64,000 nucleotides of DNA from NCBI RefSeq assembly GCF_030369635.1, contig NZ_CP128474.1, positions 3,100,001-3,164,000 on the forward strand, given 5' to 3'. Under the pieces are notes generated by a model, which saw nothing but the letters and a program-made list of their open reading frames with translations, was not told where the DNA came from and did not search any database. Positions within the stretch are counted from its first letter, which is position 1, and every line of letters begins with the position of its first letter. This DNA is from Microbacterium arborescens. GTDB taxonomy: Bacteria; Actinomycetota; Actinomycetes; Actinomycetales; Microbacteriaceae. The position numbers and the translations under genes are program-made. Of the stretch, positions 1 through 64,000 are shown one piece after another.

Positions 1-45
1 TCCCCGTGATCGCGCTCCCCCTTCTGGCCGCCGGCGGAGGGGCGG

Positions 46-1245
46 CTACGACGCGGTGTCGAGCTGGGCGATGCGGCGGGCCAGCGCCGCCTGCCGTCGT
101 GGGGAGTGCAGCGCCACCCGGATCGCGCGGTCGCGTAGGCCGCGGAGCACCGGATCACGGAGGGTCGCCATCCGGGTCATGCGGTCGGTGAGAGCGATCA
201 CGCTTCGGGCCGCCGGGCGGCGCAGACGCTCGTAGTCAGCGAGCGCCTCTTCCCCCCGTTCGCCCGCGAGGACGTCGGCGAGGAGACCGCCGAGGAAGAC
301 GGCGTCCTGCAAGCCGAGGTTCATGCCCTGGCCGCCGGCCGGGCTGTGCACGTGGGCGGCGACGCCAGCGAGAAAGACAGCCCCGGTGCGGAAGACGGCG
401 GCCAGGCGATGGGCGACACGGAAGCGAGAGCTCCAGACAAGCGAGTCGACGACCGCCCCACCTGGCCCGCGCTCGTCGAGGATGTGCCGCACGTCGCCCA
501 CGGTCGGCTGGGCGGGCGCCTCATCCATGGTGGCGACGATGCGGTGCCGTCCGCCGGGGAGCGGCGCGACCACCACGAGACCCTGCTTCGAGAAGAAGAG
601 CTGGACCTCATCACCGGGGAGCGACCAGCTCAGCCTGACATCGGCGAGCACGAAGGAGGCGGCATACTCCAAGCCCTCGAACGGAATCCCCTGGTGCTCG
701 CGGACGCGGCTGCGACTGCCATCAGCGCCGATGACGAAGCGGGCCGCCACCTTCTCGAGTGTGCCGTCTGCGTGACGGAGGACGGCGACCTGACCCCTTC
801 CCGCGGGTGCGGGTGCGGCAGGGCGGGCGAACGTGTCGAACTCGACCTCTCTTTCCACCTCGCCGCCGAGCTCCACGAGCGTGGCGTGCAGCAGCTCCTC
901 GGTGCGCACCTGCGGAATCATGAGCGTGAAGGGGTATGGGGTGCGCAGTCCGCGGAAGTCGAGGCGGGCGAGCGTCCGCGCGCCGTTGCGCACCGTGAAG
1001 TCAGGCACGATCACCCCCTCCTCTACGAGGGGTGCTGCCATGCCGATGGTATGTAGTACCTCGAGAGTTCGGGCGTGGACTACCGCGGCGCGGGATGTGG
1101 ACGAGCCGCGTGGAGCAGCGTCGACAATGCGCACCTTCTTACCTCTCCGGCTCAGAGTCACCGCCGCGGCAAGACCGACGGGCCCGGCGCCGACGATGAG
1201 GACATCGACGGACTTATGGGGTCCGCGCCATTCAGAAGTCACCAT
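46..1245 (-). CDS. FAD-dependent aromatic monooxygenase (PheA/TetX family)
   Basis: A 399-residue flavoprotein monooxygenase that would use NAD(P)H and O2 to hydroxylate an aromatic or polyketide substrate in the cytosol. The N-terminal Rossmann motif GAGPVG is at residues 19-24, a GADGSRSRVR stretch (the family's GD-type motif) near residue 175, and the FAD ribityl-binding segment HVHSPAGGQGMNLGLQDA near residue 300. Length fits the single-domain group A enzymes. It is divergent from a TetR gene 51 bp away, which probably controls it. The start is the ATG at 1243-1245, very close to a putative -10. The substrate cannot be read from sequence. Confidence 0.85.
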   Translation of the reverse strand: MVTSEWRGPHKSVDVLIVGAGPVGLAAAVTLSRRGKKVRIVDAAPRGSSTSRAAVVHARTLEVLHTIGMAAPLVEEGVIVPDFTVRNGARTLARLDFRGLRTPYPFTLMIPQVRTEELLHATLVELGGEVEREVEFDTFARPAAPAPAGRGQVAVLRHADGTLEKVAARFVIGADGSRSRVREHQGIPFEGLEYAASFVLADVRLSWSLPGDEVQLFFSKQGLVVVAPLPGGRHRIVATMDEAPAQPTVGDVRHILDERGPGGAVVDSLVWSSRFRVAHRLAAVFRTGAVFLAGVAAHVHSPAGGQGMNLGLQDAVFLGGLLADVLAGERGEEALADYERLRRPAARSVIALTDRMTRMATLRDPVLRGLRDRAIRVALHSPRRQAALARRIAQLDTAS

Positions 1246-1246
1246 G

Positions 1247-1289
1247 CGTTGACAATTGCACCGGTCACATTGAAAGTCAACGAGCGTTG
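1247..1289. promoter_or_regulatory. Divergent promoter/operator between monooxygenase and TetR gene
   Basis: The 51-bp gap holds an inverted repeat CGTTGAC (1247-1253) / GTCAACG (1276-1282) and an overlapping CAACG-AG-CGTTG dyad (1278-1289). On the minus strand TTGACT (1275-1280) and AATTGT (1252-1257) are 17 bp apart and would give a very short or no leader for the monooxygenase. This is where the adjacent TetR protein would be expected to bind. Seen by eye; binding is inferred. Confidence 0.5.
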
Positions 1290-1296
1290 TTAAATT

Positions 1297-1884
1297 GTGT
1301 CGGTGGCTTCACCTGACGCATCTATCTCAACCGCGAAGGGTCGCCGCTCGCGGGAGTCGATCCTTCGCGCCGCCGCCTCGCGATTCGAGACCGAGGGCTT
1401 CGAACGCGCAACGGTACGAGCCATCGCGAACGACGCTGCCATCGATCCGGCGATGATCATGCGCTACTTCGGAAGCAAGGAGGGCTTGTTCCTCGCGGCC
1501 ACCTCCATCGAGCTCGACCTCCCGCGGGTGGATGCCGTGCCGCAGGCCGACCTCGGCCACGCCCTCGCGCGGCACGCGGTGCGCCTGTGGGGCGGCGAGA
1601 CGCCGGGACGCGCCCTGCGCATCCTGTTGAGAGCCTCAGCGCAGGATGCCGACGCGTCGGCCCGGGTGCGATCAGTCTTCGCCGCGCAGGTACTGCCGTT
1701 CCTCCCGGGCGGGCTACCGGACTCGTCCCTGAGGGCAAGCCTCATCACATCGCAGATCCTCGGCTACGCGTTCGCCCGCTACGTGATCGCCCTCGATCCC
1801 CTCCTCGACCTCGAACCCGCCGAAGCGGCCCGCCTCCTCGGCGCGTCGCTTCAGGCAATCATCGACGCGCCCGATGCCGCGTGA
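1297..1884 (+). CDS. TetR family transcriptional regulator
   Basis: A 195-residue TetR repressor. The HTH is in residues about 15-60 (ESILRAAASRFETEGF ... TVRAIANDAAIDPAMIMRYF, ending with the usual YFGSKEGLF). The C-terminal ligand domain resembles the TetR_C_17-like class of actinobacteria. The GTG start follows the shared divergent region, so autoregulation and repression of the monooxygenase is the likely role. A second in-frame GTG lies two codons downstream, so the exact start is uncertain. Confidence 0.85.
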   Translation: MSVASPDASISTAKGRRSRESILRAAASRFETEGFERATVRAIANDAAIDPAMIMRYFGSKEGLFLAATSIELDLPRVDAVPQADLGHALARHAVRLWGGETPGRALRILLRASAQDADASARVRSVFAAQVLPFLPGGLPDSSLRASLITSQILGYAFARYVIALDPLLDLEPAEAARLLGASLQAIIDAPDAA

Positions 1885-1960
1885 CCCGCGCCAGTCTCAG
1901 TGCAGTCGTCAGCGTCCGTGAGTCAGCGACCGGGTTGACCCGGGCGTATCTGCTGCCGAG

Positions 1961-2323
1961 TTACGTGTTGAGGAGTTGCAGCGCGAGCGTGACCAAGCGA
2001 TCTTTCCCGAGTTGACTGTCCTCACCCCAGCGCCCGCCTCCGATTTGGATGTGGACTCCGGGGACGATCACTGTTCCCGAGCCTCCGTCGACGGGGGCGG
2101 ACTCCGTATCCATCCACAGGCCGACGCCTCCAAGGGCGTCCAGCCGGGGGTCGGTGAAGTAGCCCGTGATTCCGAACTGCTCCATTTGGGTCGGGTCGGG
2201 CACGTCGGAGGTGTCCGCAGTGATGGTGACCGAGAAGATCCGGATGTCGGTAAGCACCGTGATCGTCCCTTCCGCGGGTTTCCACACGCAACGAGATCGT
2301 GTCTTGCTCGACGTAGGAGCCCT
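1961..2323 (-). pseudogene. C-terminal remnant of an unknown protein, fused to recombinase remnant
   Basis: The frame stays open from the recombinase remnant into about 118 residues of unrelated sequence (EGTITVLTDIRIFSVTITADTSD... to ...RLVTLALQLLNT), rich in predicted beta strands. A neighbouring frame just upstream reads GSYVEQDTISLRVET, which would join naturally to EGTITVLTDIR after a one-base frame change near 2265, so this is probably a frameshifted, 5'-truncated gene. Family not recognised. The stretch 1885-1960 holds nothing I can name. Confidence 0.45.
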
Positions 2324-2443
2324 CGGCCGCAGGTAGTCGAGGCACGCAACCCACTGCGGGCGATCGGCGACGCGGCTCGATGCGCCGTGGTCGACGAAGA
2401 CCCGCTCGCAGCTGGCTGCGCGGAGCTCGGCGGCCTGAGCGTC
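2324..2443 (-). pseudogene. Internal fragment of a small serine recombinase
   Basis: Forty residues (DAQAAELRAASCERVFVDHG...RPQWVACLDYLRP) match, with few changes, residues 18-57 of the intact serine recombinase encoded at 31133-31690 in this same window. The catalytic-serine N-terminus and everything after the LRP motif are missing. It is therefore a scar of a related element, lying about 2 kb from a dyad (4441-4468) that resembles the proposed recombination sites near the intact gene. Confidence 0.75.
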
Positions 2444-2465
2444 GTAAACGCTCGTTTCTGGCGGC

Positions 2466-3122
2466 TCAGCTCTGCACAGTCTTGACCGTGGCATCGAAAA
2501 GCTCGACGGTAGCCTGCACTGTTCGCGCGCCGCCGCTGGTCTCCACCGTGAAAGTCCTTCGCACGGTCGAGCCGTCTGATTGCTTCTCGATCGAGCCAGA
2601 GGACAGAACTTGATCACTTCCCGCCAGCTTGCAGGTCACCCCACCGTCCGCGCCGCTGGTGATCATGCACTCACGCACTCGGTCTTTCGACAGGGCTAAC
2701 CAAACGTCGGTCTCTCCGTACGCGCCCAGGGAGACGAGGCTGTTCAAAGCCCAATCGTTCGGATCAGGTGCCGCGTCTTCGGAGACATCTGCGTGCACCG
2801 CCTCCGTTGGGCCTCGATCAGGCGTGTTACCTCCGAGGGCGACGATTCCGGCGCCGCCGAGAAATCCACACGCGATCGCGAGGAGCACCAGACCAACCCG
2901 CGAAGATGGCCGGCGCGGCGGCGCCTCCACCTCTCGCCGGGTAGGGCCGAAACCGACCTCGGCGCCGTCGTCCGCATCCTGCTGTGCCTGCGGCAGCATT
3001 CGGGGCGAGGCTCCAGCACTTAGGGCAGCGAACTCACGCAACTCCGATGGCGTCGGCTCTGCTCCCGGTCCGAAGACCCGCTCTGCAAGCCATCGCCGCT
3101 CGTCTCCCGATACTTCTGCCAT
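2466..3122 (-). CDS. Hypothetical single-pass membrane protein
   Basis: A 218-residue protein with an N-terminal cytoplasmic region (residues 1-72, acidic, beginning AEVSGDERRWLAERVFG), one transmembrane segment (about 74-97, VGLVLLAIACGFLGGAG) and an extracytoplasmic domain of about 115 residues with two cysteines in CMITSGADGGVTC. The domain ends in an alternating beta pattern (TFTVETSGGARTVQATVELF). Not recognised. It lies in the eroded segment left of tRNA-Ser, but codon use looks normal and no damage is visible, so it may be intact cargo. Confidence 0.6.
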   Translation of the reverse strand: MAEVSGDERRWLAERVFGPGAEPTPSELREFAALSAGASPRMLPQAQQDADDGAEVGFGPTRREVEAPPRRPSSRVGLVLLAIACGFLGGAGIVALGGNTPDRGPTEAVHADVSEDAAPDPNDWALNSLVSLGAYGETDVWLALSKDRVRECMITSGADGGVTCKLAGSDQVLSSGSIEKQSDGSTVRRTFTVETSGGARTVQATVELFDATVKTVQS

Positions 3123-3192
3123 GACTGCACCCTACGATCATGCTGAAAATGCGGGGCACGCAACCGCCACGGTTACGTGCCCCGCTGGAATA

Positions 3193-3609
3193 TCACGAAC
3201 CGCGAACGACCGTGTCAACGTTCAGATTGCTGGTGAGCGTCTTGCTCGCCCCCGCTACAACGAACTCAGCGCGGGCACCGCCCCACCACGTGGTGAGCTG
3301 GTTGCCAGCACTGATGTAGCCAGCACTGATGTAGTAGGTGTTCGGGAGCGAGATACCGAGGGTACCGGTTCCCGAGAAGCAGGTACTCAGACCTTTGCCG
3401 CCTGACAACCTGATGGAGGTCGCGTTCCCGCCACCACAGCCTCCAGTCGAAAGAGCGAACGGCGTTATCACCCCGTCGACTTTTTCAGCGAGGATGTGCA
3501 AGCTTGTGAATGAGGCCGCGTCCAGTGCGTGCAGCGCGAGGGAGATAGTCGTTCCAGCCCCGCTGCCGCCCCCTTCACTGGTACCCGAGAGCAGATACGG
3601 ATGGGGCAT
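3193..3609 (-). pseudogene. 5'-truncated ORF, probably the tail of a secreted protein
   Basis: The ORF reads 138 residues; from about residue 20 it looks like a secreted beta-rich protein (small residues, Gly/Ser/Thr rich, two cysteines CGGGNATSIRLSGG and STCFSG, ending SNLNVDTVVRGS). No signal peptide is visible, and its first about 16 codons are antisense to recognisable kinase sequence, so the present start is probably an accident of a DNA junction near 3560-3600. Family not recognised. Confidence 0.4.
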
Positions 3610-4410
3610 CTAACCGAGGTCGCGCCGATGCTTGAGGGGCCGCGGAAACTGGCATGGCTTGTCAACGAGTGCCTCGGGAAGGCGCCTGAGGCGCGGCCTT
3701 CAGCGGCCAACATAACAGCCCGCCTCGCCCGTGTGGGAACCGACGCTACCTCGCCCGCAGCTCAGGCGCTTGGGCAAGCGCAATCTTCCCTTCTCGCCGA
3801 AAGAGCAGAAGCTGAGGCGGCCGCCGCGGTGGCACGGACCGAAGCGGAACGTCGGGAAAACTTGGTTTCGGCGGCGAGGTCGGGCTATGAGGCAGTTATC
3901 GAAGAGGTAGTCGAGTTCATCCGTGACAGCGCGCCCGACACAAGTGCGGAACGGCGCGGGGGTGGCGTCGCTCTGACGCTGGGCGGCGCCCAGTTGCGAA
4001 TCACCCCGCTGCAGCCTGTTGGGTCCTCTGGAGGGACGCTGGATGTCGTTGCAGCTTCGAGCATTGAGCTTTCTGCCAGAGGCAGATCTCGTGGCCACTC
4101 GCTCTACTTCGGAGACTTCGACGAGCCTCACCACTACGTCTGGTACGAGATGGGGTTCATGCAGGGTTGGGGCGCAGACTCCGACAACGAACCTAGAGCG
4201 CTGCCTGGGCCAGAAGGGCTCTCCATTCTGACCAGCGGCGCGGTTGGTGGCGGCCAACTGGGCTGGGGCATCTCCCCCCTCGATCCGGGCGACCCCGAAG
4301 ACTTCGTGCAGAGGTGGGCTACCTGGTTCGGGGTGGCAGCGCAAGGCAAGTTTCCGAGGTTGTCCAGTCTCCCGGACGGTCCTACGACGTACCCCCGCCG
4401 CCGCTACTGA
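3562..4410 (+). pseudogene. C-terminal fragment of a Ser/Thr protein kinase
   Basis: The reading frame carries the end of a eukaryotic-like kinase C-lobe: PFTGTREQIRMGHL, then LAWLVNECLGKAPEARPSA, the conserved subdomain XI region. After it come an Ala/Glu-rich stretch and a domain of about 180 residues (VALTLGGAQLRITPL ... HHYVWYEMGFMQGW) that would have been the regulatory or sensor part. The glycine loop, catalytic HRD and DFG motifs are all absent, so it cannot be an active kinase. An ATG at 3529 gives an ORF of 293 residues but the homology only starts near 3562. Confidence 0.7.
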
Positions 4411-4440
4411 CGGCGCGACCCTACGCACGGGTTCGCGGCG

Positions 4441-4468
4441 TTCGCCAGAAACGATCGTTATCGGCAGG
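4441..4468. other. Dyad resembling the serine-recombinase crossover sites (site A)
   Basis: A 28-bp dyad with core GAAACGATCGTTATCGG, centred on AT at 4454-4455. Its left half (GCCAGAAACG) equals that of the site at 31796-31823 and its right half (CGTTATCGG) is one base from that of the site at 37767-37794. No convincing accessory half-sites are next to it. The rest of 4411-4698 contains no gene that I can support. Confidence 0.5.
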
Positions 4469-4698
4469 TAGCCGTTCGCGCACGTCGGTGGCTACCAGGA
4501 GCGGTTTCGCAACCTGATTGCGTCAGTCGACACCGAGTCTTCGCGGAAGGCTCGGGACTCCTTTGGCGGGCATCCGACGGGTGAAGTGCCTCATCAGCAA
4601 GGGCTCGCTGGCTCGTTCGCCAAAACCAGACCGCCAGGACACTGGTGAGGGCCACGGCCTCAGCTTCAGATGTGCACCAAACCCGTCCCACACATGCA

Positions 4699-4726
4699 GA
4701 AAACCCCCGGATAACCGGGGGTTTTC
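4699..4726 (-). terminator. Rho-independent terminator after tRNA-Ser
   Basis: Perfect hairpin with arms AAAACCCCCGG (4700-4710) and CCGGGGGTTTT (4715-4725) and an ATAA loop, directly after the tRNA 3' end. The flanking A and T runs let it act in both directions. Confidence 0.9.
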
Positions 4727-4728
4727 AC

Positions 4729-4819
4729 TGGCGGTGACGGTGGGATTTGAACCCACGGTAGGGGGTTACCCTACACAACTTTTCGAGAGTTGCACCTTCG
4801 GCCGCTCGGACACGTCACC
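4729..4819 (-). tRNA. tRNA-Ser(CGA)
   Basis: Class II tRNA on the minus strand. The 7-bp acceptor stem is GGTGACG/CGTCACC, the anticodon loop CTCGAAA gives anticodon CGA (reads UCG), the variable arm is long (TAGGGTAACCCCCTA), and the T loop is TTCAAAT. The discriminator is G and CCA is encoded (TGG at 4729-4731 on the plus strand). It reads codon UCG, abundant in this GC-rich genome. Its 3' end faces the eroded patch at 1961-4700, the usual side for tRNA-targeted integration. Confidence 0.95.
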
Positions 4820-4884
4820 GCCGACCAGCTTACGACATCTCGGGCGATGCCGCGAACCGCGGTGTCCGTGGTCAGGCGTAGCGT

Positions 4885-6276
4885 GTGTCCGTGACGCGTT
4901 CATCGGCCCCGCAGACAGCACTCATCGTGGCGATCGCGTCGCTCGCGTCATCCGTCGCGTTCCTCGACAGCACGATCGTGAACGTCGCCCTGCCCGCGAT
5001 CGAGCGCGAGCTCGGCGGCGGACTCGCGACGCAGCAATGGGCGGTCGACGCGTACCTGCTGACGCTCTCGTCGCTCATCCTCCTGGCGGGCTCGGTGAGC
5101 GACGCCTACGGACGCCTCCTCGTGCTGCGCATCGGGCTGATCGGCTTCGGCGTCGCCTCGGTGGCGGTGGGTCTCGCGCCCGACCCGGTCCTCCTCATCG
5201 CCGCGCGCGCCGTCCAGGGCGCGGCGGGAGCGTTCCTCGTGCCGAGCTCGCTCGCCCTCATCACCTCCCTCCTCCAGGGCCACGAGCGCTCGCGCGCCAT
5301 CGGCCTCTGGACGGCCTTCACCACTGGGGCCTCGCTCATCGGCCCGCTCCTCGGCGGCCTCTTCGTCGATCTGCTCTCGTGGCGCTACGCGTTCCTCATC
5401 AACGTCATCCCCGTCGCCGTCACTCTGTGGCTCGTCACGCGTCTCCCCGTTCACGACGAGCGCCGAGCCGACGCGGGTATCGACTGGCTCGGCGCCGCCC
5501 TGTGTACCGCGGGCCTGGGTGGCATGGTCTTCGCGCTGATCGAGCAGCCGAACCTCGGCTGGACCTCCCCCGCGATCTGGATGCCGCTGGCCGTCGGAGC
5601 CGTGATGTTCGCGGCCTTCCTGCTGCGGCAGCGCACGTCGCGGCATCCGATCCTTCCGCTCGGACTCTTCCGGGTGCGCAACTACTGGACCGGCAACCTC
5701 GCGACCCTGTTCGTGTACGCCGCCCTCTCGCTCAACGGCTTCGTCGTCGGTGTCTACCTGCAGGAAGGCGCGGGCCTCAGCGCGACGCTGGCGGGGCTCG
5801 CGAGCCTGCCGACCACGGTGCTGCTGATCGCGCTGAGCCCGTGGGCCGGCTCGCTCGCGGAACGCCTCGGCGGACGGCTCTTCATGACGCTCGGCCCGCT
5901 CGTCATGGCCGGCGGCGCACTGATGCTGCTCCTGGTCGGCGAGTCCTTCGACTACTGGTGGCAGGTGCTCCCCGGCCTCGTCGTGTTCGGGCTCGGACTC
6001 GGCGCGACGGTCTCGCCCCTCACCTCGACGATCCTCGGCGCGATCGACCCCGAACGATCGGGTATCGCCTCGGCCGTGAACAACGCCGTCGCACGGGTGG
6101 CGGGCCTCGTGGTGATCGCGTTCCTGGCTCCGATCGTGGGCGGCGCACTCGACCTCGACGGATTCCACCGGGCAGCGATCGTCACCGCGGCACTCATGGC
6201 CGCGGGCGGGCTCATCGCCTTCGCCGGCATCCGGAACAGCGCACCCTCAGTTGCGGGCCCGGGCGCGACGAGCTGA
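4885..6276 (+). CDS. MFS drug exporter, DHA2 (EmrB/QacA) type
   Basis: A 463-residue multi-pass permease of the 14-helix DHA2 family, which exports drugs or toxic compounds by proton antiport. Visible signatures are DSTIVNVALPAIERELG in the first helix region (motif D1-like), GSVSDAYGRLLVLRIG (motif A) and the motif C-like stretch ALSPWAGSLAERLGGRL in the second half. Start is GTG at 4885 or 4891. It ends 4 bp before the stop of the convergent regulator gene. Substrate unknown. Confidence 0.88.
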   Translation: MSVTRSSAPQTALIVAIASLASSVAFLDSTIVNVALPAIERELGGGLATQQWAVDAYLLTLSSLILLAGSVSDAYGRLLVLRIGLIGFGVASVAVGLAPDPVLLIAARAVQGAAGAFLVPSSLALITSLLQGHERSRAIGLWTAFTTGASLIGPLLGGLFVDLLSWRYAFLINVIPVAVTLWLVTRLPVHDERRADAGIDWLGAALCTAGLGGMVFALIEQPNLGWTSPAIWMPLAVGAVMFAAFLLRQRTSRHPILPLGLFRVRNYWTGNLATLFVYAALSLNGFVVGVYLQEGAGLSATLAGLASLPTTVLLIALSPWAGSLAERLGGRLFMTLGPLVMAGGALMLLLVGESFDYWWQVLPGLVVFGLGLGATVSPLTSTILGAIDPERSGIASAVNNAVARVAGLVVIAFLAPIVGGALDLDGFHRAAIVTAALMAAGGLIAFAGIRNSAPSVAGPGATS

Positions 6277-6279
6277 AAC

Positions 6280-7131
6280 TCAGACCGGCGAGCGCTCCGA
6301 GGCGAGAGGCCCCAGCACCGCCAGCATCCGCAACTTCTCCGCCGCCTCCGACCCGGGCTCGGGGGTGAGCGTGAGGAGCGCCTGCGAACGGTCCTCCGTG
6401 AAGAGCACCTGGCAGTCGACCTCGATCTCGCCGACGGCTGGATGCACCACGACCTTGTGATCGGCGAACCGCTCGGCGACCTCCTCGAGATCCCAGAGGT
6501 GAGCGAACTCGACGCTGCGTTCGCGCAGGTCGTCGACGAGACGCGCTGCGCGCGATCCGGCGCCACCGCGGCCCGCGACGGCACGCAGATTCGCCACGAT
6601 CGCCCGGCTCTGCCGATCGTGATCGGATGCCGGATACACCGCCCGCTCGCTGTCGGGATGCACGAACCAGCACCACGCGCCGCTGCGTTCCGGTCCGGTG
6701 CGCCGTTCGCGCGGGCCGAAGAGAGCCCGCGCGAGATCGTTCTGCGCGAGCGTCTCATCGAGCTCGGTGATCACGAGCGCCGGGATGTCGTCGAGCCGAT
6801 CGAGCACCCGCTGCAGGGCCGGCGCCACATGATCGGCCGCACCGGAACGTTCAGGCGGCGTGTGCCCCGCCAGACGGTGCAGGTGATCGCGCTCCGAGCG
6901 CGAGAGCCGCAGCGCCCGCGTGAGCGACGCGAGCATCTGGAGACTCGGCTGCGGCCCGCGCTCCTGCTCGAGCCGCGTGTAGTAGTCGACGCTCATCATG
7001 GCGAGCTGCGCGACCTCTTCGCGTCGGAGTCCCGTCACCCGCCGGCGCTCCCCGGATGGCAGCCCGACATCCTCCGGACGCAGTCGCTCGCGACGCGCGC
7101 GGAGGAATCGGGCAAGAGCAGCGCGGTCCAC
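6280..7131 (-). CDS. XRE/MmyB-like HTH transcriptional regulator
   Basis: A 283-residue regulator. The N-terminal HTH (FLRARRERLRPEDVGL, RRVTGLRREEVAQLA, YYTRLEQERGPQPS) is followed by the MmyB-type ligand-binding domain (ALVITELDETLAQND ... VVHPAVGEIEVDCQVLF). GTG at 7131 is chosen because the typical VDRAALARFLRARR begins there; longer frames upstream lack homology. It is divergent from an SDR gene (7232), a common pairing in which the regulator controls the oxidoreductase. Confidence 0.85.
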   Translation of the reverse strand: MDRAALARFLRARRERLRPEDVGLPSGERRRVTGLRREEVAQLAMMSVDYYTRLEQERGPQPSLQMLASLTRALRLSRSERDHLHRLAGHTPPERSGAADHVAPALQRVLDRLDDIPALVITELDETLAQNDLARALFGPRERRTGPERSGAWCWFVHPDSERAVYPASDHDRQSRAIVANLRAVAGRGGAGSRAARLVDDLRERSVEFAHLWDLEEVAERFADHKVVVHPAVGEIEVDCQVLFTEDRSQALLTLTPEPGSEAAEKLRMLAVLGPLASERSPV

Positions 7132-7231
7132 GCATCCATTCTGACCAGCGCGGCCCGTCCGAACCAGGGACCGCCGCTCCCCCGTTCGGATGTGCCTGGA
7201 TAGCCGCGCATGCCGCGACGAGAGTCGGGGC

Positions 7232-8011
7232 ATGGACATCACCGGACGCACCATCTTCATCCCCGGCGCAACGAGCGGCATCGGCCGCGCGTTCGCCATC
7301 GCCCTCGCCGAGCGCGGCAACACGATCATCGTCGGCGGACGCCGGCGCGAGCTCATCGACGACCTGCGCTCTTCGCACCCCGGCATCGACGGCGTCGAGA
7401 TCGACACATCGGATGCCGCATCCATCGCCCGCGCGGCCGGAGAGGTGCTCGAGCGGCATCCCGATCTCGACGTGCTCGTCACGATGGCGGGCATCATGAA
7501 CGCCGAAGACTGGACCTCGCCCGCAGGCTTCGTCGCCAGCGCCGAACGCACCGTCATCACGAATCTGCTGGGTCCCATCCGGCTGATCGGCGCGTTCATC
7601 GAGCACCTGCTGGCGCGCCCCGCCGCGACGATCATGACCGTCTCGTCGGGCCTGGCGTTCGCTCCGCTCGCCGCGACGCCGAGCTACAACGCGACGAAGG
7701 CCGCGATCCACATGCTGAGCGAATCGCTCCGGCTGCAGTACGCCGACTCGCCGGTGTCGATCGTCGAGCTGGTGCCGCCCGCCGTGCAGACCGATCTCAT
7801 GCCCGGCCACGCCGAGAACCCGCAGGCTCAGCCGCTCGACGCGTTCGTCGACGAGGTCATGTCGATCCTCGAGCGGGATGCGGACGTGCGCGAGGTGCTC
7901 GTCGAGCGCGTCGGGCTCCTGCGCCACGGCGAGGCACGCGGCGACTACCCCGACGTCGTGCGCGCACTCAACGCGAGCGACCCGCACGCCGGGCGGCGAG
8001 GGGCCCGGTAG
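7232..8011 (+). CDS. Short-chain dehydrogenase/reductase (DltE-like)
   Basis: A 259-residue NAD(P)-dependent oxidoreductase. Cofactor motif GATSGIGRA is at residues 11-19, the NxAG-like motif appears as MAGIMN near residue 87, and the catalytic S...YxxxK is present (SSGLAFAPLAATPSYNATKAA). It belongs to the classical SDRs often called DltE-like. Likely regulated by the divergent MmyB-type protein. Substrate unknown. Confidence 0.85.
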   Translation: MDITGRTIFIPGATSGIGRAFAIALAERGNTIIVGGRRRELIDDLRSSHPGIDGVEIDTSDAASIARAAGEVLERHPDLDVLVTMAGIMNAEDWTSPAGFVASAERTVITNLLGPIRLIGAFIEHLLARPAATIMTVSSGLAFAPLAATPSYNATKAAIHMLSESLRLQYADSPVSIVELVPPAVQTDLMPGHAENPQAQPLDAFVDEVMSILERDADVREVLVERVGLLRHGEARGDYPDVVRALNASDPHAGRRGAR

Positions 8012-8043
8012 CGACTCTCATTCCCCCCTGCCAGACTGAGGTC

Positions 8044-9000
8044 ATGAGCGCGATCGAGAACTCCAAACTCACCGTCGTCGGCGCGGGCGCCGTCGGTTCG
8101 AGCGTCGCCTACGCGGCCCTCATCCGGGGATCCGCCCGCCACGTGGCGCTGTACGACATCGCCACCGAGAAGACCGAGGCCGAGGTGCTCGACCTCGCCC
8201 ACGGCGCGCAGTTCACCGGATCGAGCGACATCATCGGCGGCTCCGACATCTCGGTCGCCGAGGGCTCGCACGTCGTCGTCATCACCGCGGGAGCGAAGCA
8301 GAAGCCGGGTCAGACCCGTACCGAGCTCGCCGGTGTCAATGCGGGAATCATCGCCTCGATGATGCCGAAGCTGCTCGAGGTCGCCCCCAACGCGACCTTC
8401 GTGATCGTCACGAACCCGTGCGACGTGCTGACCGTGCTCGCGCAGGAAGCGACCGACCTGCCGCCCGAGCGCATCTTCGCCTCGGGCACGGTGCTCGACA
8501 CCTCGCGCCTGCGGTGGAAGATCGCCCGCCGCGCCGGCGTCTCGATCTCGAGCGTGCACGCGTACATCGTCGGCGAGCACGGCGACACCGAGTTCCCGCT
8601 ATGGTCTCACGCCACGATCGGAACGGTGCCGATCCTCGACTGGGTGCCGCTCGACGGCCAGCCCAAGTTCACGAGAGAGGAGATCGATCAGATCGCCATC
8701 GATGTCCGCGATGCCGCGTACAAGGTGATCCAGGGCAAGGGCGCGACGAACTACGCCATCGGCCTCTCCAGCGCGCGGGTCGTCGAGGCGATCCTGCGCG
8801 ACGAGGATGCCGTGCTGCCCGTCTCCACGGTGCTGCGCGACTTCCACGGCGTCGACGGGATGGCCCTGTCGGTGCCCTCGGTCGTCAACCGTCGGGGTGC
8901 GTTCCCCGTGCGCGAGATCGCCTTCTCCGACCGTGAGCTCGAACTGTTCCAGCACTCGGCAGCATCCCTCCAGGAAGTCGCGGCCTCCTTGCGCGGCTGA
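8044..9000 (+). CDS. ldh: L-lactate dehydrogenase
   Basis: A 318-residue NAD-dependent enzyme reducing pyruvate to L-lactate. The GAGAVGSS nucleotide loop lies at about 13-20, the substrate-specificity loop reads AKQKPGQTRTEL with the mobile-loop Arg, DTSRLRW carries the substrate-binding Arg, and the catalytic histidine is His179 in GEHGDTEFP. The Gln in the loop KQKPGQTR fits lactate rather than malate dehydrogenase. It begins 33 bp after the SDR gene and may be transcribed with it. Confidence 0.93.
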   Translation: MSAIENSKLTVVGAGAVGSSVAYAALIRGSARHVALYDIATEKTEAEVLDLAHGAQFTGSSDIIGGSDISVAEGSHVVVITAGAKQKPGQTRTELAGVNAGIIASMMPKLLEVAPNATFVIVTNPCDVLTVLAQEATDLPPERIFASGTVLDTSRLRWKIARRAGVSISSVHAYIVGEHGDTEFPLWSHATIGTVPILDWVPLDGQPKFTREEIDQIAIDVRDAAYKVIQGKGATNYAIGLSSARVVEAILRDEDAVLPVSTVLRDFHGVDGMALSVPSVVNRRGAFPVREIAFSDRELELFQHSAASLQEVAASLRG

Positions 9001-9119
9001 GCCCTTCGCGGCGCCCGGGCAACGCGACATCCGCACCACCGGTCCGACGTTCGTATCGCGTGAGCGCCGTCGAGGCGTTGGTCGGCGGGGATGTCGGAGG
9101 TCGCGCCTACCCTGGATCC

Positions 9120-10484
9120 ATGGCCTCTCGACGTCCCGCTCCCACGACGGCCTTCAAGTGCACCGAGTGCGGGTGGACGACCGCGAAGTGGGTCGGTCGC
9201 TGCGGTGAGTGTCAGCAGTGGGGCACCGTCGTCGAGGCGGCGACGCAGACCGGCATCACCTCGACCGTGACCGCGGTCAGCCCCGGTGCGGCGCGCGCCG
9301 CTCGTCCGATCACCGAGATCGACACCACCGACGCCCCTCGACGATCGAGCGGGGTCGGCGAGTTCGACCGTGTGCTCGGCGGCGGAGTGGTCCCCGGGGC
9401 CGCGATCCTGCTCTCGGGCGAGCCCGGCGTCGGCAAGTCGACGCTCCTGCTCGAGGTCGCCGCGCAGTCCGCACGTTCAGGCCGCCGGGTCCTGTACGTG
9501 AGCGCGGAGGAATCGCTCGGCCAGGTACGGATCCGCGCAGAGCGGACCGGCGCGCTGCACGACGCGCTCTATCTCGCCAGCGAGACCGACCTCGCCACCG
9601 TGCTCGGTCACGTCGACGAGGTGCGCCCCGACCTGCTCATCGTCGACTCGGTACAGACCGTGTCGTCGTCGCTCTCCGACGGGGTCGCCGGTCAGCCGAG
9701 CCAGGTACGCGAAGTGGCGTCCACCCTCATCCGCGTCGCGAAAGAGCGCGACCTCCCCGTCCTCATCGTCGGCCACGTCACGAAAGACGGCTCGATCGCC
9801 GGCCCGCGGGTGCTCGAGCATCTCGTCGACGTCGTCTGCCAGTTCGAAGGCGACCGCCAGACCTCGTTGCGGTTCGTCCGGGCGTTGAAGAACCGCTTCG
9901 GCCCGACCGACGAGGTCGGATGCTTCGACATGACGGGCGACGGCATCGCCGAGGTGCCCGATCCGAGCGCGCTGTTCCTCGGGCACGGCGACCCGGTGCC
10001 CGGAACCTGCGTGACGATCGCGCTCGAGGGGCGACGAGCACTGCCGGTCGAGGTCCAAGCGCTGACCCTCAAGACCGGGGCGCCCAATCCCCGCCGGGTC
10101 GTGAGCGGCGTCGACAGCGCACGCGTTGCGATGATCCTCGCCGTCCTCGAGAAGCGCGGCGTCGCCGTGACGAGCGACCAGGACGTCTACGTCTCGACCG
10201 TGGGCGGCGTGCGCCTCGTCGAGCCAGCTGCAGACCTCGCCATCGCCATCGCCATCGCTGGTGCCGTCGGCGGCAAGGCCGTGTCGCGACAGGTGGCGGC
10301 CTTCGGTGAGCTCAGTCTCGCGGGCGAGATCCGCCCGGTCACGCAGTCGAGCCAGCGCCAGTCCGAAGCGAAGCGCATGGGTTACACCGCCGTGGTGGAT
10401 GCCTCGTCGCGCACGATCGGCGGAGCGATGCGCGATCTGCAGGTGCGTCAGCCCGCGGCATCCGCCGCCGACGTCGGCTTCTGA
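9120..10484 (+). CDS. radA: DNA repair protein RadA
   Basis: A 454-residue RadA/Sms recombination ATPase, a DnaB-like branch-migration helicase acting in homologous recombination. It has the N-terminal C4 zinc finger (CTECGWTTAKWVGRCGEC), Walker A GEPGVGKST near residue 100, the family-specific KNRFG motif (ALKNRFGPTDEVG) and a C-terminal Lon-like domain. ATG at 9120 is preferred because the zinc finger starts soon after it; the upstream frame is not conserved in type. Confidence 0.95.
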   Translation: MASRRPAPTTAFKCTECGWTTAKWVGRCGECQQWGTVVEAATQTGITSTVTAVSPGAARAARPITEIDTTDAPRRSSGVGEFDRVLGGGVVPGAAILLSGEPGVGKSTLLLEVAAQSARSGRRVLYVSAEESLGQVRIRAERTGALHDALYLASETDLATVLGHVDEVRPDLLIVDSVQTVSSSLSDGVAGQPSQVREVASTLIRVAKERDLPVLIVGHVTKDGSIAGPRVLEHLVDVVCQFEGDRQTSLRFVRALKNRFGPTDEVGCFDMTGDGIAEVPDPSALFLGHGDPVPGTCVTIALEGRRALPVEVQALTLKTGAPNPRRVVSGVDSARVAMILAVLEKRGVAVTSDQDVYVSTVGGVRLVEPAADLAIAIAIAGAVGGKAVSRQVAAFGELSLAGEIRPVTQSSQRQSEAKRMGYTAVVDASSRTIGGAMRDLQVRQPAASAADVGF

Positions 10485-10524
10485 CCCCCCGCCTCGAGCT
10501 GCCGAGCCCGGGCCGCCGGGGTCT

Positions 10525-10911
10525 CACCTGGCAGAACACGCCCCATCGCGCGCGCCGAAGCGGCGCCAACTGCCAACCCAAACCTCGAGGCCCCGGTGTT
10601 GGGCTATTCACCTGGCAGAACACGCCCCATCGCGCGCGCCGAAGCGGCGCCAACTGCCAACCCAAACCTCGAGCCTTCGGCGTCGAGTTCTCACCCGGCA
10701 GAACACGCCCCATCGCGCGCGCCGAAGCGGCGCGAAGCGCCAACCCAAACCCTGATGCGCCGAGCCAACGCCACTCACTTGGCAGGACGCGCCCTAATGC
10801 GAGCGCCGAAGCGGCGCGAACTGCCAATCCAGAGCACGAGAGCCAGAGCCCGGTCTTGGGCTACTCACCTGGCAGAACACGCCCCATCGCGAGCGCCGAA
10901 GCGGCGGCAAC
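10525..10911. repeat. Tandem array of five palindromic repeats, 83-90 bp period
   Basis: Five units start at 10525, 10609, 10692, 10776 and 10866. Each contains CACCTGGCAGAACACGCC, then CGCCGAAGCGGCG, then CAACTGCCAACCC. Outer arms GGCAG/CTGCC and inner arms CGCCG/CGGCG can form a branched hairpin in every unit; unit 4 is the most diverged but keeps both stems. The array fills the space between radA and the next gene. No ORF here is credible. Confidence 0.9.
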
Positions 10912-10978
10912 TGCCAACCCAACCCAACCCAACCCAACCCAACCCAAACCCCAACCCCAACCCCAACCCCAACCCCCC
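10912..10978. repeat. Simple repeat (CCCAA/CCCCAA)n
   Basis: The last palindromic unit runs into a pure CCCAA tract and then a CCCCAA tract before the next gene. The two phases (5-bp then 6-bp units) suggest replication slippage from the CCAACCC end of the repeat unit. Confidence 0.9.
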
Positions 10979-10997
10979 GGCCCCACCAACCCGGCGA

Positions 10998-11405
10998 TCA
11001 GGCGTCGAGCGCGGCGATCACGTCCTGCGGGGTGGCCTGCATGGGGTGGGGGCCTGCGATGTCGAAGAACACCGTGGTGATCTCCGCTTCGTGAACCCCG
11101 AGGAATGCGCGCAGACCGCCGGGCGACTGCAACGCTACATGCGCGGGCAGCGCTTCGGGCTTGTGCGCCGCATCGCTGAACAGCAGCAGCGCGACGTCAC
11201 CGGTGTTGGGGTCGCGGTACGTCCAGATCTCACCGACGTCACGCGGGTCATCGCGATCGCCGGGACGCATGAGCGGCACGACGGTCGGGCCGTGCCGCAG
11301 CGCGAACGCGAGAGCAGCCATGTCCTGGGTCTGCAGGGCGTCCGCGAGCTGCGGATTGCGGAACTCGGGCAGCGGCTTCTTCACGCCACGCTTCTTTCCA
11401 GCCAT
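10998..11405 (-). CDS. SseB-like domain protein, function unknown
   Basis: A 135-residue soluble protein. The order LADALQTQDMAALAFALRHG, VVPLMRPG, WTYRDPNTGDVALLLFSD and LPAHVALQSPGGLRAFL resembles the SseB N-terminal domain (PF07179) found in many actinobacterial proteins without known role. A basic N-terminus (AGKKRGVKKP) precedes it. ATG at 11405 is used; a GTG lies one codon upstream. It is transcribed towards the repeat array. Confidence 0.6.
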   Translation of the reverse strand: MAGKKRGVKKPLPEFRNPQLADALQTQDMAALAFALRHGPTVVPLMRPGDRDDPRDVGEIWTYRDPNTGDVALLLFSDAAHKPEALPAHVALQSPGGLRAFLGVHEAEITTVFFDIAGPHPMQATPQDVIAALDA

Positions 11406-11427
11406 CACCTCAGCCTAGAGAGAGAAG

Positions 11428-11475
11428 GGGCCCTCTCGAACTCTTCATTGGGGACTGAGGAAATCGAGAGGGCCC
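11428..11475. repeat. Inverted repeat with 12-bp perfect arms
   Basis: GGGCCCTCTCGA (11428-11439) and TCGAGAGGGCCC (11464-11475) are perfect complements around a 24-nt loop, between two minus-strand genes. It could be a processing site or a terminator without a T run; no T run follows on either side. Confidence 0.6.
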
Positions 11476-11613
11476 ATCGCCCATCCGAGGTGGGGATCCG
11501 TCGTCGCGATTCTGGGGGGTTGCGCGACTACTCGCCGCTGGGGACAGCGAGGGTGTTCCTCGAAGAGCTGACTCCAGGTTACGTCCGCACCCCGGCGTCT
11601 GTCTCGTCCCGTC

Positions 11614-11633
11614 GAGTGAGAAAAGTCTCACTC
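11614..11633 (-). terminator. Short hairpin after DUF4232-like gene
   Basis: GAGTGAGA / TCTCACTC with a 4-nt loop, 24 bp past the stop of the gene at 11657-12334. The stem is perfect but no clear U tract follows, so termination is only probable. Confidence 0.4.
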
Positions 11634-11656
11634 TCCTGCGGGGCCGCGAACGCCGG

Positions 11657-12334
11657 TCAGCGCAGGACGAACTGGCGCTCCTGCTGCGCCGCCAACCCGC
11701 CGATCTCCACGGCGAGATTGAAGTAGCCCGCGGGCGCGGCCGGGCGCTCTCCGTCACAGCTGTCCACCGACGAGCGCGTGCGATCCCACGTGATGGGGGT
11801 CACGCTCGACACCGTCTGCCCCGGATCGATCTGCACCACCTGGTCGCTCGACTCGCTCTGGCAGTCGGTCGAGCGCCACCAGACGTCGGGACCGCTCGAC
11901 ACCGTGAGCTTCTGCGTCGCCGTTCCGACGTTGAGCAGACAGGCCTCCGCCCCCGCGTTCGTCAGCGAGATCGACAGCTGCGGCAACTCCCCTGCGCCAT
12001 AGGAATCCTTGTCCGTGACCGCTGAGACCTGCACCGAGCGCGCCGAGCACGCTTCGACCTCCTCCGCCGTGGCATCCTGCGACGGCGACGGCTCACTCGC
12101 GGATGTCGACGGCTCGGGCGCGTCGCCCCCGGCATCGGACGGCGACGACGAGGGCGAGGCCGCGGCATCCGACGACGCGGGCTGAGCCGGACCATCGGAT
12201 GCGGCGCCCTCCCACGGCCGCCAGAAGGCCAGCACGACGGCGGCGACGATGAGGAGCACGACGAGCAGCAGCGCGAGTCGCCGGCGACGGTAGACCGCGG
12301 GCGAATGACGGCGTCGGGGCGGCGTGTCGGTCAT
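11657..12334 (-). CDS. Membrane-anchored DUF4232-like protein
   Basis: A 225-residue protein with a basic N-terminus, one transmembrane helix (residues about 20-40, LALLLVVLLIVAAVVLAF), a Ser/Pro/Ala-rich linker (about 45-95) and an extracytoplasmic domain with four cysteines (CSARS, CLLNVG, DCQSES, DSCDGE). The pattern of the domain (QLSISLTNAGAEACLLNVG, then ITWDRTRSS) fits the DUF4232-type cell-envelope domain. Role unknown. Confidence 0.65.
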   Translation of the reverse strand: MTDTPPRRRHSPAVYRRRRLALLLVVLLIVAAVVLAFWRPWEGAASDGPAQPASSDAAASPSSSPSDAGGDAPEPSTSASEPSPSQDATAEEVEACSARSVQVSAVTDKDSYGAGELPQLSISLTNAGAEACLLNVGTATQKLTVSSGPDVWWRSTDCQSESSDQVVQIDPGQTVSSVTPITWDRTRSSVDSCDGERPAAPAGYFNLAVEIGGLAAQQERQFVLR

Positions 12335-12379
12335 GAAGCCAGGGTAGGGCGCGGGCCGGATGCCGCCGGGGCGGCACGC

Positions 12380-12892
12380 CTAGAGGTGCTTGAGCATCCG
12401 GGTGTTGCCCAGGGTGTTCGGCTTGACGTGCGCGAGGTCGAGGAACTCGGCGATGCCCTCGTCGGGGCTTCGCAGCAGCTGCGAGTAGACGTCGGCATCG
12501 ACGACCTGCTCGCCGATCGCCTCGAAGCCGCGGCGGGCGAAGAAGTCGACCTCGAAGGTGAGGCAGAACAGCCGCGAGAGGCCGAGCTCCCGGGCGTTCT
12601 GCTCGAGCCGGTCGACGATCGCGCCGCCCACTCCGCGGTGGAGCCACTCGTCGACGACGATGAGGGTGCGCACCTCTCCGAGGTCCTCCCACATGACGTG
12701 GAGGGCGCCGCATCCGACCAGCCGGCCGTCGGCCTCGGCGACGACGAACTCCTGCACCGACTCGAAGAGCACGACGAGGTCTTTGCCGAGCAGGATTCGT
12801 CGCTGCACCCAGGGGTCGAGCATCTCGCGGATGCCGCGGACATCGCTCGCCCTCGCGGGGCGGACGACGAAGGCCGGGTCGTCGGAGCTCAC
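12380..12892 (-). CDS. Amino-acid N-acetyltransferase (ArgA-like GNAT)
   Basis: A 170-residue GNAT protein similar to the short actinobacterial N-acetylglutamate synthases. Features are VRPARASDVRGIREMLDPWVQRRILLGK at the start, the acetyl-CoA loop LHRGVGGAIVDRLEQ (Q/RxxGxG/A type), and the C-terminal LTFEVDFFARRGF. Such proteins make N-acetyl-L-glutamate for arginine synthesis. It stands alone, divergent from the ATP-grasp operon, so the assignment rests on family resemblance. Confidence 0.75.
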   Translation of the reverse strand: MSSDDPAFVVRPARASDVRGIREMLDPWVQRRILLGKDLVVLFESVQEFVVAEADGRLVGCGALHVMWEDLGEVRTLIVVDEWLHRGVGGAIVDRLEQNARELGLSRLFCLTFEVDFFARRGFEAIGEQVVDADVYSQLLRSPDEGIAEFLDLAHVKPNTLGNTRMLKHL

Positions 12893-12960
12893 ACCTCAAC
12901 GATAGTCCGCGCCGGTAAGGTTACCTCAGCCCGAGATCCCTCCCGCTTTGGAGTGCCGAC

Positions 12961-15480
12961 GTGAGCGTGCTCCGTGACTACGCAGCCGCAGTGTCCCAGC
13001 CGACACTGCCTCTGTCGTCGCTCCCCCACGGCCCCGCCGACCTTTCGCGCTACGACGAGGTGGTCGATGCCGACGGCAGCCTCCGCCCCGCCTGGCAGTC
13101 ACTCGCCGGCCTCGCGCTGGCCTTGACCCCGTCCGAGCTGGCCCGCGTCGAGGGCGAGATCACCCGCTTCCTCGCTGACGACGGTGTGACCTACGTCCGC
13201 CCCGACAGCGGCGCCCAGCCGTGGCAGCTCGACCCGGTCCCTTTGGTCGTCGACGCGGCCGCCTGGGCGCGGCTCGAGACGGGCCTCGCGCAGCGCGCCG
13301 AGCTGCTGAACGCTGTCCTCACCGACCTCTACGGACGGCAGAGCCTGCTCTCATCGGGAACCATCCCGGCCGCGGCCGTGCTGGGCCACTCGGGATTCCT
13401 CCGCCCTCTCGCGCGGTCGACGGCGGCCGACCGGCATCCGCTGCTGCTGTCGGGAACCGACCTCGGACGCGACGCCGACGGCGAATGGCGGGTGCTCGCC
13501 GACCGCGTGCAGGCGCCGTCGGGCCTGGGGTTCGCGATGGAGAACCGGCGCGTCATCTCGCAGGTGCTGCCCGACCTGTACCAGCAGAGCGACCCGCACC
13601 GCATGGAGCCGTACTTCTCGGCCCTGCACGCGACGCTCGCCGCGTCAGCGCCCGAGGGCGTCGCCGAGCCGCGCGTGGTCGTCCTGACCCCCGGCCCGCA
13701 CTCCGAGACGGCGTTCGATCAGGCTTTCCTCGCGCGAGGCCTGGGCCTGTCGCTCGTGCAGGGCAGCGACCTCGTCGTGCGTGGCGGCCGGGTGTGGATG
13801 AAGCCCACCGGATGGCCGCGCAGAGAACCGACCGAGCAGGTCGACGTCATCCTGCGCCGCGTCGACGCGGAGTGGTGCGATCCGCTCGAGCTGCGCTCCG
13901 ACTCGCGTCTGGGCGTCGCCGGCCTCACCGAGGCGGTGCGCCGCGGGACGGTGCGGCTCGTGAACGGACTCGGCGCCGGCGTCTTGGAGAACCCCGCCCT
14001 GCTGCCCTATCTGCCCGGGGCCTGCGAAGCCCTGCTCGGCGAGCAGCTGCGCCTGCCCGCCGTGCCGACGTGGTGGTGCGGCGACGACGAGGCGCGCGCG
14101 GTCGTTCTCGATCGCGTCCGGTCGGAGGATCCCTCCCTCTTCGTGCGGACCCTTGACGGATCACGCCGCGATCTGACAGGACTGGATGCCGCGGCCGTCG
14201 CCGCTCGCATCGAGGCCGCACCGCACCGCTACGTCGGGCAGGAGCTGCTGCCCCTCTCGCAGGCCCCCGTCTGGGCCGGCGACGGCGCACGCCCGCGCGC
14301 TCTGATCTTCCGGGCCTTCACGCTGCGTCACGGCTCGGCGTACCGCCCCCTCCTCGGCGGACTCGCCACCGTGCGCGAGAGCCCCGATGCGGCGCCGACC
14401 ACGAAGGACGTCTGGGTGCTGAAGGCCGCTGAGGGCGACGCCGATCAGGGCCTCAACGAGATCGGTCCGCTCCCCGGTGGCCGCAGCGCCCCGAGCATCG
14501 CGCCGCGCGCCCTCGACGACATGTTCTGGTCGGGGCGGTACGCCGAGCGGGCGGAGGACCTGCTGCGGCTGGTGCTCACGGCGCAGCAGCAGCTCGACCT
14601 GGCCGGCGCCGGTCGTGCCAGCCACACGAGCGCCCGCGTGCTGCGCGACGCCATCAAGCGGCTCGCCGGTCCGGGGCCGGATGCCGCCGACGCCGACTTC
14701 CGGTCGCTGCTGCTCGACGCCGCACGGGTTGGCTCGACCGCCCACGCGCTCAGCCGGCTGCGCGACGCGCTCGACGGCGTGCGCGACCAGCTGTCGGGCG
14801 ACACGTGGCGCGTCTTCGCCGGCATCGAACGGGCCTCCCGCGCCCTGCGGGCATCGCCGCACGCGCACCGCACGGCCGAGTCGGCGGGGCGCATGCTCAC
14901 CGTCGTCCTGTCGCTGCAGGGCGTGTCGGCCAACATGATGCGCGACACCGGATGGCACTTCATCGAGGCGGGGCGTTTCCTCGAGCGCGCGCTGCAGGTC
15001 TGCCACATCCTGCGCGTCGTCGTCGACCGCCGCGACGCGCGGACCGAACGGGCCGTGCTCGAGGCGCTTCTCACCGCATCGGAGAGCATCGTCACGCACC
15101 GACGACGGTTCCGTGGCGCGGTGCGCCTGGGCGACGTGCTCGACCTGCTGCTACGCGACCCCGACAACCCCCGGTCGCTGGCGTTCTGCCTCGCCGAGCT
15201 GCGGACCCATCTCGCGTCGGCGCCCGCATCGACGGGGTCGACACGGCCCGAGCGTCTGGTCGACGACCTCGAGACCCTCGTCAGCGCGATCGACACCGAT
15301 GCGCTGGGGGATGCCGTCGACGGCATCCGCTCTCCGCTCGCCGACCTGCTCGACGACCTCACGGCCCAGCTCGAGCAGCTCGGCGACGCGATCGACGAGC
15401 TGCACTTCGAGAGCGGCCCGCCCCCGGTCGCGCTGTCGTCGCTGGCCCTCATCGAGGAACTGATGGAGGCCCGCGCGTGA
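12961..15480 (+). CDS. Circularly permuted ATP-grasp / alpha-E domain fusion protein
   Basis: An 839-residue protein. Residues 1 to about 490 form a circularly permuted type 2 ATP-grasp domain (GRQSLLSSGTIPAAAVLGH; GLGFAMENRRVISQVLPD; KPTGWPRREPTEQVDVILRR; FRAFTLRHGSAYRPLLGGLA). Residues about 515-835 are the alpha-helical alpha-E domain (DUF403; MFWSGRYAERAEDLLRLV, DTGWHFIEAGRFLERALQ). In many bacteria these are two genes; here they are fused. With the transglutaminase-like gene that overlaps it by 4 bp, it forms a conserved module predicted to make and process a peptide; the product is unknown. Confidence 0.9.
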   Translation: MSVLRDYAAAVSQPTLPLSSLPHGPADLSRYDEVVDADGSLRPAWQSLAGLALALTPSELARVEGEITRFLADDGVTYVRPDSGAQPWQLDPVPLVVDAAAWARLETGLAQRAELLNAVLTDLYGRQSLLSSGTIPAAAVLGHSGFLRPLARSTAADRHPLLLSGTDLGRDADGEWRVLADRVQAPSGLGFAMENRRVISQVLPDLYQQSDPHRMEPYFSALHATLAASAPEGVAEPRVVVLTPGPHSETAFDQAFLARGLGLSLVQGSDLVVRGGRVWMKPTGWPRREPTEQVDVILRRVDAEWCDPLELRSDSRLGVAGLTEAVRRGTVRLVNGLGAGVLENPALLPYLPGACEALLGEQLRLPAVPTWWCGDDEARAVVLDRVRSEDPSLFVRTLDGSRRDLTGLDAAAVAARIEAAPHRYVGQELLPLSQAPVWAGDGARPRALIFRAFTLRHGSAYRPLLGGLATVRESPDAAPTTKDVWVLKAAEGDADQGLNEIGPLPGGRSAPSIAPRALDDMFWSGRYAERAEDLLRLVLTAQQQLDLAGAGRASHTSARVLRDAIKRLAGPGPDAADADFRSLLLDAARVGSTAHALSRLRDALDGVRDQLSGDTWRVFAGIERASRALRASPHAHRTAESAGRMLTVVLSLQGVSANMMRDTGWHFIEAGRFLERALQVCHILRVVVDRRDARTERAVLEALLTASESIVTHRRRFRGAVRLGDVLDLLLRDPDNPRSLAFCLAELRTHLASAPASTGSTRPERLVDDLETLVSAIDTDALGDAVDGIRSPLADLLDDLTAQLEQLGDAIDELHFESGPPPVALSSLALIEELMEARA

Positions 15481-16361
15481 AGCAGTACCGCGTCTGGCAT
15501 CGCACCGCGTACACGTACAGCGCTCCCGTCGAAGACAGCGTCGGGCAGTTCCACCTGATACCGCGCGAACTGCCCGGGCAGCGGGTGCGCGAGGCGGATG
15601 TCGTCGTCTCGCCCGCCCCGGGCGACATGCGGCGCGACTCCGACTACTTCGGCAATTGGTCGACGTACTTCCATGTCACCGCCGCGCACGAGGCGCTGTC
15701 GATCGAGGCCTCCAGCCAGGTCATCGTCACCGCTCCGGAGTACGACCCGGCGGCACTCGCCCTGCCCTGGGAGGCGGCCCGGCCGCTGCGGCATCCCGAC
15801 CAGGAGGGGGCGTGGCGCGCCGCCGAGTTCGCTCTCCCCTCGCCGCGCGTCGCGCAGTCCGAGGCCACCGCCGCCTACGGCGCGGTCTCGCTCACCCCGG
15901 GACGCCCGATCGGCGAAGCCGCGAGCGACTTGATGCACCGGATCTACACCGACTTCGACTACGACAGCACGGCGACGACGGTCACGAGCACCGTCGCCGA
16001 CGCGCTGGAGAAGCGGGCCGGCGTCTGCCAGGATTTCGCCCACGTCGCCCTCGCATGCCTTCGCTCGCACGGTGTCGCGGCGCGCTACGTGTCGGGGTAC
16101 CTCGCGACGCAGCCGCCGCCCGGCAAGGAGCGCGTCTTCGGCGCCGACGCCTCGCACGCCTGGCTCGCGGTGTGGCTTCCGGGCACCGACCAGTGGCTCG
16201 CGATCGATCCGACGAACGACCAGTGGGCGAACGACCGGTACGTCACCGTCGCATGGGGCAGGGACTACGGCGACGTCTCGCCCGTGAAGGGCATCATCTT
16301 CACCGAGGCGAAGACCTCGACCCTGCGCGTCTCGGTCGACGTCGCCCCTCTCGAACCCTGA
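15477..16361 (+). CDS. Transglutaminase-like cysteine peptidase
   Basis: A 294-residue protein with the bacterial transglutaminase N-terminal domain (QYRVWHRTAYTYSAPVEDS) and a catalytic core bearing the Cys-His-Asp triad: GVCQDFAHVALACLRSHG (Cys), DASHAWLAVWLP (His) and AIDPTND (Asp). GTG at 15477 overlaps the previous stop as GTGA, so the two genes are translationally coupled. Expected to cleave or crosslink the amide product of the ATP-grasp partner. Confidence 0.9.
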   Translation: MKQYRVWHRTAYTYSAPVEDSVGQFHLIPRELPGQRVREADVVVSPAPGDMRRDSDYFGNWSTYFHVTAAHEALSIEASSQVIVTAPEYDPAALALPWEAARPLRHPDQEGAWRAAEFALPSPRVAQSEATAAYGAVSLTPGRPIGEAASDLMHRIYTDFDYDSTATTVTSTVADALEKRAGVCQDFAHVALACLRSHGVAARYVSGYLATQPPPGKERVFGADASHAWLAVWLPGTDQWLAIDPTNDQWANDRYVTVAWGRDYGDVSPVKGIIFTEAKTSTLRVSVDVAPLEP

Positions 16362-16391
16362 CCCCGACGGCATCCGGGTGTCCCTCTGCGA

Positions 16392-16475
16392 GCGCGGATG
16401 CAAGAGATCCGAGTCGACACGCCGGGCCGAGGCATCCGGGGTCGGGGTGTCGGCCACGAACGCTTGCATTCGCGC
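16392..16475. repeat. REP-like inverted repeat between convergent genes
   Basis: GCGCGGATGCAAG (16392-16404) and CTTGCATTCGCGC (16463-16475) pair with one mismatch; the interior (GCCGGGCCGAGGCATCCGG) is itself GC-rich and foldable. It sits between convergent genes and could act as a terminator for both. Confidence 0.55.
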
Positions 16476-16517
16476 ACGGCCAGCGCAACAAGGACGAGCC
16501 AGGGATGCCGGGGGGGG

Positions 16518-17267
16518 TCAGCGACCCGCGGCGTACTCTGTCGCCGCGGCGACCAGGCCGAGGAACAGCCGGCGGTCGGCGGCGTCCTCCTCGGGGTGCC
16601 ACTGCACCGCGACGAGGAAGTCGGAGCCGGGCGACTCGATCGCCTGCGGCAGACCTTCGCCGCTGCGGGCCGACACGACGAGGTCCCCGCCGAGCCGGTC
16701 GATGCCCTGGTGGTGGTAGCTGCTCACGGTGAGCGAGCCTGTCCCCACGAGCTCCGACAACATCGTCCCGGCTGAGACCGCGACATCGTTCCGCGCGAAG
16801 ACGCCGCTCCCGAGCTGGTATCGGTCGGTGCCCAGCACGTCCGGAAGGTGCTGGTGGAGGGTGCCGCCCGCATCGACGTTGATGAGCTGCAGACCGCGGC
16901 AGATGCCCAGAACCGGGATGCCACGCTCACGGGCACCGCGCAGCAGGGCGAGCTCCCAGTCGTCGCGATCCGGCCGGGCCGGATCCGTCAGCGGATGCCG
17001 CTCGGCCCCGTACAGCTCGGGCTGCACATCGAGGCCGCCCGTGAGCACGAGCCCGTCGATCCGGTCGAGCACGACATCGGCGGCAGGCACGGGTGCCGGC
17101 TGCGGCGGAAGCAGGATGGCGGCACCGCCCGAGGCCGTCACGCCGTCGAAGTACTGCTGCGGCAGGAAGCTCGCCCGCACGTCCCACACCCCCTGACGGG
17201 CGCGCTCGAGGTAGGTCGTCAAGCCGATGACGGGCCGGGGCGCCGTCGTGGCGTTTTCGCTGCTCAC
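16518..17267 (-). CDS. Gamma-glutamyl-gamma-aminobutyrate hydrolase family (class I GATase, peptidase C26)
   Basis: A 249-residue amidase of the PuuD type. The nucleophile is in GICRGLQLINVDAGGTLHQHLPD (elbow CRGLQ), the catalytic His is in VAVQWHPEED, and the acid follows in the same motif. An upstream LTGGLDVQPELYG loop is typical. PuuD-type enzymes hydrolyse gamma-glutamyl-GABA in putrescine catabolism, but no other put genes are nearby, so the substrate is open. GTG at 17267 is chosen since homology starts with PVIGLTTY. Confidence 0.8.
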   Translation of the reverse strand: MSSENATTAPRPVIGLTTYLERARQGVWDVRASFLPQQYFDGVTASGGAAILLPPQPAPVPAADVVLDRIDGLVLTGGLDVQPELYGAERHPLTDPARPDRDDWELALLRGARERGIPVLGICRGLQLINVDAGGTLHQHLPDVLGTDRYQLGSGVFARNDVAVSAGTMLSELVGTGSLTVSSYHHQGIDRLGGDLVVSARSGEGLPQAIESPGSDFLVAVQWHPEEDAADRRLFLGLVAAATEYAAGR

Positions 17268-17550
17268 GCGCCGATCGTAGAGCCGCTGTGTTTCGCGCCG
17301 GTCACACACCGACGCCGCGCTCGGCGCAGCCTTGCGCAGCCGGGCGCCGCCGGGCGCCGCCGGGCGCGGGGATCTCGGCACGACGCGTCCCGTCGACAGG
17401 CTGGGCCCGCCCGAAGCGACGATCGCGGCGGTGCCGGCCATGCTCAGCCTGTTGGCGGCACGCCGCACCCGCGATCGGTAGACGTCCCCACGCAGAACCG
17501 TGCCCCAGTAGGCCCAGAACCGGGCCTGGGCCAAGCTTCACGCCCCCGGG

Positions 17551-17698
17551 CACAGCCCACAGCCCCAGCCACAGCCCCAGCCCCAGCCCCAGCCACAGCC
17601 ACAGCCACAGCCACAGCCCCAGTCCGAGTCCGAGTCCGACTCCGAGTCCGAGCCCGAGCCCGAGCCCGAGTCCGACTCTGGCCCCGAGTCCGTCCCCG
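17551..17698. repeat. Low-complexity hexanucleotide tract (CCACAG, CCCCAG, TCCGAG)n
   Basis: About 150 bp of 6-bp units: first CCCCAG/CCACAG, then TCCGAG/CCCGAG. It could encode dipeptide runs on either strand, but no ORF through it shows other protein-like sequence. The remaining parts of 17268-17850 hold a 10-bp tandem (GGGCGCCGCC, 17340-17368) and copies of CGACGCGTCCCGTC..CAGGCTG (17381, 17720, inverted at 17782); I see no gene there. Confidence 0.8.
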
Positions 17699-17850
17699 GT
17701 CAGTCGCGTTGAACCCGCGCGACGCGTCCCGTCCGCAGGCTGAGCACATACACATCGGCTGGAAGAGCGACCCCTACCGCGCTCAGCCTGTCGACGGCAC
17801 GCAGACCGGGCACGAAGGCAAGGAGGGGTTGACGCACCGACGCGGAAAGA

Positions 17851-18390
17851 TCAGTCCAGGGCTCGGCGCAGGCAGACCAGCCGCTCGCGCGATTCCCACG
17901 AAGGCTCGACGGTGAACCCCCGCGACCGATAGAGGGCGAGCGCGTCGGAGCGCCAGTCCCAGACCGACAGCCGCAGCCCGTCGGCTTCCGCTCGCTCGGC
18001 ATGCTCACTCGCGTATGTCACGAGAGCCGCCGCGACTCCCCGTCGACGTCCGGCGGGCGCGACCCACAGCCGCTTCAGCTCTACGTCGCGGCCCGAGGGC
18101 TGAAGCACCACCACGCCGACCGCCCCGACGTCGTCCTCGGCGACGGCGACAGCAGCCCCCGCGAACGCCTCGGCAGGGTCGTCGACCTCGACCCGATACC
18201 TCGCGGGCAGCGCGGCACCCGCCACCCCACCCGCTGTCACTCCACCCGCCGTGACCCCACCCGCCGTGACCCCGTGCAGAGCCTTTTCGTGTTCCGTCTG
18301 CAGGTGGTAGTCGCGAAGCAGCCCGGAGACGGCCACCCAAACGGGATCCATCCTGTCGACGGCACGGACAGCGACAGCAAACGGCTGCAT
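17851..18390 (-). CDS. GNAT family N-acetyltransferase with VTAGG repeat insert
   Basis: A 179-residue acetyltransferase; acceptor unknown. The acetyl-CoA binding motif is VAPAGRRRGVAAALVTYA (about residues 115-132), preceded by VELKRLWV and followed by LRLSVWDWRSDALALYRSRGF. Between the first helix pair and the beta sheet lies GVTAGGVTAGGVTAGGV, encoded by a 15-bp tandem repeat. The ATG at 18390 is taken because the upstream frame is low-complexity. Confidence 0.75.
   Translation of the reverse strand: MQPFAVAVRAVDRMDPVWVAVSGLLRDYHLQTEHEKALHGVTAGGVTAGGVTAGGVAGAALPARYRVEVDDPAEAFAGAAVAVAEDDVGAVGVVVLQPSGRDVELKRLWVAPAGRRRGVAAALVTYASEHAERAEADGLRLSVWDWRSDALALYRSRGFTVEPSWESRERLVCLRRALD
18228..18272. 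repeat. Intragenic 15-bp tandem repeat, three copies
   Basis: Units CACCCGCCGTGACCC at 18243 and 18258, with a slightly changed copy at 18228, encode the VTAGG repeats of the GNAT protein on the minus strand. Copy number can change by slippage without breaking the frame. Confidence 0.85.
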
Positions 18391-18439
18391 CCCACCATTC
18401 TCCGCCGCCAGCCGGGGCAGCTCCCGCCCCGAAAACGCC

Positions 18440-18471
18440 GGAGGGGCGGATGCCGCAGCATCCGCCCCTCC
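18440..18471 (-). terminator. Terminator of clpC
   Basis: A 14-bp perfect hairpin (GGAGGGGCGGATGC / GCATCCGCCCCTCC, loop CGCA), 28 bp past the clpC stop, with GTTTTC about 4 nt beyond on the minus strand. Confidence 0.75.
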
Positions 18472-18499
18472 GTGCGATTCGTCGCTCGCGCGACCTCGG

Positions 18500-21025
18500 T
18501 CAGTCGCCGCTGGCGGCGATGTCGGGAGTCGCAGCGATCTCGCCGGCAGCGCCGACGCCGATCGCCACCTTGTCCTCACGCGGAGCCGTCTCGAAGACGA
18601 ACTTCGTGCCCTCGGTGTCGACCTTCACGTGGTCGCCAGGGTTGAGCTCGCCGTGCAGGATCTTCTCGCTGAGCTGGTCCTCGACCTCGCGCTGCATCGC
18701 ACGACGCAGCGGACGAGCACCGAGCGTCGGGTCGAAACCGATCTCGATGAGGCGGTCCTTCGCGGCGTCGGAGAGCTCCACCGTCATGTCGCGGTCGAGC
18801 AGGCGCTCGCTCAGACGCTTGGTGAACAGGCCGACGATCTGGCGCAGCTCGGCCTTGTTCAGCTGCGGGAAGACGATGACATCGTCGACGCGGTTGAGGA
18901 ACTCGGGCTTGAAGTGCCGCTTGAGCTCTTCGTCGACCTTGCCCTTCATCCGCTCGTAGCTGGTCTGCGCGTTGCCCTCGACCTGGAACCCGACCGGTCC
19001 ACCGGCGATCGCCGACGAGCCGAGGTTCGTCGTCATGATGATCACGGTGTTCTTGAAGTCGACCACGCGACCCTGACCGTCCGTCAGGCGCCCTTCTTCG
19101 AGGATCTGCAGCAGCGAGTTGAAGATGTCGGGGTGGGCCTTCTCGATCTCGTCGAACAGCACGACGGAGAACGGCTTGCGACGAACCTTCTCGGTGAGCT
19201 GACCGCCCTCTTCGAATCCGACGAATCCGGGAGGGGCACCGAACAGACGCGAGACGGTGTGCTTCTCGCCGTACTCCGACATGTCGAGCGAGATCAGCGC
19301 GCCCTCGTCATCGAACAAGAACTCGGCGAGCGCCTTGGCGAGCTCCGTCTTTCCGACGCCGGTGGGGCCGGCGAAGATGAACGAGCCCGAGGGGCGCTTC
19401 GGGTCCTTCAGGCCGGCACGCTGACGACGGATCGTGCGGGAGAGGGCCGCGATGGCCTCTTCCTGCCCGACGACGCGCTGGTGCAGCGCCTTCTCCATGA
19501 AGACGAGACGGCTGGTCTCCTCCTCGGTGAGCTTGAACACCGGGATGCCGGTGGCCTGGGCGAGCACTTCGGCGATGAGCCCCTCGTCGACGACGGCGTG
19601 GCTGGCCACGTCGCCCGAGCGCCACTGCTTCTCGAGGCGCAGGCGCTCGGCGAGCAGCGACTTCTCCTCGTCACGCAGCGATGCGGCCTTCTCGAAGTCC
19701 TGCTCCTCGCTCGCGCGCTCCTTGTCCTCGCGGACCTTGGCGATCTTCTCGTCGAATTCGCGCAGCTCGGGCGGCGACGACAGGATCGACAGGCGCAGGC
19801 GGGCGCCGGCCTCGTCGATCAGGTCGATGGCCTTGTCGGGCAGGAAGCGGTCGCTGACGTACCGGTCGGCCAGGTTCGCCGCGGCGACGAGCGCGCCATC
19901 GGTGATCTGCACCTTGTGGTGCGCCTCGTAGCGGTCGCGCAGCCCCTTCAGGATGTTGATCGCGTGAGGGATGCTGGGCTCGCCGACCTGGATCGGCTGG
20001 AACCGGCGCTCGAGCGCGGCATCCTTCTCGAAGTGCTTGCGGTACTCGTCGAGCGTCGTGGCACCGATCGTCTGGAGCTCGCCGCGGGCGAGCAGCGGCT
20101 TGAGGATCGACGCGGCGTCGATCGCGCCCTCTGCCGCACCGGCACCGACGAGCGAGTGGATCTCGTCGATGAAGACGATGATGTCGCCGCGGGTGCGAAT
20201 CTCCTTGGTGACCTTCTTCAGACGTTCCTCGAAGTCACCGCGGTAGCGGGAACCGGCGATGAGCGAGCCGAGGTCGAGCGAGTAGACCTGCTTGTCCTTG
20301 AGCGTCTCGGGCACATCGCCCTTGACGATGGCCTGCGCCAGGCCTTCCACGACGGCGGTCTTGCCGACGCCGGGCTCGCCGATCAGCACCGGGTTGTTCT
20401 TGGAGCGACGCGAGAGGATCTGCATGACCCGCTCGATCTCCTTCTCGCGACCGATCACGGGGTCGAGCTTGTTGTCGCGCGCGGCCTGGGTGAGGTTGCG
20501 CCCGAACTGGTCGAGCACAGCCGAGCCGCCCTGCGGCGCCTGGGTCTGCTCGCCCGCGCCGACGGTCGCGCCGGCGGGCTCCTTGCCCTGGTAGCCGCTG
20601 AGCAGCTGGATGACCTGCTGACGCACCTTGTTCAGGTCGGCGCCGAGCTTGACGAGCACCTGAGCGGCCACTCCCTCGCCCTCACGGATGAGGCCGAGGA
20701 GGATGTGCTCGGTGCCGATGTAGTTGTGTCCGAGCTGCAGCGCTTCGCGCAGCGACAGCTCGAGGACCTTCTTGGCACGCGGCGTGAACGGGATGTGACC
20801 GGTCGGCTGCTGCTGGCCCTGACCGATGATGTCCTGTACCTGCTCGCGCACGGCGTCGAGGGAGATGCCCAGGCTCTCGAGGGCCTTGGCCGCGACGCCT
20901 TCACCCTCGTGGATCAGACCCAGGAGGATGTGCTCGGTCCCGATGTAGTTGTGGTTGAGCATCTTCGCCTCTTCTTGGGCGAGCACGACCACGCGACGGG
21001 CACGATCCGTGAATCTCTCGAACAT
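18500..21025 (-). CDS. clpC: ATP-dependent Clp protease ATP-binding subunit ClpC
   Basis: An 841-residue AAA+ unfoldase that feeds substrates to ClpP. Two N-terminal Clp repeats ([21 protein letters not shown] and [21 protein letters not shown], residues about 5-145), D1 Walker [11 protein letters not shown] near 216, a UVR/M-domain (about 420-455), D2 Walker [11 protein letters not shown] near 555 and the ClpP-contact region are present. Length matches actinobacterial ClpC1. Sequence just past the start contains no obvious CtsR-type box. Confidence 0.97.
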
Positions 21026-21151
21026 CGTCAGCCTCCTCTGAGCGCCGGGACTCCGGGCGCTTACGAAAGAGATTAACCAGGCAGGGATACGGGTATGCCC
21101 GTGTTCGCCGTCGGCATAGCGTTACGCGGGGTTGCGCTCGGTCGCCTCGGA

Positions 21152-21188
21152 CCATATCGTTTCTCGATAACAACGACTATCGATATGG
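21152..21188. promoter_or_regulatory. Candidate operator upstream of DUF2975-like/XRE operon
   Basis: CCATATCG (21152-21159) and CGATATGG (21181-21188) form an 8-bp perfect inverted repeat, with an extra CGATA box at 21164-21168. It ends 12 bp before the first start codon of an operon whose last gene is an XRE regulator, so autoregulation is likely but unproven. Confidence 0.5.
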
Positions 21189-21200
21189 AGCGTCGAGAGC

Positions 21201-21959
21201 ATGCTGGTCTTGTGGAACATCGGCCCGATCGTGGCGATCGCGGTGGTGATCGTCGTGGCAGCCACCGTGTTCGGTGTCGCCGCGGCCCGCGCCCGTCGCC
21301 GTGGCGACCCTTCTCCCGTCGTGAGCCTTGCGCTCACCCTGTCTGCCGCCTGGGCGGCATTCGGTCTACTCGGGGCGGTCATCTCGGTGATTCAGAACCT
21401 CGCGGCAGACGCGCCTCGCATGAGCGTCCCGGTGGCGCAGTTCTGGCCCGACCTGCTCCCGGGCGTCGTGATCGACGCGGGCCCAACGGCCGAGGTCGCC
21501 GGCGGCGGCTTCATGGTCGCCGAGGTCGACGTCGCGGGGATCAGCCCGCTCGCACGCGGGCTCTGGACCGCTGGGCAGGCGTTGTGGACGCTCATCCCCA
21601 CCGCGATCGCGGCACTCATCGCCGTCGCGTGCTTCCAGCTGCTCGCCGGGCGCGCCTTCGATCGCATCATCGTGCGCGTGACCATGGCGACCGCCGTCAT
21701 CGTCGCCGCCGGCGGGACGGCCGCGCAGCTGCTCTCCGACATCGCCGGCAGCATGGCGTCGCAGGAACTGTTCGCCCGGGGAAGTGCGCAGTGGACCGAG
21801 ATCCCCGGAATCGATGATCCGTTCGCGTGGTGGCCGGAAGCGACACTCAACGTCACCCTCCCGTTCTGGCCCATCGCCGCAGGCCTCGGCCTCGCCGCCC
21901 TCGCGGCAGTGTTCCGGTACGGCTCACGACTCCAACGCGACACGGAAGGACTGGTGTGA
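21201..21959 (+). CDS. DUF2975-like membrane protein A
   Basis: A 252-residue integral membrane protein with four hydrophobic segments (about 6-28, 43-65, 133-152, 165-187 and a last one near 218-238). It ends in FRYGSRLQRDTEGLV, nearly the same as the end of the next gene product (FRRGVRLQRDTDGLV), so the two are paralogues. The topology and the downstream small XRE gene fit DUF2975/YozG-type pairs, in which a small HTH protein accompanies a membrane protein. Function unknown. Confidence 0.7.
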   Translation: MLVLWNIGPIVAIAVVIVVAATVFGVAAARARRRGDPSPVVSLALTLSAAWAAFGLLGAVISVIQNLAADAPRMSVPVAQFWPDLLPGVVIDAGPTAEVAGGGFMVAEVDVAGISPLARGLWTAGQALWTLIPTAIAALIAVACFQLLAGRAFDRIIVRVTMATAVIVAAGGTAAQLLSDIAGSMASQELFARGSAQWTEIPGIDDPFAWWPEATLNVTLPFWPIAAGLGLAALAAVFRYGSRLQRDTEGLV

Positions 21960-22573
21960 TGACCCTCACCCGCGGACCCCGCTCGGATGCCGCCGACGCG
22001 ATCACGGTCCTCCTGCTCGGCATCGGCGCCGCGATCACCGTCGTCCTCTCGGTCGTCGCACGGTTCCTCGACGTCTTCCGCGACGCGGGCGTCGCATGGC
22101 GGATCGACATCGACGACGAGCCGTTCTCCGCCTCCGTCGGGTCGGGCACGGGGTACGTCGACAGCGTCGTGCAGAACGCACTCGTCATCGCGCCCGAGGT
22201 CGACGGCGGCACGGCGGCCGCGCTCGCGGGCTCGATCGTGGTGTGGGGCATCACGTGCCTCGCCGTGATCCTCGCGGTGATGTACGTCGCACGCAGCTTC
22301 CTGCGCGGCCGGTTCTTCGTCCCGGCGACCGCTCGGGCCTTCGACGTCATCGGGTGGGCGCTCGTCGGAGGAGGATTCGTCGTGCTCATCCTCGAGAACA
22401 TCGGGCGTAACGGCGTCCTCAGCGCTCTGGGCGTCGGCGAGGGCGAGCCGCTGCACTTCCTCGACTTCTGGGGATGGGCACCGGTGTGGGCGGTCGGCGT
22501 GACGGTCGGCCTCATCGCGGTCGCATTCCGACGCGGCGTGCGTCTGCAGCGCGACACGGACGGCCTGGTGTGA
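21959..22573 (+). CDS. DUF2975-like membrane protein B
   Basis: A 204-residue membrane protein, paralogue of the preceding gene, with which it overlaps by one base (TGATG). Four hydrophobic helices are visible (about 15-38, 78-105, 122-142, 175-195), with RDTDGLV at the C-terminus following a basic turn. The motif RGRFFVPATARAFDVIGWALV matches the DUF2975 core. It is translationally coupled to its neighbours on both sides. Confidence 0.75.
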   Translation: MTLTRGPRSDAADAITVLLLGIGAAITVVLSVVARFLDVFRDAGVAWRIDIDDEPFSASVGSGTGYVDSVVQNALVIAPEVDGGTAAALAGSIVVWGITCLAVILAVMYVARSFLRGRFFVPATARAFDVIGWALVGGGFVVLILENIGRNGVLSALGVGEGEPLHFLDFWGWAPVWAVGVTVGLIAVAFRRGVRLQRDTDGLV

Positions 22574-22800
22574 GCCCCGCAGACGAGGAAGGTCCGAGCG
22601 GCGTCCATTGCCGCCTCGACGAGCTGCTCGCCGAGCGCGGGATGACCCTCACGCGCCTGTCCGAGATCGTCGGCGTCTCCGTGGTGAATCTCTCGGTACT
22701 CAAGAACGACCGAGCCCGCGCCATCCGCTATTCGACGCTCTCTGCGATCTGCCGGGCGCTGGATTGCGAGATCGGCGACCTGCTCGTGCGGGCCGACTGA
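22570..22800 (+). CDS. Small XRE-family HTH regulator (YozG-like)
   Basis: A 76-residue Cro/CI-type protein: LDELLAERGMTLTRLSEIVGVSVVNLSVLKNDRARAIRYSTLSAICRALDCEIGDLLV is a full HTH with the typical C-terminal CEIGDLL. GTG at 22570 overlaps the preceding stop as GTGA. It probably controls its own operon through the dyad near 21152-21188. Confidence 0.85.
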   Translation: MSPADEEGPSGVHCRLDELLAERGMTLTRLSEIVGVSVVNLSVLKNDRARAIRYSTLSAICRALDCEIGDLLVRAD

Positions 22801-22808
22801 CGACGGAA

Positions 22809-22840
22809 GGGTCGGGGTGCGGCGAACGACACCCCGACCC
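22809..22840. terminator. Hairpin terminator between convergent genes
   Basis: GGGTCGGGGTG (22809-22819) and CACCCCGACCC (22830-22840) are perfect 11-bp arms with a 10-nt loop, placed between the XRE gene and the convergent DUF1269 gene. Confidence 0.7.
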
Positions 22841-22857
22841 GAACGCGCCCCGGACTA

Positions 22858-23352
22858 CTACCGCGCGCCGCTGAGGTCGTGGATGAGCTCCCGCTCGTCC
22901 TTCTCCGAGAGCGAAGTCTGCACGACGGTGCCGTTGTACCCGGCGAGGGCGGACGCGAACTTGTCCGTCGTGATCTTGGTCGCGTAGAGCACGACGGCCG
23001 ATTTTCCGGCGGAGACCGCCGATTTCACACGGTCGCGGAATTCGGCATCCAGATTCGTCTTGTCGAGTCCGGCGAAGAGGGCCCCGAACAATCCTCCGAA
23101 GACGAGCCCGGCGATCGGGACGAAGAAGAGGATGCCGATGAGGGCGCCGAACAGCGCCCCGCCCGCGGCACCCGCACCGACCTTGCCGACGACGCCCGGA
23201 TACTCGACCTTCGTCTTGCCCTCGTCGTCGACCTTGACCAGTGCCAGCCCGGCGAGCTCGACCACGAGGTCGTTCTGGAGGACTTGGATTTCGTTGTACG
23301 CGGCCTCGGCGTCCGCTTCGCTGTCGAATGCAATCACGATCAAATCGGCCAT
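22858..23352 (-). CDS. DUF1269 family membrane protein
   Basis: A 164-residue protein with the DUF1269 layout: N-terminal DLIVIAFDSEADAEAAYNEI, a central Gly/Ala-rich hydrophobic hairpin (VGAGAAGGALFGALIGILFFVPIAGLVFGGLFGAL, about residues 60-95) and a C-terminal alpha/beta part. Its role is unknown; relatives occur in stress-related loci. ATG at 23352 has a good GAGGGG site 6-7 nt upstream, better than the ATG at 23364. Confidence 0.85.
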   Translation of the reverse strand: MADLIVIAFDSEADAEAAYNEIQVLQNDLVVELAGLALVKVDDEGKTKVEYPGVVGKVGAGAAGGALFGALIGILFFVPIAGLVFGGLFGALFAGLDKTNLDAEFRDRVKSAVSAGKSAVVLYATKITTDKFASALAGYNGTVVQTSLSEKDERELIHDLSGAR

Positions 23353-23458
23353 GAAACCCCTCATTTCGTGTCGTATGTCTCGTCGAGGCCGACGGTATCC
23401 CGGCATGTGATGAGCGACAAGGGGGGCCGACGACGCCCGCCTCCCGCTGGACCGCCGG

Positions 23459-24346
23459 TCAGCTGAGGCTGAAACCGCCGTCGCTCGTGAGCACCTGACC
23501 GACGAGCCACGACCCCGACGGGCTACAGAGCCATCCGATCAGCTCAGCGGGGTCCTGGGGCCGCCCGACCCGACCGAACGCCGTCGTCGCCAACCAGTCG
23601 TCGAGATCGTCGAGCGAGCGGTCGGTCGTGTCGGGGTCGAGGTAGCCGGTGTTCACCGGTCCGGGATTGACGGTGTTGAGGATGACGCCGAGCTCGAGCA
23701 GCTCCGCGGCCACCGTTCTCGTGACACCGGCGAGCGCGGCCTTGCTCGTCGCGTAGGCCACTTCGCCGACCATGGGTCCGTGGATCTGCCCGGACGTCAT
23801 CCACACGACGTGCCCCTGCGGCGCGTCGTAGGGCTTCGCGCCGGCGATCCGGTCGCCCGGCCGGCGAGGCGTCTCGGAAGCAGGAGGCTCGGCGAAGCGC
23901 CGGGCGAATGCCGCGGTGAGAAGGAGCGTCGCCCGGGTGTTGACGTCCCAGAACGCGTCGAGGCGCTCGGGCGTCATATCGAGGATGCTGCCGTCGTCGC
24001 CGCTCTTGGCGTGGTTGCAGACGAGGATGTCGAGCCCGCCGGTGAGCGCCGCGGCCTCGTCGATCAGGTCGTCCGCCGCCGTCGCCGCGCTCAGATCCCC
24101 GGCGATGTCGGCGAAGCCCGCATCGCCCACGAGGTGGGAGCGGATGCCGGCTCGCACGGCGTCGAGGTCGTCGCCGCCCCACGGCAGGTCGAGATCATGG
24201 GGCCGGTGGTGGTGGACGACGACGCTCGCGCCGAGTCCGGCGAGTGTCGTCGCGACGGCGAAGCCGATGCCGCGGCGGCGCGAGACGCCCGTGACGAGGG
24301 CGGTCTTACCGCTCAGCGGAAGGGCAGAGGGAGAGGAAGCGTGCAT
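23459..24346 (-). CDS. SDR family oxidoreductase
   Basis: A 295-residue SDR with the cofactor loop ALVTGVSRRRGIGFAVA (residues about 15-31), NHAKSG in place of the usual NNAG, catalytic S..YxTSK (MTSGQIHGPMVGEVAYATSKAAL) and the C-terminal SDGGFSLS. The 15-residue extension after HHHRPHDLDLPWGGDD is unusual and resembles 3-oxoacyl-ACP reductase-like enzymes of the aminoglycoside-locus type. Stands alone between DUF1269 and DeoR genes; substrate unknown. Confidence 0.8.
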   Translation of the reverse strand: MHASSPSALPLSGKTALVTGVSRRRGIGFAVATTLAGLGASVVVHHHRPHDLDLPWGGDDLDAVRAGIRSHLVGDAGFADIAGDLSAATAADDLIDEAAALTGGLDILVCNHAKSGDDGSILDMTPERLDAFWDVNTRATLLLTAAFARRFAEPPASETPRRPGDRIAGAKPYDAPQGHVVWMTSGQIHGPMVGEVAYATSKAALAGVTRTVAAELLELGVILNTVNPGPVNTGYLDPDTTDRSLDDLDDWLATTAFGRVGRPQDPAELIGWLCSPSGSWLVGQVLTSDGGFSLS

Positions 24347-24461
24347 GGGTGGGCCTTTCGATCGCGTCGTCGTCGACGCGCGGATGGGGATCGGAGGCGG
24401 TTCACCGGCATTGCATGCGACACAGCCTAACGAGCGGCCGCCCCGCCGTCACCCCGCCCCG

Positions 24462-25217
24462 TCACCCGGCACGGAGCAACGGCACGCCGCGGCGTTCGAG
24501 GGCGTCCAGGCTGTTGGCCGGAGCCGCGGGGTCGACGATGACCCCCGTGACCGCGTCGAACGGCAGCACCGCGAAGGGCGAGACGGCGCCGATCTTCTCC
24601 TCGCTGCCCAAGACGTAGGTCTCGGCAGACCGCTCGGCGAGCGCGCGCTTCATCGCCGCCTCGTCGGCATCGCCGGTGGTCAAACCCGCGTCGGCGTGGA
24701 TGCCGGTGACCCCGAGGAGGAACCGGTCGGCTCGCACCATGCGGGCGGCCTCGACCGCGGCCGCACCGCTCGCGACCGCCGAGTGCTTGAAGAGCCGGCC
24801 GCCGATGATGATGACGTCGGCGGCGTGATCGAGAAGAGCTGCCGCCACGGTCGGGCTGTGGGTCACGATCGTGCAGTCCAGCGTGGGATCGAGCGCCCGC
24901 ACCGTCGCGAGGGCGGTCGTCCCGCCGTCGATGATGACGGTGCTGCCCGGTTCGATGAGGCTCGCGGCGAATCGCGCGATGCGCTGCTTGCTCTCGGTGG
25001 CGACCGTCTGGCGAGACGCGTAGTCGGCGATGGCGGGCGAGGCGGGAACCGCTCCCCCGTAGACGCGCACCGCGAGGCCGGCGGCATCCAGCTCGCGCAG
25101 ATCGCGGCGGATGCTGTCTTCGGAGACGCCCAGCTCAGCGGCCAGCTCCTTGGCGACGATGCGGCCGTCGGCGCGAAGCCGGGCGAGCAGCAGGTCTTTC
25201 CTCGATGCGGCGAGCAA
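24462..25217 (-). CDS. DeoR family transcriptional regulator
   Basis: A 251-residue DeoR regulator: N-terminal HTH (RKDLLLARLRADGRIVAKELAAELGVSEDSIRRDLRELDAAG) and C-terminal DeoRC sugar-phosphate sensor (IIDGGTTALATVRALD, HSPTVAAALLDH, IIIGGRLFKHSAVASG). The TTG at 25217 is preferred: GAAGGAG stands 5 nt before it and the HTH begins 5 residues later; longer starts would place coding sequence over the shared promoter. Divergent from the DUF4406-type gene. Confidence 0.8.
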   Translation of the reverse strand: MLAASRKDLLLARLRADGRIVAKELAAELGVSEDSIRRDLRELDAAGLAVRVYGGAVPASPAIADYASRQTVATESKQRIARFAASLIEPGSTVIIDGGTTALATVRALDPTLDCTIVTHSPTVAAALLDHAADVIIIGGRLFKHSAVASGAAAVEAARMVRADRFLLGVTGIHADAGLTTGDADEAAMKRALAERSAETYVLGSEEKIGAVSPFAVLPFDAVTGVIVDPAAPANSLDALERRGVPLLRAG

Positions 25218-25228
25218 TCCGACTCCTT

Positions 25229-25258
25229 CACGTTCTTGCACGTTTATGCATATTATTC
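25229..25258. promoter_or_regulatory. Three phased 10-bp repeats and overlapping promoters (DeoR operator)
   Basis: CACGTTCTTG, CACGTTTATG and CATATTATTC follow one another at 25229, 25239 and 25249, one helical turn apart. TATTAT at 25251-25256 is a good -10 for the plus gene whose ATG is at 25264, so that transcript would be leaderless. ATATTA in the same place serves the minus strand. Direct repeats of this kind are typical DeoR-family operators. Confidence 0.6.
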
Positions 25259-25263
25259 GACCC

Positions 25264-25647
25264 ATGACCGAATCCGCCACCACGGCATCCCTCATGATCC
25301 TCATCGCCGGACCCTATGCCTCGGGCACCGGCGGCGACCCCGCGCTGATGCGGCGCAATCTGGACCGCTTGGAGGAGGCTGCCTGGCCCCTGTTCGCTGC
25401 GGGACACATCCCGATGATCGGGGAATGGGTCGCCCTCCCCGTACTCGCGAGCGCGGGGGCGGCCGGCCCCTCCGACCCGCTCGCCGAGAAGGTGATGTAT
25501 CCGGTTGCGCACCGCTTGCTGCAGCGTTGCGATGCCGTCCTGCGCTTACCGGGAGAGTCGCGTGGCGCGGATCAGGACGTCGCGATCGCACGAGAGCGGG
25601 GCATCCCCGTCTACACCGCGCTCGATGAGGTTCCGGGCGTCGCGTGA
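25264..25647 (+). CDS. DUF4406 / nucleoside 2-deoxyribosyltransferase-like protein
   Basis: A 127-residue protein: MILIAGPYASGTGGDPALMRRNLDRLEEAAWPLFAAGHIPMIGEWVALPV then LQRCDAVLRLPGESRGADQDVAIARERGIPVY. The GPY start, the conserved Asp of the middle region and the GES.GAD loop are those of DUF4406 and related deoxyribosyltransferase-fold proteins. A role in nucleotide or sugar metabolism fits the DeoR partner, but the substrate is unknown. Confidence 0.7.
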   Translation: MTESATTASLMILIAGPYASGTGGDPALMRRNLDRLEEAAWPLFAAGHIPMIGEWVALPVLASAGAAGPSDPLAEKVMYPVAHRLLQRCDAVLRLPGESRGADQDVAIARERGIPVYTALDEVPGVA

Positions 25648-25733
25648 AGCGTTTCAGACGGCGGGGCGATGAACACTCAGCAAAATCATCAGCATTTCCC
25701 AGAATCTGCCGAATTTGGCTAGAGTCGTTCGAC

Positions 25734-26249
25734 GTGAACACTGCTCGTCGACTCCTCGCCCTGCCCGCCGCCGCACTGACCGTCGCTCTGCTCGCGACCG
25801 GTTGCTCCGCGCTCAACGCCTTCACCGATGGCGGAGCCGCCGCCCCCGTCCGCGACGAGTCCGGCGCGATCGCCGAGTCGAACGAGAGCACCGACGTCTT
25901 CGCGATCCGCGTGGGCGACTGCATGCTCGACTCGGGCACCGCCGACACCGAGGTCACCGAGACCCCCACCGTCCCGTGCAGCGAGGCCCACGACCTCGAG
26001 GCGTACCACGCACAGGACATCGACGCCGACGAGTTCCCCGGCATCGAGGCGGCCCAGACCGAGGCCGAACAGGTCTGCTACGACGCGTTCGCGCCCTTCG
26101 TGGGGATCGCATACGAGGAGTCGGTCCTCGGTTTCAACTACTACGTGCCCACCGCGGGCAGCTGGGACGCCGGTGACCGCGAGATCCTCTGCCTCATCGG
26201 CGACCCGCAGGGTCAGGTCACCGGCACCCTCGCCGGCGCCGCGCGCTGA
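25734..26249 (+). CDS. Septum-formation-domain lipoprotein
   Basis: A 171-residue lipoprotein. The signal peptide ARRLLALPAAALTVALLATGC ends in a lipobox (LLATGC) at Cys22. The mature domain holds IRVGDCMLDSG, VPCSEAHDLEAYHA and VCYDAFAPFVG, the cysteine pattern of the Septum_form (PF13845) family. GTG at 25734 starts directly before the basic n-region. Alone in its transcription unit; an ordinary core gene of actinobacteria. Confidence 0.85.
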   Translation: MNTARRLLALPAAALTVALLATGCSALNAFTDGGAAAPVRDESGAIAESNESTDVFAIRVGDCMLDSGTADTEVTETPTVPCSEAHDLEAYHAQDIDADEFPGIEAAQTEAEQVCYDAFAPFVGIAYEESVLGFNYYVPTAGSWDAGDREILCLIGDPQGQVTGTLAGAAR

Positions 26250-26284
26250 CGCTTTTCCGCCATCGCCTTCGAGAGCGACTGGCG

Positions 26285-26324
26285 CGATCGCCCGCTGTGG
26301 ACATCCGTCCCTGGCGGGCGATCG
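26285..26324 (+). terminator. Hairpin after septum-formation gene
   Basis: CGATCGCCCGC (26285-26295) and GCGGGCGATCG (26314-26324) are perfect 11-bp arms, followed by TCGTTTCC. It marks the likely left edge of the island. Confidence 0.6.
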
Positions 26325-26356
26325 TCGTTTCCGGCGGGAGGGCACAGTGGCACGTC

Positions 26357-26581
26357 TCACCGGTGCAGAAGCATTACGTCCGGTGTGAGATCCACGCCGG
26401 TGAGGTGTCGATAGAGGAAGCGTTGCGGGCGCATCGTGCGCTGACCAGCGCCGTCGCCTGCAGTCCAGAACCGTCCGTAGCCGTCATCACCGACGGCGCC
26501 GACCCAAAGCCAACAATCGTCCTGCCGGGGTCCGCGCACAACGTAGGACCAGAACCGGTCGACGTCGGGTCTTCGCGCCAT
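26357..26581 (-). pseudogene. Truncated HNH endonuclease
   Basis: RRPDVDRFWSYVVRGPRQDDCWLWVGAVGDDGYGRFW ... RPQRFLYRHLTG is the N-terminal half of the phage-type HNH endonucleases (CWLW.GA....GYG.F). It stops right at LLHR, before the LC.NP segment and the last zinc/metal residues. Either a stop mutation or a DNA junction removed the rest, so it should be inactive. The rest of 26250-26647 has no supported gene. Confidence 0.65.
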
Positions 26582-26647
26582 GCGGCTATCTCCTCGCGGT
26601 GCCTGCACGGCCGAACCTACCGCGACTGAGCTCGGCAGGTCGGAGCC

Positions 26648-27640
26648 GTGCTCATCATGTTCTGCTTCAGTGAGGGCGTGAGTAAACGTGACTTATTCAA
26701 GAGCCGGTTGAGCGAAGAACCCCCGCGCGCGTTCAACGCGTCGCAGATCAGAACCATCGACACCACCGCGATCACCGGCATCCAAGACGCCCTCCGCAAC
26801 ATGCCGCAGATCAGAACCATCGACACCACCGCGATCACCGGCATCCAAGACGCCCTCCGCAACATGCCGCAGATCAGAACCATCGACACCACCGCGATCA
26901 CCGGCATCCAAGACGCCCTCCACGCCTACACGTCTTGGGTCCGATCCATTGACACCTCGTGGTTCGACGGCTTGTCGCGTCTCGCTCACCAACGGGTTCG
27001 CGCTCTGCCCCCGAATTGGGCCCACGTCTCGAGCGGTGAACGTCTCGACGATGACAAGCTGCGATTGATCTTGCTGGTCGACGGCATCGCATTGGCCTGG
27101 GTTCCCCGTTCAGCCCTCGTCGAGCGCCTCCTTGCGGCGGACGACAGTGAGGAACGCCGAGAGATCGTCCGCAGCGGATGTAACGAAATTCTCAGCGACT
27201 GCATTCGCGCCTCAAACGAGCTGCCTAGTCGCGAGGGCAGAGCGCACGCGCGGTTCGTCTCTCTGTCAGCTTCCGCGATTCGGGGTGGACACCACCAAGC
27301 GGCTCAGGCGCTCTCGGCCAACCTCATCGACACACTTGGGCGGTCGTACATGAAGCCCCACGCTGCCGGCCACAAATGGTCGCTGGTGACCGCCAAGAAT
27401 CGGAGACCTGAACTATCTAAGCTCGGCCTCCGGGCTCTCATGGTCTTGGGGCCGCTCGCTGTGAGCCACACCGATTATTGCGAAGGCGACTCGATTCCGC
27501 GCACGTTCTCTAGGCATGCGACCGCGCACGCCGTTTCCTCCCGCCAGTACACGAAGGTCAACAGTCTGATCGCGCTGATGAACGCCACAGCGTTCCTGTG
27601 CTGGCTCGAACGCGATACCGACGCCTTCGCGCCCAGCTGA
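26648..27640 (+). CDS. HEPN-like protein with three perfect 21-residue repeats
   Basis: A 330-residue protein without a family name that I know. Residues 33-92 hold three copies of QIRTIDTTAITGIQDALRN(MP). Residues about 130-190 contain LLVDGIALAWVPRSALVERLLAADD, a pattern recurring in uncharacterised actinobacterial proteins. Near the C-terminus FSRHATAHAVSSRQYTKVNSLIALMNATAFL has an RxxxxH motif (Arg289-His294) in the setting usual for HEPN ribonuclease domains (RHxxxHG then a hydrophobic helix). Start uncertain: GTG 26648, ATG 26657 or GTG 26678. First gene of the island. Confidence 0.6.
   Translation: MLIMFCFSEGVSKRDLFKSRLSEEPPRAFNASQIRTIDTTAITGIQDALRNMPQIRTIDTTAITGIQDALRNMPQIRTIDTTAITGIQDALHAYTSWVRSIDTSWFDGLSRLAHQRVRALPPNWAHVSSGERLDDDKLRLILLVDGIALAWVPRSALVERLLAADDSEERREIVRSGCNEILSDCIRASNELPSREGRAHARFVSLSASAIRGGHHQAAQALSANLIDTLGRSYMKPHAAGHKWSLVTAKNRRPELSKLGLRALMVLGPLAVSHTDYCEGDSIPRTFSRHATAHAVSSRQYTKVNSLIALMNATAFLCWLERDTDAFAPS
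26744..26921. repeat. Three 63-bp direct repeats inside the HEPN-like gene
   Basis: Units begin at 26744, 26807 and 26870. The first two are identical over all 63 bp; the third is identical for its first 52 bp. Perfect identity at DNA level points to recent duplication; the unit is a multiple of 3 so frame is kept. Confidence 0.95.
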
Positions 27641-27702
27641 CCTCACGACCGCTGGCGGTGAGCGCCAGGAACGGAGCAGATCCATCGACGCGTCGTGCCA
27701 TC

Positions 27703-28434
27703 TCAGGACTTGGGCGCCTGCCCGGTACCCGGGGCTCTGTCCGATCGTGACACTGGTGCACCGTACTCATCGTCAGCCGCTCGCACCAAGCGATCGCCGT
27801 CCTTCATCGACTCGGTGAGAGCCTTATCTAGCGATCGCGCGAGATGGCGCAGCCGCCTCACGTGTGCGATCCGGTAGATACGCGCGCGGCCCTGAATCTT
27901 ATCGATCTGGAACAGTCGGTAGACCTGGCGGGCGTGGTACTCGCGCCAGACTGCGCACGCATCCGACGCAGACGCGAGGCCCTCAGCATGTGTGGCCCCG
28001 TTCACACCTTTCACAACGATGTCGCGCTGCTGATCGAACTCGTAGAGGGCCTTAGCTAGCTTACCCGTTGTGTAAAACTGCGCCTCGGCGAGGACCGCAC
28101 GCCACTCGTCGGTAAGCAGCTCTACCTGCTTGGATCGCGCTGGGTCGAGCTCGAGCATCACAGTGACAGGACGACCGTCAGCGGCGTCCGCGATCTTTTG
28201 CCCCCGCTGTTGAAGATCCTCGATGAGGTGGTGGGTCGCGATCCCAAGACTCGTGACGACAGCCACAGCTCGGATGCCGAACGCGCGCTCCGACGCTGCC
28301 TCCGCGGCGTTCAGATCGATGAGACGGCTTCGGAGGGCGCTGCGTGCCGCTATCCAGGCGCCGATAGCCACGCCGACGATACCCAGGAGAGCGAGAATCA
28401 ACGGCACGGCGTAGACGGTCAGCGGATCGCTCAT
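27703..28434 (-). CDS. Membrane-anchored protein of unknown function
   Basis: A 243-residue protein with one N-terminal transmembrane helix (VYAVPLILALLGIVGVAIGAW, residues about 7-28) and a largely helical, charged cytoplasmic part (LIEDLQQRGQKIADAADG; YEFDQQRDIVVKGVNG). ATG at 28434 places the helix at the N-terminus; the frame is open further but non-conserved in character. It lies 70 bp after the PIN-domain gene on the same strand, so the two are probably one operon. Family not recognised. Confidence 0.6.
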   Translation of the reverse strand: MSDPLTVYAVPLILALLGIVGVAIGAWIAARSALRSRLIDLNAAEAASERAFGIRAVAVVTSLGIATHHLIEDLQQRGQKIADAADGRPVTVMLELDPARSKQVELLTDEWRAVLAEAQFYTTGKLAKALYEFDQQRDIVVKGVNGATHAEGLASASDACAVWREYHARQVYRLFQIDKIQGRARIYRIAHVRRLRHLARSLDKALTESMKDGDRLVRAADDEYGAPVSRSDRAPGTGQAPKS

Positions 28435-28504
28435 CCCGCCGGCGGGAACCGCCATCAACGAGAGCACGGTCGCGTTCTCCCATCCGACAGGCACGCCTGA
28501 GAGC

Positions 28505-29554
28505 TCATTCGATCCATCGCAGGGTCTCGTCCTCGACCCAGGCGTCATCGCCACCAGGCGCGATCGTTACCTCCGCCTCGAGGGCGACCGTAGAGGTGAA
28601 GTCCACGCCAATCATCGGGTCGGAATAGTCACCTTGCATCCACTCCACTGCCTCGGAGTGTTCCTGGAGGTACTCATCGGTCCGCATGAATCCGGAGATG
28701 GTGATCTCCGCTGTCGCTTCCACCGTTTCCGGCGGAACCCCGCTCGTCGACTCGATGTTGATCGAATCAACAGCAACTACCAGCCCCTCTTCTATCCCGT
28801 ACTTCATCGGCGCCTCGTTCGACGCGTCCACGTAGGCCCAGGTCTTCCCCTCGAAGTCGGCGAGGTGATCGATGACGGCTTGTATCGCGAGGCGTTCCTG
28901 GCGTGTCAGCAACTCACGACGCTCCTCCACCTCAGCGATCGCGTTCTCGAGGCGAGCCACAACTCGCAGTTGCCCTGGGTCGACCCACTTCTCCTCGAGC
29001 TCCTGGATGAGGGAGGGGGCAAGATCGCCGTCTAGGAGGAAGCCACCGTCGGCGCAGATGAACAGAACCTCGTCGTCGTCGTTGAGCGTTTGCATCAGCT
29101 CGACGAGGCCGTGCCAGATGATGGTGTCTCGCAGGCCCACGGTCTGGCCGCCCTTCAGTGAGGTCGGCGCTCTTCGTTCGAGTTCACGCCACACGAGCTC
29201 TTCACTCGATGTCACCGGCCAGGGACACACCTGGCATGCGGAATGCTCGAGCAGCGGCGCCAGCGCCCGGGTTGATGCGTGCTGCACGTTGGTAGACAGC
29301 GCATCCACGGTGGCCATGTAGGCCTCGGTCGGCACGCCGTGCTTTCGCGGGAGGTCGCGGACAGCAGCTTGCAGCCCTCGCACCGTGTCCTGTGCAGACT
29401 CCCTTGCCTGACGCACCGCCTCAGCGACAACAACGGGGGACAGAGCTACCTCGACTTGCCCCGGCAACAGCGCGTTGATCAGCTTGCCGCTCGTCGGGCG
29501 CATCATGAGCAAGTCTGCATGGAAGGCGTTGGTGTCCGGGTAGAGGATCAGCAC
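28505..29554 (-). CDS. PIN-domain nuclease (DUF4935-like) with extra C-terminal domain
   Basis: A 349-residue protein. The N-terminal PIN domain shows LILYPDTNAF (first Asp), SPVVVAEAVRQ (Glu), VGLRDTIIWHGLVELM (Asp) and VLFICADGGFL (last Asp), the four acidic residues that bind metal in PIN ribonucleases, in the arrangement of DUF4935. Residues about 215-349 form a further acidic, beta-rich domain (VEATAEITISGFM, ALEAEVTIAPGG). GTG at 29554 is used since the PIN core starts there. No antitoxin-like small gene adjoins it. Confidence 0.7.
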   Translation of the reverse strand: MLILYPDTNAFHADLLMMRPTSGKLINALLPGQVEVALSPVVVAEAVRQARESAQDTVRGLQAAVRDLPRKHGVPTEAYMATVDALSTNVQHASTRALAPLLEHSACQVCPWPVTSSEELVWRELERRAPTSLKGGQTVGLRDTIIWHGLVELMQTLNDDDEVLFICADGGFLLDGDLAPSLIQELEEKWVDPGQLRVVARLENAIAEVEERRELLTRQERLAIQAVIDHLADFEGKTWAYVDASNEAPMKYGIEEGLVVAVDSINIESTSGVPPETVEATAEITISGFMRTDEYLQEHSEAVEWMQGDYSDPMIGVDFTSTVALEAEVTIAPGGDDAWVEDETLRWIE

Positions 29555-29653
29555 AACGCCAGTATGTCCTCGTCCACGTCGCACGGTTCTGCGCGCCGCG
29601 TCCGTATGTCCAGCTTGTCACCGCCAGGTCGCGAGAAAGCTATCTCAAATAAG

Positions 29654-29675
29654 CTGACATAATCACCATTATCAG
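29654..29675. promoter_or_regulatory. AT-rich divergent region with CTGACATAAT/ATTATCAG dyad
   Basis: The gap between the PIN gene and the recombinase-like gene (29555-29815) is notably AT-rich in its middle. CTGACATAAT (29654-29663) and ATTATCAG (29668-29675) form an imperfect inverted repeat, a possible operator for both divergent units. Confidence 0.35.
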
Positions 29676-29815
29676 ATAAAAAGCCAGGTCAGCAGAGATA
29701 TCCAGCGATCTACTTCTCAGGGTTCCGGGAGCGCGATGCCTCAGCAAGCAGAGGGTCAGCCGATCTCGGATAGGCGGCGTCTCCCGCACCGGCACCAGCT
29801 GGACGGCAATCTACC

Positions 29816-31093
29816 GTGCCGAACCGGTGGGAGGTTGGGACGTCTGCGTACGATCAGTCCGTGAACGAGAAGGACTGGGATGCGCTGGTGCGGGCGTTTT
29901 TGCATCACCGCGCGTATACGCCCTCCACCCGTGAGACTTACCGTTTGGGGCTGCAGACCTTCCGGGAGTGGAGTCTTGAGAGCGAGCTGGAGCCGCTCGA
30001 GGCAACGGCGTCTGACATCCTCGCCTTCCGTGAAGCACTGAACAGACGCGCATTGGCCGCCGCGACGCGTAATACACGTTTGAAGAACGTTCGCAGCTTC
30101 TACGGCTACTTGCATCGCATCGGGCGGATGGACCGTGACCCAACTGCCGAGCTCTCGCTAGTCGAACCTGCACGCGCCATCCGTACGGTCCCAACTCTGG
30201 AAGAGCTCGCCGATCTCTGGGCCGTCGCGGAAGGACGCGAACGCGTAGTAATCGGGTTGCTGGCCTTCTGCAGTCTTCGTCGAGACGAACTACGTGCGGC
30301 GCGGGCCGAAGACCTCCATGACCGCGGAGGCGTCACCGCACTCAGCGTCCCGCAACGCCGCGCTCAGTCAGATATCGGATACGTAGCCGTCCCAGAGCAG
30401 GTCGCCAGCGAGATTCAGAAGCATCTTGATGGCCGTAGAAGTGGCCGCATCCTCGCCCCGGCGCGCCAGAACGACATGGTAGCCACCACCTTTGTCCATC
30501 AGATCGTCAGAGACGTCGCCCGGCGCGCAGGAATGCAAGGAAGGATCACAAGCCTCAGCCTCTCCTACGTTCTGCGGTCGGCAGCAATGGAGAATCGCTT
30601 CTCGTATCTAAGCGTCGTCAGGACTCTTCCCCCTGGAAGTCCAGACACGACAGCCGAGCTACTCCGCACCATCGACCTACCACCGCACGAGCACGCGTCC
30701 ATACGTCTTGGCAAGATGATCGCAGCGCGGGGTTCCGAGCTTGATGAGTTCATTTTGCGATCAGAGACCCTCCTGGCCGATCGCGCACAGCACCCATCGA
30801 GCGCCGTCATGCTGATCGCCGCGACGCTCGAGAGGTCTCTTCGATTCGCCGCCGCCCGGCATGGGATCTCAATCACCAAACGAGACGCGAGTCTGAGCAC
30901 ATACGCTACCCAGCTTCGAGCGCGTGGCGTTCTATCGATCTCGCAGTTGCGCACCGTTGAGCGCATCCTCGACATCAGAAACGACGCGGCACACGGGTGG
31001 TTTGAACGAGTCCTCCGGAAGGACGCGCTCTGGACTCATCATGAGTCAGTTGCGTTGATTCGACATCTCGATGAGGGCCCCCTCGGAACCTAG
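29816..31093 (+). CDS. Catalytically degenerate tyrosine-recombinase-like protein with HEPN-like C-terminus
   Basis: A 425-residue protein. Residues 20-105 are a SAM-like core-binding domain (AYTPSTRETYRLGLQTFREW, NTRLKNVRSFYGYLHRIG). Residues 125-290 align with the recombinase catalytic fold: Arg155 in FCSLRRDEL and Arg254 in SYVLRSAA remain, but the HxLR histidine is Tyr251, the LGH histidine is Pro273 (LPPGSPDTT) and the nucleophile tyrosine position is Leu282 (TTAELLR). Residues 310-425 look like a HEPN or DUF4145-type helical domain with RNDAAHGWF (Arg388-His393, RxxxxH). GTG 29861 is an alternative start. Confidence 0.7.
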   Translation: MPNRWEVGTSAYDQSVNEKDWDALVRAFLHHRAYTPSTRETYRLGLQTFREWSLESELEPLEATASDILAFREALNRRALAAATRNTRLKNVRSFYGYLHRIGRMDRDPTAELSLVEPARAIRTVPTLEELADLWAVAEGRERVVIGLLAFCSLRRDELRAARAEDLHDRGGVTALSVPQRRAQSDIGYVAVPEQVASEIQKHLDGRRSGRILAPARQNDMVATTFVHQIVRDVARRAGMQGRITSLSLSYVLRSAAMENRFSYLSVVRTLPPGSPDTTAELLRTIDLPPHEHASIRLGKMIAARGSELDEFILRSETLLADRAQHPSSAVMLIAATLERSLRFAAARHGISITKRDASLSTYATQLRARGVLSISQLRTVERILDIRNDAAHGWFERVLRKDALWTHHESVALIRHLDEGPLGT

Positions 31094-31132
31094 ACAGCCC
31101 CTACAGTTCAGGTCGCTGCTCGATACTCACTG

Positions 31133-31690
31133 CTACCTCGCGAGAGCGCGACGCACGCTCGACGCACCAACTCCAAGAACACGGCCGATGCTCTCCCAGC
31201 TGTGGCGGTCTGCGCGCAGCTGCTGGGCCGTCGCGATCCGCTCCGGGGTCATCACGCTCGGCCTGCCTCCAACCCTCCCCTGCGCCCGCGCATAGTCGAG
31301 GCCTCGTCGGGTGTTTTCCCTGATCGTGTCGACGCGCAGCTGCGCGAACACGGCCACGATCCCGAACAGGGCGCGGCCCATCGGCGACGTCGTGTCGATC
31401 ATCGGTTCTGTGAGGCTCACGATGTTCACCTGGCGCGCGTCGAGGTCCTGCAGGGTCTCGATCAGGATGCGCTCACTGCCGGCGAGCCGATCGAGCCGGC
31501 GCACCTTGAGGGTGTCCCCCGGCCGAAGGTAGTCGAGACACGCCAGCCACTGCGGCCGGTCGGTGACGCGGCTCGATTCGCCGTGGTCAACGAAGACACG
31601 CTCGCACCCGGCCGCGCGTAGCTCAGCGGCCTGCGCGTCCGGGTTCTGCTCCCGCTTCGAAACCCGGGCGTAACCGACTTCATGTGCCAT
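31133..31690 (-). CDS. Small serine recombinase (resolvase/invertase family)
   Basis: A 185-residue recombinase. GYARVSKREQNPDAQ holds the catalytic serine (Ser12) and the usual DxQ; LKVRRLDRLAGSERILIETL and GRALFGIVAVFAQLRVDTIRENTRRGLDYAR form the catalytic core and long E helix; the C-terminal HTH is TPERIATAQQLRADRHSWESIGRVLGVGASSVRRAL. All key arginines (RRLDRL) are present, so it looks active. It starts exactly at the edge of a res-like region (31687-31823), as tnpR genes do beside their res. A diverged fragment lies at 2324-2443. Confidence 0.93.
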   Translation of the reverse strand: MAHEVGYARVSKREQNPDAQAAELRAAGCERVFVDHGESSRVTDRPQWLACLDYLRPGDTLKVRRLDRLAGSERILIETLQDLDARQVNIVSLTEPMIDTTSPMGRALFGIVAVFAQLRVDTIRENTRRGLDYARAQGRVGGRPSVMTPERIATAQQLRADRHSWESIGRVLGVGASSVRRALAR

Positions 31691-31823
31691 GCCGAAAACG
31701 GTACCGCCGAGGTTCCGGCGCGAAACGGTTTCGACAGGGGGTTTCGGCCTATCGATCGTCGGCGTGTCGCACAGCTGTTCGTCGACGTCGACGAGCCTGC
31801 CAGAAACGATCAGTTTCGGACGA
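31687..31823. other. Res-like site R1 upstream of the serine recombinase
   Basis: The 28-bp dyad at 31796-31823 (GAAACGATCAGTTTCGG, centre AT at 31809-31810) is the putative crossover site. Between it and the recombinase start codon lie GCCGAAAACG (31691-31700), GCCGAGGTTCCGG (31706-31718) and GCGAAACGGTTTCGAC plus GGGTTTCGGCC (31719-31748), i.e. several half-sites in both orientations, as in Tn3-type res regions with sites I, II and III. The rest of 31824-31944 holds nothing else. Confidence 0.6.
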
Positions 31824-31944
31824 TTGTGGGTACATACAAACAGAGGGGTGAGTGTCTTGACGGAAAGTTTGGGACGCTCCAGGCCTGACGTGGCATGTAG
31901 AGGGTGAACAGCAGCAAGGCTGACACGGTCGGAAGGACCCTTGT

Positions 31945-32535
31945 ATGAGTGCTCTCGAAGAAGAACTGCGGCGTCTCGACCCTGCGAGGAACCTCAACGA
32001 CGAATCCCTGACGCCGATGGTCTCGAGCGCCTGGAACCACGCGCGCGCGACTGCAGGTAGGCGCGGTGCCCGAAAACGGTGGAAGGTGATTGTCCCCGTC
32101 GGGCTGACGGTGGCGATCGTGTCAACGGGAGCAGCGGTTGCCAGCCCGCTGTGGCTCGGCATCGATGACACGCAGGTCGAAGCGGATATGCAGGTGGCGA
32201 TCAACTACACCACTGTGTCCGGAACAACGGTCGACTGCGTCTGGGCGGTGTATGTCGGAGGAGCAGACCGCACGAGCCGAGACGAGCGTGTGGCGGAAGC
32301 TTTGTCCTCGACTAACTGGGACGGCGTTGGTCAGGAGATCTACGATCAGGCAACCGCGAACCCCGTGGCACCCCAATCTGGCGAGACCTGGACGAACGAC
32401 ACATCCGAGACACGTGACGCGATCTCCTTCAAGATCGCAATCCTTCCCGTGATCGAGCGTCGCCTGCCACCAGACCTCCAAGGAGTCGCAAGCCAGTGGG
32501 GTAGCACCGACACGTGCAACGGCCCCTTCCGGTGA
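31945..32535 (+). CDS. Single-pass membrane protein, likely anti-sigma partner
   Basis: A 196-residue protein: a cytoplasmic N-terminus (SALEEELRRLDPARNLND), one transmembrane helix (WKVIVPVGLTVAIVSTGAAVAS, about residues 46-68) and an extracytoplasmic domain with cysteines (VDCVWAVYVGG, DTCNGPF). Its stop overlaps the start of an ECF-type sigma gene, so a sensor or anti-sigma role is likely; a zinc-type HxxxCxxC motif is not present. Family otherwise not recognised. Confidence 0.65.
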   Translation: MSALEEELRRLDPARNLNDESLTPMVSSAWNHARATAGRRGARKRWKVIVPVGLTVAIVSTGAAVASPLWLGIDDTQVEADMQVAINYTTVSGTTVDCVWAVYVGGADRTSRDERVAEALSSTNWDGVGQEIYDQATANPVAPQSGETWTNDTSETRDAISFKIAILPVIERRLPPDLQGVASQWGSTDTCNGPFR

Positions 32536-33130
32536 TGACCGTCAACGACCAAACCCCTGAGGACCGTGCGACAACCGTCGTCACATCCAACGGCGAAGAC
32601 CTCCTTCGCTACCTCGCACGCCGCGCCCCACCGAGGCCCGAGACATGCTCAACGAGACACTGGCCATCATCTGGGAACGTCGCACCCGCATACCTCGCGA
32701 TCAGCTCGAAGCACGAATGTGGAGCTTCGGTATCGCCCGCAACATCCTGCGCAGACACCGACGCCACCACTCCAGAACAGAACAAGCCCTACACTCGGTC
32801 CATGTTCAGGACCTGCTGACCGACATCCGCCAGAGCGACCCGGCACAGATCGGGGAGACCAACGAAAGAGACAACCAAGTGTGGGCGGCGCTTCAAGAGC
32901 TCCGGCCGACCGAACGCGAACTCGTCATGCTCGTGCACTGGGACAACCTCACACTGGCTGACGCAGCGACACTCCTCAGCATCAACCCCTCCACCGCACG
33001 AACCCGATACGCGCGAGCAAAACAGCGTCTCGCCATTCGATTAGCGACCAACGAGCAAGCCCGCAGCGGCCGCGCAGGCTCAGAGTCCATGGGCACCATG
33101 CCGAAAACGTCGACCGAAACCTCGTTTTGA
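32535..33130 (+). pseudogene. ECF-type RNA polymerase sigma factor with a one-base frameshift
   Basis: ATG at 32535 overlaps the previous stop. The first frame reads TVNDQTPEDRATT...EDLLRYLARRAP; the homologous continuation, EARDMLNETLAIIWERRTRIP...MWSFGIARNIL (region 2) and ELRPTERELVMLVHWDNLTLADAATLLSINPSTARTRYARAKQRL (region 4), is in the -1 frame. The switch falls at the C4 run 32626-32629; one more base there would restore the frame. The second frame alone (ATG 32645, 161 residues) lacks the start of region 2. The 3' end reads into the res-like copy R2. Sequencing error, true loss or frameshifting cannot be told apart here. Confidence 0.7.
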
Positions 33131-33198
33131 ACGACCTATCCGGCACTATCCAGACGGGCCCTGTGCGTGAACCGCCGAAAACGATCGGTTTCGCACCG
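33094..33198. other. Res-like site R2
   Basis: The dyad 33171-33198 (GAAAACGATCGGTTTCGC, centre AT at 33184-33185) has accessory half-sites to its left: GCCGAAAACG at 33098-33107, ACCGAAACC at 33111-33119 and inverted TCGTTTTG. The 14-mer CCATGCCGAAAACG (33094-33107) is identical to that at the recombinase start (31687-31700). Same orientation as R1. Confidence 0.6.
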
Positions 33199-33244
33199 TG
33201 GGCCGGAGCAGTTCGATGTCGGACCTCCCGAGCATCATAATCTT

Positions 33245-33805
33245 ATGACCACTCATCGCACCTGGCGCGGATGCGTCTTCATCGGAACGAGCCTGGACGG
33301 CTACATCGCGAAGCCTGACGGTGATCTGTCCTGGCTGACGACGCCCGAACCTCGTCAACATTCGACCGACAAGGGAGCGAACCCCGCCCTCGTTTGGGAA
33401 TCGTTCTTCCCGAATATCGACACCCTGGTCATGGGGCGCACCACCTACGAGACCGTCCTCAGATTCGATGTGTGGCCCTTCGAGGGCAAACGCGTCATCG
33501 TCCTCAGTTCGACGCTCGACGCCTCCGACAGAGCAGATATCGCCCGATCCCTGGACGAGGTCGTGGCGCTCCTCACGGAGAGCGACGCTGAGCGCGTCTA
33601 CGTCGATGGGGGGCAAACAATCCAGGCCTTCATCTCTCGCGGCCTTATCGATGAACTCACCGTCTCGATCGCCCCGATTCTTCTCGGCCGGGGAACTCGA
33701 CTGTTCGGCGAACTGGACCGTGACGTCCTCCTGACCCTCCGCGGACACCACTCGACCGAAAGCGACGGGCTCGTGCGCATCACCTACGACGTCACGACAC
33801 GCTGA
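33245..33805 (+). CDS. Dihydrofolate reductase / RibD C-terminal family protein
   Basis: A 186-residue protein with the RibD_C/DHFR-like fold: FIGTSLDGYIAKPDGDLSWL at the N-terminus, NIDTLVMGRTTYETVL, KRVIVLSST, VYVDGGQTIQAFISRGLIDELTVSIAPILLGRGTRLF. It is an NADPH-dependent reductase of unknown substrate; true folate function is not implied. It is flanked on both sides by dyads (33171-33198 and 33803-33830), so it looks like a one-gene module. Confidence 0.85.
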   Translation: MTTHRTWRGCVFIGTSLDGYIAKPDGDLSWLTTPEPRQHSTDKGANPALVWESFFPNIDTLVMGRTTYETVLRFDVWPFEGKRVIVLSSTLDASDRADIARSLDEVVALLTESDAERVYVDGGQTIQAFISRGLIDELTVSIAPILLGRGTRLFGELDRDVLLTLRGHHSTESDGLVRITYDVTTR

Positions 33806-33830
33806 CGCAAAACCGATCGTTTACGGTCAG
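33803..33830. other. Crossover-like dyad (site D)
   Basis: 28-bp dyad with core AAAACCGATCGTTTACGG, centre AT at 33816-33817; the left arm starts at the stop codon of the DHFR-like gene (TGA, 33803-33805). No clear accessory half-sites at the distance seen in R2 and R3. Confidence 0.45.
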
Positions 33831-34341
33831 CAGATGCGGCGCCGTGGACGCCTGTCGAATCGAAGGCAACGGTCAGTACCGCCATCGAGACGTCTAGTCG
33901 TGATCGCTGGTTGCGTCGCGATGCAAGCGGTCTGAGCTTCCGGAGGGTCTCTGTGCCAGGTACTCCTGGAGGCGCGCGCCTTCAAAATGCTGGGCAGCGC
34001 GGACAGCGCTCCGGTTCGCCGCGGACTCGTCGGGTCACGAGCCGGCCGGAGCGAAACCGACCCCCGAAAGCTGGTGTCGATACGCACCGCGCTTATGACG
34101 GCCCGCTCACAGGGCGCCTGGCGGCGTCCCGCACTCGACCGTTCACGGCTCCTGAGTGCGACTACGCACCCGTTCGCGTGTCAGCACTGCTTGAAACGAC
34201 ACCCGCGAGCAGGTAGCAGATGGACGGACACCCCCAGCAGCCACATCGGTATCCCAGCGCGTCTGAACCCGTAGGCGCATTCGATAACTCAACGGCGACT
34301 CGTATGGCAGGCATCGGCTCATGGTGGCCGAGCGCCGAGGT
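33831..34341. other. Island segment without a supported gene
   Basis: About 510 bp. Short open frames exist on both strands (for example 33911-34216 plus, 33827-34087 minus), but none has a recognisable motif, a good ribosome site or protein-like composition. It may be the remains of a lost module. Confidence 0.4.
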
Positions 34342-35376
34342 TTATGGGGTGGCGAGAATGGCCGCGGACAGCCATTTGCCGAAGTCTCCGAAAGCGAGCT
34401 CGTCGCCTTCGCTCCGACCTCGACCAGCAGCGTTGAGGAGGTCCGCATCCGGGTGGGTCTGACCGTTGATGATCGATACCAGTTCGAGGTAGCGTCCTTC
34501 GGTCGCGTTGTAGTCCGCGTCCTGTAGTGCCCCAATGATGATGGTGTCGAGTTCGCGGTAGCGAGCGGCAAGCCGTTGCCGGAGGTCGTCGTCGGCCGCG
34601 ACTCCGAAGGCGTCCGCAGTCTGTTCGACGAGCCGCGCGGCGAGGGCGATCACGTGCGCGTCATCAGCGGCAAAACCAGCGCGATGAGCGGCGAGTAGCT
34701 GCGGCGTCACCTCGTTTCCCATCGTGGCGATGAATTCCTGTACGTGCGGCGCAGAGATCGTCGACCCGGGGAATTCCGCGTACGTCTCGCGCAGGTAGGT
34801 GCCCGTGGCCGCCCGGAATGTCGTGTCGCGGAGCAACTCGGCAAGAGTGACCCATGCATCGAGCTGTTCCGGTGTGGGATCGGATGGCAGTTGCGGCCGG
34901 ACACCGAGGACTCGGTTGACCAGCTCAACCGGAAGCCCAGCCGAGACCTCGTCGATGAACTCGTCGACCAGCCGTTTCCGCTCAGCATCCGACATCGTCA
35001 CCAGCTTGCGCAGCAGGTTCGCGCGCTCGGCGGTGCCGTCCTGTCGGACGAGGGCGCGGAGTACGGCCCGCTTTGCTTGGAGGTCAGCTGTCCGCTTCTC
35101 GATCGTGTCGAGATGCTCGGCGAGCAGGTCCCGCAGCGTGGTCGCTCCGGCGAGGGCGCGGCGCACCTGGTCGAGACCCGTCTCGAGGTCACGGAGCGTG
35201 CGTACGAACTCGAGTCGAGCGATCGCATCCAGGTCGTAGAGGCGATGACCGCTGTCGGTCGCATCGGTCGGATGAACGATCCCTTCGTCGGCGTAGTAGC
35301 GGATGGCGCTAACGCTGAGTCCGGTGCGGTGTGCGACCTCGCCGATGGAGTAAAGAGTGTCTTCTGTGATGTTCAT
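34342..35376 (-). CDS. MerR family transcriptional regulator with long C-terminal domain
   Basis: A 344-residue MerR protein. The winged HTH is at the N-terminus (YSIGEVAHRTGLSVSAIRYYADEGIV, LYDLDAIARLEFVRTLRDLETGLDQVRRAL), followed by the dimerisation helix and a helical domain of about 230 residues that looks like a ligand-binding region. ATG at 35376 puts NITEDTLYSIGEVA at the start, with GGTGGGG upstream. A 21-bp dyad lies 22 bp before it. No target gene besides itself is evident; the GNAT gene at 35497 is divergent. Confidence 0.85.
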   Translation of the reverse strand: MNITEDTLYSIGEVAHRTGLSVSAIRYYADEGIVHPTDATDSGHRLYDLDAIARLEFVRTLRDLETGLDQVRRALAGATTLRDLLAEHLDTIEKRTADLQAKRAVLRALVRQDGTAERANLLRKLVTMSDAERKRLVDEFIDEVSAGLPVELVNRVLGVRPQLPSDPTPEQLDAWVTLAELLRDTTFRAATGTYLRETYAEFPGSTISAPHVQEFIATMGNEVTPQLLAAHRAGFAADDAHVIALAARLVEQTADAFGVAADDDLRQRLAARYRELDTIIIGALQDADYNATEGRYLELVSIINGQTHPDADLLNAAGRGRSEGDELAFGDFGKWLSAAILATP

Positions 35377-35392
35377 GCCCCCACCTTCCTGC

Positions 35393-35418
35393 CTCAAGTG
35401 GCTTGAGATGCAAGCCAC
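35393..35418. promoter_or_regulatory. MerR-type operator
   Basis: GTGGCTTG (35398-35405) and CAAGCCAC (35411-35418) are perfect 8-bp arms with a 5-bp spacer; an overlapping CTCAAG-TGG-CTTGAG dyad is at 35393-35407. Long dyads of this size upstream of a MerR gene are typical autoregulatory operators. Confidence 0.65.
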
Positions 35419-35496
35419 GCTTCCTCGGTCGATGCGCCCGCAGTTCCGGGCTGCGGGGGCGCGCGACGTCTCATAGTCGGTGGAGATCATGGTGGG

Positions 35497-35949
35497 ATGT
35501 CGATCAATGACTCCGAGCTGACGGGCCGTCGGTTGCACGCGAGTGACTGGCCTTGGATCCAAGAGTGGTTCGGTGATCCTGTGCTCGACACAAGGCTCGG
35601 CCCTCTAGACGAGGAGTGGCTTCGCGAAGCGCTCACGGCCCAGGACGGTGTGCACCTCGTCGTACGCGATCCGACTGGGCATCCGGTCGCGCTTCTCGGA
35701 TGCGTGTGGGATGACTCCGGTGATGCGCATGCCTTCACAGATGTCGCGGTCAATCCCGTGCTCCGCGGTCGCGGGTACGGCCGTCGCGCACTGCGAACGG
35801 CCATGGCCGACCCCGCCCATCCCCCGTGTCGCGGATGGCTCGCGTTCGTTGATCCCGACAACGCCGCAGCCTTCGCCTTCTTCGCGCGTTGCGGATGGCA
35901 GCACGACGGGACCGATGACGGCATGCACCGCTTTACGATCCAGCTCTGA
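35497..35949 (+). CDS. GNAT family N-acetyltransferase
   Basis: A 150-residue acetyltransferase with AHAFTDVAVNPVLRGRGYGRRALRTAM (beta 4 and acetyl-CoA loop RGRGYG) and AFVDPDNAAAFAFFARCGWQ (beta 5/helix). Acceptor unknown. It is divergent from MerR, which could control it through the dyad at 35393-35418. It ends 20 bp before the marR operator region. Confidence 0.8.
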   Translation: MSINDSELTGRRLHASDWPWIQEWFGDPVLDTRLGPLDEEWLREALTAQDGVHLVVRDPTGHPVALLGCVWDDSGDAHAFTDVAVNPVLRGRGYGRRALRTAMADPAHPPCRGWLAFVDPDNAAAFAFFARCGWQHDGTDDGMHRFTIQL

Positions 35950-35968
35950 CTCACTCGCGCAGACTCGG

Positions 35969-36029
35969 CATGCCGTCAACATGTTGACGGCATGACATGT
36001 GGTGATTACGATTTATCGACAACATGTTG
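35969..36029 (+). promoter_or_regulatory. marR promoter with two GTCAACATGTTGAC operators
   Basis: A 26-bp perfect palindrome spans 35969-35994, core GTCAACATGTTGAC. Its right arm contains TTGACG (35984-35989), a -35; TACGAT (36007-36012) lies 17 bp on as -10. A second core, CAACATGTTG (36020-36029), overlaps the expected start of transcription, 15 bp before the marR ATG. Bound repressor would block the promoter twice. Confidence 0.8.
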
Positions 36030-36043
36030 ACGAAAGGTGTTTC

Positions 36044-36616
36044 ATGACATCGCGAGACGGTGATCAAGTGAGCTTGAGCGCGGACTCCCTCGATCTGGCA
36101 CAACAGGCTTACGCGACGCTTCTGTCTGTCGCTAACAAGGTGGAGCGGTTCGCCGACGAGCAGCATGCTGGCCTGACCGGCAAGCAGTACATGGCGATGC
36201 TCGCGGTTCTGCATCTGAAGCCCGAGGACACCTCACTCACGAACATCGCGCACAAGCTCGGCACTTCCAAGCAGAACACTCAACGGATGCTGACGACCAT
36301 CCAGTCCAAGGGCTACGTCGCCATAACCCCCGCCTCGACGGATCGACGCGCGGTGACCGTCAGACTGACCGAGTTCGGCGCGGAGGTGATGGCGCAAAAC
36401 GCCGTCATCGGTTCGGCGTTTCTGTCGACATTGTTCGGCAGTTTCAGCAACGAGGAGATTGAGGCCACCTGGCGCCTTCTGATGAAGCTCCACCGTTTCG
36501 ACGGCGCCGAGTACCAGGGATACGAGGAGGACGTGAGCGACACCTTCGCGGCGAGGTATCCGAACGCAGCCGCGACGATCGGAGCGGACCCGAAGTCTTC
36601 TGAGGTACGAGGATGA
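36044..36616 (+). CDS. MarR family transcriptional regulator
   Basis: A 190-residue MarR protein: winged HTH in GLTGKQYMAMLAVLHLKPEDTSLTNIAHKLGTSKQNTQRMLTTIQSKGYVAITPASTDRRAVTVRLTEFG. ATG at 36044 has AAAGG 6 nt before it. It overlaps the serine hydrolase gene by 4 bp (ATGA). Strong palindromes in its promoter point to autoregulation of the two-gene operon, released by an unknown ligand. Confidence 0.9.
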   Translation: MTSRDGDQVSLSADSLDLAQQAYATLLSVANKVERFADEQHAGLTGKQYMAMLAVLHLKPEDTSLTNIAHKLGTSKQNTQRMLTTIQSKGYVAITPASTDRRAVTVRLTEFGAEVMAQNAVIGSAFLSTLFGSFSNEEIEATWRLLMKLHRFDGAEYQGYEEDVSDTFAARYPNAAATIGADPKSSEVRG

Positions 36617-37644
36617 GCCGCGCAACCCGCACCTTGGGGCCAACGAGCCTGGAGATGATCGCCCGAACGACACGAGGACGGACCGGTATCCAGCTCACCG
36701 TCGGACTTCTTAGTCACGACGACACCGCGACTGTGCGGGTATTCGACTCCCTCGGGGAGCGCGACCCGTGGGGCCACCTCTATGAGATCGGCTCCATCAC
36801 GAAGACGCTCACCGCGTCACTGCTGGCCAAACACGTCGACGAAGGGCGGATGTCGCTGAGCGATCCTCTCGCGCAGCATCTGGAGTGGCTCGATCAGTCC
36901 ACCTACTCTCCTCCTCTCGAGAGGGTCGCCGCTCACGTCGCCGGATACTCGGCGACCGCGCCGCTCACGCGCCTTCAGTACGCGAGGATCATCCTTGACC
37001 TGATCCGCGGTCGGAACCAGAACGTCAACCCGATGGCCGTCAGCGAGGACCGGTTCCGCGACCTCGCGGGAGAGTCGAAGGTCGAGGATCGCGACTACGC
37101 CTGGAAGTACTCGAACCTGGGGTACGCACTCCTTGGTTGCGCGGTGAGCAGCGCTGCCGGCGAGGACTACACCGCGGCCATGACCACCTATCTTCGTGAC
37201 GACCTCAGCCTGCTGAACACCCACGTGGGCACCTCACCTACCCGCAATCTCAACGGGACCACGCGCAAGGGAGACGATTGTGGGAACTGGGACTGGTCGA
37301 CCGCTGACCAGCAGCTCATGCGGCCCGCCGGCGCGATCAGCTCCACCGCTGACGACCTCCTAAAGTACGCGCGCATCTACATCAACGAGCAGCACGGATA
37401 CCTCTCGATGCTCCTCTCGCATCGCGCGAACATCTCCCGGCACGACGACATGGCACTCGGCTGGTGGCTCATGAAGAACGACCATCGCGTCATACATCAC
37501 GGCGGCGGCACAGGAAGCTTCGGCTCCTTCTTGGTCATTGACCTCCGCAGGGGCGCAGCCGCTGTCGTCCTCACAAACCAGCGGCTCGGCCGCGACGCGG
37601 AGAGGCGGCTCGGCCAGTCAGTACTGCAGGATGCCCGCGGCTAA
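36613..37644 (+). CDS. Beta-lactamase family serine hydrolase
   Basis: A 343-residue serine hydrolase of the class C/DD-peptidase fold (PF00144). SITK (about residues 59-62) holds the catalytic Ser-Lys, YSN (in WKYSNLGYALLGC) the Tyr, and HHGGGTGSFGSF the third motif. No signal peptide is visible, so it probably acts in the cytosol as an esterase or peptidase, not as a resistance enzyme. Coupled to marR. The segment between its stop and 37837 contains R3 only. Confidence 0.85.
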   Translation: MSRATRTLGPTSLEMIARTTRGRTGIQLTVGLLSHDDTATVRVFDSLGERDPWGHLYEIGSITKTLTASLLAKHVDEGRMSLSDPLAQHLEWLDQSTYSPPLERVAAHVAGYSATAPLTRLQYARIILDLIRGRNQNVNPMAVSEDRFRDLAGESKVEDRDYAWKYSNLGYALLGCAVSSAAGEDYTAAMTTYLRDDLSLLNTHVGTSPTRNLNGTTRKGDDCGNWDWSTADQQLMRPAGAISSTADDLLKYARIYINEQHGYLSMLLSHRANISRHDDMALGWWLMKNDHRVIHHGGGTGSFGSFLVIDLRRGAAAVVLTNQRLGRDAERRLGQSVLQDARG

Positions 37645-37694
37645 GGATACTGGTTGGGTTCCCGCGCTGGCGCCCCGAGGGTGCACGATCACGC

Positions 37695-37794
37695 GCCCGA
37701 AACGCCCGCCGAAACACGGTTCCAGCCCGCCTCTCCGGAAGGCCTTCTAAAAGACCCCTCACACCGCGGCCCAAAAACGATCGTTATTGGTCCG
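37695..37794. other. Res-like site R3
   Basis: The dyad 37767-37794 (CCAAAAACGATCGTTATTGG, centre AT at 37780-37781) is the most symmetric of the set, 11 of 13 arm positions pairing. Accessory half-sites GCCCGAAACG (37695-37704) and GCCGAAACACGGTTCC (37708-37723) lie to its left, 85 bp from first base to centre against 86 bp in R2. Confidence 0.6.
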
Positions 37795-37837
37795 CGCCAG
37801 TTCCTCGGCCGCCGGTCCCGTAGTCCGGGTCGCGGGC

Positions 37838-38236
37838 CTACTCTCCCCTCGTTTCCGCGCGATCGGCCAGGGTGGCTGTGCCGCGGTGCTTCCGCGTGAC
37901 GGTGCGCCGATCGGCTTCGTCGCGCCACTCGTAGGGCACCCAATCGTCGGCCAGTTCGCGCGGGTTGTGCGCCCAGATCGCGTTGTGAGCTTCGCGCCAT
38001 GCGGATACCGACCCCCACACGGGCACCGGCACGTTGCATTTGTGCCCCTCGCTCCAGTGGCGGGCAACGGTGCTCTTGGGAACGTTGAGAGCTGCAGCAG
38101 TCTCGCGTACGGATAGTCCGGCCTCCCGCGCATCGAACACGGCCATGTGCAGGGTGGTCGCCTCCAACGTGGCAGCAACGCTCGCGCGTTCCCGAGCGAT
38201 TCGGAACGCTTCGGCCGAACTGATGAACTCCGACAT
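37838..38236 (-). CDS. Helix-turn-helix protein
   Basis: A 132-residue protein: SEFISSAEAFRIARERASVAATLEATTLHMAVFDAREAGLSVRETAAALNVPKSTVARHW is a helical region ending in a resolvase/sigma-like HTH; the remainder (WREAHNAIWAHNPRELADDWVPYEW) is unassigned. ATG at 38236 has GGAG 6 nt upstream and leaves a double palindrome (38251-38299) as its operator; a longer frame from 38314 would run through these palindromes. Not otherwise recognised; possibly a small mobile-element regulator. Confidence 0.65.
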   Translation of the reverse strand: MSEFISSAEAFRIARERASVAATLEATTLHMAVFDAREAGLSVRETAAALNVPKSTVARHWSEGHKCNVPVPVWGSVSAWREAHNAIWAHNPRELADDWVPYEWRDEADRRTVTRKHRGTATLADRAETRGE

Positions 38237-38250
38237 GACTTGCTCCACCG

Positions 38251-38299
38251 TGTCCCATCGTGGGACACCTCTACTGTCCCGCGGTGGGACAGTAGAGGT
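38251..38299. promoter_or_regulatory. Two adjacent TGTCCC...GGGACA palindromes
   Basis: TGTCCCA-TCG-TGGGACA lies at 38251-38267. Next to it ACCTCTACTGTCCC (38267-38280) and GGGACAGTAGAGGT (38286-38299) are perfect 14-bp arms around GCGGT. Both share the TGTCCC/GGGACA core and lie 14 bp upstream of the HTH gene, so they are probably its operators. Confidence 0.65.
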
Positions 38300-38406
38300 C
38301 AAGCTGGTCGACATGTGCCCTTGAGGGGTCCCGTAGACATCGTTATTGATCAGCATGCCCTCCGACAGTTCAGCGGGGCCGGAGGCGCCCCCGGGCCCGG
38401 TGAGGC

Positions 38407-38613
38407 TCAGCGGTTCGCCTTGTCCTTCTTGTAGATCGTGATGATGCGAGCCATGACGACTGCGTAGATCGTCAGGACGATCAGACCTCCGACGATCCCC
38501 TCGGTCTCGCCAGCGGCGATCGCTACCCCGAGCATTAAGAGCGCGCCGAGCCCCAGGGCGGCCAAGAGGACACTCGTGAGGATCATCATCGTGTGTGCGG
38601 ATGTTGCGTTCAT
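38407..38613 (-). CDS. Small two-helix membrane protein
   Basis: A 68-residue protein with two transmembrane helices (MMILTSVLLAALGLGALLML and GIVGGLIVLTIYAVVMARII) and a basic tail YKKDKANR. The start is supported by a strong AAGGAG 6 nt before the ATG. Unknown function. The following 38614-38866 is purine-rich on the plus strand, with scattered GGAGCG words, and contains no gene that I can support. Confidence 0.65.
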   Translation of the reverse strand: MNATSAHTMMILTSVLLAALGLGALLMLGVAIAAGETEGIVGGLIVLTIYAVVMARIITIYKKDKANR

Positions 38614-38866
38614 TTCTGTCTCCTTGTCTGGGTGGCTGGTGCGATAGCAGAGAGACCGAAGTGGCGGAGCGGAGTGCGGGGTCGTAGCGGTGAGCGGACT
38701 GAGGAGCGAAGCGACGAGGGAGCATTAAGGAGCGTAGAGCCGGCACGCAGCGACAGAGCGTAGGTATCGTCGCGAAGCACCACGCCATCCAGACAAGGAG
38801 ACGCCGCGCGAATGCCCCGTCGCGCCTGTAGCTGATTCGACCTCAGGGCGAACAAAGCAACGAAGC

Positions 38867-39355
38867 TCACGACGCGATTTGGGCGCGCAGTTGCTCTGAT
38901 GTGACGTTGAGTCGTCGTTTCCCCTTGAGGAAGGGGGCGGGGTCGAGGTGGAGAGCGCGGAGGACGTTCTCGTAGAGGTTCCGCACACGTGGGTTCGCTG
39001 CTCGAGCTGTGACGGTCGCATCGTGCTCAATGAGGAGCCGCAGGACTTCTCGTCGAAACTCGGTCGCCTGACCGCGCACGGCTTCCCCGCGGATCTTGCA
39101 CCGATCCACCCAGTGGTCTGTTGGCACGATCTTCACGCGTCCTCGCCGTTTCTTGAGGGCGAGGGCCAGGTGCGCACGGTCGGTTACGAGCGTTATGGAC
39201 GCAGCCGGTCGCGCAGCGCGGTGGAGGTACATACCGGCAAGCGAGACCGGGATGACGGCGAGGAGGGTCACGCCGGTGACCGCAGGTGCCACGTCGCCAG
39301 CTCGGATGCCTACAGCGATGAGCGCCGCGGCCGCGAGACCGTAAAGCACGAACAC
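38867..39355 (-). CDS. Membrane protein of unknown function, possibly frameshifted at its 5' end
   Basis: A 162-residue frame with two helices (VLYGLAAAALIAVGIRAG, VAPAVTGVTLLAVIPVSLAGMYLH) and a basic C-terminal part (ALKKRRGRVKIVPTDHWVDRCKIRG). The start at GTG 39355 is within apparently coding sequence: the same frame upstream reads DVWSVYGRALRSLWFRKQFVF, and another frame has a plausible N-terminus at 39510 (TQPLNRPTAASDIVSRLRAM...RVLVGGTYG). A one-base change near 39415 would join them, so the gene may be 38867-39510 with a frameshift. Confidence 0.5.
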   Translation of the reverse strand: MFVLYGLAAAALIAVGIRAGDVAPAVTGVTLLAVIPVSLAGMYLHRAARPAASITLVTDRAHLALALKKRRGRVKIVPTDHWVDRCKIRGEAVRGQATEFRREVLRLLIEHDATVTARAANPRVRNLYENVLRALHLDPAPFLKGKRRLNVTSEQLRAQIAS

Positions 39356-39520
39356 GAACTGCTTCCGAAACCAGAGCGACCGGAGCGCTCGACCGTAGAC
39401 GCTCCATACGTCCCGCCGACGAGAACGCGAAGCTCGGGCACGGTTTTCATCGCGCGGAGACGCGACACGATGTCAGATGCTGCTGTGGGCCTATTGAGAG
39501 GTTGAGTCACCGGTTCGGTC

Positions 39521-39712
39521 TCACGCGGGCACGATCACCTGGTTGCGGACCGGTCGGAGGGTTTCGGACGCGGGCCGGTTGTTCCAGTCGCGTGCCCAGA
39601 ACAGCGTGGCGATCTCTTCGTGCTCGAGCTGGTCGGCGAGTCGGAGCTCGTGGTCGCGTTCGATGGTGTCGGCGATCCGGTCGCAGGTCTCACGCGATGC
39701 GCGTCCGCGCCG
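39521..39712 (-). pseudogene. Open frame continuing arsC after its stop codon
   Basis: After the arsC TGA the same frame stays open for 63 codons and reads protein-like sequence (ETCDRIADTIERDHELRLADQLEHEEIATLFWARDWNN...). It has no start codon of its own with a ribosome site. It could be the tail of a lost gene now adjoining arsC, or an ancestral extension cut off by the TGA. Family not recognised. Confidence 0.35.
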
Positions 39713-40114
39713 TCAGATGAGCTCGTCGACCAGCTGGCGGATGCGCTCGCGGATGTCGTCTCGGATCGGGCGGACGGCGTCGATGCCCTGTCCCGCGGGG
39801 TCGTCGAGCTTCCAATCCTCGTAGCGCTTGCCGGGGAAGAACGGGCAGGCATCGCCGCATCCCATCGTGATGACGACGTCGGATGCCTGCACGGCCTCGG
39901 TCGTGAGCACCTTCGGGTGCTCGGCGGTGATGTCGATGCCGAGTTCGGCCATCGCCTCGACGGCGACCGGGTTGATCCGATCGGCGGGCAGGGAACCGGC
40001 CGAACGGACCTCGATGCGGTCACCCGCGATGTCGCGAAGGAATCCCGCGGCCATCTGCGAGCGTCCCGCGTTGTGCACGCAGACGAAGAGAACGGAGGGC
40101 CTGGTGTCGGTCAT
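39713..40114 (-). CDS. arsC: Arsenate reductase / low-molecular-weight phosphatase family protein
   Basis: A 133-residue LMW-PTP-fold protein. The P-loop CVHNAGRS (residues about 12-19, CX5R) and the later DWKLDDPAG with the general acid Asp are typical; VITMGCGDACPFFPGKRY carries the further cysteines used by thiol-linked arsenate reductases of actinobacteria (mycothiol type). No ars operator, acr3 or arsR gene is next to it, so arsenic resistance is inferred from family alone. Confidence 0.8.
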   Translation of the reverse strand: MTDTRPSVLFVCVHNAGRSQMAAGFLRDIAGDRIEVRSAGSLPADRINPVAVEAMAELGIDITAEHPKVLTTEAVQASDVVITMGCGDACPFFPGKRYEDWKLDDPAGQGIDAVRPIRDDIRERIRQLVDELI

Positions 40115-40170
40115 AGTGCCTCTACTCTCGCGCATCTGCGGCGCGACGGCTGCTTTGGGAGGATGAGAAC

Positions 40171-40827
40171 ATGCACGACGCCGCCCCCATCGACCTCGAG
40201 ACCTGGCCGCGACGGCGGCACTTCGAGCACTACCTCCGCACCGTTCGCTGCACCTACTCGATGACGGTCGAGATCGACGTGACGGACTTCGTCGCGGCGG
40301 TGCGCGCCTCCGGGCGTCGCACCTACATCGCGCAAGTCTGGGCGATCGCGTCGATCGTCAACCGTCACCCGGAGTTCCGCATGACGCTCACCGCCGACGG
40401 CGCCCCCGCGGTGTGGCCGGAGGTCCACCCGTCGTTCACGATCTTCCACCCCGAGACCGAGACGTTCTCGAGCGTCTCGGCGGCCTTCGACCGCGACTTC
40501 GCCGCCTTCCACGATGCCGCGGCCCGGGTGATCGCCGATCACGCCGGCAGCACCGAGCTCTTCCCGCAGGGTCCACCGCCGCCGAACAGCTTCGACGTGT
40601 CGAGCCTGCCGTGGACCGACTTCACCGGGTTCAATCTGAACGTCGAGGGCGGCGGGGGCCACCTCGCTCCGATCTTCACGCTCGGGCGCTACGTCGAGCG
40701 TGACGGACGGATGCTGCTGCCTATGGCCGTGCAGGTGCACCACGCCGCGGCCGACGGCTTCCACACCGCTCGGCTCGTCAACGACCTGCGCCGGCTCTTC
40801 GCCGACGTCGCCTGGCTCGCGGCATGA
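40171..40827 (+). CDS. CatA-like chloramphenicol acetyltransferase family protein
   Basis: A 218-residue protein of the trimeric CAT fold. RRRHFEHYLRTVRCTYSMTVEIDVTDF at the start and VQVHHAAADGFHTARLVNDLRRL with the catalytic HHxxxDG motif near residue 191 are present. Length agrees with type A CATs. Chromosomal actinobacterial members often do not confer chloramphenicol resistance. Overlaps the next gene by 4 bp. Confidence 0.85.
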   Translation: MHDAAPIDLETWPRRRHFEHYLRTVRCTYSMTVEIDVTDFVAAVRASGRRTYIAQVWAIASIVNRHPEFRMTLTADGAPAVWPEVHPSFTIFHPETETFSSVSAAFDRDFAAFHDAAARVIADHAGSTELFPQGPPPPNSFDVSSLPWTDFTGFNLNVEGGGGHLAPIFTLGRYVERDGRMLLPMAVQVHHAAADGFHTARLVNDLRRLFADVAWLAA

Positions 40828-41387
40828 GCGCGCTGCGCGAGTGGCTGCGCTCGCAGCCCTCGCTGACGGGCACACCTCCGGCGTTCGACACCGACCGGCT
40901 CCCCGCATCGCCGGTGACGCTGTTCGAGGAGTGGATCCACCGGGCAGCCGCCGCGGGGGTCACCGAGCCCCACGCCGCGACCCTCGCGACGGTCGACGCC
41001 GACGGCATCCCCGACGCCCGCACACTGATCGTCAAAGACGTCGACGACCGCGGCTGGGCGTTCGCGAGCACACGGTCATCCGCGAAGGGCGGGCAGCTGG
41101 AAGCGCAGCCCGCAGCAGCTCTGGCGTTCTGGTGGCAGCCGGTCATGCGGGCCGTGCGCGTGCGCGGGCCGATCCGCGAGGCCAGCGCCGAGGACACCGC
41201 CGCAGATCTGGCCGCTCGGTCCGAGGCGGCGCGCCGGGATGTCGCCGAGGGCGACTGGGCACTCTGGCGCATCGAGGCGACCAGGGTGGAATTCTGGCAG
41301 GGCTCGCTCGATCGGCGTCACATCCGCGTCGTCTACGAGCGCGCGGGGACGGGTTGGCGGCACACGCTCCTCGGAGGTGCAGTATGA
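40824..41387 (+). CDS. Pyridoxamine 5'-phosphate oxidase family protein
   Basis: A 187-residue flavin-binding split-barrel protein: EPHAATLATVDADGIPDARTLIVKDVDDRGWAFASTRSSAKGGQLEAQPAAALAFWW follows the PdxH/PhzG pattern (ARTLIVK for FMN binding, SAKGGQL). It is shorter than PdxH and lacks the full C-terminal RxL motif, so it may be an FMN enzyme other than true PNPOx. Middle gene of a coupled three-gene operon. Confidence 0.8.
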   Translation: MSALREWLRSQPSLTGTPPAFDTDRLPASPVTLFEEWIHRAAAAGVTEPHAATLATVDADGIPDARTLIVKDVDDRGWAFASTRSSAKGGQLEAQPAAALAFWWQPVMRAVRVRGPIREASAEDTAADLAARSEAARRDVAEGDWALWRIEATRVEFWQGSLDRRHIRVVYERAGTGWRHTLLGGAV

Positions 41388-41791
41388 CCGTCCACTACTC
41401 TTTCGCCCCGCCCACGGCCGCCGAGTTCGCGACGCTCTACGCCGAGACGGGCTGGGCCGAGTGGTCGCTCGAAACCTTCGAACGGGCCCTCGCGGGGAGC
41501 TGGGTCGTGTGCACGGCGCGTGACGGCGACGGGCACCTGATCGGCCTCGGGCGCCTGATCAGCGACGGCGCGCTGCACGCGTTCGTGACCGAGATGATCG
41601 TGGCGACGGCAGCGCGAGGCAGCGGCATCGGGAGTGAGATCCTGCGGATGCTCGTCGCCGAGTCGCGACGGCGCGGCGTACACGACATCCAGCTCTTCGC
41701 CGCGCGCGGCCGGGCCGCGTTCTACGAGCGCCACGGCTTCGCTCCCCGCGCGGCCGAGGGCCCGGGCATGGACATCGTCGCCGAGCGCTGA
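41384..41791 (+). CDS. GNAT family N-acetyltransferase
   Basis: A 135-residue acetyltransferase: GRLISDGALHAFVTEMIVATAARGSGIGSEILRMLVAES (acetyl-CoA loop RGSGIG) and IQLFAARGRAAFYERHGFAPR. The order of these motifs is that of the small YjcF/AttT-type GNATs. ATGA overlap with the preceding gene. Acceptor unknown. Confidence 0.85.
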   Translation: MTVHYSFAPPTAAEFATLYAETGWAEWSLETFERALAGSWVVCTARDGDGHLIGLGRLISDGALHAFVTEMIVATAARGSGIGSEILRMLVAESRRRGVHDIQLFAARGRAAFYERHGFAPRAAEGPGMDIVAER

Positions 41792-41853
41792 CCCGTGACA
41801 CCCTGCACGCGACGCCCTCGCACGCGGCATCCCGACTGGCCATACTGACGGGC

Positions 41854-43362
41854 ATGGACGCCGTAAACGACTGGCTGCTCACGTGGGGTGACCATCTGTG
41901 GACCTGGATCATCCTCCCGGTGGTCGTCGCCCTGGGGCTCTACTTCACGGTCCGCTCCGGCGTCGTGCAGTTCCGCCTCATCCCCGAGATGTTCCGGACG
42001 CTGACCGACAAGACCCCGCAGACCGCCGACGGGAAGCCGCAGTCGGTCTCGGCGTTCCAGGCCTTCACCATCTCGGCGGCCTCGCGGGTGGGGGTCGGCA
42101 ACATCGCGGGTGTCGGCACCGCCATCGCGGTCGGCGGCCCCGGCGCGGTCTTCTGGATGTGGGTGATGGGCTTCGTAGGCGGCGCGTCGAGCTTCATCGA
42201 GTCGTCGCTGGCTCAGCTGTTCAAGACCCGCGACCGCGGGAGCTTCCGCGGCGGACCGGCGTACTACATGCAGCGTGGGCTGGGCGCCCGCTGGCTCGGC
42301 ATCCTGTTCGCCGTCATCCTGATCGCCTGCTTCCCATTCGCCTTCAGCTCGTTGCAGGCCAACACGATCGTGGCCACGATCAGCGCCACGGTCGGCTCGA
42401 GCGCCGGCGACCTGCCCTGGCTGACATGGGTCATCGGCGTCGGCCTCGCCGGGCTGACGGGTCTCGTCGTGTTCGGCGGGGTCCGGCGCATCGCATCGGT
42501 GACGCAGCTGCTCGTGCCGATCATGGCCGTCGGGTACCTCGTGATCGGCGTGATCGTCGTGGTGCTGCACCTCGATCGCATCGGCCCGGTGTTCGCCGAG
42601 ATCTTCACCTCGGCCTGGGGTTTCAACGAGGTCGTCGGTGCGACGTTCGGCTACATCGTGCTCACCGGCGTGAAGCGCGGCATGTTCTCGAATGAAGCGG
42701 GGCTCGGCTCAGCCCCCAACGCGGGCGCGAGCGCCGCTGTCACCCATCCGGTCAAGCAGGGCCTCGTGCAGACCCTCGGTGTCTACTTCGACACCTTCCT
42801 CGTCTGCACGGTGACGGCGTTCATCATCCTGGTGTCCGTCCCCGACCTGGCCGGGGCCTCACGCGGCATCGACCTGACGCAAGGAGCGCTCGTCGACACG
42901 CTCGGCGGCTGGTCGAGCATCGCCCTGAGCGTCATCATCTTCCTGCTCGCGTTCTCGTCGATCCTCGGCAACTACTACTACGGCGAGTCGAACATCGAGT
43001 TCATCTCCGCCGACCGCGGCCTGCTGACGGCGTACCGGGCGCTCGTCGTCGTCGCGGTGCTGGCGGGATCCGTCTCCAGCGCCGATGTCGTGTGGAATTT
43101 CGCCGATGGGGTTATGGGCGTGATGGCGCTGACGAACCTCGTCGCGATCGCGCTGCTGTCGGGCATCGCGTTCCGCCTGCTCCGGGATTACACCGAGCAG
43201 AGGCGGGCGGGCCTCGACCCCGTGTTCACGCGGGGACGACTGCCCGACATCCGCGGCATCGAATGCTGGGAGGACGAGCTCACCGTGACGGGACCCGTCG
43301 CGGTGCGGGTGCGCGCACGGCAGGCGGCCAAGCACCGCGACCACCTGCGCGAAGGCCGATGA
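41854..43362 (+). CDS. Sodium:alanine symporter (AGCS family)
   Basis: A 502-residue multi-pass transporter for Na+-coupled alanine or glycine uptake. The AGCS signatures are FRLIPEMFRTL, SAFQAFTISAASRVGVGNIAGVGTAIAVGGPGAVFWMWVMGFVG, KTRDRGSFRGGPAYYMQRGL and KRGMFSNEAGLGSAPNAGA. Length is usual. A short hairpin AGGTCGC-T-GCGACCT follows the stop at 43364-43378. Confidence 0.95.
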   Translation: MDAVNDWLLTWGDHLWTWIILPVVVALGLYFTVRSGVVQFRLIPEMFRTLTDKTPQTADGKPQSVSAFQAFTISAASRVGVGNIAGVGTAIAVGGPGAVFWMWVMGFVGGASSFIESSLAQLFKTRDRGSFRGGPAYYMQRGLGARWLGILFAVILIACFPFAFSSLQANTIVATISATVGSSAGDLPWLTWVIGVGLAGLTGLVVFGGVRRIASVTQLLVPIMAVGYLVIGVIVVVLHLDRIGPVFAEIFTSAWGFNEVVGATFGYIVLTGVKRGMFSNEAGLGSAPNAGASAAVTHPVKQGLVQTLGVYFDTFLVCTVTAFIILVSVPDLAGASRGIDLTQGALVDTLGGWSSIALSVIIFLLAFSSILGNYYYGESNIEFISADRGLLTAYRALVVVAVLAGSVSSADVVWNFADGVMGVMALTNLVAIALLSGIAFRLLRDYTEQRRAGLDPVFTRGRLPDIRGIECWEDELTVTGPVAVRVRARQAAKHRDHLREGR

Positions 43363-43464
43363 CAGGTCGCTGCGACCTTTCGCGCCCCACCGATCGCGAC
43401 CGACACGCTTCGCATTTCCGCGCGAGCCCCCGCGCGACGGGGCGGTTCCCGACAGGATGAGGGG

Positions 43465-44220
43465 ATGCCGCGCGTGACCCCGACGCCCCGAACCGCCACC
43501 GCCCGAGGCCCGTACGCCAAGAGCGCGCGCACCCGCACGCTGATCCTCGATGCGGCGTTCGCCGTGTTCGCGAGCGCGGGCTACCGCAAGGGGTCGCTCC
43601 GTGAGATCGCCGAACGCGTCGACATGAGCGAGGCCGGTCTCCTGCACCACTTCCGCAACAAGGCCGAGCTGCTGCTCGCCGTACTCGACCACCGTGACGA
43701 GCTCGCGCGCAGCAGGTTCGCGTTCGAGCAGCACGCGGGGCGCGGTGCGCTCGACGACCTCATCGCCCTCGCCGACTACAACTCCACGATCCCGGGCGTC
43801 ATCGAGCTGTTCTGCACCCTGTCGGCCGAAGCGACCTCGCCCGACCACCCGGCTCATGACTTCTTCCGCAAGCGCTACGAGAACAGCCGACAGATCGTGG
43901 TCGATGCGCTCAGCGTCATCCGGGCCGAGGGCGGTCTGCGCGACGGCGTCGACATCCCCAGTGCCGCGGCCCGGTCGATCGCGGTGTGGGACGGGCTCCA
44001 GATCCAATGGCTGCTCGACCGCACCGCGCTCGACATGGCCGATGAGCTGCGCGCCTGCTTCGACGAGTTCCTGATCGAGGACCTGGCCCCGCCGCGGCGC
44101 GCCCTGCCGGGCCCCGTCGAGTCGCCAGGAACGGCGGATGCGGGGGGCACCGCACCCGCGGATTCTGGCGAGTCGACGAGCGAGCTCAGGATGCCGGAGA
44201 GAACCCGATCAGCCAGGTGA
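43465..44220 (+). CDS. TetR family transcriptional regulator with repeat-derived C-terminus
   Basis: A 251-residue TetR regulator. HTH: KSARTRTLILDAAFAVFASAGYRKGSLREIAERVDMSEAGLLHHFRNKAELL; C-terminal domain typical up to DELRACFDEFLIEDL. The last about 35 residues (PVESPGTADAGGTAPADSGESTS...) are encoded by a copy of the intergenic palindrome family (44115-44178), and the stop overlaps the convergent gene by 35 bp, so this tail was probably acquired by repeat insertion. Target unknown. Confidence 0.85.
   Translation: MPRVTPTPRTATARGPYAKSARTRTLILDAAFAVFASAGYRKGSLREIAERVDMSEAGLLHHFRNKAELLLAVLDHRDELARSRFAFEQHAGRGALDDLIALADYNSTIPGVIELFCTLSAEATSPDHPAHDFFRKRYENSRQIVVDALSVIRAEGGLRDGVDIPSAAARSIAVWDGLQIQWLLDRTALDMADELRACFDEFLIEDLAPPRRALPGPVESPGTADAGGTAPADSGESTSELRMPERTRSAR
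44115..44178. repeat. REP-like palindrome, copy 1
   Basis: Arms CGTCGAGTCGCCAG and CTGGCGAGTCGACG, one mismatch, about 36-bp interior with GCGGATGCGGGG...CCGCACCCGCGG. Lies inside the 3' end of the TetR gene. Confidence 0.8.
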
Positions 44221-44587
44221 GACCGTAGCGGTCTCTGACCTGGCCGTCGTAGTCGCCCCATGCCCGGCGCTGCAGGGGATCGATCACCGCTCCGCCGTCA
44301 GCCAATGCGTCGAACCATCGACGCGACGCCCCCTCGTCGCCGGCTCCGAGGAGCGCGAGCATGACCCCCGCCATCGTCGGCGGTGCGGCAGCCGTCGGAT
44401 CATCGGCACCGAAGAGGTCGACCGGTCCGCGCAGCTCGCCGTGCGCGATGAGTTCGGGCGCACCGTCATCCCGACCGAAGTCGGCGTACGTGTGGAGCTG
44501 GAGCTCGCCCCCGAACACCGACCGGTAGAAGCGGAGCGCGTCGGCGGCGTCGGCGGCGAAATGGATGTACGGCACCGGAGCGGGCAT
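44186..44587 (-). CDS. VOC family (PhnB/glyoxalase-like) protein
   Basis: A 133-residue protein of the vicinal oxygen chelate fold: YIHFAADAADALRFYRSVFGGELQLHTYADFG then LFGADD and RRWFDALADGGAVIDPLQRRAWGDYDGQVRDRYGLTWLIGF, the PhnB/3-dmu-9_3-mt-like subgroup. Catalytic role unknown; such proteins may bind metals or antibiotics. Convergent with the TetR gene, whose end it overlaps. Confidence 0.85.
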   Translation of the reverse strand: MPAPVPYIHFAADAADALRFYRSVFGGELQLHTYADFGRDDGAPELIAHGELRGPVDLFGADDPTAAAPPTMAGVMLALLGAGDEGASRRWFDALADGGAVIDPLQRRAWGDYDGQVRDRYGLTWLIGFSPAS

Positions 44588-44623
44588 GCCCGAACGGTAC
44601 GCCCCAACCGCGGTCCGCGCCAC

Positions 44624-44687
44624 CGTCAACTCGCCAGAAAACGTGGATGCCGGGCACGCCCGACCCGCAGAACCTGGCGACTCGACG
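44624..44687. repeat. REP-like palindrome, copy 2
   Basis: Arms CGTCAACTCGCCAG and CTGGCGACTCGACG around GTGGATGCCGGGCACGCCCG. It ends at the base before the stop of the LacI gene. Confidence 0.75.
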
Positions 44688-45686
44688 TCAGGAGGACGGG
44701 GCGGGAGCCGCGGTCGATTCGCGCCAGACCACATGCTGCAGCGGATCGGTGGCGGCCGGCGGGTCTTCACCCCGCATGAGAGCGATGAGGCGGTCGGCGG
44801 TCCGGCGCCCGAGCTCGACGTAGTCCATCGAGACGCTCGTGAGGGAGGGCATCTGGAAGGCGCTGGTCGGCGAGTCGTCCCACCCCGTCACACTGACGTC
44901 GCCCGGGACCGCCCACCCTCGTTCGAGCGCTCCGCGGATGACGCCGGTGGCGATGAAGTCGTTCGCGGCGATGACGGCGAGCGGAAGCGAGGCCTCGCCG
45001 AGCGAACGGATCGCGTCGAGCCCCGACTGCGCACTCCAATCACCCTCGACGACGCCGACGGACTCCACTCCCAGCCGGGCGACCGTCGCTTCGTAGGCCC
45101 GACGCCGCGCGTCCGCCGAGGGGTAACTCCGCGCACCCGTGATGTGCAGGAACCGCTGGTGCCCGAGCTCGGCGAGCCGCTCCACCATGCTCTCGAGCGG
45201 GTGGACGTCGAGCATCTCCCCCGAGACGCGCATGTCGTCGTCGAACTCCTCGAGCGTCAGCACCGGCACGTTCGGGTCGACACGCGCCAGATCGTCACCG
45301 GGGACGGGCGCATAGCAGAGGATGCCCTCGAACTGACGGGAGTCGATCATCTCCAGCAGTCGCGGTCGACGCTGATCCGGCGCGTTGGGGATGCTCTGAA
45401 CCTCCACCTCGTACCCGGCGGCTCGGGCGCGTTCGATCGTGCCGGCGATGAGCGGGGCCGAGTGGAACGCGGTGATCGGCAGCACCGCTGCGAGCCGGCC
45501 CGTCCGCGTCGTGCGCATCGAGCGAGCGGCGAGGTTCGGCCGGTAGTCGATCTCGCGAGCCGCCTCGAGCACGCGTTCACGTGTGGCGGCAGAGATGCCC
45601 GCGCGTCCCGTGAACACCTGCGAGACCGTGGACTGCGAGACTCCCGCGCGGGCGGCGACGTCGCGGCTCGTGGGCCGTTTCCCCAT
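44688..45686 (-). CDS. LacI family transcriptional regulator
   Basis: A 332-residue LacI repressor: HTH and hinge RPTSRDVAARAGVSQSTVSQVFTGRAGISAATRERVLEAAREIDYRPNLAARSMRT, then a periplasmic-binding-like sensor (AVIAANDFIATGVIRGALERGWAVPGDVSVTGWDDSPTS). ATG at 45686 has AAAGG 5 nt upstream and is preferred to 45704. Divergent from the sugar ABC transporter genes, which it probably represses through the dyad at 45746-45761. Confidence 0.9.
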   Translation of the reverse strand: MGKRPTSRDVAARAGVSQSTVSQVFTGRAGISAATRERVLEAAREIDYRPNLAARSMRTTRTGRLAAVLPITAFHSAPLIAGTIERARAAGYEVEVQSIPNAPDQRRPRLLEMIDSRQFEGILCYAPVPGDDLARVDPNVPVLTLEEFDDDMRVSGEMLDVHPLESMVERLAELGHQRFLHITGARSYPSADARRRAYEATVARLGVESVGVVEGDWSAQSGLDAIRSLGEASLPLAVIAANDFIATGVIRGALERGWAVPGDVSVTGWDDSPTSAFQMPSLTSVSMDYVELGRRTADRLIALMRGEDPPAATDPLQHVVWRESTAAPAPSS

Positions 45687-45745
45687 GACTGCCTTTCTTG
45701 GCATGGACTCTATCGACGTTCGTCGGCATCATCCTACTACCGACA

Positions 45746-45761
45746 ACTACTACGTATTAGT
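45746..45761. promoter_or_regulatory. LacI-type operator
   Basis: ACTACTACGTATTAGT is a 16-bp dyad (ACTA.TACGTA.TAGT) with a central CG, the usual centre of LacI-family operators, in the 151-bp gap between the regulator and the transporter operon. Confidence 0.6.
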
Positions 45762-45837
45762 CAATATGGCAGGACCTACCGGCGCGACCAGAGCGACGAC
45801 GATCCTGCGCACCGCCATCAGAGAGGATGCGTGGCCG

Positions 45838-46782
45838 ATGAGCATCGCCGAACTGCGACGCATAGCCCGAACGACCGGCAGCGCTGACAAAGAGCGACGG
45901 CGGATCCCACTCCCCGACAACAAAGCGGCTGTGCTGTTCCTCGCACCATTCGCCATTGGCGCGGTTGCATTGACGCTCGGGCCGATCATCATGTCGCTCT
46001 ACCTGTCGTTCACCGACTACAACCTGCTGCAAGACCCCGGATGGGTCGGGCTCGCCAACTACGAGCGCATGCTGACGGACACGCGGCTGCACACCTCCCT
46101 CGCCGTCACCTTCACGTACGTCGTCGTGGGGGTGCCCCTGCAACTGGCGATCGCGCTCCTCCTCGCGGTGGTGCTCGACAAGGGGATGCGGGCGCTTCCG
46201 TTCTACCGCTCCGCGTTCTACCTCCCGAGCCTGCTGGGGACGTCCGTCGCGATCGCCATGCTCTGGCGATTGATCTTCGGCGCAGACGGACTCTTCAACT
46301 CCCTGCTCGGCTTCGTGGGAATCGAGTCGCACACCAGTTGGATCGGCAGCCCCGACACCTCCCTGAGCACCATCATCCTGTTGCACGTCTGGACGTTCGG
46401 CTCACCGATGGTGATCTTCCTCGCGGGCCTGCGGCAGATCCCGGGCGAGCTATACGAAGCCGCTGCCGTCGATGGCGCCCATGCCTGGTCGCGGTTCCGC
46501 GCGATCACGCTTCCGCTCCTGACTCCGATCATCTTCTTCAACCTCGTCCTCGCCGTCATCAACTCCTTCTCGGCGTTCACGCAGGCCTTCGTCGTGTCGG
46601 GCGGGTCAGGCGGACCCGCGGACTCGCTGCTGTTCTACACGCTTTACCTCTACCAGGAAGGATTCGGGGCCTTCCGCATGGGCTACGCCTCGGCTCTCGC
46701 CTGGCTTCTCCTGCTCATCATCGGCGCCGTCACGGCGATCAACTTCTGGCTCTCGAAGTACTGGGTGCACTATGACGACTGA
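45838..46782 (+). CDS. Sugar ABC transporter permease (MalF/UgpA type)
   Basis: A 314-residue inner-membrane permease with six helices after a basic N-terminus. The BPD-transport EAA loop is ELYEAAAVDGAHAWSRFRAITLPLLTPI. It forms the transport pore with the next gene product. ATG at 45838 has GAGAGG upstream; an earlier ATG at 45766 would add a tail that overlaps the operator zone. No ATPase gene is in the cluster, so a shared MsiK-type ATPase elsewhere is likely. Confidence 0.9.
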   Translation: MSIAELRRIARTTGSADKERRRIPLPDNKAAVLFLAPFAIGAVALTLGPIIMSLYLSFTDYNLLQDPGWVGLANYERMLTDTRLHTSLAVTFTYVVVGVPLQLAIALLLAVVLDKGMRALPFYRSAFYLPSLLGTSVAIAMLWRLIFGADGLFNSLLGFVGIESHTSWIGSPDTSLSTIILLHVWTFGSPMVIFLAGLRQIPGELYEAAAVDGAHAWSRFRAITLPLLTPIIFFNLVLAVINSFSAFTQAFVVSGGSGGPADSLLFYTLYLYQEGFGAFRMGYASALAWLLLLIIGAVTAINFWLSKYWVHYDD

Positions 46783-47677
46783 AACCCTCATCACCGGCCG
46801 ACCGGCCCGCACGCGGGGAGAGCGAGCTGCCCGCCCCGGCGGCGCCTCGCGCGCACGGCTGCGCGGCATCCTGCGCCACGCTCTCATGCTCGCGGTGGTC
46901 GTGGGCTCGCTCTACCCCGTCCTCTGGATGGTGGTGAGCTCGCTACGGCCCGACGGCAGCATCTTCGGCAACCCCTCGCCCATCCCGACCGACTTCGTCT
47001 GGGAGAACTACGCCTACGGCTGGACCGCTCTCGGCGCTCCGTTCGGACAGTACATCGCCAATTCGCTCCTGGTCGTCGTGGGCTCGATCATCGGCAACCT
47101 GTTCAGCTGCTCGCTCGCCGCGTACGCCTTCGCCCGATTGCGGTTCCGTTTCCAGCGGACGGCCTTCGTGTACATGCTGGCAACGCTGATGCTCCCGATC
47201 CACGTCGTGATCGTGCCGCAGTACATCCTGTGGGCGCAGGTCGGTCTCACGGACTCGTTCTGGCCGCTGATCGTGCCGAAGTTCCTCGCAACCGACGCGT
47301 TCTTCATCTTCCTCATGGTGCAGTTCATCCGCGGACTGCCGCGCGAACTGGATGAAGCGGCGCGGATCGACGGCGCCGGGCATGCCCGCATCTTCTTCCA
47401 GATCATCCTGCCGCTCATGGTTCCGGCGCTGGCGACGACGACGATCTTCACGTTCATCTGGGTGTGGAACGACTTCTTCTCGCAGCTGATCTTCCTCACG
47501 AGCCCCGACAACTACACGGTGCCGATCGCGCTGCGGTCTTTCATCGACGCGCAATCGTCATCGTCGTTCGGCGCGATGTTCGCGATGAGCGTCGTCTCGA
47601 TCGTCCCGCTGATCATCGTCTTCGCCTTCGGCCAGCGGTTCCTCATCCGCGGCATCGCCACAAGCGGGCTGAAGTGA
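46772..47677 (+). CDS. Sugar ABC transporter permease (MalG/UgpE type)
   Basis: A 301-residue partner permease. EAA loop: ELDEAARIDGAGHARIFFQIILPLMVPAL. N-terminal LYPVLWMVVSSLRPDGSIFGNPSPIPTDF is typical of MalG-type subunits. It overlaps the previous gene by 11 bp, ensuring coupled synthesis. Confidence 0.92.
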   Translation: MTTETLITGRPARTRGERAARPGGASRARLRGILRHALMLAVVVGSLYPVLWMVVSSLRPDGSIFGNPSPIPTDFVWENYAYGWTALGAPFGQYIANSLLVVVGSIIGNLFSCSLAAYAFARLRFRFQRTAFVYMLATLMLPIHVVIVPQYILWAQVGLTDSFWPLIVPKFLATDAFFIFLMVQFIRGLPRELDEAARIDGAGHARIFFQIILPLMVPALATTTIFTFIWVWNDFFSQLIFLTSPDNYTVPIALRSFIDAQSSSSFGAMFAMSVVSIVPLIIVFAFGQRFLIRGIATSGLK

Positions 47678-47718
47678 CCCGCGCATCCCGCAGAACAACC
47701 CGAAACAGGAGTGTCATC

Positions 47719-49023
47719 ATGCACGTACCGAAACGTCTGATCGCCGGCATCGCCGCCGGCGCCGCTGCTCTGCTGGCCCTCTCCGGATGCGGCGTCGGCA
47801 ACCGAGCCGCCTCGACCGAGCTCAGCGACGGCCCGGTCACCCTACGCATGGCGTGGTGGGGCGGCGACAGTCGCCATGAGCGCACGCAGCAGGTCATCGA
47901 TCTCTTCGAGGCGAAATACCCGAACATCACCATCGTCCCCGAGTTCTCCGACTGGAGCGGCTACTGGGAGAAGCTCGCAACCGCAACGGCGGGCAAGAAC
48001 GCCGCGGACGTCATCCAGATGGACGAGCTCTATCTCTCGTCCTACGCCGCGCGAGGAGCGCTCAGCGATCTCGACGCTCTGCGCATCGACACCGCCGGCC
48101 TCGACGACTCGGTCCTCCGGATGGGGCGCTACGACGAGCGCCTGTACGCGATCCCGATCTCGACATCGAGCACGGCGCTCCTGGTCAACACGGATCTGCT
48201 CGACAGCATCGGCGTGCCTCTGCCCGACCACACGCAGTCGTGGACGTGGGACGAGTTCGATACCTGGGCCCAGACCGTCACGGATGCCGCACCGGCCGGG
48301 GTCTACGGCACGAGCGTCCTCTCCGGCAGCTGGCAGCTGCAGCTGTTCGCGCGTCAGGTCGGCGAGCGGCTGTACGACGGTGACGAGGTCGCGGTCTCGG
48401 CCGAGACGGTCGCCGACTTCTTCCGGACGAGCCTCGACCTGACACGAAGCGGGGCGTCGGCTCCGGCGTCGGTGTGGTCGGAGACCAGCTCGCTTCCGCT
48501 CGACCAGTTGCCGTTCTCGGTCGGGACGGCAGCGTCGTTCTTCGCGCCGGCGACCCTGATCTCGGCCTACGCGAAGGCATCGGGCGCGAACATCGAGCTC
48601 GTACCGATGCCGAACCACGACGACGGCGAACCCACGTTCGACTACTTCAAGCCGGGAATGTACTGGTCGATCTCGTCGCAGTCGCGGCATCCCGCCGAGG
48701 CCGCCGCGCTGGTGGACTTCCTGCTGAACGACCCCGAGGCGACGAAGGTCATCGGCAGCGAGCGAGGCCTGCCCGCGAGCACGAGGAACCTCGATCTGAT
48801 CAAGCCCGGCCTCACCTCCGAAGAGGCTGAAGCCGTGGCCTACTCGGAGTCGCGGGTTCCCGTGCTCGGCGCCGCCCCCGCGCCGCCGCCACTGGGCACA
48901 TCCGATGTCGACGCGATCTTCTTGCGATATCTCCAGGAGGTGATGTTCGAGCGCACGACACCGGAGACCGCCGCGACGGGGTTCATCGCCGACGTCCAGG
49001 CGTCGATCGACGCCGCGAACTGA
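47719..49023 (+). CDS. Sugar ABC transporter substrate-binding lipoprotein
   Basis: A 434-residue family 1 extracellular binding protein. The signal peptide RLIAGIAAGAAALLALSGC carries the lipobox LALSGC. Mature part: LRMAWWGGDSRHERTQQVIDLFEAKYPNITIVPEFSDWSGYWEKLAT, then ADVIQMDELYLSSYAARGAL and YAIPISTSSTALLVNTDLLDSIGV. AGGAG precedes the ATG at 47719. Likely an oligosaccharide receptor; specificity cannot be read. Confidence 0.92.
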   Translation: MHVPKRLIAGIAAGAAALLALSGCGVGNRAASTELSDGPVTLRMAWWGGDSRHERTQQVIDLFEAKYPNITIVPEFSDWSGYWEKLATATAGKNAADVIQMDELYLSSYAARGALSDLDALRIDTAGLDDSVLRMGRYDERLYAIPISTSSTALLVNTDLLDSIGVPLPDHTQSWTWDEFDTWAQTVTDAAPAGVYGTSVLSGSWQLQLFARQVGERLYDGDEVAVSAETVADFFRTSLDLTRSGASAPASVWSETSSLPLDQLPFSVGTAASFFAPATLISAYAKASGANIELVPMPNHDDGEPTFDYFKPGMYWSISSQSRHPAEAAALVDFLLNDPEATKVIGSERGLPASTRNLDLIKPGLTSEEAEAVAYSESRVPVLGAAPAPPPLGTSDVDAIFLRYLQEVMFERTTPETAATGFIADVQASIDAAN

Positions 49024-49040
49024 AACTCCCGGCGCGCGCT

Positions 49041-49080
49041 CGTCGACTCGCCAGGATGCGCGGATGCGGCGGGCAGGAGT
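49041..49080. repeat. REP-like palindrome, half copy
   Basis: CGTCGACTCGCCAG (49041-49054) and the following GCGGATGCGGC match the left half of the palindrome family; the right arm is degraded. It sits between two convergent genes. Confidence 0.5.
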
Positions 49081-49086
49081 CGGGGG

Positions 49087-49845
49087 TCATCGGGTCAGGG
49101 CGCGGGTCCAGGTCGGGCGGTGGCGGTCGACGAAGTCGCGGACGGCGGCCCAGTGCTCGCCGTGCCCCTCGACGTACATCGTGGCCCACGGTTCGCGGCC
49201 CGACCGGTGCGAGCTCTCGAGAAGGGCGTGCATCGCCGCGACGCGCGCGCTCATCGTCTCGGGCAGCTGCGCGCGGAGCGCGGCCGGGGCCTCGTAGCCG
49301 TCGACGAACGAGCGCAGCCGCTCGGCGGCCACCGCGGGATCCTCCCCGGGGTCGCCGAGGGCGAAGGACTGGGCCGCGTAGGCGAGATCCCACGAGCGTG
49401 TGCTGGGGGCCGCAGCATCCCAGTCGATGAATACCCAGCGCTCGCCCAGCACCAGATTCCAGGGCGCGAGGTCGTTGTGGCACACCAGCTCGTCGCCCGG
49501 AGCGGTGATCGCCGTCTCCCAGATCGCGTCGGCGGGAGCGACGAACACCGCCGCGGCGTCGTGGATGCGGCGCACGAGCGCGCCCACGCGATGCAGCTGA
49601 GCGAGGCCCATCGGGCCGGCGTCGATCGCGAGCACGCCGTCGACGAACTCGGTCACCTGCCGACCGGCCTCGTCGCGCCCGCGGGGCTCGGGAGCGTCGA
49701 CGCCCTGCGCGCGGAGCGCCTCGACGAAGGCGATGACGCTGGGGGTCGACGCCGTCCATGTCTTGCGCACGGTGTCGCCGACCCGCACCACGCTGCCGCT
49801 CGCATTGCCGCCTTCCAGCGGCTCTTCGCCATCCCCGTTCAGCAC
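49087..49845 (-). CDS. Aminoglycoside phosphotransferase family protein
   Basis: A 252-residue APH/ChoK-fold kinase. ELVCHNDLAPWNLVLG holds the catalytic loop (HxDxxxxN) and WVFIDWDAAAPSTRSWDLAYAA the metal-binding DxD-like motif. Relatives phosphorylate small alcohols or antibiotics; resistance is not implied. GTG at 49845. Convergent with the binding-protein gene. Confidence 0.85.
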   Translation of the reverse strand: MLNGDGEEPLEGGNASGSVVRVGDTVRKTWTASTPSVIAFVEALRAQGVDAPEPRGRDEAGRQVTEFVDGVLAIDAGPMGLAQLHRVGALVRRIHDAAAVFVAPADAIWETAITAPGDELVCHNDLAPWNLVLGERWVFIDWDAAAPSTRSWDLAYAAQSFALGDPGEDPAVAAERLRSFVDGYEAPAALRAQLPETMSARVAAMHALLESSHRSGREPWATMYVEGHGEHWAAVRDFVDRHRPTWTRALTR

Positions 49846-49875
49846 GCCCCCGAGCGTATGTCTCCGCCCAGAGAA

Positions 49876-49941
49876 CCGTCGAGTCGCCGGAAAGTGCGGA
49901 TGCGGGCACCCCGGGATCCACAGTTCGTGGCGAGTCGACGG
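49876..49941. repeat. REP-like palindrome, copy 3
   Basis: Arms CCGTCGAGTCGCC and GGCGAGTCGACGG, almost perfect, with GTGCGGATGCGGGC...GGGATCCACAG inside. Lies between the APH gene start and the mupG-like gene end. Confidence 0.75.
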
Positions 49942-49954
49942 GAGGAGGGCCGGG

Positions 49955-51022
49955 TCAGGCGGCGAAAGGGATCAGGCGGACGGTCTGGCCGGGACGCAGG
50001 TCGTCGACGATCCCGCGGTACGGCGCGGCGACCTCGCCGATGCGCGCCTGGCCCGCGTCGAGCGGACGATCGGTGCGCATGAGATGGACCTCGCCCCGGT
50101 ACCGCCCATAGGCGTCGAGGTCGACCTGCAGGCTGCCGCGCTCACGCGAGTCCGCGTTGCGGGTGCGGGACGGACGTATGCCGCCGCGTGTCTCGTCCAG
50201 CCGGAACGCCGCCGCCGCATCCTCGACCCGCAACCGCCAGGGCCGCTCCAGCAGGACGGATGCCGCGGCGTCCAGCCCCACGACCGGGAGCGTCACCGTG
50301 CCCGTCGCCTCGAACTGCGCGATCCAGTCCGCGTGGTCATCGGCGACCACGCCCTCGGCGCAGACGACGACCGCCTCGGGAACGAGCCGCCGCAGCTGCA
50401 CGTACGAACGCCACGCGTTGCGGTGCCGCTGCTCCTCGAGCGTCGGCAGCCCGAGGTGCAACGGCGCCCGCAGCTCGCCCTCGCCGGGGATGAACGCGAG
50501 AACCGGCATCCCCCGGTCGAGGAACAGCCGCGACTGCGTCACGAGGAACGACGCGGTCAGCCCGGTCTCGGGTCGCGGATAGAAGTTGTGCCATCCCCAG
50601 ACGGGCAGTCCCGCCAACTCGTCGAGGAAGGCCGCGTCGACCGTGCTCGCGTTGACGGCGATCCGGCATCCCGACGCCTCGGCGACCCGACGGATCTCGT
50701 CGGCTCCGAAGCCGTAGTCGAGCCGCAGCGCCGTGATGCCCCGGCGTGACAGCCACCCCCATCCCTCGTCACCGGCGACGACGTGCTCGAGCGCGACGGG
50801 CGAGACGTCGGCGCAGAAGGTCACGCCATCGTCGTCGTGCGCCGCACGCAGCACCTCGCCGAAGGCGGCGAGTTCACCCGTGTCGACCATGTGCAGCGAG
50901 GTGAACAGCATCCGCTCGTCGCCGGAGCCGGCCGGCGCCGGGCGCGGTGCCGTCGCGAGCACCTGGTCGATGACGGCCCGCCGAGTGGCGGCGGCATCCG
51001 TGGGGTAGATCGAGAACAGCAT
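49955..51022 (-). CDS. DUF871 / MupG-like 6-phospho-N-acetylmuramidase
   Basis: A 355-residue protein with an N-terminal TIM-barrel and a C-terminal cyclophilin-like domain, the DUF871 (MupG) layout: FSIYPTDAA, FTSLHMVDTGELAAFGEVLRAAHDDDGVTFCADVSPVAL, GITALRLDYGFGADEI, VNASTVD, WHNFYPRPETGL. In Staphylococcus, MupG hydrolyses MurNAc-6P-GlcNAc inside the cell. Here it follows a PTS EIIBC and murQ, which fits the same MurNAc-disaccharide salvage. Confidence 0.8.
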   Translation of the reverse strand: MLFSIYPTDAAATRRAVIDQVLATAPRPAPAGSGDERMLFTSLHMVDTGELAAFGEVLRAAHDDDGVTFCADVSPVALEHVVAGDEGWGWLSRRGITALRLDYGFGADEIRRVAEASGCRIAVNASTVDAAFLDELAGLPVWGWHNFYPRPETGLTASFLVTQSRLFLDRGMPVLAFIPGEGELRAPLHLGLPTLEEQRHRNAWRSYVQLRRLVPEAVVVCAEGVVADDHADWIAQFEATGTVTLPVVGLDAAASVLLERPWRLRVEDAAAAFRLDETRGGIRPSRTRNADSRERGSLQVDLDAYGRYRGEVHLMRTDRPLDAGQARIGEVAAPYRGIVDDLRPGQTVRLIPFAA

Positions 51023-51037
51023 GCGGACGCTCCTGTC

Positions 51038-52573
51038 TCAGCCGAGCCGCTCGACCATGTGCTCTTTGAACCCGAAGAACCAGGTCAAGACGAAGCCCAT
51101 GATGTACGAGATCACGAGGCCGCCGACGTACCAGAGCCACGCGCCGTTGGTGATGACCGCAGTCATGAGCACGCCCGAGAGGCCCAGCGCCCCGGCACCG
51201 AATCCGCCGGAGGCCTGGATGCCGAAGGCGACGAAGGCGCCACCGAAGCCACCGCCGAGGCACGCGGTGATGAGCGGGTAGAACAGCGGCAGCGAGACGC
51301 CGTAGATGAGGGGTTCGCCGACGCCGAGCACACCGATCGGCAGGGCGGCGCGGATGATGTTCTTCAACCGGGTGCTCTTGGTCTTGAGGAAGATCGCGAT
51401 CGCCATGCCGACCTCGCCGGCGCCGGCCATCGCGAGCACCGGAAGCAGCTCGGTGAAGCCGTGGTCGGTGATGAGCTGCGCGTGGATCGGCGTCAGGCCC
51501 TGATGGATGCCGAGCATGACGAGCGGCAGGAACAGCGACGACAGCAGGTATCCGCCGATGACGCCGCCGCGCTCGAGCGCGAAGTCGATGAGCAGCCAGT
51601 TGATGCCCTGCATGAGCAGACCCGAGATCGGCATGATCACGAAGATGCAGATGACGGCTCCGACGAGGAGCGTGACGACCGGGACGACGAAGAGGTCGGC
51701 CCAGGCCGGGACGCGCTTGCGGATCCACTTCTCGATCACGGTGAACAGCCACGCCGTCACCATGACGCCGATGATGCCACCGAGCGCCGGCTTCAGCTCG
51801 CCGAACAGCGGGAGCACGAGCGGCTGGGCAGGAGTGACCGTGCCGTCGGCGGCGGTCGTCGCGGCGATGCCGGCGAGCGCCGGGAGGTACGAGATGGCGC
51901 CGGCGATGAGGCCGAGCACCGGAGTGCCGCCGAACTCCTTCGCCGTGTTCAGTCCCACGATCAGGTTGAGCGAGGCGACGACGATCGTGCCGAGCGCAGC
52001 GAACACCAGGAACCACGGGTTGGCGGCGACGCCGGGATCGATGAGCTTCCAGATGTTGCCGATCGCCACGACGAGTCCGCACGCGATGAACCCGGGGATG
52101 ATGGGCACGAAGATGTTCGCGATGTGACGGAAGAGCCCGTGCACCCGCGAGGTATGCCGCGACTTCACCTTCTGCGTGTTCTCCTGCTGGAGCGTGCGCA
52201 GGTCGGTCACCGCGTCGACGGGCTCACCGCCGCCGGATGCCCGCGCGCCTGTGGCCCGGCTCCCCGCCGCGGCCGCCGCGATGTCGGCCACCTCGTCGTC
52301 GGGATCGTCGACGGGGGCCTCGGCGGGGGCATCGACGACCTCGGCGAAAGCGTCGCGCAGACGCTGCGCGTGACCGGGACCGACGACGACCTGCAGCTGC
52401 GGGCCGTCGACGACGCCCATCACGCCGGTCAGACGCCGGAGCGCCGCGACATCCGCCTTCGAGGGGTCGTGCAGGTTCAGCCGCAGGCGCGTCATGCAGT
52501 TGGTGTACGAGGCGATGTTTCGCGAGCCGCCGACGAGCGGCAGGATCTCCTCGCTGAGTTCGGGGTAATCCAC
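51038..52573 (-). CDS. murP: PTS transporter EIIBC, MurNAc/disaccharide type
   Basis: A 511-residue phosphotransferase permease. Residues 1-80 are EIIB with the phosphorylated Cys in IASYTNCMTRLRLNL; an Asp/Ala-rich linker follows; residues about 145-511 are the EIIC glucose/sucrose-type domain (FRHIANIFVPIIPGFIACGLVVAIGNIW, LGVGEPLIYGVSLPLFYP). No EIIA domain is fused, so a separate EIIA is needed. Between mupG-like and murQ genes, hence import of MurNAc or MurNAc-GlcNAc is inferred. Confidence 0.85.
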   Translation of the reverse strand: MDYPELSEEILPLVGGSRNIASYTNCMTRLRLNLHDPSKADVAALRRLTGVMGVVDGPQLQVVVGPGHAQRLRDAFAEVVDAPAEAPVDDPDDEVADIAAAAAGSRATGARASGGGEPVDAVTDLRTLQQENTQKVKSRHTSRVHGLFRHIANIFVPIIPGFIACGLVVAIGNIWKLIDPGVAANPWFLVFAALGTIVVASLNLIVGLNTAKEFGGTPVLGLIAGAISYLPALAGIAATTAADGTVTPAQPLVLPLFGELKPALGGIIGVMVTAWLFTVIEKWIRKRVPAWADLFVVPVVTLLVGAVICIFVIMPISGLLMQGINWLLIDFALERGGVIGGYLLSSLFLPLVMLGIHQGLTPIHAQLITDHGFTELLPVLAMAGAGEVGMAIAIFLKTKSTRLKNIIRAALPIGVLGVGEPLIYGVSLPLFYPLITACLGGGFGGAFVAFGIQASGGFGAGALGLSGVLMTAVITNGAWLWYVGGLVISYIMGFVLTWFFGFKEHMVERLG

Positions 52574-52642
52574 GGTGATTCCTTCCGGCGGACGGGGTTC
52601 GGGTGTCGGGTGCTGGGGTATGTGCTGGTGGGGGCGCTGGGG

Positions 52643-53548
52643 TCAGTCTCGGCTGCGCACGGCCTCGCGCACGAAGCCCGCGCCCGCGCTGAGCCTCTCG
52701 CGCGCGGTCGCCGCGTCGACGTCGCAGAGGATGGCGACGATCGCCGTCTTGGCGTGGCCGTCGGCCTCGTCGAGGGCGCGGCGAGCAGTCGCTGCGTCGC
52801 ATTCGGTCGCGGCCTGGACGATGCGGACGGCGCGGGCGACGAGCTTCTCGTTGCTCGGGCGCACGTCGACCATGAGGTTGCCGTAGACCTTGCCGAGACG
52901 CACCATCGTCGTCGTCGAGATCATGTTGAGCACGAGCTTCTGACTCGTGCCCGCCTTGAGCCGCGTCGAGCCCGTGAGCACCTCGGGGCCGTTGTCGATC
53001 TCGATCGCGACGTCGGCGTGGGCGCTGATCTCGGCGCTCGGGCTGCACGAGATCGCGACCGTCGCGGCGCCGACGCGGCGGGCCTCGTCGAGTCCGCCGA
53101 GCACGTACGGCGTGCGACCGGATGCCGCGATGCCGACGACGACGTCGCGCTCGGTGAGCCCGATGCCGGCCAGGTCGTCTGCGCCGAGCTCGCGGGAGTC
53201 CTCGGCGCCCTCGATCGCGCGGAACATCGCCTCGTGACCACCGGCGAGGAGGCCCACCACCTGCGCGGGGTCGGTACCGAACGTCGGCGGGCACTCGGCG
53301 GCATCCAGCACCCCGAGGCGGCCGCTCGTGCCGGCCCCCTGGTAGACGAGGCGTCCGCCGGACGAGAGCGCGGCGACGGCGAGGTCGACGGCTCGGGCGA
53401 TCTCGGGAATGGCCGCCGAGACCGCGCCGGCCACGCCGGCATCCTCGTCGTTCATCACACGGAGGATCTCGTCGACGGACATCGCGTCGAGCTCGCCGGT
53501 GAGCGGGTTGGGCGTCTCGGTGGCGGGGGTGGGGTGCGCGGTGGTCAC
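52643..53548 (-). CDS. murQ: N-acetylmuramic acid 6-phosphate etherase
   Basis: A 301-residue SIS-domain lyase that turns MurNAc-6P into GlcNAc-6P and lactate. Typical sequences: LVYQGAGTSGRLGVLDAAECPPTFG, ALIAGG-like VGLLAGGHEAMFRAIEGAEDS, IGIAASGRTPYV-type VVVGIAASGRTPYVLG, GPEVLTGSTRLKAGTSQKLVLNMISTTTM. GTG at 53548 has GAGGAG 6 nt before it. D-lactate released here could not be used by the L-lactate dehydrogenase at 8044 without a racemase. Confidence 0.95.
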   Translation of the reverse strand: MTTAHPTPATETPNPLTGELDAMSVDEILRVMNDEDAGVAGAVSAAIPEIARAVDLAVAALSSGGRLVYQGAGTSGRLGVLDAAECPPTFGTDPAQVVGLLAGGHEAMFRAIEGAEDSRELGADDLAGIGLTERDVVVGIAASGRTPYVLGGLDEARRVGAATVAISCSPSAEISAHADVAIEIDNGPEVLTGSTRLKAGTSQKLVLNMISTTTMVRLGKVYGNLMVDVRPSNEKLVARAVRIVQAATECDAATARRALDEADGHAKTAIVAILCDVDAATARERLSAGAGFVREAVRSRD

Positions 53549-53671
53549 GGATGCTCCTCGTCGATGCGCGGCGGCGTGCGCGAGCGTGGCACGTTGTTTC
53601 ACACAGAGTGCTCTTGGCGGCATCTTTTGTCAACATCTGTGGAAGACTGAACCGACTTCCCGAGGAGGCAC
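53549..53671. promoter_or_regulatory. Divergent promoter region murQ / murR
   Basis: A perfect -35 TTGACA on the minus strand (53628-53633) faces murQ; a -10 at the right distance is weak. GAGGAGG precedes the murR ATG. No long dyad stands out, so the MurR operator is not identified. Confidence 0.4.
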
Positions 53672-54538
53672 ATGGACGGCGACGTCCTCGAAGCGACCCG
53701 CGCGATCATCCCCCGTCTGCGCCCGGCCGAGGTGCAGGTGGCTCGCGCGGTTCTCGACGACCCCTCGTTCGCCGTGTCGGCGACCGTCACGACCCTCGCC
53801 GAACGCGCGTCGGTGTCACAGGCATCGGTCGTGCGCTTCGCGAAGAGCCTCGGCTTCGCCGGGTACCCCTCGTTCCGGGTCGAGCTCGCGCAAGAGGTGT
53901 CGCGCCGCGCGATGGAGCTCGAGCGCTCGAACATCGCCGAGGGCGAGCTGAACCCGTCGGACTCACCCGCCGAGATGGTCGCGAAGGTCGCATTCCACGA
54001 GGCGCGCACGATCGAGCAGACCGGGCGGATGCTCGACCTCGACGCCCTCGAGCGCATCGCCCACGCCATCGCCGGCAGCGAGCGGGTCGTCACCTTCGGC
54101 GTCGGCGCATCGGGCCTCGCCGCCGCCGACCTCGCCCAGAAGCTGCAGCGCATCGGCATCATGTGCCTGAGCTCCCACGACACGCACGTCCAGCTCGTGC
54201 ACGCCGCCCTCGCAGACGCGCGCACCACGGCGATCGCGTTCTCGTTCAGCGGCGGCACGATCGACGTGCTGCGAGCCGTCGAGATCGCCTCCGACGCCGG
54301 AGCCTTCACGGTCGCGATCACCAACGACACCGAGTCGCCGCTCGCCGCCGCGGCATCCGCCACCCTGCGCACCCCGGCACGCGAGGCGACGCTGCGCGCC
54401 GCGGCACTCGCGAGCCGGATGGCGCAGCTCGCGGTCGCCGACTTCGTCTTCATCCGCGTCGCCCAGCTGCGCTACCCCGACCTCGATGCGGCGCTCAGCG
54501 CGACCCGCGCCGCCGTCGGCGCCCAGCACCTGAGGTGA
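53672..54538 (+). CDS. RpiR/MurR family transcriptional regulator
   Basis: A 288-residue regulator with an N-terminal HTH_6 (PSFAVSATVTTLAERASVSQASVVRFAKSLGFAGYPSFRVELAQE) and a C-terminal SIS domain (ERVVTFGVGASGLAAADLAQKLQRIG, AIAFSFSGGTIDVLRAVEIASDAGAFTVAITND). SIS-type regulators of this class sense phosphosugars; next to murQ the effector is probably MurNAc-6P. Divergent from the operon that it should control. Confidence 0.9.
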   Translation: MDGDVLEATRAIIPRLRPAEVQVARAVLDDPSFAVSATVTTLAERASVSQASVVRFAKSLGFAGYPSFRVELAQEVSRRAMELERSNIAEGELNPSDSPAEMVAKVAFHEARTIEQTGRMLDLDALERIAHAIAGSERVVTFGVGASGLAAADLAQKLQRIGIMCLSSHDTHVQLVHAALADARTTAIAFSFSGGTIDVLRAVEIASDAGAFTVAITNDTESPLAAAASATLRTPAREATLRAAALASRMAQLAVADFVFIRVAQLRYPDLDAALSATRAAVGAQHLR

Positions 54539-54547
54539 CCCACCCCG

Positions 54548-54609
54548 GTCGACTCGCCAGAAGGCGTGGGTCCAGGGGCACCGGCATCCACATCTTCTGG
54601 CGACTCGAC
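54548..54609. repeat. REP-like palindrome, copy 4
   Basis: Arms GTCGACTCGCCAGAAG and CTTCTGGCGACTCGAC (one mismatch) around GTGGGTCC...GGCATCCAC. Lies between murR and the convergent aldehyde dehydrogenase gene and may serve as a shared terminator. Confidence 0.85.
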
Positions 54610-54633
54610 GTATGAGCTGAGCAGGGACCGGGG

Positions 54634-56133
54634 TCAGGGGTGGAGGACGCCGTCGACGCGGCGGGGGATGTCGAGCGGGTTGGCCTCCTGAAGCGCGGCG
54701 GGCAGCAGCGCATCGGGCACGTTCTGGTACGCCACCGGCCGCAGGAACCGGGTGATCGCGGCGGTCCCGACCGACGTCGTCCCGACCGCGGTCGTCGCGG
54801 GGTACGGGCCTCCGTGCTGCTGCGCCCACGTCACCGAGACACCGGTCGGCCACTGGTTCCACAGCACCCGGCCGGCCTTCGTCGCGAGCACCGGAAGCAG
54901 CTCGCGGGCCACCGCATCGCCCTCTTCGGCGACGATCGTCGCCGTCAGCTGCCCCTCGAGCAGCTTCGCGACGGCCACGAGCTGGGCGTCGTCGTCGTAC
55001 TCGGCGACGAGCGCCGCCGGGCCGAACATCTCCGACACCAGGGCATCGGGGTCGGCGATGACGGCCGCCGCGGTCGTCCGCAGCAGCGCCGGCGCCGGAG
55101 CGAGGTCGGCGTCGTCGCCCGATGCGGGCGTTCGGGTGAGCACCTCGACCCCGTCGTGCCCCGCGGCGGCATCCAGTGCCCGGCGGAAACCCGCGGCGAT
55201 CGAGTCGTTCAGCAGCGGCGCGGGCTCGGGCAGCACGACCGAGGCGAGCGCGTCGATCACCCCTGAACCCGCGGGCACGAGCAGCAGCCCGGGCTTCGTG
55301 CACAGCTGCCCCGCGCTGCCGACGACGGAGGCGACGAACTGCTCGGCGATCTCCGCCGCCCGCGACTCGGCGGCTCCGCGCGAGACGAACGCGGGGTTCA
55401 CGCTGCCGAGCTCGCCGTAGAACGGGATCGGCTCGGGCCGCGCCATCGCGATGTCGAACAGCGCACGCCCGCCGGCGATCGACCCGGTGAACGCGGCGGC
55501 GCGGACGTCGGGATGCCGCAGGGCATGCACCCCGGCATCCGTCCCGTGGATGACCGTGAAGACGCCCGCGGGCGCTCCCGCCGCCGCGAGGGCCGCGGTG
55601 ACGATCTCGCCCGTCAGCTGCGACAGGTGCGGATGGCCCGGGTGGGCCTTCAGCACGACGGCGTTCCCCGCAGCGAGCGCGCTCGCGGTGTCGCCGCCGG
55701 CGACCGAGAACGCGAACGGGAAGTTGCTCGCGGCGAAGACGAGAACCGTGCCGATGCCCTCGAGCTGGCGACGGATGTCAGGGCGCGGCGCCCCCATCGG
55801 ATAGTCGGCGACCGCGTGATCGATGCGCGCATCGAGCCAGGAACCCTCGGCCAGCACCTCGGCGAACAGGCGCAGCTGGAACGTCGTGCGCTTCAGCTCG
55901 CCCCGCAGCCGCGCCTCGGCGAGGTGCGTCTCGCGACCGGCGAGCAGCACCAGGTCGTCGGCGCGCGCGTCGAGCCCCTCGGCGACCGCCCGCAGCGCCT
56001 CGCCCCGGACGGCGATCGAGGCCGCACGCCAGGCCGATGACGCGTCGGCGGCGAGCCCGACGAACGCGTCGACCTCGGCGATCGGGGTATCGGCGACGGG
56101 CGTCGCGGTGGCGGGGGATGCTGCGGTGGTCAT
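54634..56133 (-). CDS. 2-oxoglutarate semialdehyde dehydrogenase (ALDH family)
   Basis: A 499-residue aldehyde dehydrogenase for the last step of hydroxyproline breakdown. It has the FPFAFSVAGGDTASALAAGNAVVLKAHPGHP cofactor region, AAAFTGSIAGGRALFD, ELGSVNPAFVS (Glu) and the catalytic Cys in VGSAGQLCTKPGLLLV, in the style of KGSADH type II/III. A GGAAGG site precedes ATG 56133. It overlaps the FAD subunit gene by 4 bp; last gene of the operon. Confidence 0.9.
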   Translation of the reverse strand: MTTAASPATATPVADTPIAEVDAFVGLAADASSAWRAASIAVRGEALRAVAEGLDARADDLVLLAGRETHLAEARLRGELKRTTFQLRLFAEVLAEGSWLDARIDHAVADYPMGAPRPDIRRQLEGIGTVLVFAASNFPFAFSVAGGDTASALAAGNAVVLKAHPGHPHLSQLTGEIVTAALAAAGAPAGVFTVIHGTDAGVHALRHPDVRAAAFTGSIAGGRALFDIAMARPEPIPFYGELGSVNPAFVSRGAAESRAAEIAEQFVASVVGSAGQLCTKPGLLLVPAGSGVIDALASVVLPEPAPLLNDSIAAGFRRALDAAAGHDGVEVLTRTPASGDDADLAPAPALLRTTAAAVIADPDALVSEMFGPAALVAEYDDDAQLVAVAKLLEGQLTATIVAEEGDAVARELLPVLATKAGRVLWNQWPTGVSVTWAQQHGGPYPATTAVGTTSVGTAAITRFLRPVAYQNVPDALLPAALQEANPLDIPRRVDGVLHP

Positions 56134-57638
56134 GAGCTTTCCTTCCGGGGAGACAGGTCTGCGGGGTCGGGGAGGTCTGCGAGCGCGGCGAGGTCTGCGA
56201 CGCGGATGGGCGTGCCGATGGGCCGGCGGACGAGGGGCTCGACGTCGCCGGGCCGCCGGGGCCGGCCGGTCTCCTGCTCGACGAGGCACGAGAGCGCGAA
56301 GCCGCACACCCGCCCCTGGCACATGCCCATGCCCGGACGTGCGGTCACGCGCACATCCCGCGCGTCGTCGGCGGCGAGGTCGGTCACCGTGGCCCGCACG
56401 GCCGACAGCGGCACCTCCTCGCACCGGCAGACGAGGGTGTCGTCGCGCAGCCAGGTCGCCCACTCCTCGGGCACGGGGCTCGCCCGGTGCATCCCGACGG
56501 CGAAGCTCCGACCGCGCGCGATCCGGCGGCGCAGGCGTCGCGCCGTCGCGGTCGGCACCGCGAGCCCGGCGTCGACGGCGGCCGCGAGCCCGGCCAGCTC
56601 GCCCTCGGCGCACGACTGCACGGCGCCGCCGATGCCGGTCGCCTCGCCGGCGACGTACAAGCCGGGCACGCTCGTGCGCTGGTCGACGTCGACGACCGCG
56701 ACGAGCGATCCGTCCACGTCGATGCGGGTCTCGGCCCCGGCGCCGACGACGAGCTCGATCTGCGGGGTGAAGCCCCAGCCGAAGGCGACGAGGTCGACGT
56801 CGAGGGTGCGCTGCGTGCCCGGTCGCACCCGCCCGGCGGCATCCACGCGCGCGATCGTCGCACCGGTCACGCGCCCCTCCCCCGTGACCTCCGTGACGAC
56901 GGTGCGCGTGCGGAGCGGGATGCGTTCGCGCACGAAGGTCGTCGCGTAGCCGACGCCCTCGACGAGCTTGCCCGGTTCCTGCAGCGCTCGGAGCGGCGTG
57001 GCGGCCCAGCGCGAGAGCGCATTGGCCTCGCAGACGGCGACGACCTCGACTCCCGCCCGCGCGAGTCCCGCGGCGACGGAGAGCAGGAACGGCCCCGTGC
57101 CCGCGACGACGGCGCGGCGCCCGGCCGCCACCTGATTGGCCTTGAGCATCGCCTGCACGCCGCCCGCGGCCATGACGCCGGGCAGCGTCCACCCGGGCAC
57201 CGGCAGCTGACGGTCGTAGGCGCCGGGTGCGAGGACCACCCGCTCGGCGCGGACCGTGCGGTCGGCCGCCGCCACCGCATCCGCGCCGGCGACGGCCGTC
57301 GTCCGCAGCGAGAACCCGGAACCCGCCTCGCGGTCGATCCGCCACACCTGTCGCCCGGCCCGGTGGACGATGCCTCCGGAGCGGAGCTGACGGTGAAGCC
57401 GGTCGCGCAGTCCCCGGTAGTGCTCCCAATGATGGTGACCGGTGTGCTCGGGTTCGGTGAACGCGTCGAGGTGCCGTTCGTCGGGGTGGCGCCAGTACTG
57501 CCCGCCCGTCTGCATGCCCGCGTCGACGAGCACGACCCGCAGTCCGGTCTCGGCGGCGGCGACGGCGGCCGACAGCCCCGCCGGGCCGGCCCCGACGACG
57601 GCGAGGTCGACGTCGACAGCGCGGTTCTCGACGCTCAC
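56130..57638 (-). CDS. Hydroxyproline dehydrogenase, FAD/NAD-binding subunit (HcnB/OoxA-like)
   Basis: A 502-residue flavoprotein. N-terminal FAD motif DVDLAVVGAGPAGLSAAVAAAE, second nucleotide motif RRAVVAGTGPFLLSVAAGLARAG, FGWGFTPQIELV, and a C-terminal BFD-like [2Fe-2S] domain CRCEEVPLSAVRA...GMGMCQGRVCG with four cysteines. In cis-4-hydroxy-D-proline dehydrogenase (HypO) this is the alpha subunit. GTG at 57638 overlaps the small Fe-S gene as GTGA. Confidence 0.88.
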   Translation of the reverse strand: MSVENRAVDVDLAVVGAGPAGLSAAVAAAETGLRVVLVDAGMQTGGQYWRHPDERHLDAFTEPEHTGHHHWEHYRGLRDRLHRQLRSGGIVHRAGRQVWRIDREAGSGFSLRTTAVAGADAVAAADRTVRAERVVLAPGAYDRQLPVPGWTLPGVMAAGGVQAMLKANQVAAGRRAVVAGTGPFLLSVAAGLARAGVEVVAVCEANALSRWAATPLRALQEPGKLVEGVGYATTFVRERIPLRTRTVVTEVTGEGRVTGATIARVDAAGRVRPGTQRTLDVDLVAFGWGFTPQIELVVGAGAETRIDVDGSLVAVVDVDQRTSVPGLYVAGEATGIGGAVQSCAEGELAGLAAAVDAGLAVPTATARRLRRRIARGRSFAVGMHRASPVPEEWATWLRDDTLVCRCEEVPLSAVRATVTDLAADDARDVRVTARPGMGMCQGRVCGFALSCLVEQETGRPRRPGDVEPLVRRPIGTPIRVADLAALADLPDPADLSPRKESS

Positions 57639-57943
57639 GACTCCGCCCCGTCCGGCGCGGGCAGCGGCAGGGGCGCGCCGGGGTCGTCGCTGCGGACCTC
57701 CTGCCCCGGCCGTGCGGGCGTGACGCAGGCACGCTGCGAGCGCTGCCCGTCGACGTTCAGCAGGCAGTCGTAGCAGACGCCGATGCCGCAGAAGAGCCCC
57801 CGAGGCTCGCCGCTTCCCCGTGTGGCCCGCCACGACACGACACCGGATGCCGCCAGCGCGCCGCCCACCGTCTGACCAGGGCGGAACGGTACCGAGACGC
57901 CGTCGAAGTCGAAGGCGTTCGCGCTCGTCATCTCCGCGCTCAT
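57635..57943 (-). CDS. Hydroxyproline dehydrogenase, (2Fe-2S) small subunit
   Basis: A 102-residue ferredoxin-like subunit (Fer2_4, HcnA-like): FDFDGVSVPFRPGQTVGGALAASG, then GLFCGIGVCYDCLLNVDGQRSQRACVTP with the four cluster cysteines CxxxxCxxC...C. It joins the electron path between the two flavoprotein subunits. Overlaps both neighbours by 4 bp. Confidence 0.9.
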   Translation of the reverse strand: MSAEMTSANAFDFDGVSVPFRPGQTVGGALAASGVVSWRATRGSGEPRGLFCGIGVCYDCLLNVDGQRSQRACVTPARPGQEVRSDDPGAPLPLPAPDGAES

Positions 57944-59106
57944 GCCGCAACCCGCTCCGCGAAGCGCTCGGGCCGGAAGGCGTCGAGCGGAAGGTCCGTC
58001 GGTTCCCCGCAGAGCGCCTGCACGATGAGGGCCGCGGTGCCCACCGAGAGCCCGATGCCCGCGCCCTCGTGGCCGGCGGCATGCCAGAGCCCCGGGAGGC
58101 GCGCGTCGGGACCGATGACCGGCAGGTGGTCGGGGCAGTACGGCCGGAAGCCCGAGTACGTCCGCAGGATCTGCACGTCGGCGAGCACCGGGAACAGCTC
58201 GGCGCCTGCGCGCGCGACTCGCCCGACCGCCTCGGCCGAGAACGACGAGTCGAAGCCGACGCGTTCGCGGCTCGCGCCCATGAGGATCGTGCCGCTCGGG
58301 GTGCCCTCCACGACGGACGAGACCTGGAGCCCCGCATCCGACGACGCGACGTTCTGCACGTACTCGGCGGCGTACACCTTGTGCCGCACCGTCACCGGGA
58401 CCGGCTCGGTCACCAGCACGAAGCCCCGCCGCGGCAGGACGGGCAGCTCGAGGCCCGCGAGCGCGGCGATCTCGCCCGCCCAGGGACCGGCGCAGTTGAC
58501 GACGACGCCCGCATCGATGACGCCGGCGCTCGAGTCGATGCCGATCGCGCGCCCGGCGCGGACGCGGATGCCGGTGACCGTCACGCCCGTCAGCAGCCGG
58601 GCTCCGCGGTCGCGGGCAAGCCGCAGCAGATGATGCGCGGCGAGCACGGGTTGCACCTGCGCGTCGTCCGGGTAGTAGACCCCGCCCGCCATAGCGGGGT
58701 TCAGGTAGGGCTCGATACCGTGCAGTGCCGCGATGTCGGGGACGTCGTCGGCTCGGATGCCGAGTGAGCGCTGGTGATTGGCGAGCGCGTCGAGGGCCGT
58801 CTTCCCTCCCTCGCTCGCCGCGACGACGAGTCCGCCCTTGGCCTCGAACTCCCACCGCGATGCGTGTTCGGCGAGCTCGCCGCGCCAGATGCGCTGCGAG
58901 TGGAGTGCGAGTTCGAGCTCGGGGCCGACCTCCTTGTCGGAGACCAGGAGGTTTCCCTCGCATCGGCTCGTCGTGCCGGCGGCGATCGTGCCCCGCTCGA
59001 CGACCGTGACCGAGAACCCGGCTTCAGCCGCCGCGCGTGCGACGGCCGCGCCGACGATGCCCGCGCCGATGACCAGGACGTCGGGGTTCCCGACGCGATG
59101 CGTCAC
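57940..59106 (-). CDS. Hydroxyproline dehydrogenase, D-amino acid oxidase-like subunit (HcnC/DAO)
   Basis: A 388-residue DAO-family flavoprotein: PDVLVIGAGIVGAAVARAAAEAGFSVTVVERG at the N-terminus, SRCEGNLLVSDKE, a C-terminal RTYSGFRPYCPDHLPVIGP and GLWHAAGHEGAGIGLSVGTA. In the HypO/LhpB complexes this subunit oxidises cis-4-hydroxy-D-proline to 1-pyrroline-4-hydroxy-2-carboxylate. Overlaps gntR and the Fe-S gene by 4 bp each. Confidence 0.88.
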   Translation of the reverse strand: MTHRVGNPDVLVIGAGIVGAAVARAAAEAGFSVTVVERGTIAAGTTSRCEGNLLVSDKEVGPELELALHSQRIWRGELAEHASRWEFEAKGGLVVAASEGGKTALDALANHQRSLGIRADDVPDIAALHGIEPYLNPAMAGGVYYPDDAQVQPVLAAHHLLRLARDRGARLLTGVTVTGIRVRAGRAIGIDSSAGVIDAGVVVNCAGPWAGEIAALAGLELPVLPRRGFVLVTEPVPVTVRHKVYAAEYVQNVASSDAGLQVSSVVEGTPSGTILMGASRERVGFDSSFSAEAVGRVARAGAELFPVLADVQILRTYSGFRPYCPDHLPVIGPDARLPGLWHAAGHEGAGIGLSVGTAALIVQALCGEPTDLPLDAFRPERFAERVAA

Positions 59107-59813
59107 GTGCCGACACCGCCCCCCGCGACATCCGCGCGAGTCGGGGCCTCGCCCGACCAGTCTGTCAGGACGTGCTCGATGTGGCGGTGGACGAGGTCGC
59201 GCGCGCCCTCCGCGTCGCCCGCCTCGATCGCGTCGAGCATGAGATCGTGCTCGTGGGCGGAGGCGACGAGACGTCCCTGCTCGTGCAGGTTCGCCAGGCC
59301 GAACAGGCGCGTCTGCGAGCGGAGTCCCGCCACGAGATCGACGAGGCGGCCGTTGCCCGCGTACTGCAGCAGCGCCAGGTGGAAGTCGCTGTCGGCGGCG
59401 AGGTACTCGACGAGGTCGCCCGACTGCGCGCCGGCGACGATGTCGGCGGCCTTGCGGCGCAGCTCCGGCAGCGCCGAGGCCGGGATGAGCGGGGTCGCGC
59501 GCTCGACGGCGGGCGGCTCGAGCATGAGGCGCAGTTCGGTGACCTCGCGCAGGTCGCGTTCGGAGACCTCGGTGATCTGGAAGCCGCGGTTGGGGATCGT
59601 GATGACGAGCCCTTCGCGGGCGAGATCGAGCATCGCCTCGCGGATGGGCGTGGCCGAGACGCCGAACTGCTCACCGAGGCTGGGCGCGGAGTACACGCGC
59701 CCGGGCTGCAGCTCGCCGCTGATGACCGCGGCGCGGAGCGCGCGGGTGACGGTCGAGCGGATGCTGGGCTGCTTGTCCAGCCGTACCACGTTGCGGAACT
59801 CGGGCGTGCTCAT
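59103..59813 (-). CDS. GntR/FadR family transcriptional regulator
   Basis: A 236-residue regulator: winged HTH (TVTRALRAAVISGELQPGRVYSAPSLGEQFGVSATPIREAMLDLAREGLVITIPNRGFQITEV) and an FCD-type helical domain (AADSDFHLALLQYAGNGRLVDLV, SAHEHDLMLDAIEAGDAEGARDLVHRHIEHV) with the metal-binding Asp/His set. Encoded inside the operon, so it probably regulates the operon in response to hydroxyproline or an intermediate. Confidence 0.92.
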   Translation of the reverse strand: MSTPEFRNVVRLDKQPSIRSTVTRALRAAVISGELQPGRVYSAPSLGEQFGVSATPIREAMLDLAREGLVITIPNRGFQITEVSERDLREVTELRLMLEPPAVERATPLIPASALPELRRKAADIVAGAQSGDLVEYLAADSDFHLALLQYAGNGRLVDLVAGLRSQTRLFGLANLHEQGRLVASAHEHDLMLDAIEAGDAEGARDLVHRHIEHVLTDWSGEAPTRADVAGGGVGT

Positions 59814-60790
59814 GTCGTCTCCTCCGATGCGGACCCCCGCCGCATGACCTCCATGATCCCCTGCACGACGGCGAGGTCTTCCCAGGCCATGCCGACGCCC
59901 GTGTACACGGCGGGTGCTCCGGGCCGCCGCGACACGCGGCCCGCGACGAGCTCGACGAGGTTGGCGGGCTCGGCGAGGGATGCACCGCCGGCTGCTGCGC
60001 CCGCGAGGTTGCCGCTCTCGCGCGCGGCGGAGGCGCGGGCCTCGACGACGACGTCGGCGGCACGCATGAGGTCGGCTCCGACCTCTCGGTGGTCGAGTCC
60101 GTGTGCGCCGACGGCGGCGACGACGACACCCGGGGCGACGTCGTCCAGGTCGAGGACGGGCGTGCTCGACGACGTCGCGGTGACGACGACGTCCGCGTCG
60201 CACGCATCCGCGAGCACCCCGGCCCGCGCGTCGATGCCTCGGCCCCGGAGGATCGCCACGGCGTCCTCGACCCGCTCGGGGGTGCGTCCGATGATCGCCA
60301 CGTCGCCGACGGGCAGGACCGCGGCGAGCGTCGCGACGTGCTCGATCGCCTGCGGACCCGACCCGAGCACCGCGAGACGGTCGATCCGCGGCCGGGCGCC
60401 GCGCGGGTCGGCGGCGAGCAGACCGCGGACGGCGACAGCGGTGACGGCGGGCGTCCGCAGGGTCGTCAGGCGCGTGCCGTCGACGATCGCCGTGGGCTGG
60501 AGGGTCTCGCGGTCGAACAGCAGATACCAGGCGCTGATCTTCGGCAGCCCGAGCAGCGTGTTGGCCGGGGCGATCGTGGCGACCTTGATGCCGGCGGCAT
60601 CCGGTGACTCCGACGGCATGAGCAGGAAGTCGCCCGCCGTCAGCGGCGCGAACATGCGCTCGTGATCGGCCTCGACGTCGAGCCCCGATCGCAGGGCTGC
60701 GGCGACGGCATCGACCGCCGCCGCCGGGGTCATCGCGCGCTCGATGTCGGCCGCCGAGACGACGGGCACCCCGGCCGGCAGCGCGGTCAC
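59810..60790 (-). CDS. Ornithine cyclodeaminase/mu-crystallin family protein (possible 1-pyrroline-2-carboxylate reductase)
   Basis: A 326-residue NAD(P)-binding protein: PVVSAADIERAMTPAAAVDAVAAAL, FLLMPSESPDAAGIKVATIAPANTLLGLPKISAWYLLFDRETLQPTAIVDGTRLTTLRTPAVTAVA, then the Rossmann loop AVLGSGPQAIEHVATLA. OCD-family proteins in hydroxyproline clusters reduce 1-pyrroline-2-carboxylate to L-proline (LhpI-type, trans-3-hydroxyproline route). That activity here is an inference. Overlaps neighbours by 4 bp. Confidence 0.8.
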   Translation of the reverse strand: MTALPAGVPVVSAADIERAMTPAAAVDAVAAALRSGLDVEADHERMFAPLTAGDFLLMPSESPDAAGIKVATIAPANTLLGLPKISAWYLLFDRETLQPTAIVDGTRLTTLRTPAVTAVAVRGLLAADPRGARPRIDRLAVLGSGPQAIEHVATLAAVLPVGDVAIIGRTPERVEDAVAILRGRGIDARAGVLADACDADVVVTATSSSTPVLDLDDVAPGVVVAAVGAHGLDHREVGADLMRAADVVVEARASAARESGNLAGAAAGGASLAEPANLVELVAGRVSRRPGAPAVYTGVGMAWEDLAVVQGIMEVMRRGSASEETT

Positions 60791-61788
60791 AGGACGAACC
60801 CCTCGGGGAACGGATCGCTCGGGTCGAGCATGTACTGGGCCGTGCCGGTGACCCACGCCCGGCCGGTGATCGTCGGGATGACCGCCGGGATGCCGGCGAC
60901 CTCGGTCTGCTCGACGAGTCGACCCGTGAACGACGTGCCGATGTACGACTCGTTGACGAAGTCGGTGTGCAGCGCGAGCTCGCCGCGCGCGTGGAGCTGC
61001 GCCATGCGCGCGCTCGTGCCGGTGCCGCAGGGCGACCGGTCGAACCATCCCGGGTGGATCGCCATCGCGTGCCGCGAGTGCCGCGCGGTCGAGCCGGGCG
61101 CCTCGAGGTAGACGTGATGGCAGCCGCGGATGGTGGTGTCGATGGGATGCACGGGGTCGTCGGCCTCGTCGACGGCCGCCATGATCGCCAGTCCGGCTCG
61201 CAGCAGGTCGTCTTTGCGGGCACGGTCGAAGGGCAGGCCGAGGTCGTCGAGCCGGACGATCGCGTAGAAGTTCCCTCCGAAAGCGAGGTCGTAGGTCACC
61301 GGCCCGAAGCCCGGGACGTCGACCGTGCGCCCGAGGCCCACGACGAACGAGGGCACATTGCGGATGGTGACGCGCTCGGCGTGGCCGTCCACCACATCGA
61401 CGTCGGCGACGACGAGTCCCGCGGGGGTGTCGAGCCGGATCGTCGTAACGGGCTCGACGACGGGAACCATGCCCGTCTCGACCAGCACCGTGGCGACCCC
61501 GATCGTGCCGTGGCCGCACATCGGCAGGCACCCCGACACCTCGATGTAGAGCACGCCGACGTCGGCGTCCGGCCGGGTGGGCGGCTGCAGGATCGCGCCG
61601 CTCATCGCGCTGTGCCCCCGCGGCTCGTTCATCAGCAGGCGTCGCAGACCGTCGTTCTCGGCCATGAACCGCTGCCGCCGCTCCTCCATCGTGGCGCCGG
61701 GCAGGGTGCCGACGCCGCCGACGATGACACGTGTCGGCATCCCCTCGGTGTGGGAGTCCACGGCGTGGAAGACGCGCTTCGTGCGCAT
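60787..61788 (-). CDS. 4-hydroxyproline 2-epimerase (proline racemase family)
   Basis: A 333-residue PLP-independent racemase. The two catalytic cysteines are both present: GCLPMCGHGTIGVATVLVE and DRSPCGTGTSARMAQLHARG. A Thr in the second place would mark trans-3-hydroxyproline dehydratase, so epimerase is the better call: trans-4-hydroxy-L-proline to cis-4-hydroxy-D-proline, first step of the pathway. AAAGG precedes ATG 61788. Confidence 0.92.
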   Translation of the reverse strand: MRTKRVFHAVDSHTEGMPTRVIVGGVGTLPGATMEERRQRFMAENDGLRRLLMNEPRGHSAMSGAILQPPTRPDADVGVLYIEVSGCLPMCGHGTIGVATVLVETGMVPVVEPVTTIRLDTPAGLVVADVDVVDGHAERVTIRNVPSFVVGLGRTVDVPGFGPVTYDLAFGGNFYAIVRLDDLGLPFDRARKDDLLRAGLAIMAAVDEADDPVHPIDTTIRGCHHVYLEAPGSTARHSRHAMAIHPGWFDRSPCGTGTSARMAQLHARGELALHTDFVNESYIGTSFTGRLVEQTEVAGIPAVIPTITGRAWVTGTAQYMLDPSDPFPEGFVL

Positions 61789-61845
61789 GCGGAAGCCTTT
61801 CGATCGTCGGCGGCGGTGCTGTCAGCGGGACGGGGTTTCAGCGGG

Positions 61846-62748
61846 TCAGCGGTAGCCCTTGCTCAGCACGGCCTCGGTGTCGGCGATGATACGCGCGGCG
61901 ACCTCGTCGGGCAGCGCGAGTCGCGGCGGACGCGTCGTCGTGCTGGTCAGCACACCGGCGACCTGCTGCGACAGCTTGATCGCCTGCACGAACCAGGTCT
62001 TCGAGTCCCAGCGCAGCAGCGGGTGCAGGTCGCGGTAGATCTCGCGCGCCCGCACCCAGTCCTGCGGGTCGTCGGAGGTCGAGAGCGTGTAGAGCTCGAC
62101 CGTCGCGGCGGGGATCGCATTGGGGTAGCCGGCCACCCAGCCCACCGCGCCGTTGAGTCCGAGCTCGAACACGACGTCGTCCGAGCCGATCGAGATGTCG
62201 AGGCCCGGAGCGAGCTCGCGGATCTCGTAGGCGTGGCGGACGTCGCCCGAGAACTCCTTGACCGAGACGATGAGCCCCTCGTCGAACAGGCGGGCGAGCA
62301 GGTCGGGACGCAGGTCGACCTTCGTGTCGATCGGGTTGTTGTACGCGAGGATCGGCAGGCCCACGGCTGCGACCCGACGGTAGTGGTCGACGACCTCGTC
62401 GTCGCTCGCACGGTAGGCGTTGGGGGGCAGCAGCATGACGGCGGGTGCGCCGTTCTCGGCGGCGTGCTCGGCGAACCGGACGCTCTCGAGAGCACCGTAG
62501 GCCCCGACACCCGGAATGACGGCGGCATCGGGAGCCGCCTCGATCGCGGTGAGGAAGACGCGCTTGCGCTCGTCCTCGGTGAGGGTCTGGTACTCGCCGA
62601 GGGAGCCGTTGGGGATGATGCCCGTCACGCCGTTCTGCGTCGTGAAGCGCACGAGCTCGGCATAGGCGTCGTAGTCGACGGACAGGTCGTCGTGGAAGGG
62701 CAGGGTGGTCGCGAGGTTGACGCCGTGCCAGGGCTTGCGGTCGGTCAT
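61846..62748 (-). CDS. 1-pyrroline-4-hydroxy-2-carboxylate deaminase (DapA/DHDPS family)
   Basis: A 300-residue class I aldolase-fold lyase. GVTGIIPNGSLGEYQTLTEDERKRV resembles the DHDPS GT(T/S)GE region, ILAYNNPIDTKVDL carries the Tyr, and IVSVKEFSGDVRHAYEI the Schiff-base Lys. In this operon the substrate should be 1-pyrroline-4-hydroxy-2-carboxylate, giving 2-oxoglutarate semialdehyde and ammonia. Overlaps the upstream glycosidase by 4 bp; 57 bp separate it from the epimerase. Confidence 0.9.
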   Translation of the reverse strand: MTDRKPWHGVNLATTLPFHDDLSVDYDAYAELVRFTTQNGVTGIIPNGSLGEYQTLTEDERKRVFLTAIEAAPDAAVIPGVGAYGALESVRFAEHAAENGAPAVMLLPPNAYRASDDEVVDHYRRVAAVGLPILAYNNPIDTKVDLRPDLLARLFDEGLIVSVKEFSGDVRHAYEIRELAPGLDISIGSDDVVFELGLNGAVGWVAGYPNAIPAATVELYTLSTSDDPQDWVRAREIYRDLHPLLRWDSKTWFVQAIKLSQQVAGVLTSTTTRPPRLALPDEVAARIIADTEAVLSKGYR

Positions 62749-64000
62749 GAGTCGTTCTCCGATCTGGCGATGTCAGGCGCCGATGTCAGTGCAATTGCAA
62801 TGGTATCCATTTTCGGGGCGGGCGGAAGAGTGAGTCGGTGACGGGTCTCCTCATTGCCGGCGCGGTCGGTCGCGGCGAACTCGATCACCTGCTCGCGATC
62901 GGTGAGGGCACGGACGAAGGCCTCCTGGAACGTCGCCCAGAAGGTCCCCTCCCCTGACCACCGGATGCCGTCGACCCCCGACACGTCGTCGGTGGCGAGC
63001 AAGGTGATCTCGACGGCGGCGCCGAGCTCTTTCACCCGCGCCTCGCTGCGCGGCGCGGCAGTGTCGATGGCGAGCTCGCGCCGGACGATGCTCGACCGCC
63101 CGTCCGCGTCGATCGCGCGGGCCTCGACGAGGACCGCTCCCTCGCGCTCGATGACGACGGGGCCGTCGACAGCCCGCCACGGCCCGTCGCCCACACGCAG
63201 CTCGAGGCGCAGCTCGTGGCCGGGATCTCGCCCGGCGGCATCCGACACCCGCGCCTCGACGGTCGGTGGGGTGGTGAACCAGCCCGAGGCCGCTGGCGCG
63301 GGCGAGACCGCGATGTCGACGGTCGGCGGCATGACGGCATCCGGCGCCGCGGCGGTCGCGGCGAGGAACTCCCGCGCCCGACGCGCGGCGTCCGGCCGCC
63401 CCGTCGACCCGCCCTCGGCGTCGACGCCCGCATCGAGGCCGGCCTCGAGCGCGGCAGCGACGACGGTGCGAGCCTCCGACGCGCTCACGAGGGAATCCGT
63501 CATGCCGGTGCGGCACGTCGAGACGAGGCGGTCGAGCAGCGCGGCGTCGTGCTGCGGCGCCGGCTCGGCCCACAGGTCGTCGATCAGCGTCGTGCCGTCG
63601 GGTCGGCGCCGCGCCGGCACCCCCGTCTCGACGCCCGCGAAACCGATCGTCCGATCGACCGCACGCGTGTACAGGTGGTACCGCTCGTCCGAGCCGTTCC
63701 AGACCGGTTCGTGGCGAAGCCCCGCGATCAGCACCGCGCCGTCCGCGGCGAGCGCCCCGGGAACGTCGTCGACATCGGCGCGGATCGCGTTCGGCGGCAT
63801 CCGGCGCGCATCCCACGGCCGCTCGATCGCCGTCGTCGACGCTTCGCGAGCGACGAGCACGTGCGGCCCGTACCTCAGGCTGCGCAGCCCCGGATCGTCG
63901 ATCGTCGGCTCGGAACGGAGCGCCGCCGGCAGCGTCAGCTCGATGCGCTCGTCGCCCCGCCAGGTCCGGTCGACCGTGACGAAGCCGCCCGGCACCGCGT
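62745..64000 (-). CDS. GH127-like beta-L-arabinofuranosidase, C-terminal part (runs off the window)
   Basis: About 418 residues of a longer protein; the N-terminus lies beyond 64000. GGFVTVDRTWRGDERIELTLPAALRSEP, then PGLRSLRYGPHVLVARE, is the beta-sandwich following the catalytic alpha/alpha barrel in GH127/DUF1680 glycosidases. The second half has Ig-like or OmpL47-like stretches (VEARVSDAAG...; VLVEARAIDADGRSSIVRRELAIDTAAP; VIEFAATDRAGNEE) that may bind carbohydrate. The catalytic residues are not in the window. Stop overlaps the deaminase start (ATGA), so both are co-translated. Confidence 0.7.
   Translation of the reverse strand, partial: AVPGGFVTVDRTWRGDERIELTLPAALRSEPTIDDPGLRSLRYGPHVLVAREASTTAIERPWDARRMPPNAIRADVDDVPGALAADGAVLIAGLRHEPVWNGSDERYHLYTRAVDRTIGFAGVETGVPARRRPDGTTLIDDLWAEPAPQHDAALLDRLVSTCRTGMTDSLVSASEARTVVAAALEAGLDAGVDAEGGSTGRPDAARRAREFLAATAAAPDAVMPPTVDIAVSPAPAASGWFTTPPTVEARVSDAAGRDPGHELRLELRVGDGPWRAVDGPVVIEREGAVLVEARAIDADGRSSIVRRELAIDTAAPRSEARVKELGAAVEITLLATDDVSGVDGIRWSGEGTFWATFQEAFVRALTDREQVIEFAATDRAGNEETRHRLTLPPAPKMDTIAIALTSAPDIARSENDS

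Follow-up and report, generated by a model that had tools for sequence, protein, structure and literature searches.

The window, a stretch of 64,000 nt from Microbacterium arborescens (GCF_030369635.1, contig NZ_CP128474.1, positions 3,100,001-3,164,000 of the forward strand), contains three gene segments delimited by dyads of the form GCCGAAAACGATCGTTTTCGGC, together with an R-type site and an adjoining recombinase gene (Table 1). The recombinase has a short C-terminal part after its resolvase domain, carries the YARVS motif and has Gin invertase (4m6f, E 1.6e-29) and gamma-delta resolvase (e.g. 1gdt, E 1.2e-13) as its nearest solved structures; Pfam finds the resolvase domain PF00239 in it and no integrase domain, and the NCBIfam CcrB model, whose cut-off is 900, gives it 25.9 bits. 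An earlier note on this DNA had described a small, intact serine recombinase, and the reading frame is indeed intact, but the note let the gene start at the first dyad, whereas the centre of that dyad lies 119 bp upstream of the ATG and the gap is occupied by a conserved accessory block. An Rfam scan of 26000-44000 returned no matches.

Table 1. The array, its adjoining recombinase and the outlying sites, in window positions
Feature	Position	Strand	Remarks
Small serine recombinase, 185 aa, resolvase/invertase family	31133..31690	-	reads away from array; PF00239 E 2.9e-36
R-type site (res-like, attI-equivalent)	31691..31823	-	dyad 31799-31820 plus accessory block up to recombinase ATG
Cassette 1, 1375 bp, GC 0.615	31810..33184	+	ends are site centres
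Cassette 1: 196-aa protein	31945-32535		no Pfam family
Cassette 1: sigma-70 region 4 protein	32645-33130		Pfam
C-type accessory block, distal end of cassette 1	33098..33145	-	fixed spacing from dyad; label C
Dyad between cassettes 1 and 2, C-type site	33174..33195	.	18/20 to consensus; 28.8 bits
Cassette 2, 632 bp, GC 0.616	33185..33816	+	ends are site centres
Cassette 2: RibD_C/DHFR-like reductase	33245-33805		PF01872 E 7.6e-18
Dyad between cassettes 2 and 3	33806..33827	.	16/20; 19.4 bits; accessory block not recognised (label '--')
Cassette 3, 3964 bp, GC 0.638	33817..37780	+	
Cassette 3: MerR	34342-35379	-	Pfam
Cassette 3: GNAT	35497-35949		Pfam
Cassette 3: MarR	36044-36616		Pfam
Cassette 3: serine hydrolase, PF00144 family	36613-37644		Pfam
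C-type accessory block, distal end of cassette 3	37694..37741	-	fixed spacing; label C
Final array dyad, C-type	37770..37791	.	17/20; 12/14 dyad pairs across 28 bp
Outlying strong dyad, 27 kb left of array	4444..4465 (scored 4445-4464)	.	17/20; 32.9 bits; label '--', no accessory block recognised
Outlying weak dyad, cuts recombinase remnant	2441..2462 (scored 2442-2461)	.	15/20; 21.5 bits
Recombinase remnant	2132-2446	-	48% identical over query residues 17-123

Scored by matches out of 20 to the consensus CCGAAAACGATCGTTTTCGG, the four dyads that the earlier note had placed at 31796-31823, 33171-33198, 33803-33830 and 37767-37794 are all present, with 16, 18, 16 and 17 matches. Together with 4445-4464 they make five window sites at 16-18, and 2442-2461 is weaker at 15; no position in any of 20 dinucleotide shuffles of the window scored at least 16, and a score of 15 occurred on average 0.05 times per shuffle. 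The AT centre claimed for these dyads stands, but not their full 28-bp extent, since the symmetry is uneven (7, 8, 6 and 12 of 14 pairs) and the conserved part, as derived from 106 seed sites in 32 array regions, spans about 22-24 bp around a palindromic CGATCG core. Enrichment of the bare 8-mer ACGATCGT is mild (7 in the window vs 2.66 expected, with 3 of 100 shuffles equally high), so that it is the longer dyad that carries the signal; the 8-mer alone was dropped as a site marker, being too weak. Allowing at most one mismatch, AAACGATCGTTT occurs at six places in the 3.37-Mb genome, five of them inside the window, and its control read backward occurs at none.

Related sites were found in 64 of 149 Microbacterium genomes, often as arrays. 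The 32 array regions (731 kb) hold 143 sites of at least 12 bits by a matrix trained on the 106 seeds from these same regions, and their reversed sequence holds none. The sites fall into two classes, R and C, by matrices built from the very sites that they label. The R site, at the array end, is built like a plasmid res site: about 133 bp, with a crossover dyad (site I) and an accessory block extending as far as the recombinase start codon. The C site, about 100 bp, lies at cassette ends, one on each complete cassette, and joins the same dyad to a shorter accessory block at fixed spacing. There are 23 labelled R sites and 70 C-only sites, and at 50 of the 143 the accessory block was not recognised, including 12 of 15 on the second contig of one genome (G083). 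The accessory motifs are one-sided, covering 6.4% of bases on the richer side and 0.43% on the poorer against a background of 0.44% (113 sites), where choosing the richer side biases the comparison slightly in its favour. Since the central AT reads the same on both strands, it is the accessory blocks that must set the orientation, and the C block has the same orientation as R in 54 of 56 cases and the opposite in two, a count that leaves out sites labelled '--'. In G148 the first cassette is inverted, by alignment and by labels, so that one site bears both an R and a C block and the next site has no block; G126 has the same inversion, by labels only. No site lies outside R in 21 of 23 regions, the exceptions being one weak site 361 bp away in G033 and the two outlying sites of the window, 27 kb away. 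When four C sites were folded on both strands in search of an attC-like structure, z ranged from +1.15 to -2.56 (3 of 8 below -2.3), and no common hairpin was seen among them.

Comparison of the 105 inter-site segments below 9 kb, counting as full-length those with 90% identity and 97% cover, gave 32 between-genome pairs in ten segment families (for example of 4199, 7516, 2331, 5615 and 5554 bp), in different species and many above 99.7% identity; some further sharing was partial. The neighbours of a segment change: the 7516-bp segment follows one of 4201 bp in G036 and one of 2331 bp in G033, the order in G147 is 4199|2331|5615|5554|7516, and 2331|5615 of G147 reads 2331|772|763|5615 in G001. 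At 52 junction pairs with one shared side, which are not independent of each other, mismatches on the shared side stay at or below 12% per position to +20, while on the other side position -7 differs in 73% and positions -11 to -20 in 52-77%, a jump which places the switch of homology in the site core. As read from these alignments, exchange occurs at site I.

The earlier note had asked whether module content differs between strains while the sites stay, and three genome pairs show that it does. G015 and G120 have common DNA outside the R site, at 88-92% identity right up to it, and no full-length cassette in common, with two short matches only; the 1.9 kb past their last site, alike at 93%, is part of the island. 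G078 and G099 likewise have a common flank up to R and differ in their arrays, save one 4.4-kb stretch related at 83%, and so do G001 and G029, where 4 kb of G029 matches at 84% a part of G001 outside its array. Multi-gene cassettes with genes on both strands are frequent. One of 33 scanned cassette proteins is a transposase (ISL3), so that no transposase recurs, and PADLOC models matched one of ten (TIR). Ten loci, which included the platform of G015 and G120 and the empty locus L222, showed no tRNA insertion point, and an exact 22-bp pattern with two free positions had no match among the phage sequences of IMG/VR. Precise gain, loss and flipping of cassettes between species, the two site classes and the orientation rule are all established, as far as comparison of genome sequences can establish them. 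The suggestion that the intervals are exchangeable cassettes is supported in the genus, but the window's own three were not found as cassettes in the 148 other genomes, none of which has the array as a whole; pieces of them occur at other loci, and of 11 such stretches ten show no site and one has a weak site of 14.9 bits.

The recombinase family is tied to the dyad by position. Among 79 loci of recombinase relatives, 42 have a dyad within 1.6 kb upstream and none has one within 1.6 kb downstream, an enrichment that the earlier note had proposed as a test (71 sites in 1.26 Mb, none in the reversed control), and in nine of the ten closest named relatives the dyad centre lies 119-120 bp from the recombinase start. 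Comparative evidence of this kind links enzyme family and dyad. The tie is partial: 37 of the 79 loci have no dyad within 1.6 kb, and 23 of 30 recombinase loci in the genus have none of at least 12 bits within 400 bp. In most arrays R has no recombinase beside it; a recombinase gene adjoins six of the 23 R sites, and two of these six (G078 and G099) are interrupted near the start. Six of the 25 genomes with at least three sites have a recombinase relative of at least 58% identity, one of them (G059) as fragments only, and G015, a one-contig genome with eight sites, has none at E 1e-15 or better. Whole-genome co-occurrence of sites and recombinase was set aside as evidence, as it is not clean (a relative at E 1e-15 in 34 of 64 site-bearing genomes vs 69 of 149 overall). 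A recombinase tree was drawn from 81 rows of the 109 loci, after removal of rows that contained a stop, matched over a short length or duplicated another sequence. Of the 109 loci, 70 were read at the position which we take to be that of the catalytic Arg71 of gamma-delta resolvase, and 66 of these have Gly there.

A hint at the origin of the R site comes from plasmids. In 83 loci, i.e. the 79 recombinase loci and four plasmid regions, a dyad lies within 200 bp of the recombinase in 18, of which 15 carry GACACGCCG, and 0.9-1.6 kb upstream in 24, where GACACGCCG stands at the R-site position in 15 and fic and/or vbhA lie in between in 23. On the complete plasmid pMspBDGP8A, 304 bp separate an R-built site from the recombinase that follows it, and two plasmids have Tn402-like transposon genes near their fic genes; a further plasmid annotated vbhA-fic-recombinase has no dyad even at 4 bits. 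The R site and the enzyme are related to these plasmid modules, which run from an R-built site through vbhA/fic genes to a resolvase.

The locus is very probably a gene-cassette array of integron-like organisation built on a plasmid-type resolvase, and the earlier note's reading of a resolvase-run cassette array is thus supported. From the association described above we infer that the recombinase is the agent of exchange. A serine recombinase of the window enzyme's family would cut at the central AT of the dyad; circular cassettes would insert beside the R site through recombination of R with C, and would be released again by C x C or R x C recombination, with cassettes lying nearly all in one direction and flipping occasionally. 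The circular intermediates, a role of the accessory blocks as binding sites, autoregulation and descent from plasmids are likewise putative. Resolvases of the classical kind work on sites in a single molecule and tend towards excision, which counts against the scheme: cassette insertion would need a relaxed selectivity, which is assumed here. It seems likely, moreover, that Microbacterium has a gene-capture system which evolved apart from integrons, in which a plasmid resolvase and the res site belonging to it were turned into a platform like attI, and species share a circulating pool of cassettes whose res sites are reduced (the C sites); plasmids bearing the site and the enzyme could serve as carriers and as an enzyme source for arrays that lost theirs.

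A version of this explanation, which does not exclude it, is that the arrays date from an earlier time, when this enzyme, or plasmid resolvases working in trans, assembled them, and that in most hosts, perhaps in this one too, they no longer move. The rarity of an intact recombinase beside R, the eight recombinase-less sites of G015 and the missing accessory block at one of the four array sites of the window would fit, and we regard it as possible, if rather unlikely: cassettes that are 99.7-100% identical across species and have different neighbours imply recent movement, and the window recombinase is intact. It is a good deal less probable that the host XerC/D tyrosine recombinases move the cassettes, with the serine recombinase a bystander. 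XerC/D are present in nearly all bacteria, which counts for this view, as do the many arrays without a recombinase relative nearby, and the dif modules of Acinetobacter plasmids are similar in outline, with adaptive genes between short dyads (PMC6449649). Against it stand the constant distance of the dyad from the recombinase start in close relatives and its one-sided position upstream of the gene. The palindromic centre, moreover, lacks the asymmetry of dif, sites of two classes with long accessory blocks are res-like, and the cassettes point in one direction where dif modules alternate. Least probable is the repeated capture of ordinary plasmid or transposon res sites, with segments shuffled by homologous recombination or Tn3/Tn402-type transposons and not as cassettes, which could appeal to the recombinase relatives in plasmid vbhA/fic modules, the Tn402-like genes in two of these plasmids and the shared build of R sites, but which is at odds with ten segment families full-length between site centres, a switch within a core of about 12 bp that is too short for homologous recombination, C-type sites unlike the R type, and the lack of any recurring transposase among the 33 cassette proteins scanned.

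If the resolvase-built cassette array is what it appears to be, cassette capture would have evolved more than once, bacteria would have a separate route to collect and trade genes, and it would be clear how species within a genus exchange genes for metal resistance, sulfur, redox and possibly defence. It would also raise the question how this resolvase inserts when resolvases normally only excise within one molecule, a question that the differences between R and C sites make directly testable. No description of a serine-recombinase cassette array was found among the matches listed in the open-access literature (subscription papers and preprints lay outside its scope), and the passages searched in a paper on Arthrobacter plasmids say nothing on such arrays (PMC6305408).

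Among known systems, the standard example of gene capture through site-specific recombination is the integron, whose recombinase is a tyrosine recombinase. As with IntI, attI and attC, the Microbacterium arrays combine a recombinase gene and an adjoining primary site (at six of 23) with a second site class on the cassettes, which lie in tandem and in uniform orientation. They differ in that the enzyme is a serine resolvase and not a tyrosine integrase, the site is a double-stranded palindromic dyad with accessory blocks (the four C sites folded showed no consistent single-strand structure), and the cassettes are often of several genes on both strands. Microbacterium arrays without a recombinase resemble CALINs, i.e. 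integron-type arrays that lack one (PMC8618304). They also resemble the pdif modules of Acinetobacter, which place adaptive genes between short recombination dyads on plasmids and chromosomes and are shared by species of one genus (PMC6449649), but the enzyme family and the site are others, some of the arrays adjoin a recombinase, there are two site classes and the orientation is uniform. The position of dyads upstream of the recombinase, in over half of the loci of its relatives, also sets the arrays apart from pdif modules, which are not known to have a dedicated adjoining recombinase.

The known task of plasmid and transposon resolvases is to resolve dimers or cointegrates, and each replicon carries a single res. 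The window enzyme shares its protein family, the dyad in part of its relatives and the R-type build with the resolvases of Tn3/gamma-delta, Sin and the vbhA/fic modules, and the res-site plan of a crossover dyad with accessory sites upstream of the gene would seem to recur in the window and its close relatives, whereas many sites of two classes that delimit a cassette array are unlike a resolvase system. In SCC elements, Ccr serine recombinases bring gene segments into a site on the chromosome, at times one behind the other; the arrays would share with them the serine-recombinase family, the chromosomal site and the tandem order, but Ccr are large serine recombinases, and the enzyme of the window, at 185 aa, is not.

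All four dyads that the earlier note had seen dividing this locus into gene modules are present in the window, where five dyads match the consensus CCGAAAACGATCGTTTTCGG at 16 to 18 of 20 positions, a score of 16 being reached nowhere in 20 shuffles of the window. Across the host genome (3.37 Mb, one contig), of which the window covers positions 3100001-3164000, AAACGATCGTTT with at most one mismatch occurs at six places, five of them in the window, and the control gave none. These putative crossover sites bound an array of three cassettes next to a small serine recombinase of the resolvase/invertase family; GC content is 0.615, 0.616 and 0.638 in the cassettes versus 0.70-0.71 elsewhere in the window.

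Features of the window, with array elements in their order, and of the related loci
Feature	Position	Description
Second-recombinase remnant	window 2132-2446	48% identical over query residues 17-123; cut at the weak dyad
Weak dyad	window 2441-2462	
Strong dyad	window 4444-4465	beyond the remnant
tRNA-Ser	window 4729-4819	follows the strong dyad
Tandem repeats	window 26734-26922	three of 63 bp, 94-95% identical, within an open reading frame
Tyrosine-recombinase-like gene	window 29816-31093	425 aa, adjoining the serine recombinase; matches XerC/XerD and integron integrase models weakly
Serine recombinase	window 31133-31690 (-)	185 aa
R site		array end, res-like
Cassette 1		sigma-70 region 4 protein; protein without Pfam family
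Sigma-factor frame	window 32514-33130	matches Pfam in region 4 only
C site		cassette end
Cassette 2		RibD_C/DHFR-like
Dyad		without accessory block
Cassette 3		MerR, GNAT, MarR, serine hydrolase
Palindrome	window 35969-35994	perfect, 26 bp, CATGCCGTCAACATGTTGACGGCATG, upstream of the MarR gene; its core recurs some 40 bp away, further along; likely operator
C site		cassette end
Variant array, locus L098 (Microbacterium sp. B19)	7149-18663	variant dyad CGAAACCGATCGGTTTCG; region also encodes a recombinase of 76% identity
Tn402-like set, plasmid L186	13805-16607	recombinase, Mu-type transposase, AAA ATPase; near fic genes
Tn402-like set, plasmid L188	9953-12754	as in L186
Insertion, genome G015 versus G056	6152 to 25748	

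The remnant and dyads near the tRNA gene are possibly a decayed second array end. The rest of the sigma factor may lie in an overlapping upstream frame, in which case the gene may be shortened or interrupted.

The dyad becomes rarer outside the genus Microbacterium, although the counts come from differing patterns and mismatch limits: CGAAAACGATCGTTTTCG with up to two mismatches is found, often clustered, in 64 of 149 genus genomes (the backward control matching in one of 149), a 22-mer with three mismatches in 21/249 genomes of a family sample (19/245 with the genus removed), and a 20-mer with two mismatches in 12/248 of an order sample (8/238 with the genus removed). A set of 106 seed sites, taken from 32 regions, gives the dyad as GCCGAAAACGATCGTTTTCGGC, with information dropping more than 12 bases from the centre, and at 12 bits a scan of 731 kb gave 143 sites and the reversed sequence none. 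Good sites carry half-site-like motifs confined to one side, and when aligned by orientation many sort into two classes with fixed spacing. R sites have GACACGCCG, two to three GCCGAAAC and, about 110 bases out, a final TTTTCGG, and C sites have GCCGNAAACG and TTTCGGCAGNNGTTTTCGGC, reaching about 86 bases out. With one matrix for each class and cut-offs set by the 99.5 percentile among 4033 random positions, 23 of the 143 sites were labelled R (two of these with C too) and 70 C only (two with C on both sides), while the accessory blocks, the conserved stretches beside the dyad, are frequently absent and 50 sites had neither. R is the outermost site in 21 of 23 regions. Beyond it, G033 has one weak site at a distance of 361 bp and the window has two sites, 27 kb away. 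In R-bearing arrays the C block has the same orientation relative to R in 54 cases and the opposite in two.

Inter-site segments shorter than 9 kb (n = 105) run from 76 to 8766 bp with a median of 1828. The genomes were taken one per species, and sequence common to them is therefore common to different species; 32 between-genome segment pairs in 10 families passed the full-length criterion, and further pairs share only in part. Since segments were cut at site centres, the boundary itself was tested at the junctions: among 52 pairs with only one side in common, the shared side shows at most 12% mismatch per position to +20, and on the non-shared side position -7 differs in 73% and positions -11 to -20 in 52-77%. 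Changes in segment order between genomes are as would be expected of cassettes. The first cassette is inverted in G148 by both alignment and labels and in G126 by labels only. Genomes G001 and G066 have in common a 14.16-kb block at 99.9% identity, with the R-site core at one end and different sequence beyond, the other end being a contig end. G015 and G120 have the DNA outside R in common and different cassettes, and 1.9 kb at 93% common to them beyond the last site lies inside the G015 island; G056 has the same chromosomal locus as G015 without any site. The window's three cassettes were not found as cassettes in other genomes, and their exchange is thus proposed by analogy.

A Pfam scan of 40 proteins, 33 inside arrays, left nine of the 33 without a family and found one transposase (ISL3) among them. 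The cargo includes a cadmium transporter and P-type ATPase, a second P-type ATPase with DUF305, sulfate permease with MerR, rhodanese/metallo-hydrolase/TauE, alkyl sulfatase, ferric reductase, nitroreductase, luciferase-like monooxygenase, aldo/keto reductase, LGT, a TIR protein, GNAT, a carbon-nitrogen hydrolase and an AFG1-like ATPase. Of 98 segments between 300 and 9000 bp long, 48 have genes on each strand according to a crude gene caller, and the G147 array adjoins a TrwC relaxase gene.

A dyad of at least 12 bits lies within 400 bp upstream of the recombinase in seven of 30 genus loci, at 118-119 bp in the window, L038, L039, L047 and L057; L058 and L059 also have one within 400 bp, their recombinase genes being interrupted close to the start. 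Of the ten closest named loci, nine place it 119-120 bp upstream; the tenth, L114, shows the accessory block alone, close to a contig end. Among the 79 named loci, some from the same genomes as the genus set (L110 and G116, for example), the dyad is within 1.6 kb upstream in 42 and downstream in none; the reversed control gave no sites. In 24 of 83 loci it lies 0.9-1.6 kb upstream, 23 of these having fic and/or vbhA in between and 15 having GACACGCCG as in R sites. In the recombinase tree, 12 members including the window's form one branch (100/95), within which L040 has the accessory block and no dyad; L116 (dyad) and L041 (weak 11.5-bit dyad) fall just outside, a nearby Leucobacter group has the dyad at the same distance as the branch members, and the forks linking all of these are poorly resolved. 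Around LDRL, 66 of the 70 recombinase sequences read (loci L037-L066 and L107-L185) have Gly where gamma-delta resolvase has its second catalytic Arg, Arg71. In L098, site preference possibly shifted along with the enzyme.

Complete plasmids differ in how close site and recombinase lie: an R-built site precedes the recombinase by 304 bp in L187, in L186 and L188 the dyad is more than 12 kb away, and in L189, annotated vbhA-fic-recombinase, no dyad was found. By resemblance, the Tn402-like sets may be res-targeting transposons. An R site adjoins a recombinase gene in six of 23 cases, two of these genes being interrupted. Plasmids could provide the enzyme for arrays in trans, and many arrays could be relics.

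We know of no system pairing the small serine resolvase class with cassette arrays, and no description of arrays run by this enzyme class was found in the open-access journal literature. In their proposed function, these resolvase-linked arrays converge with integrons.
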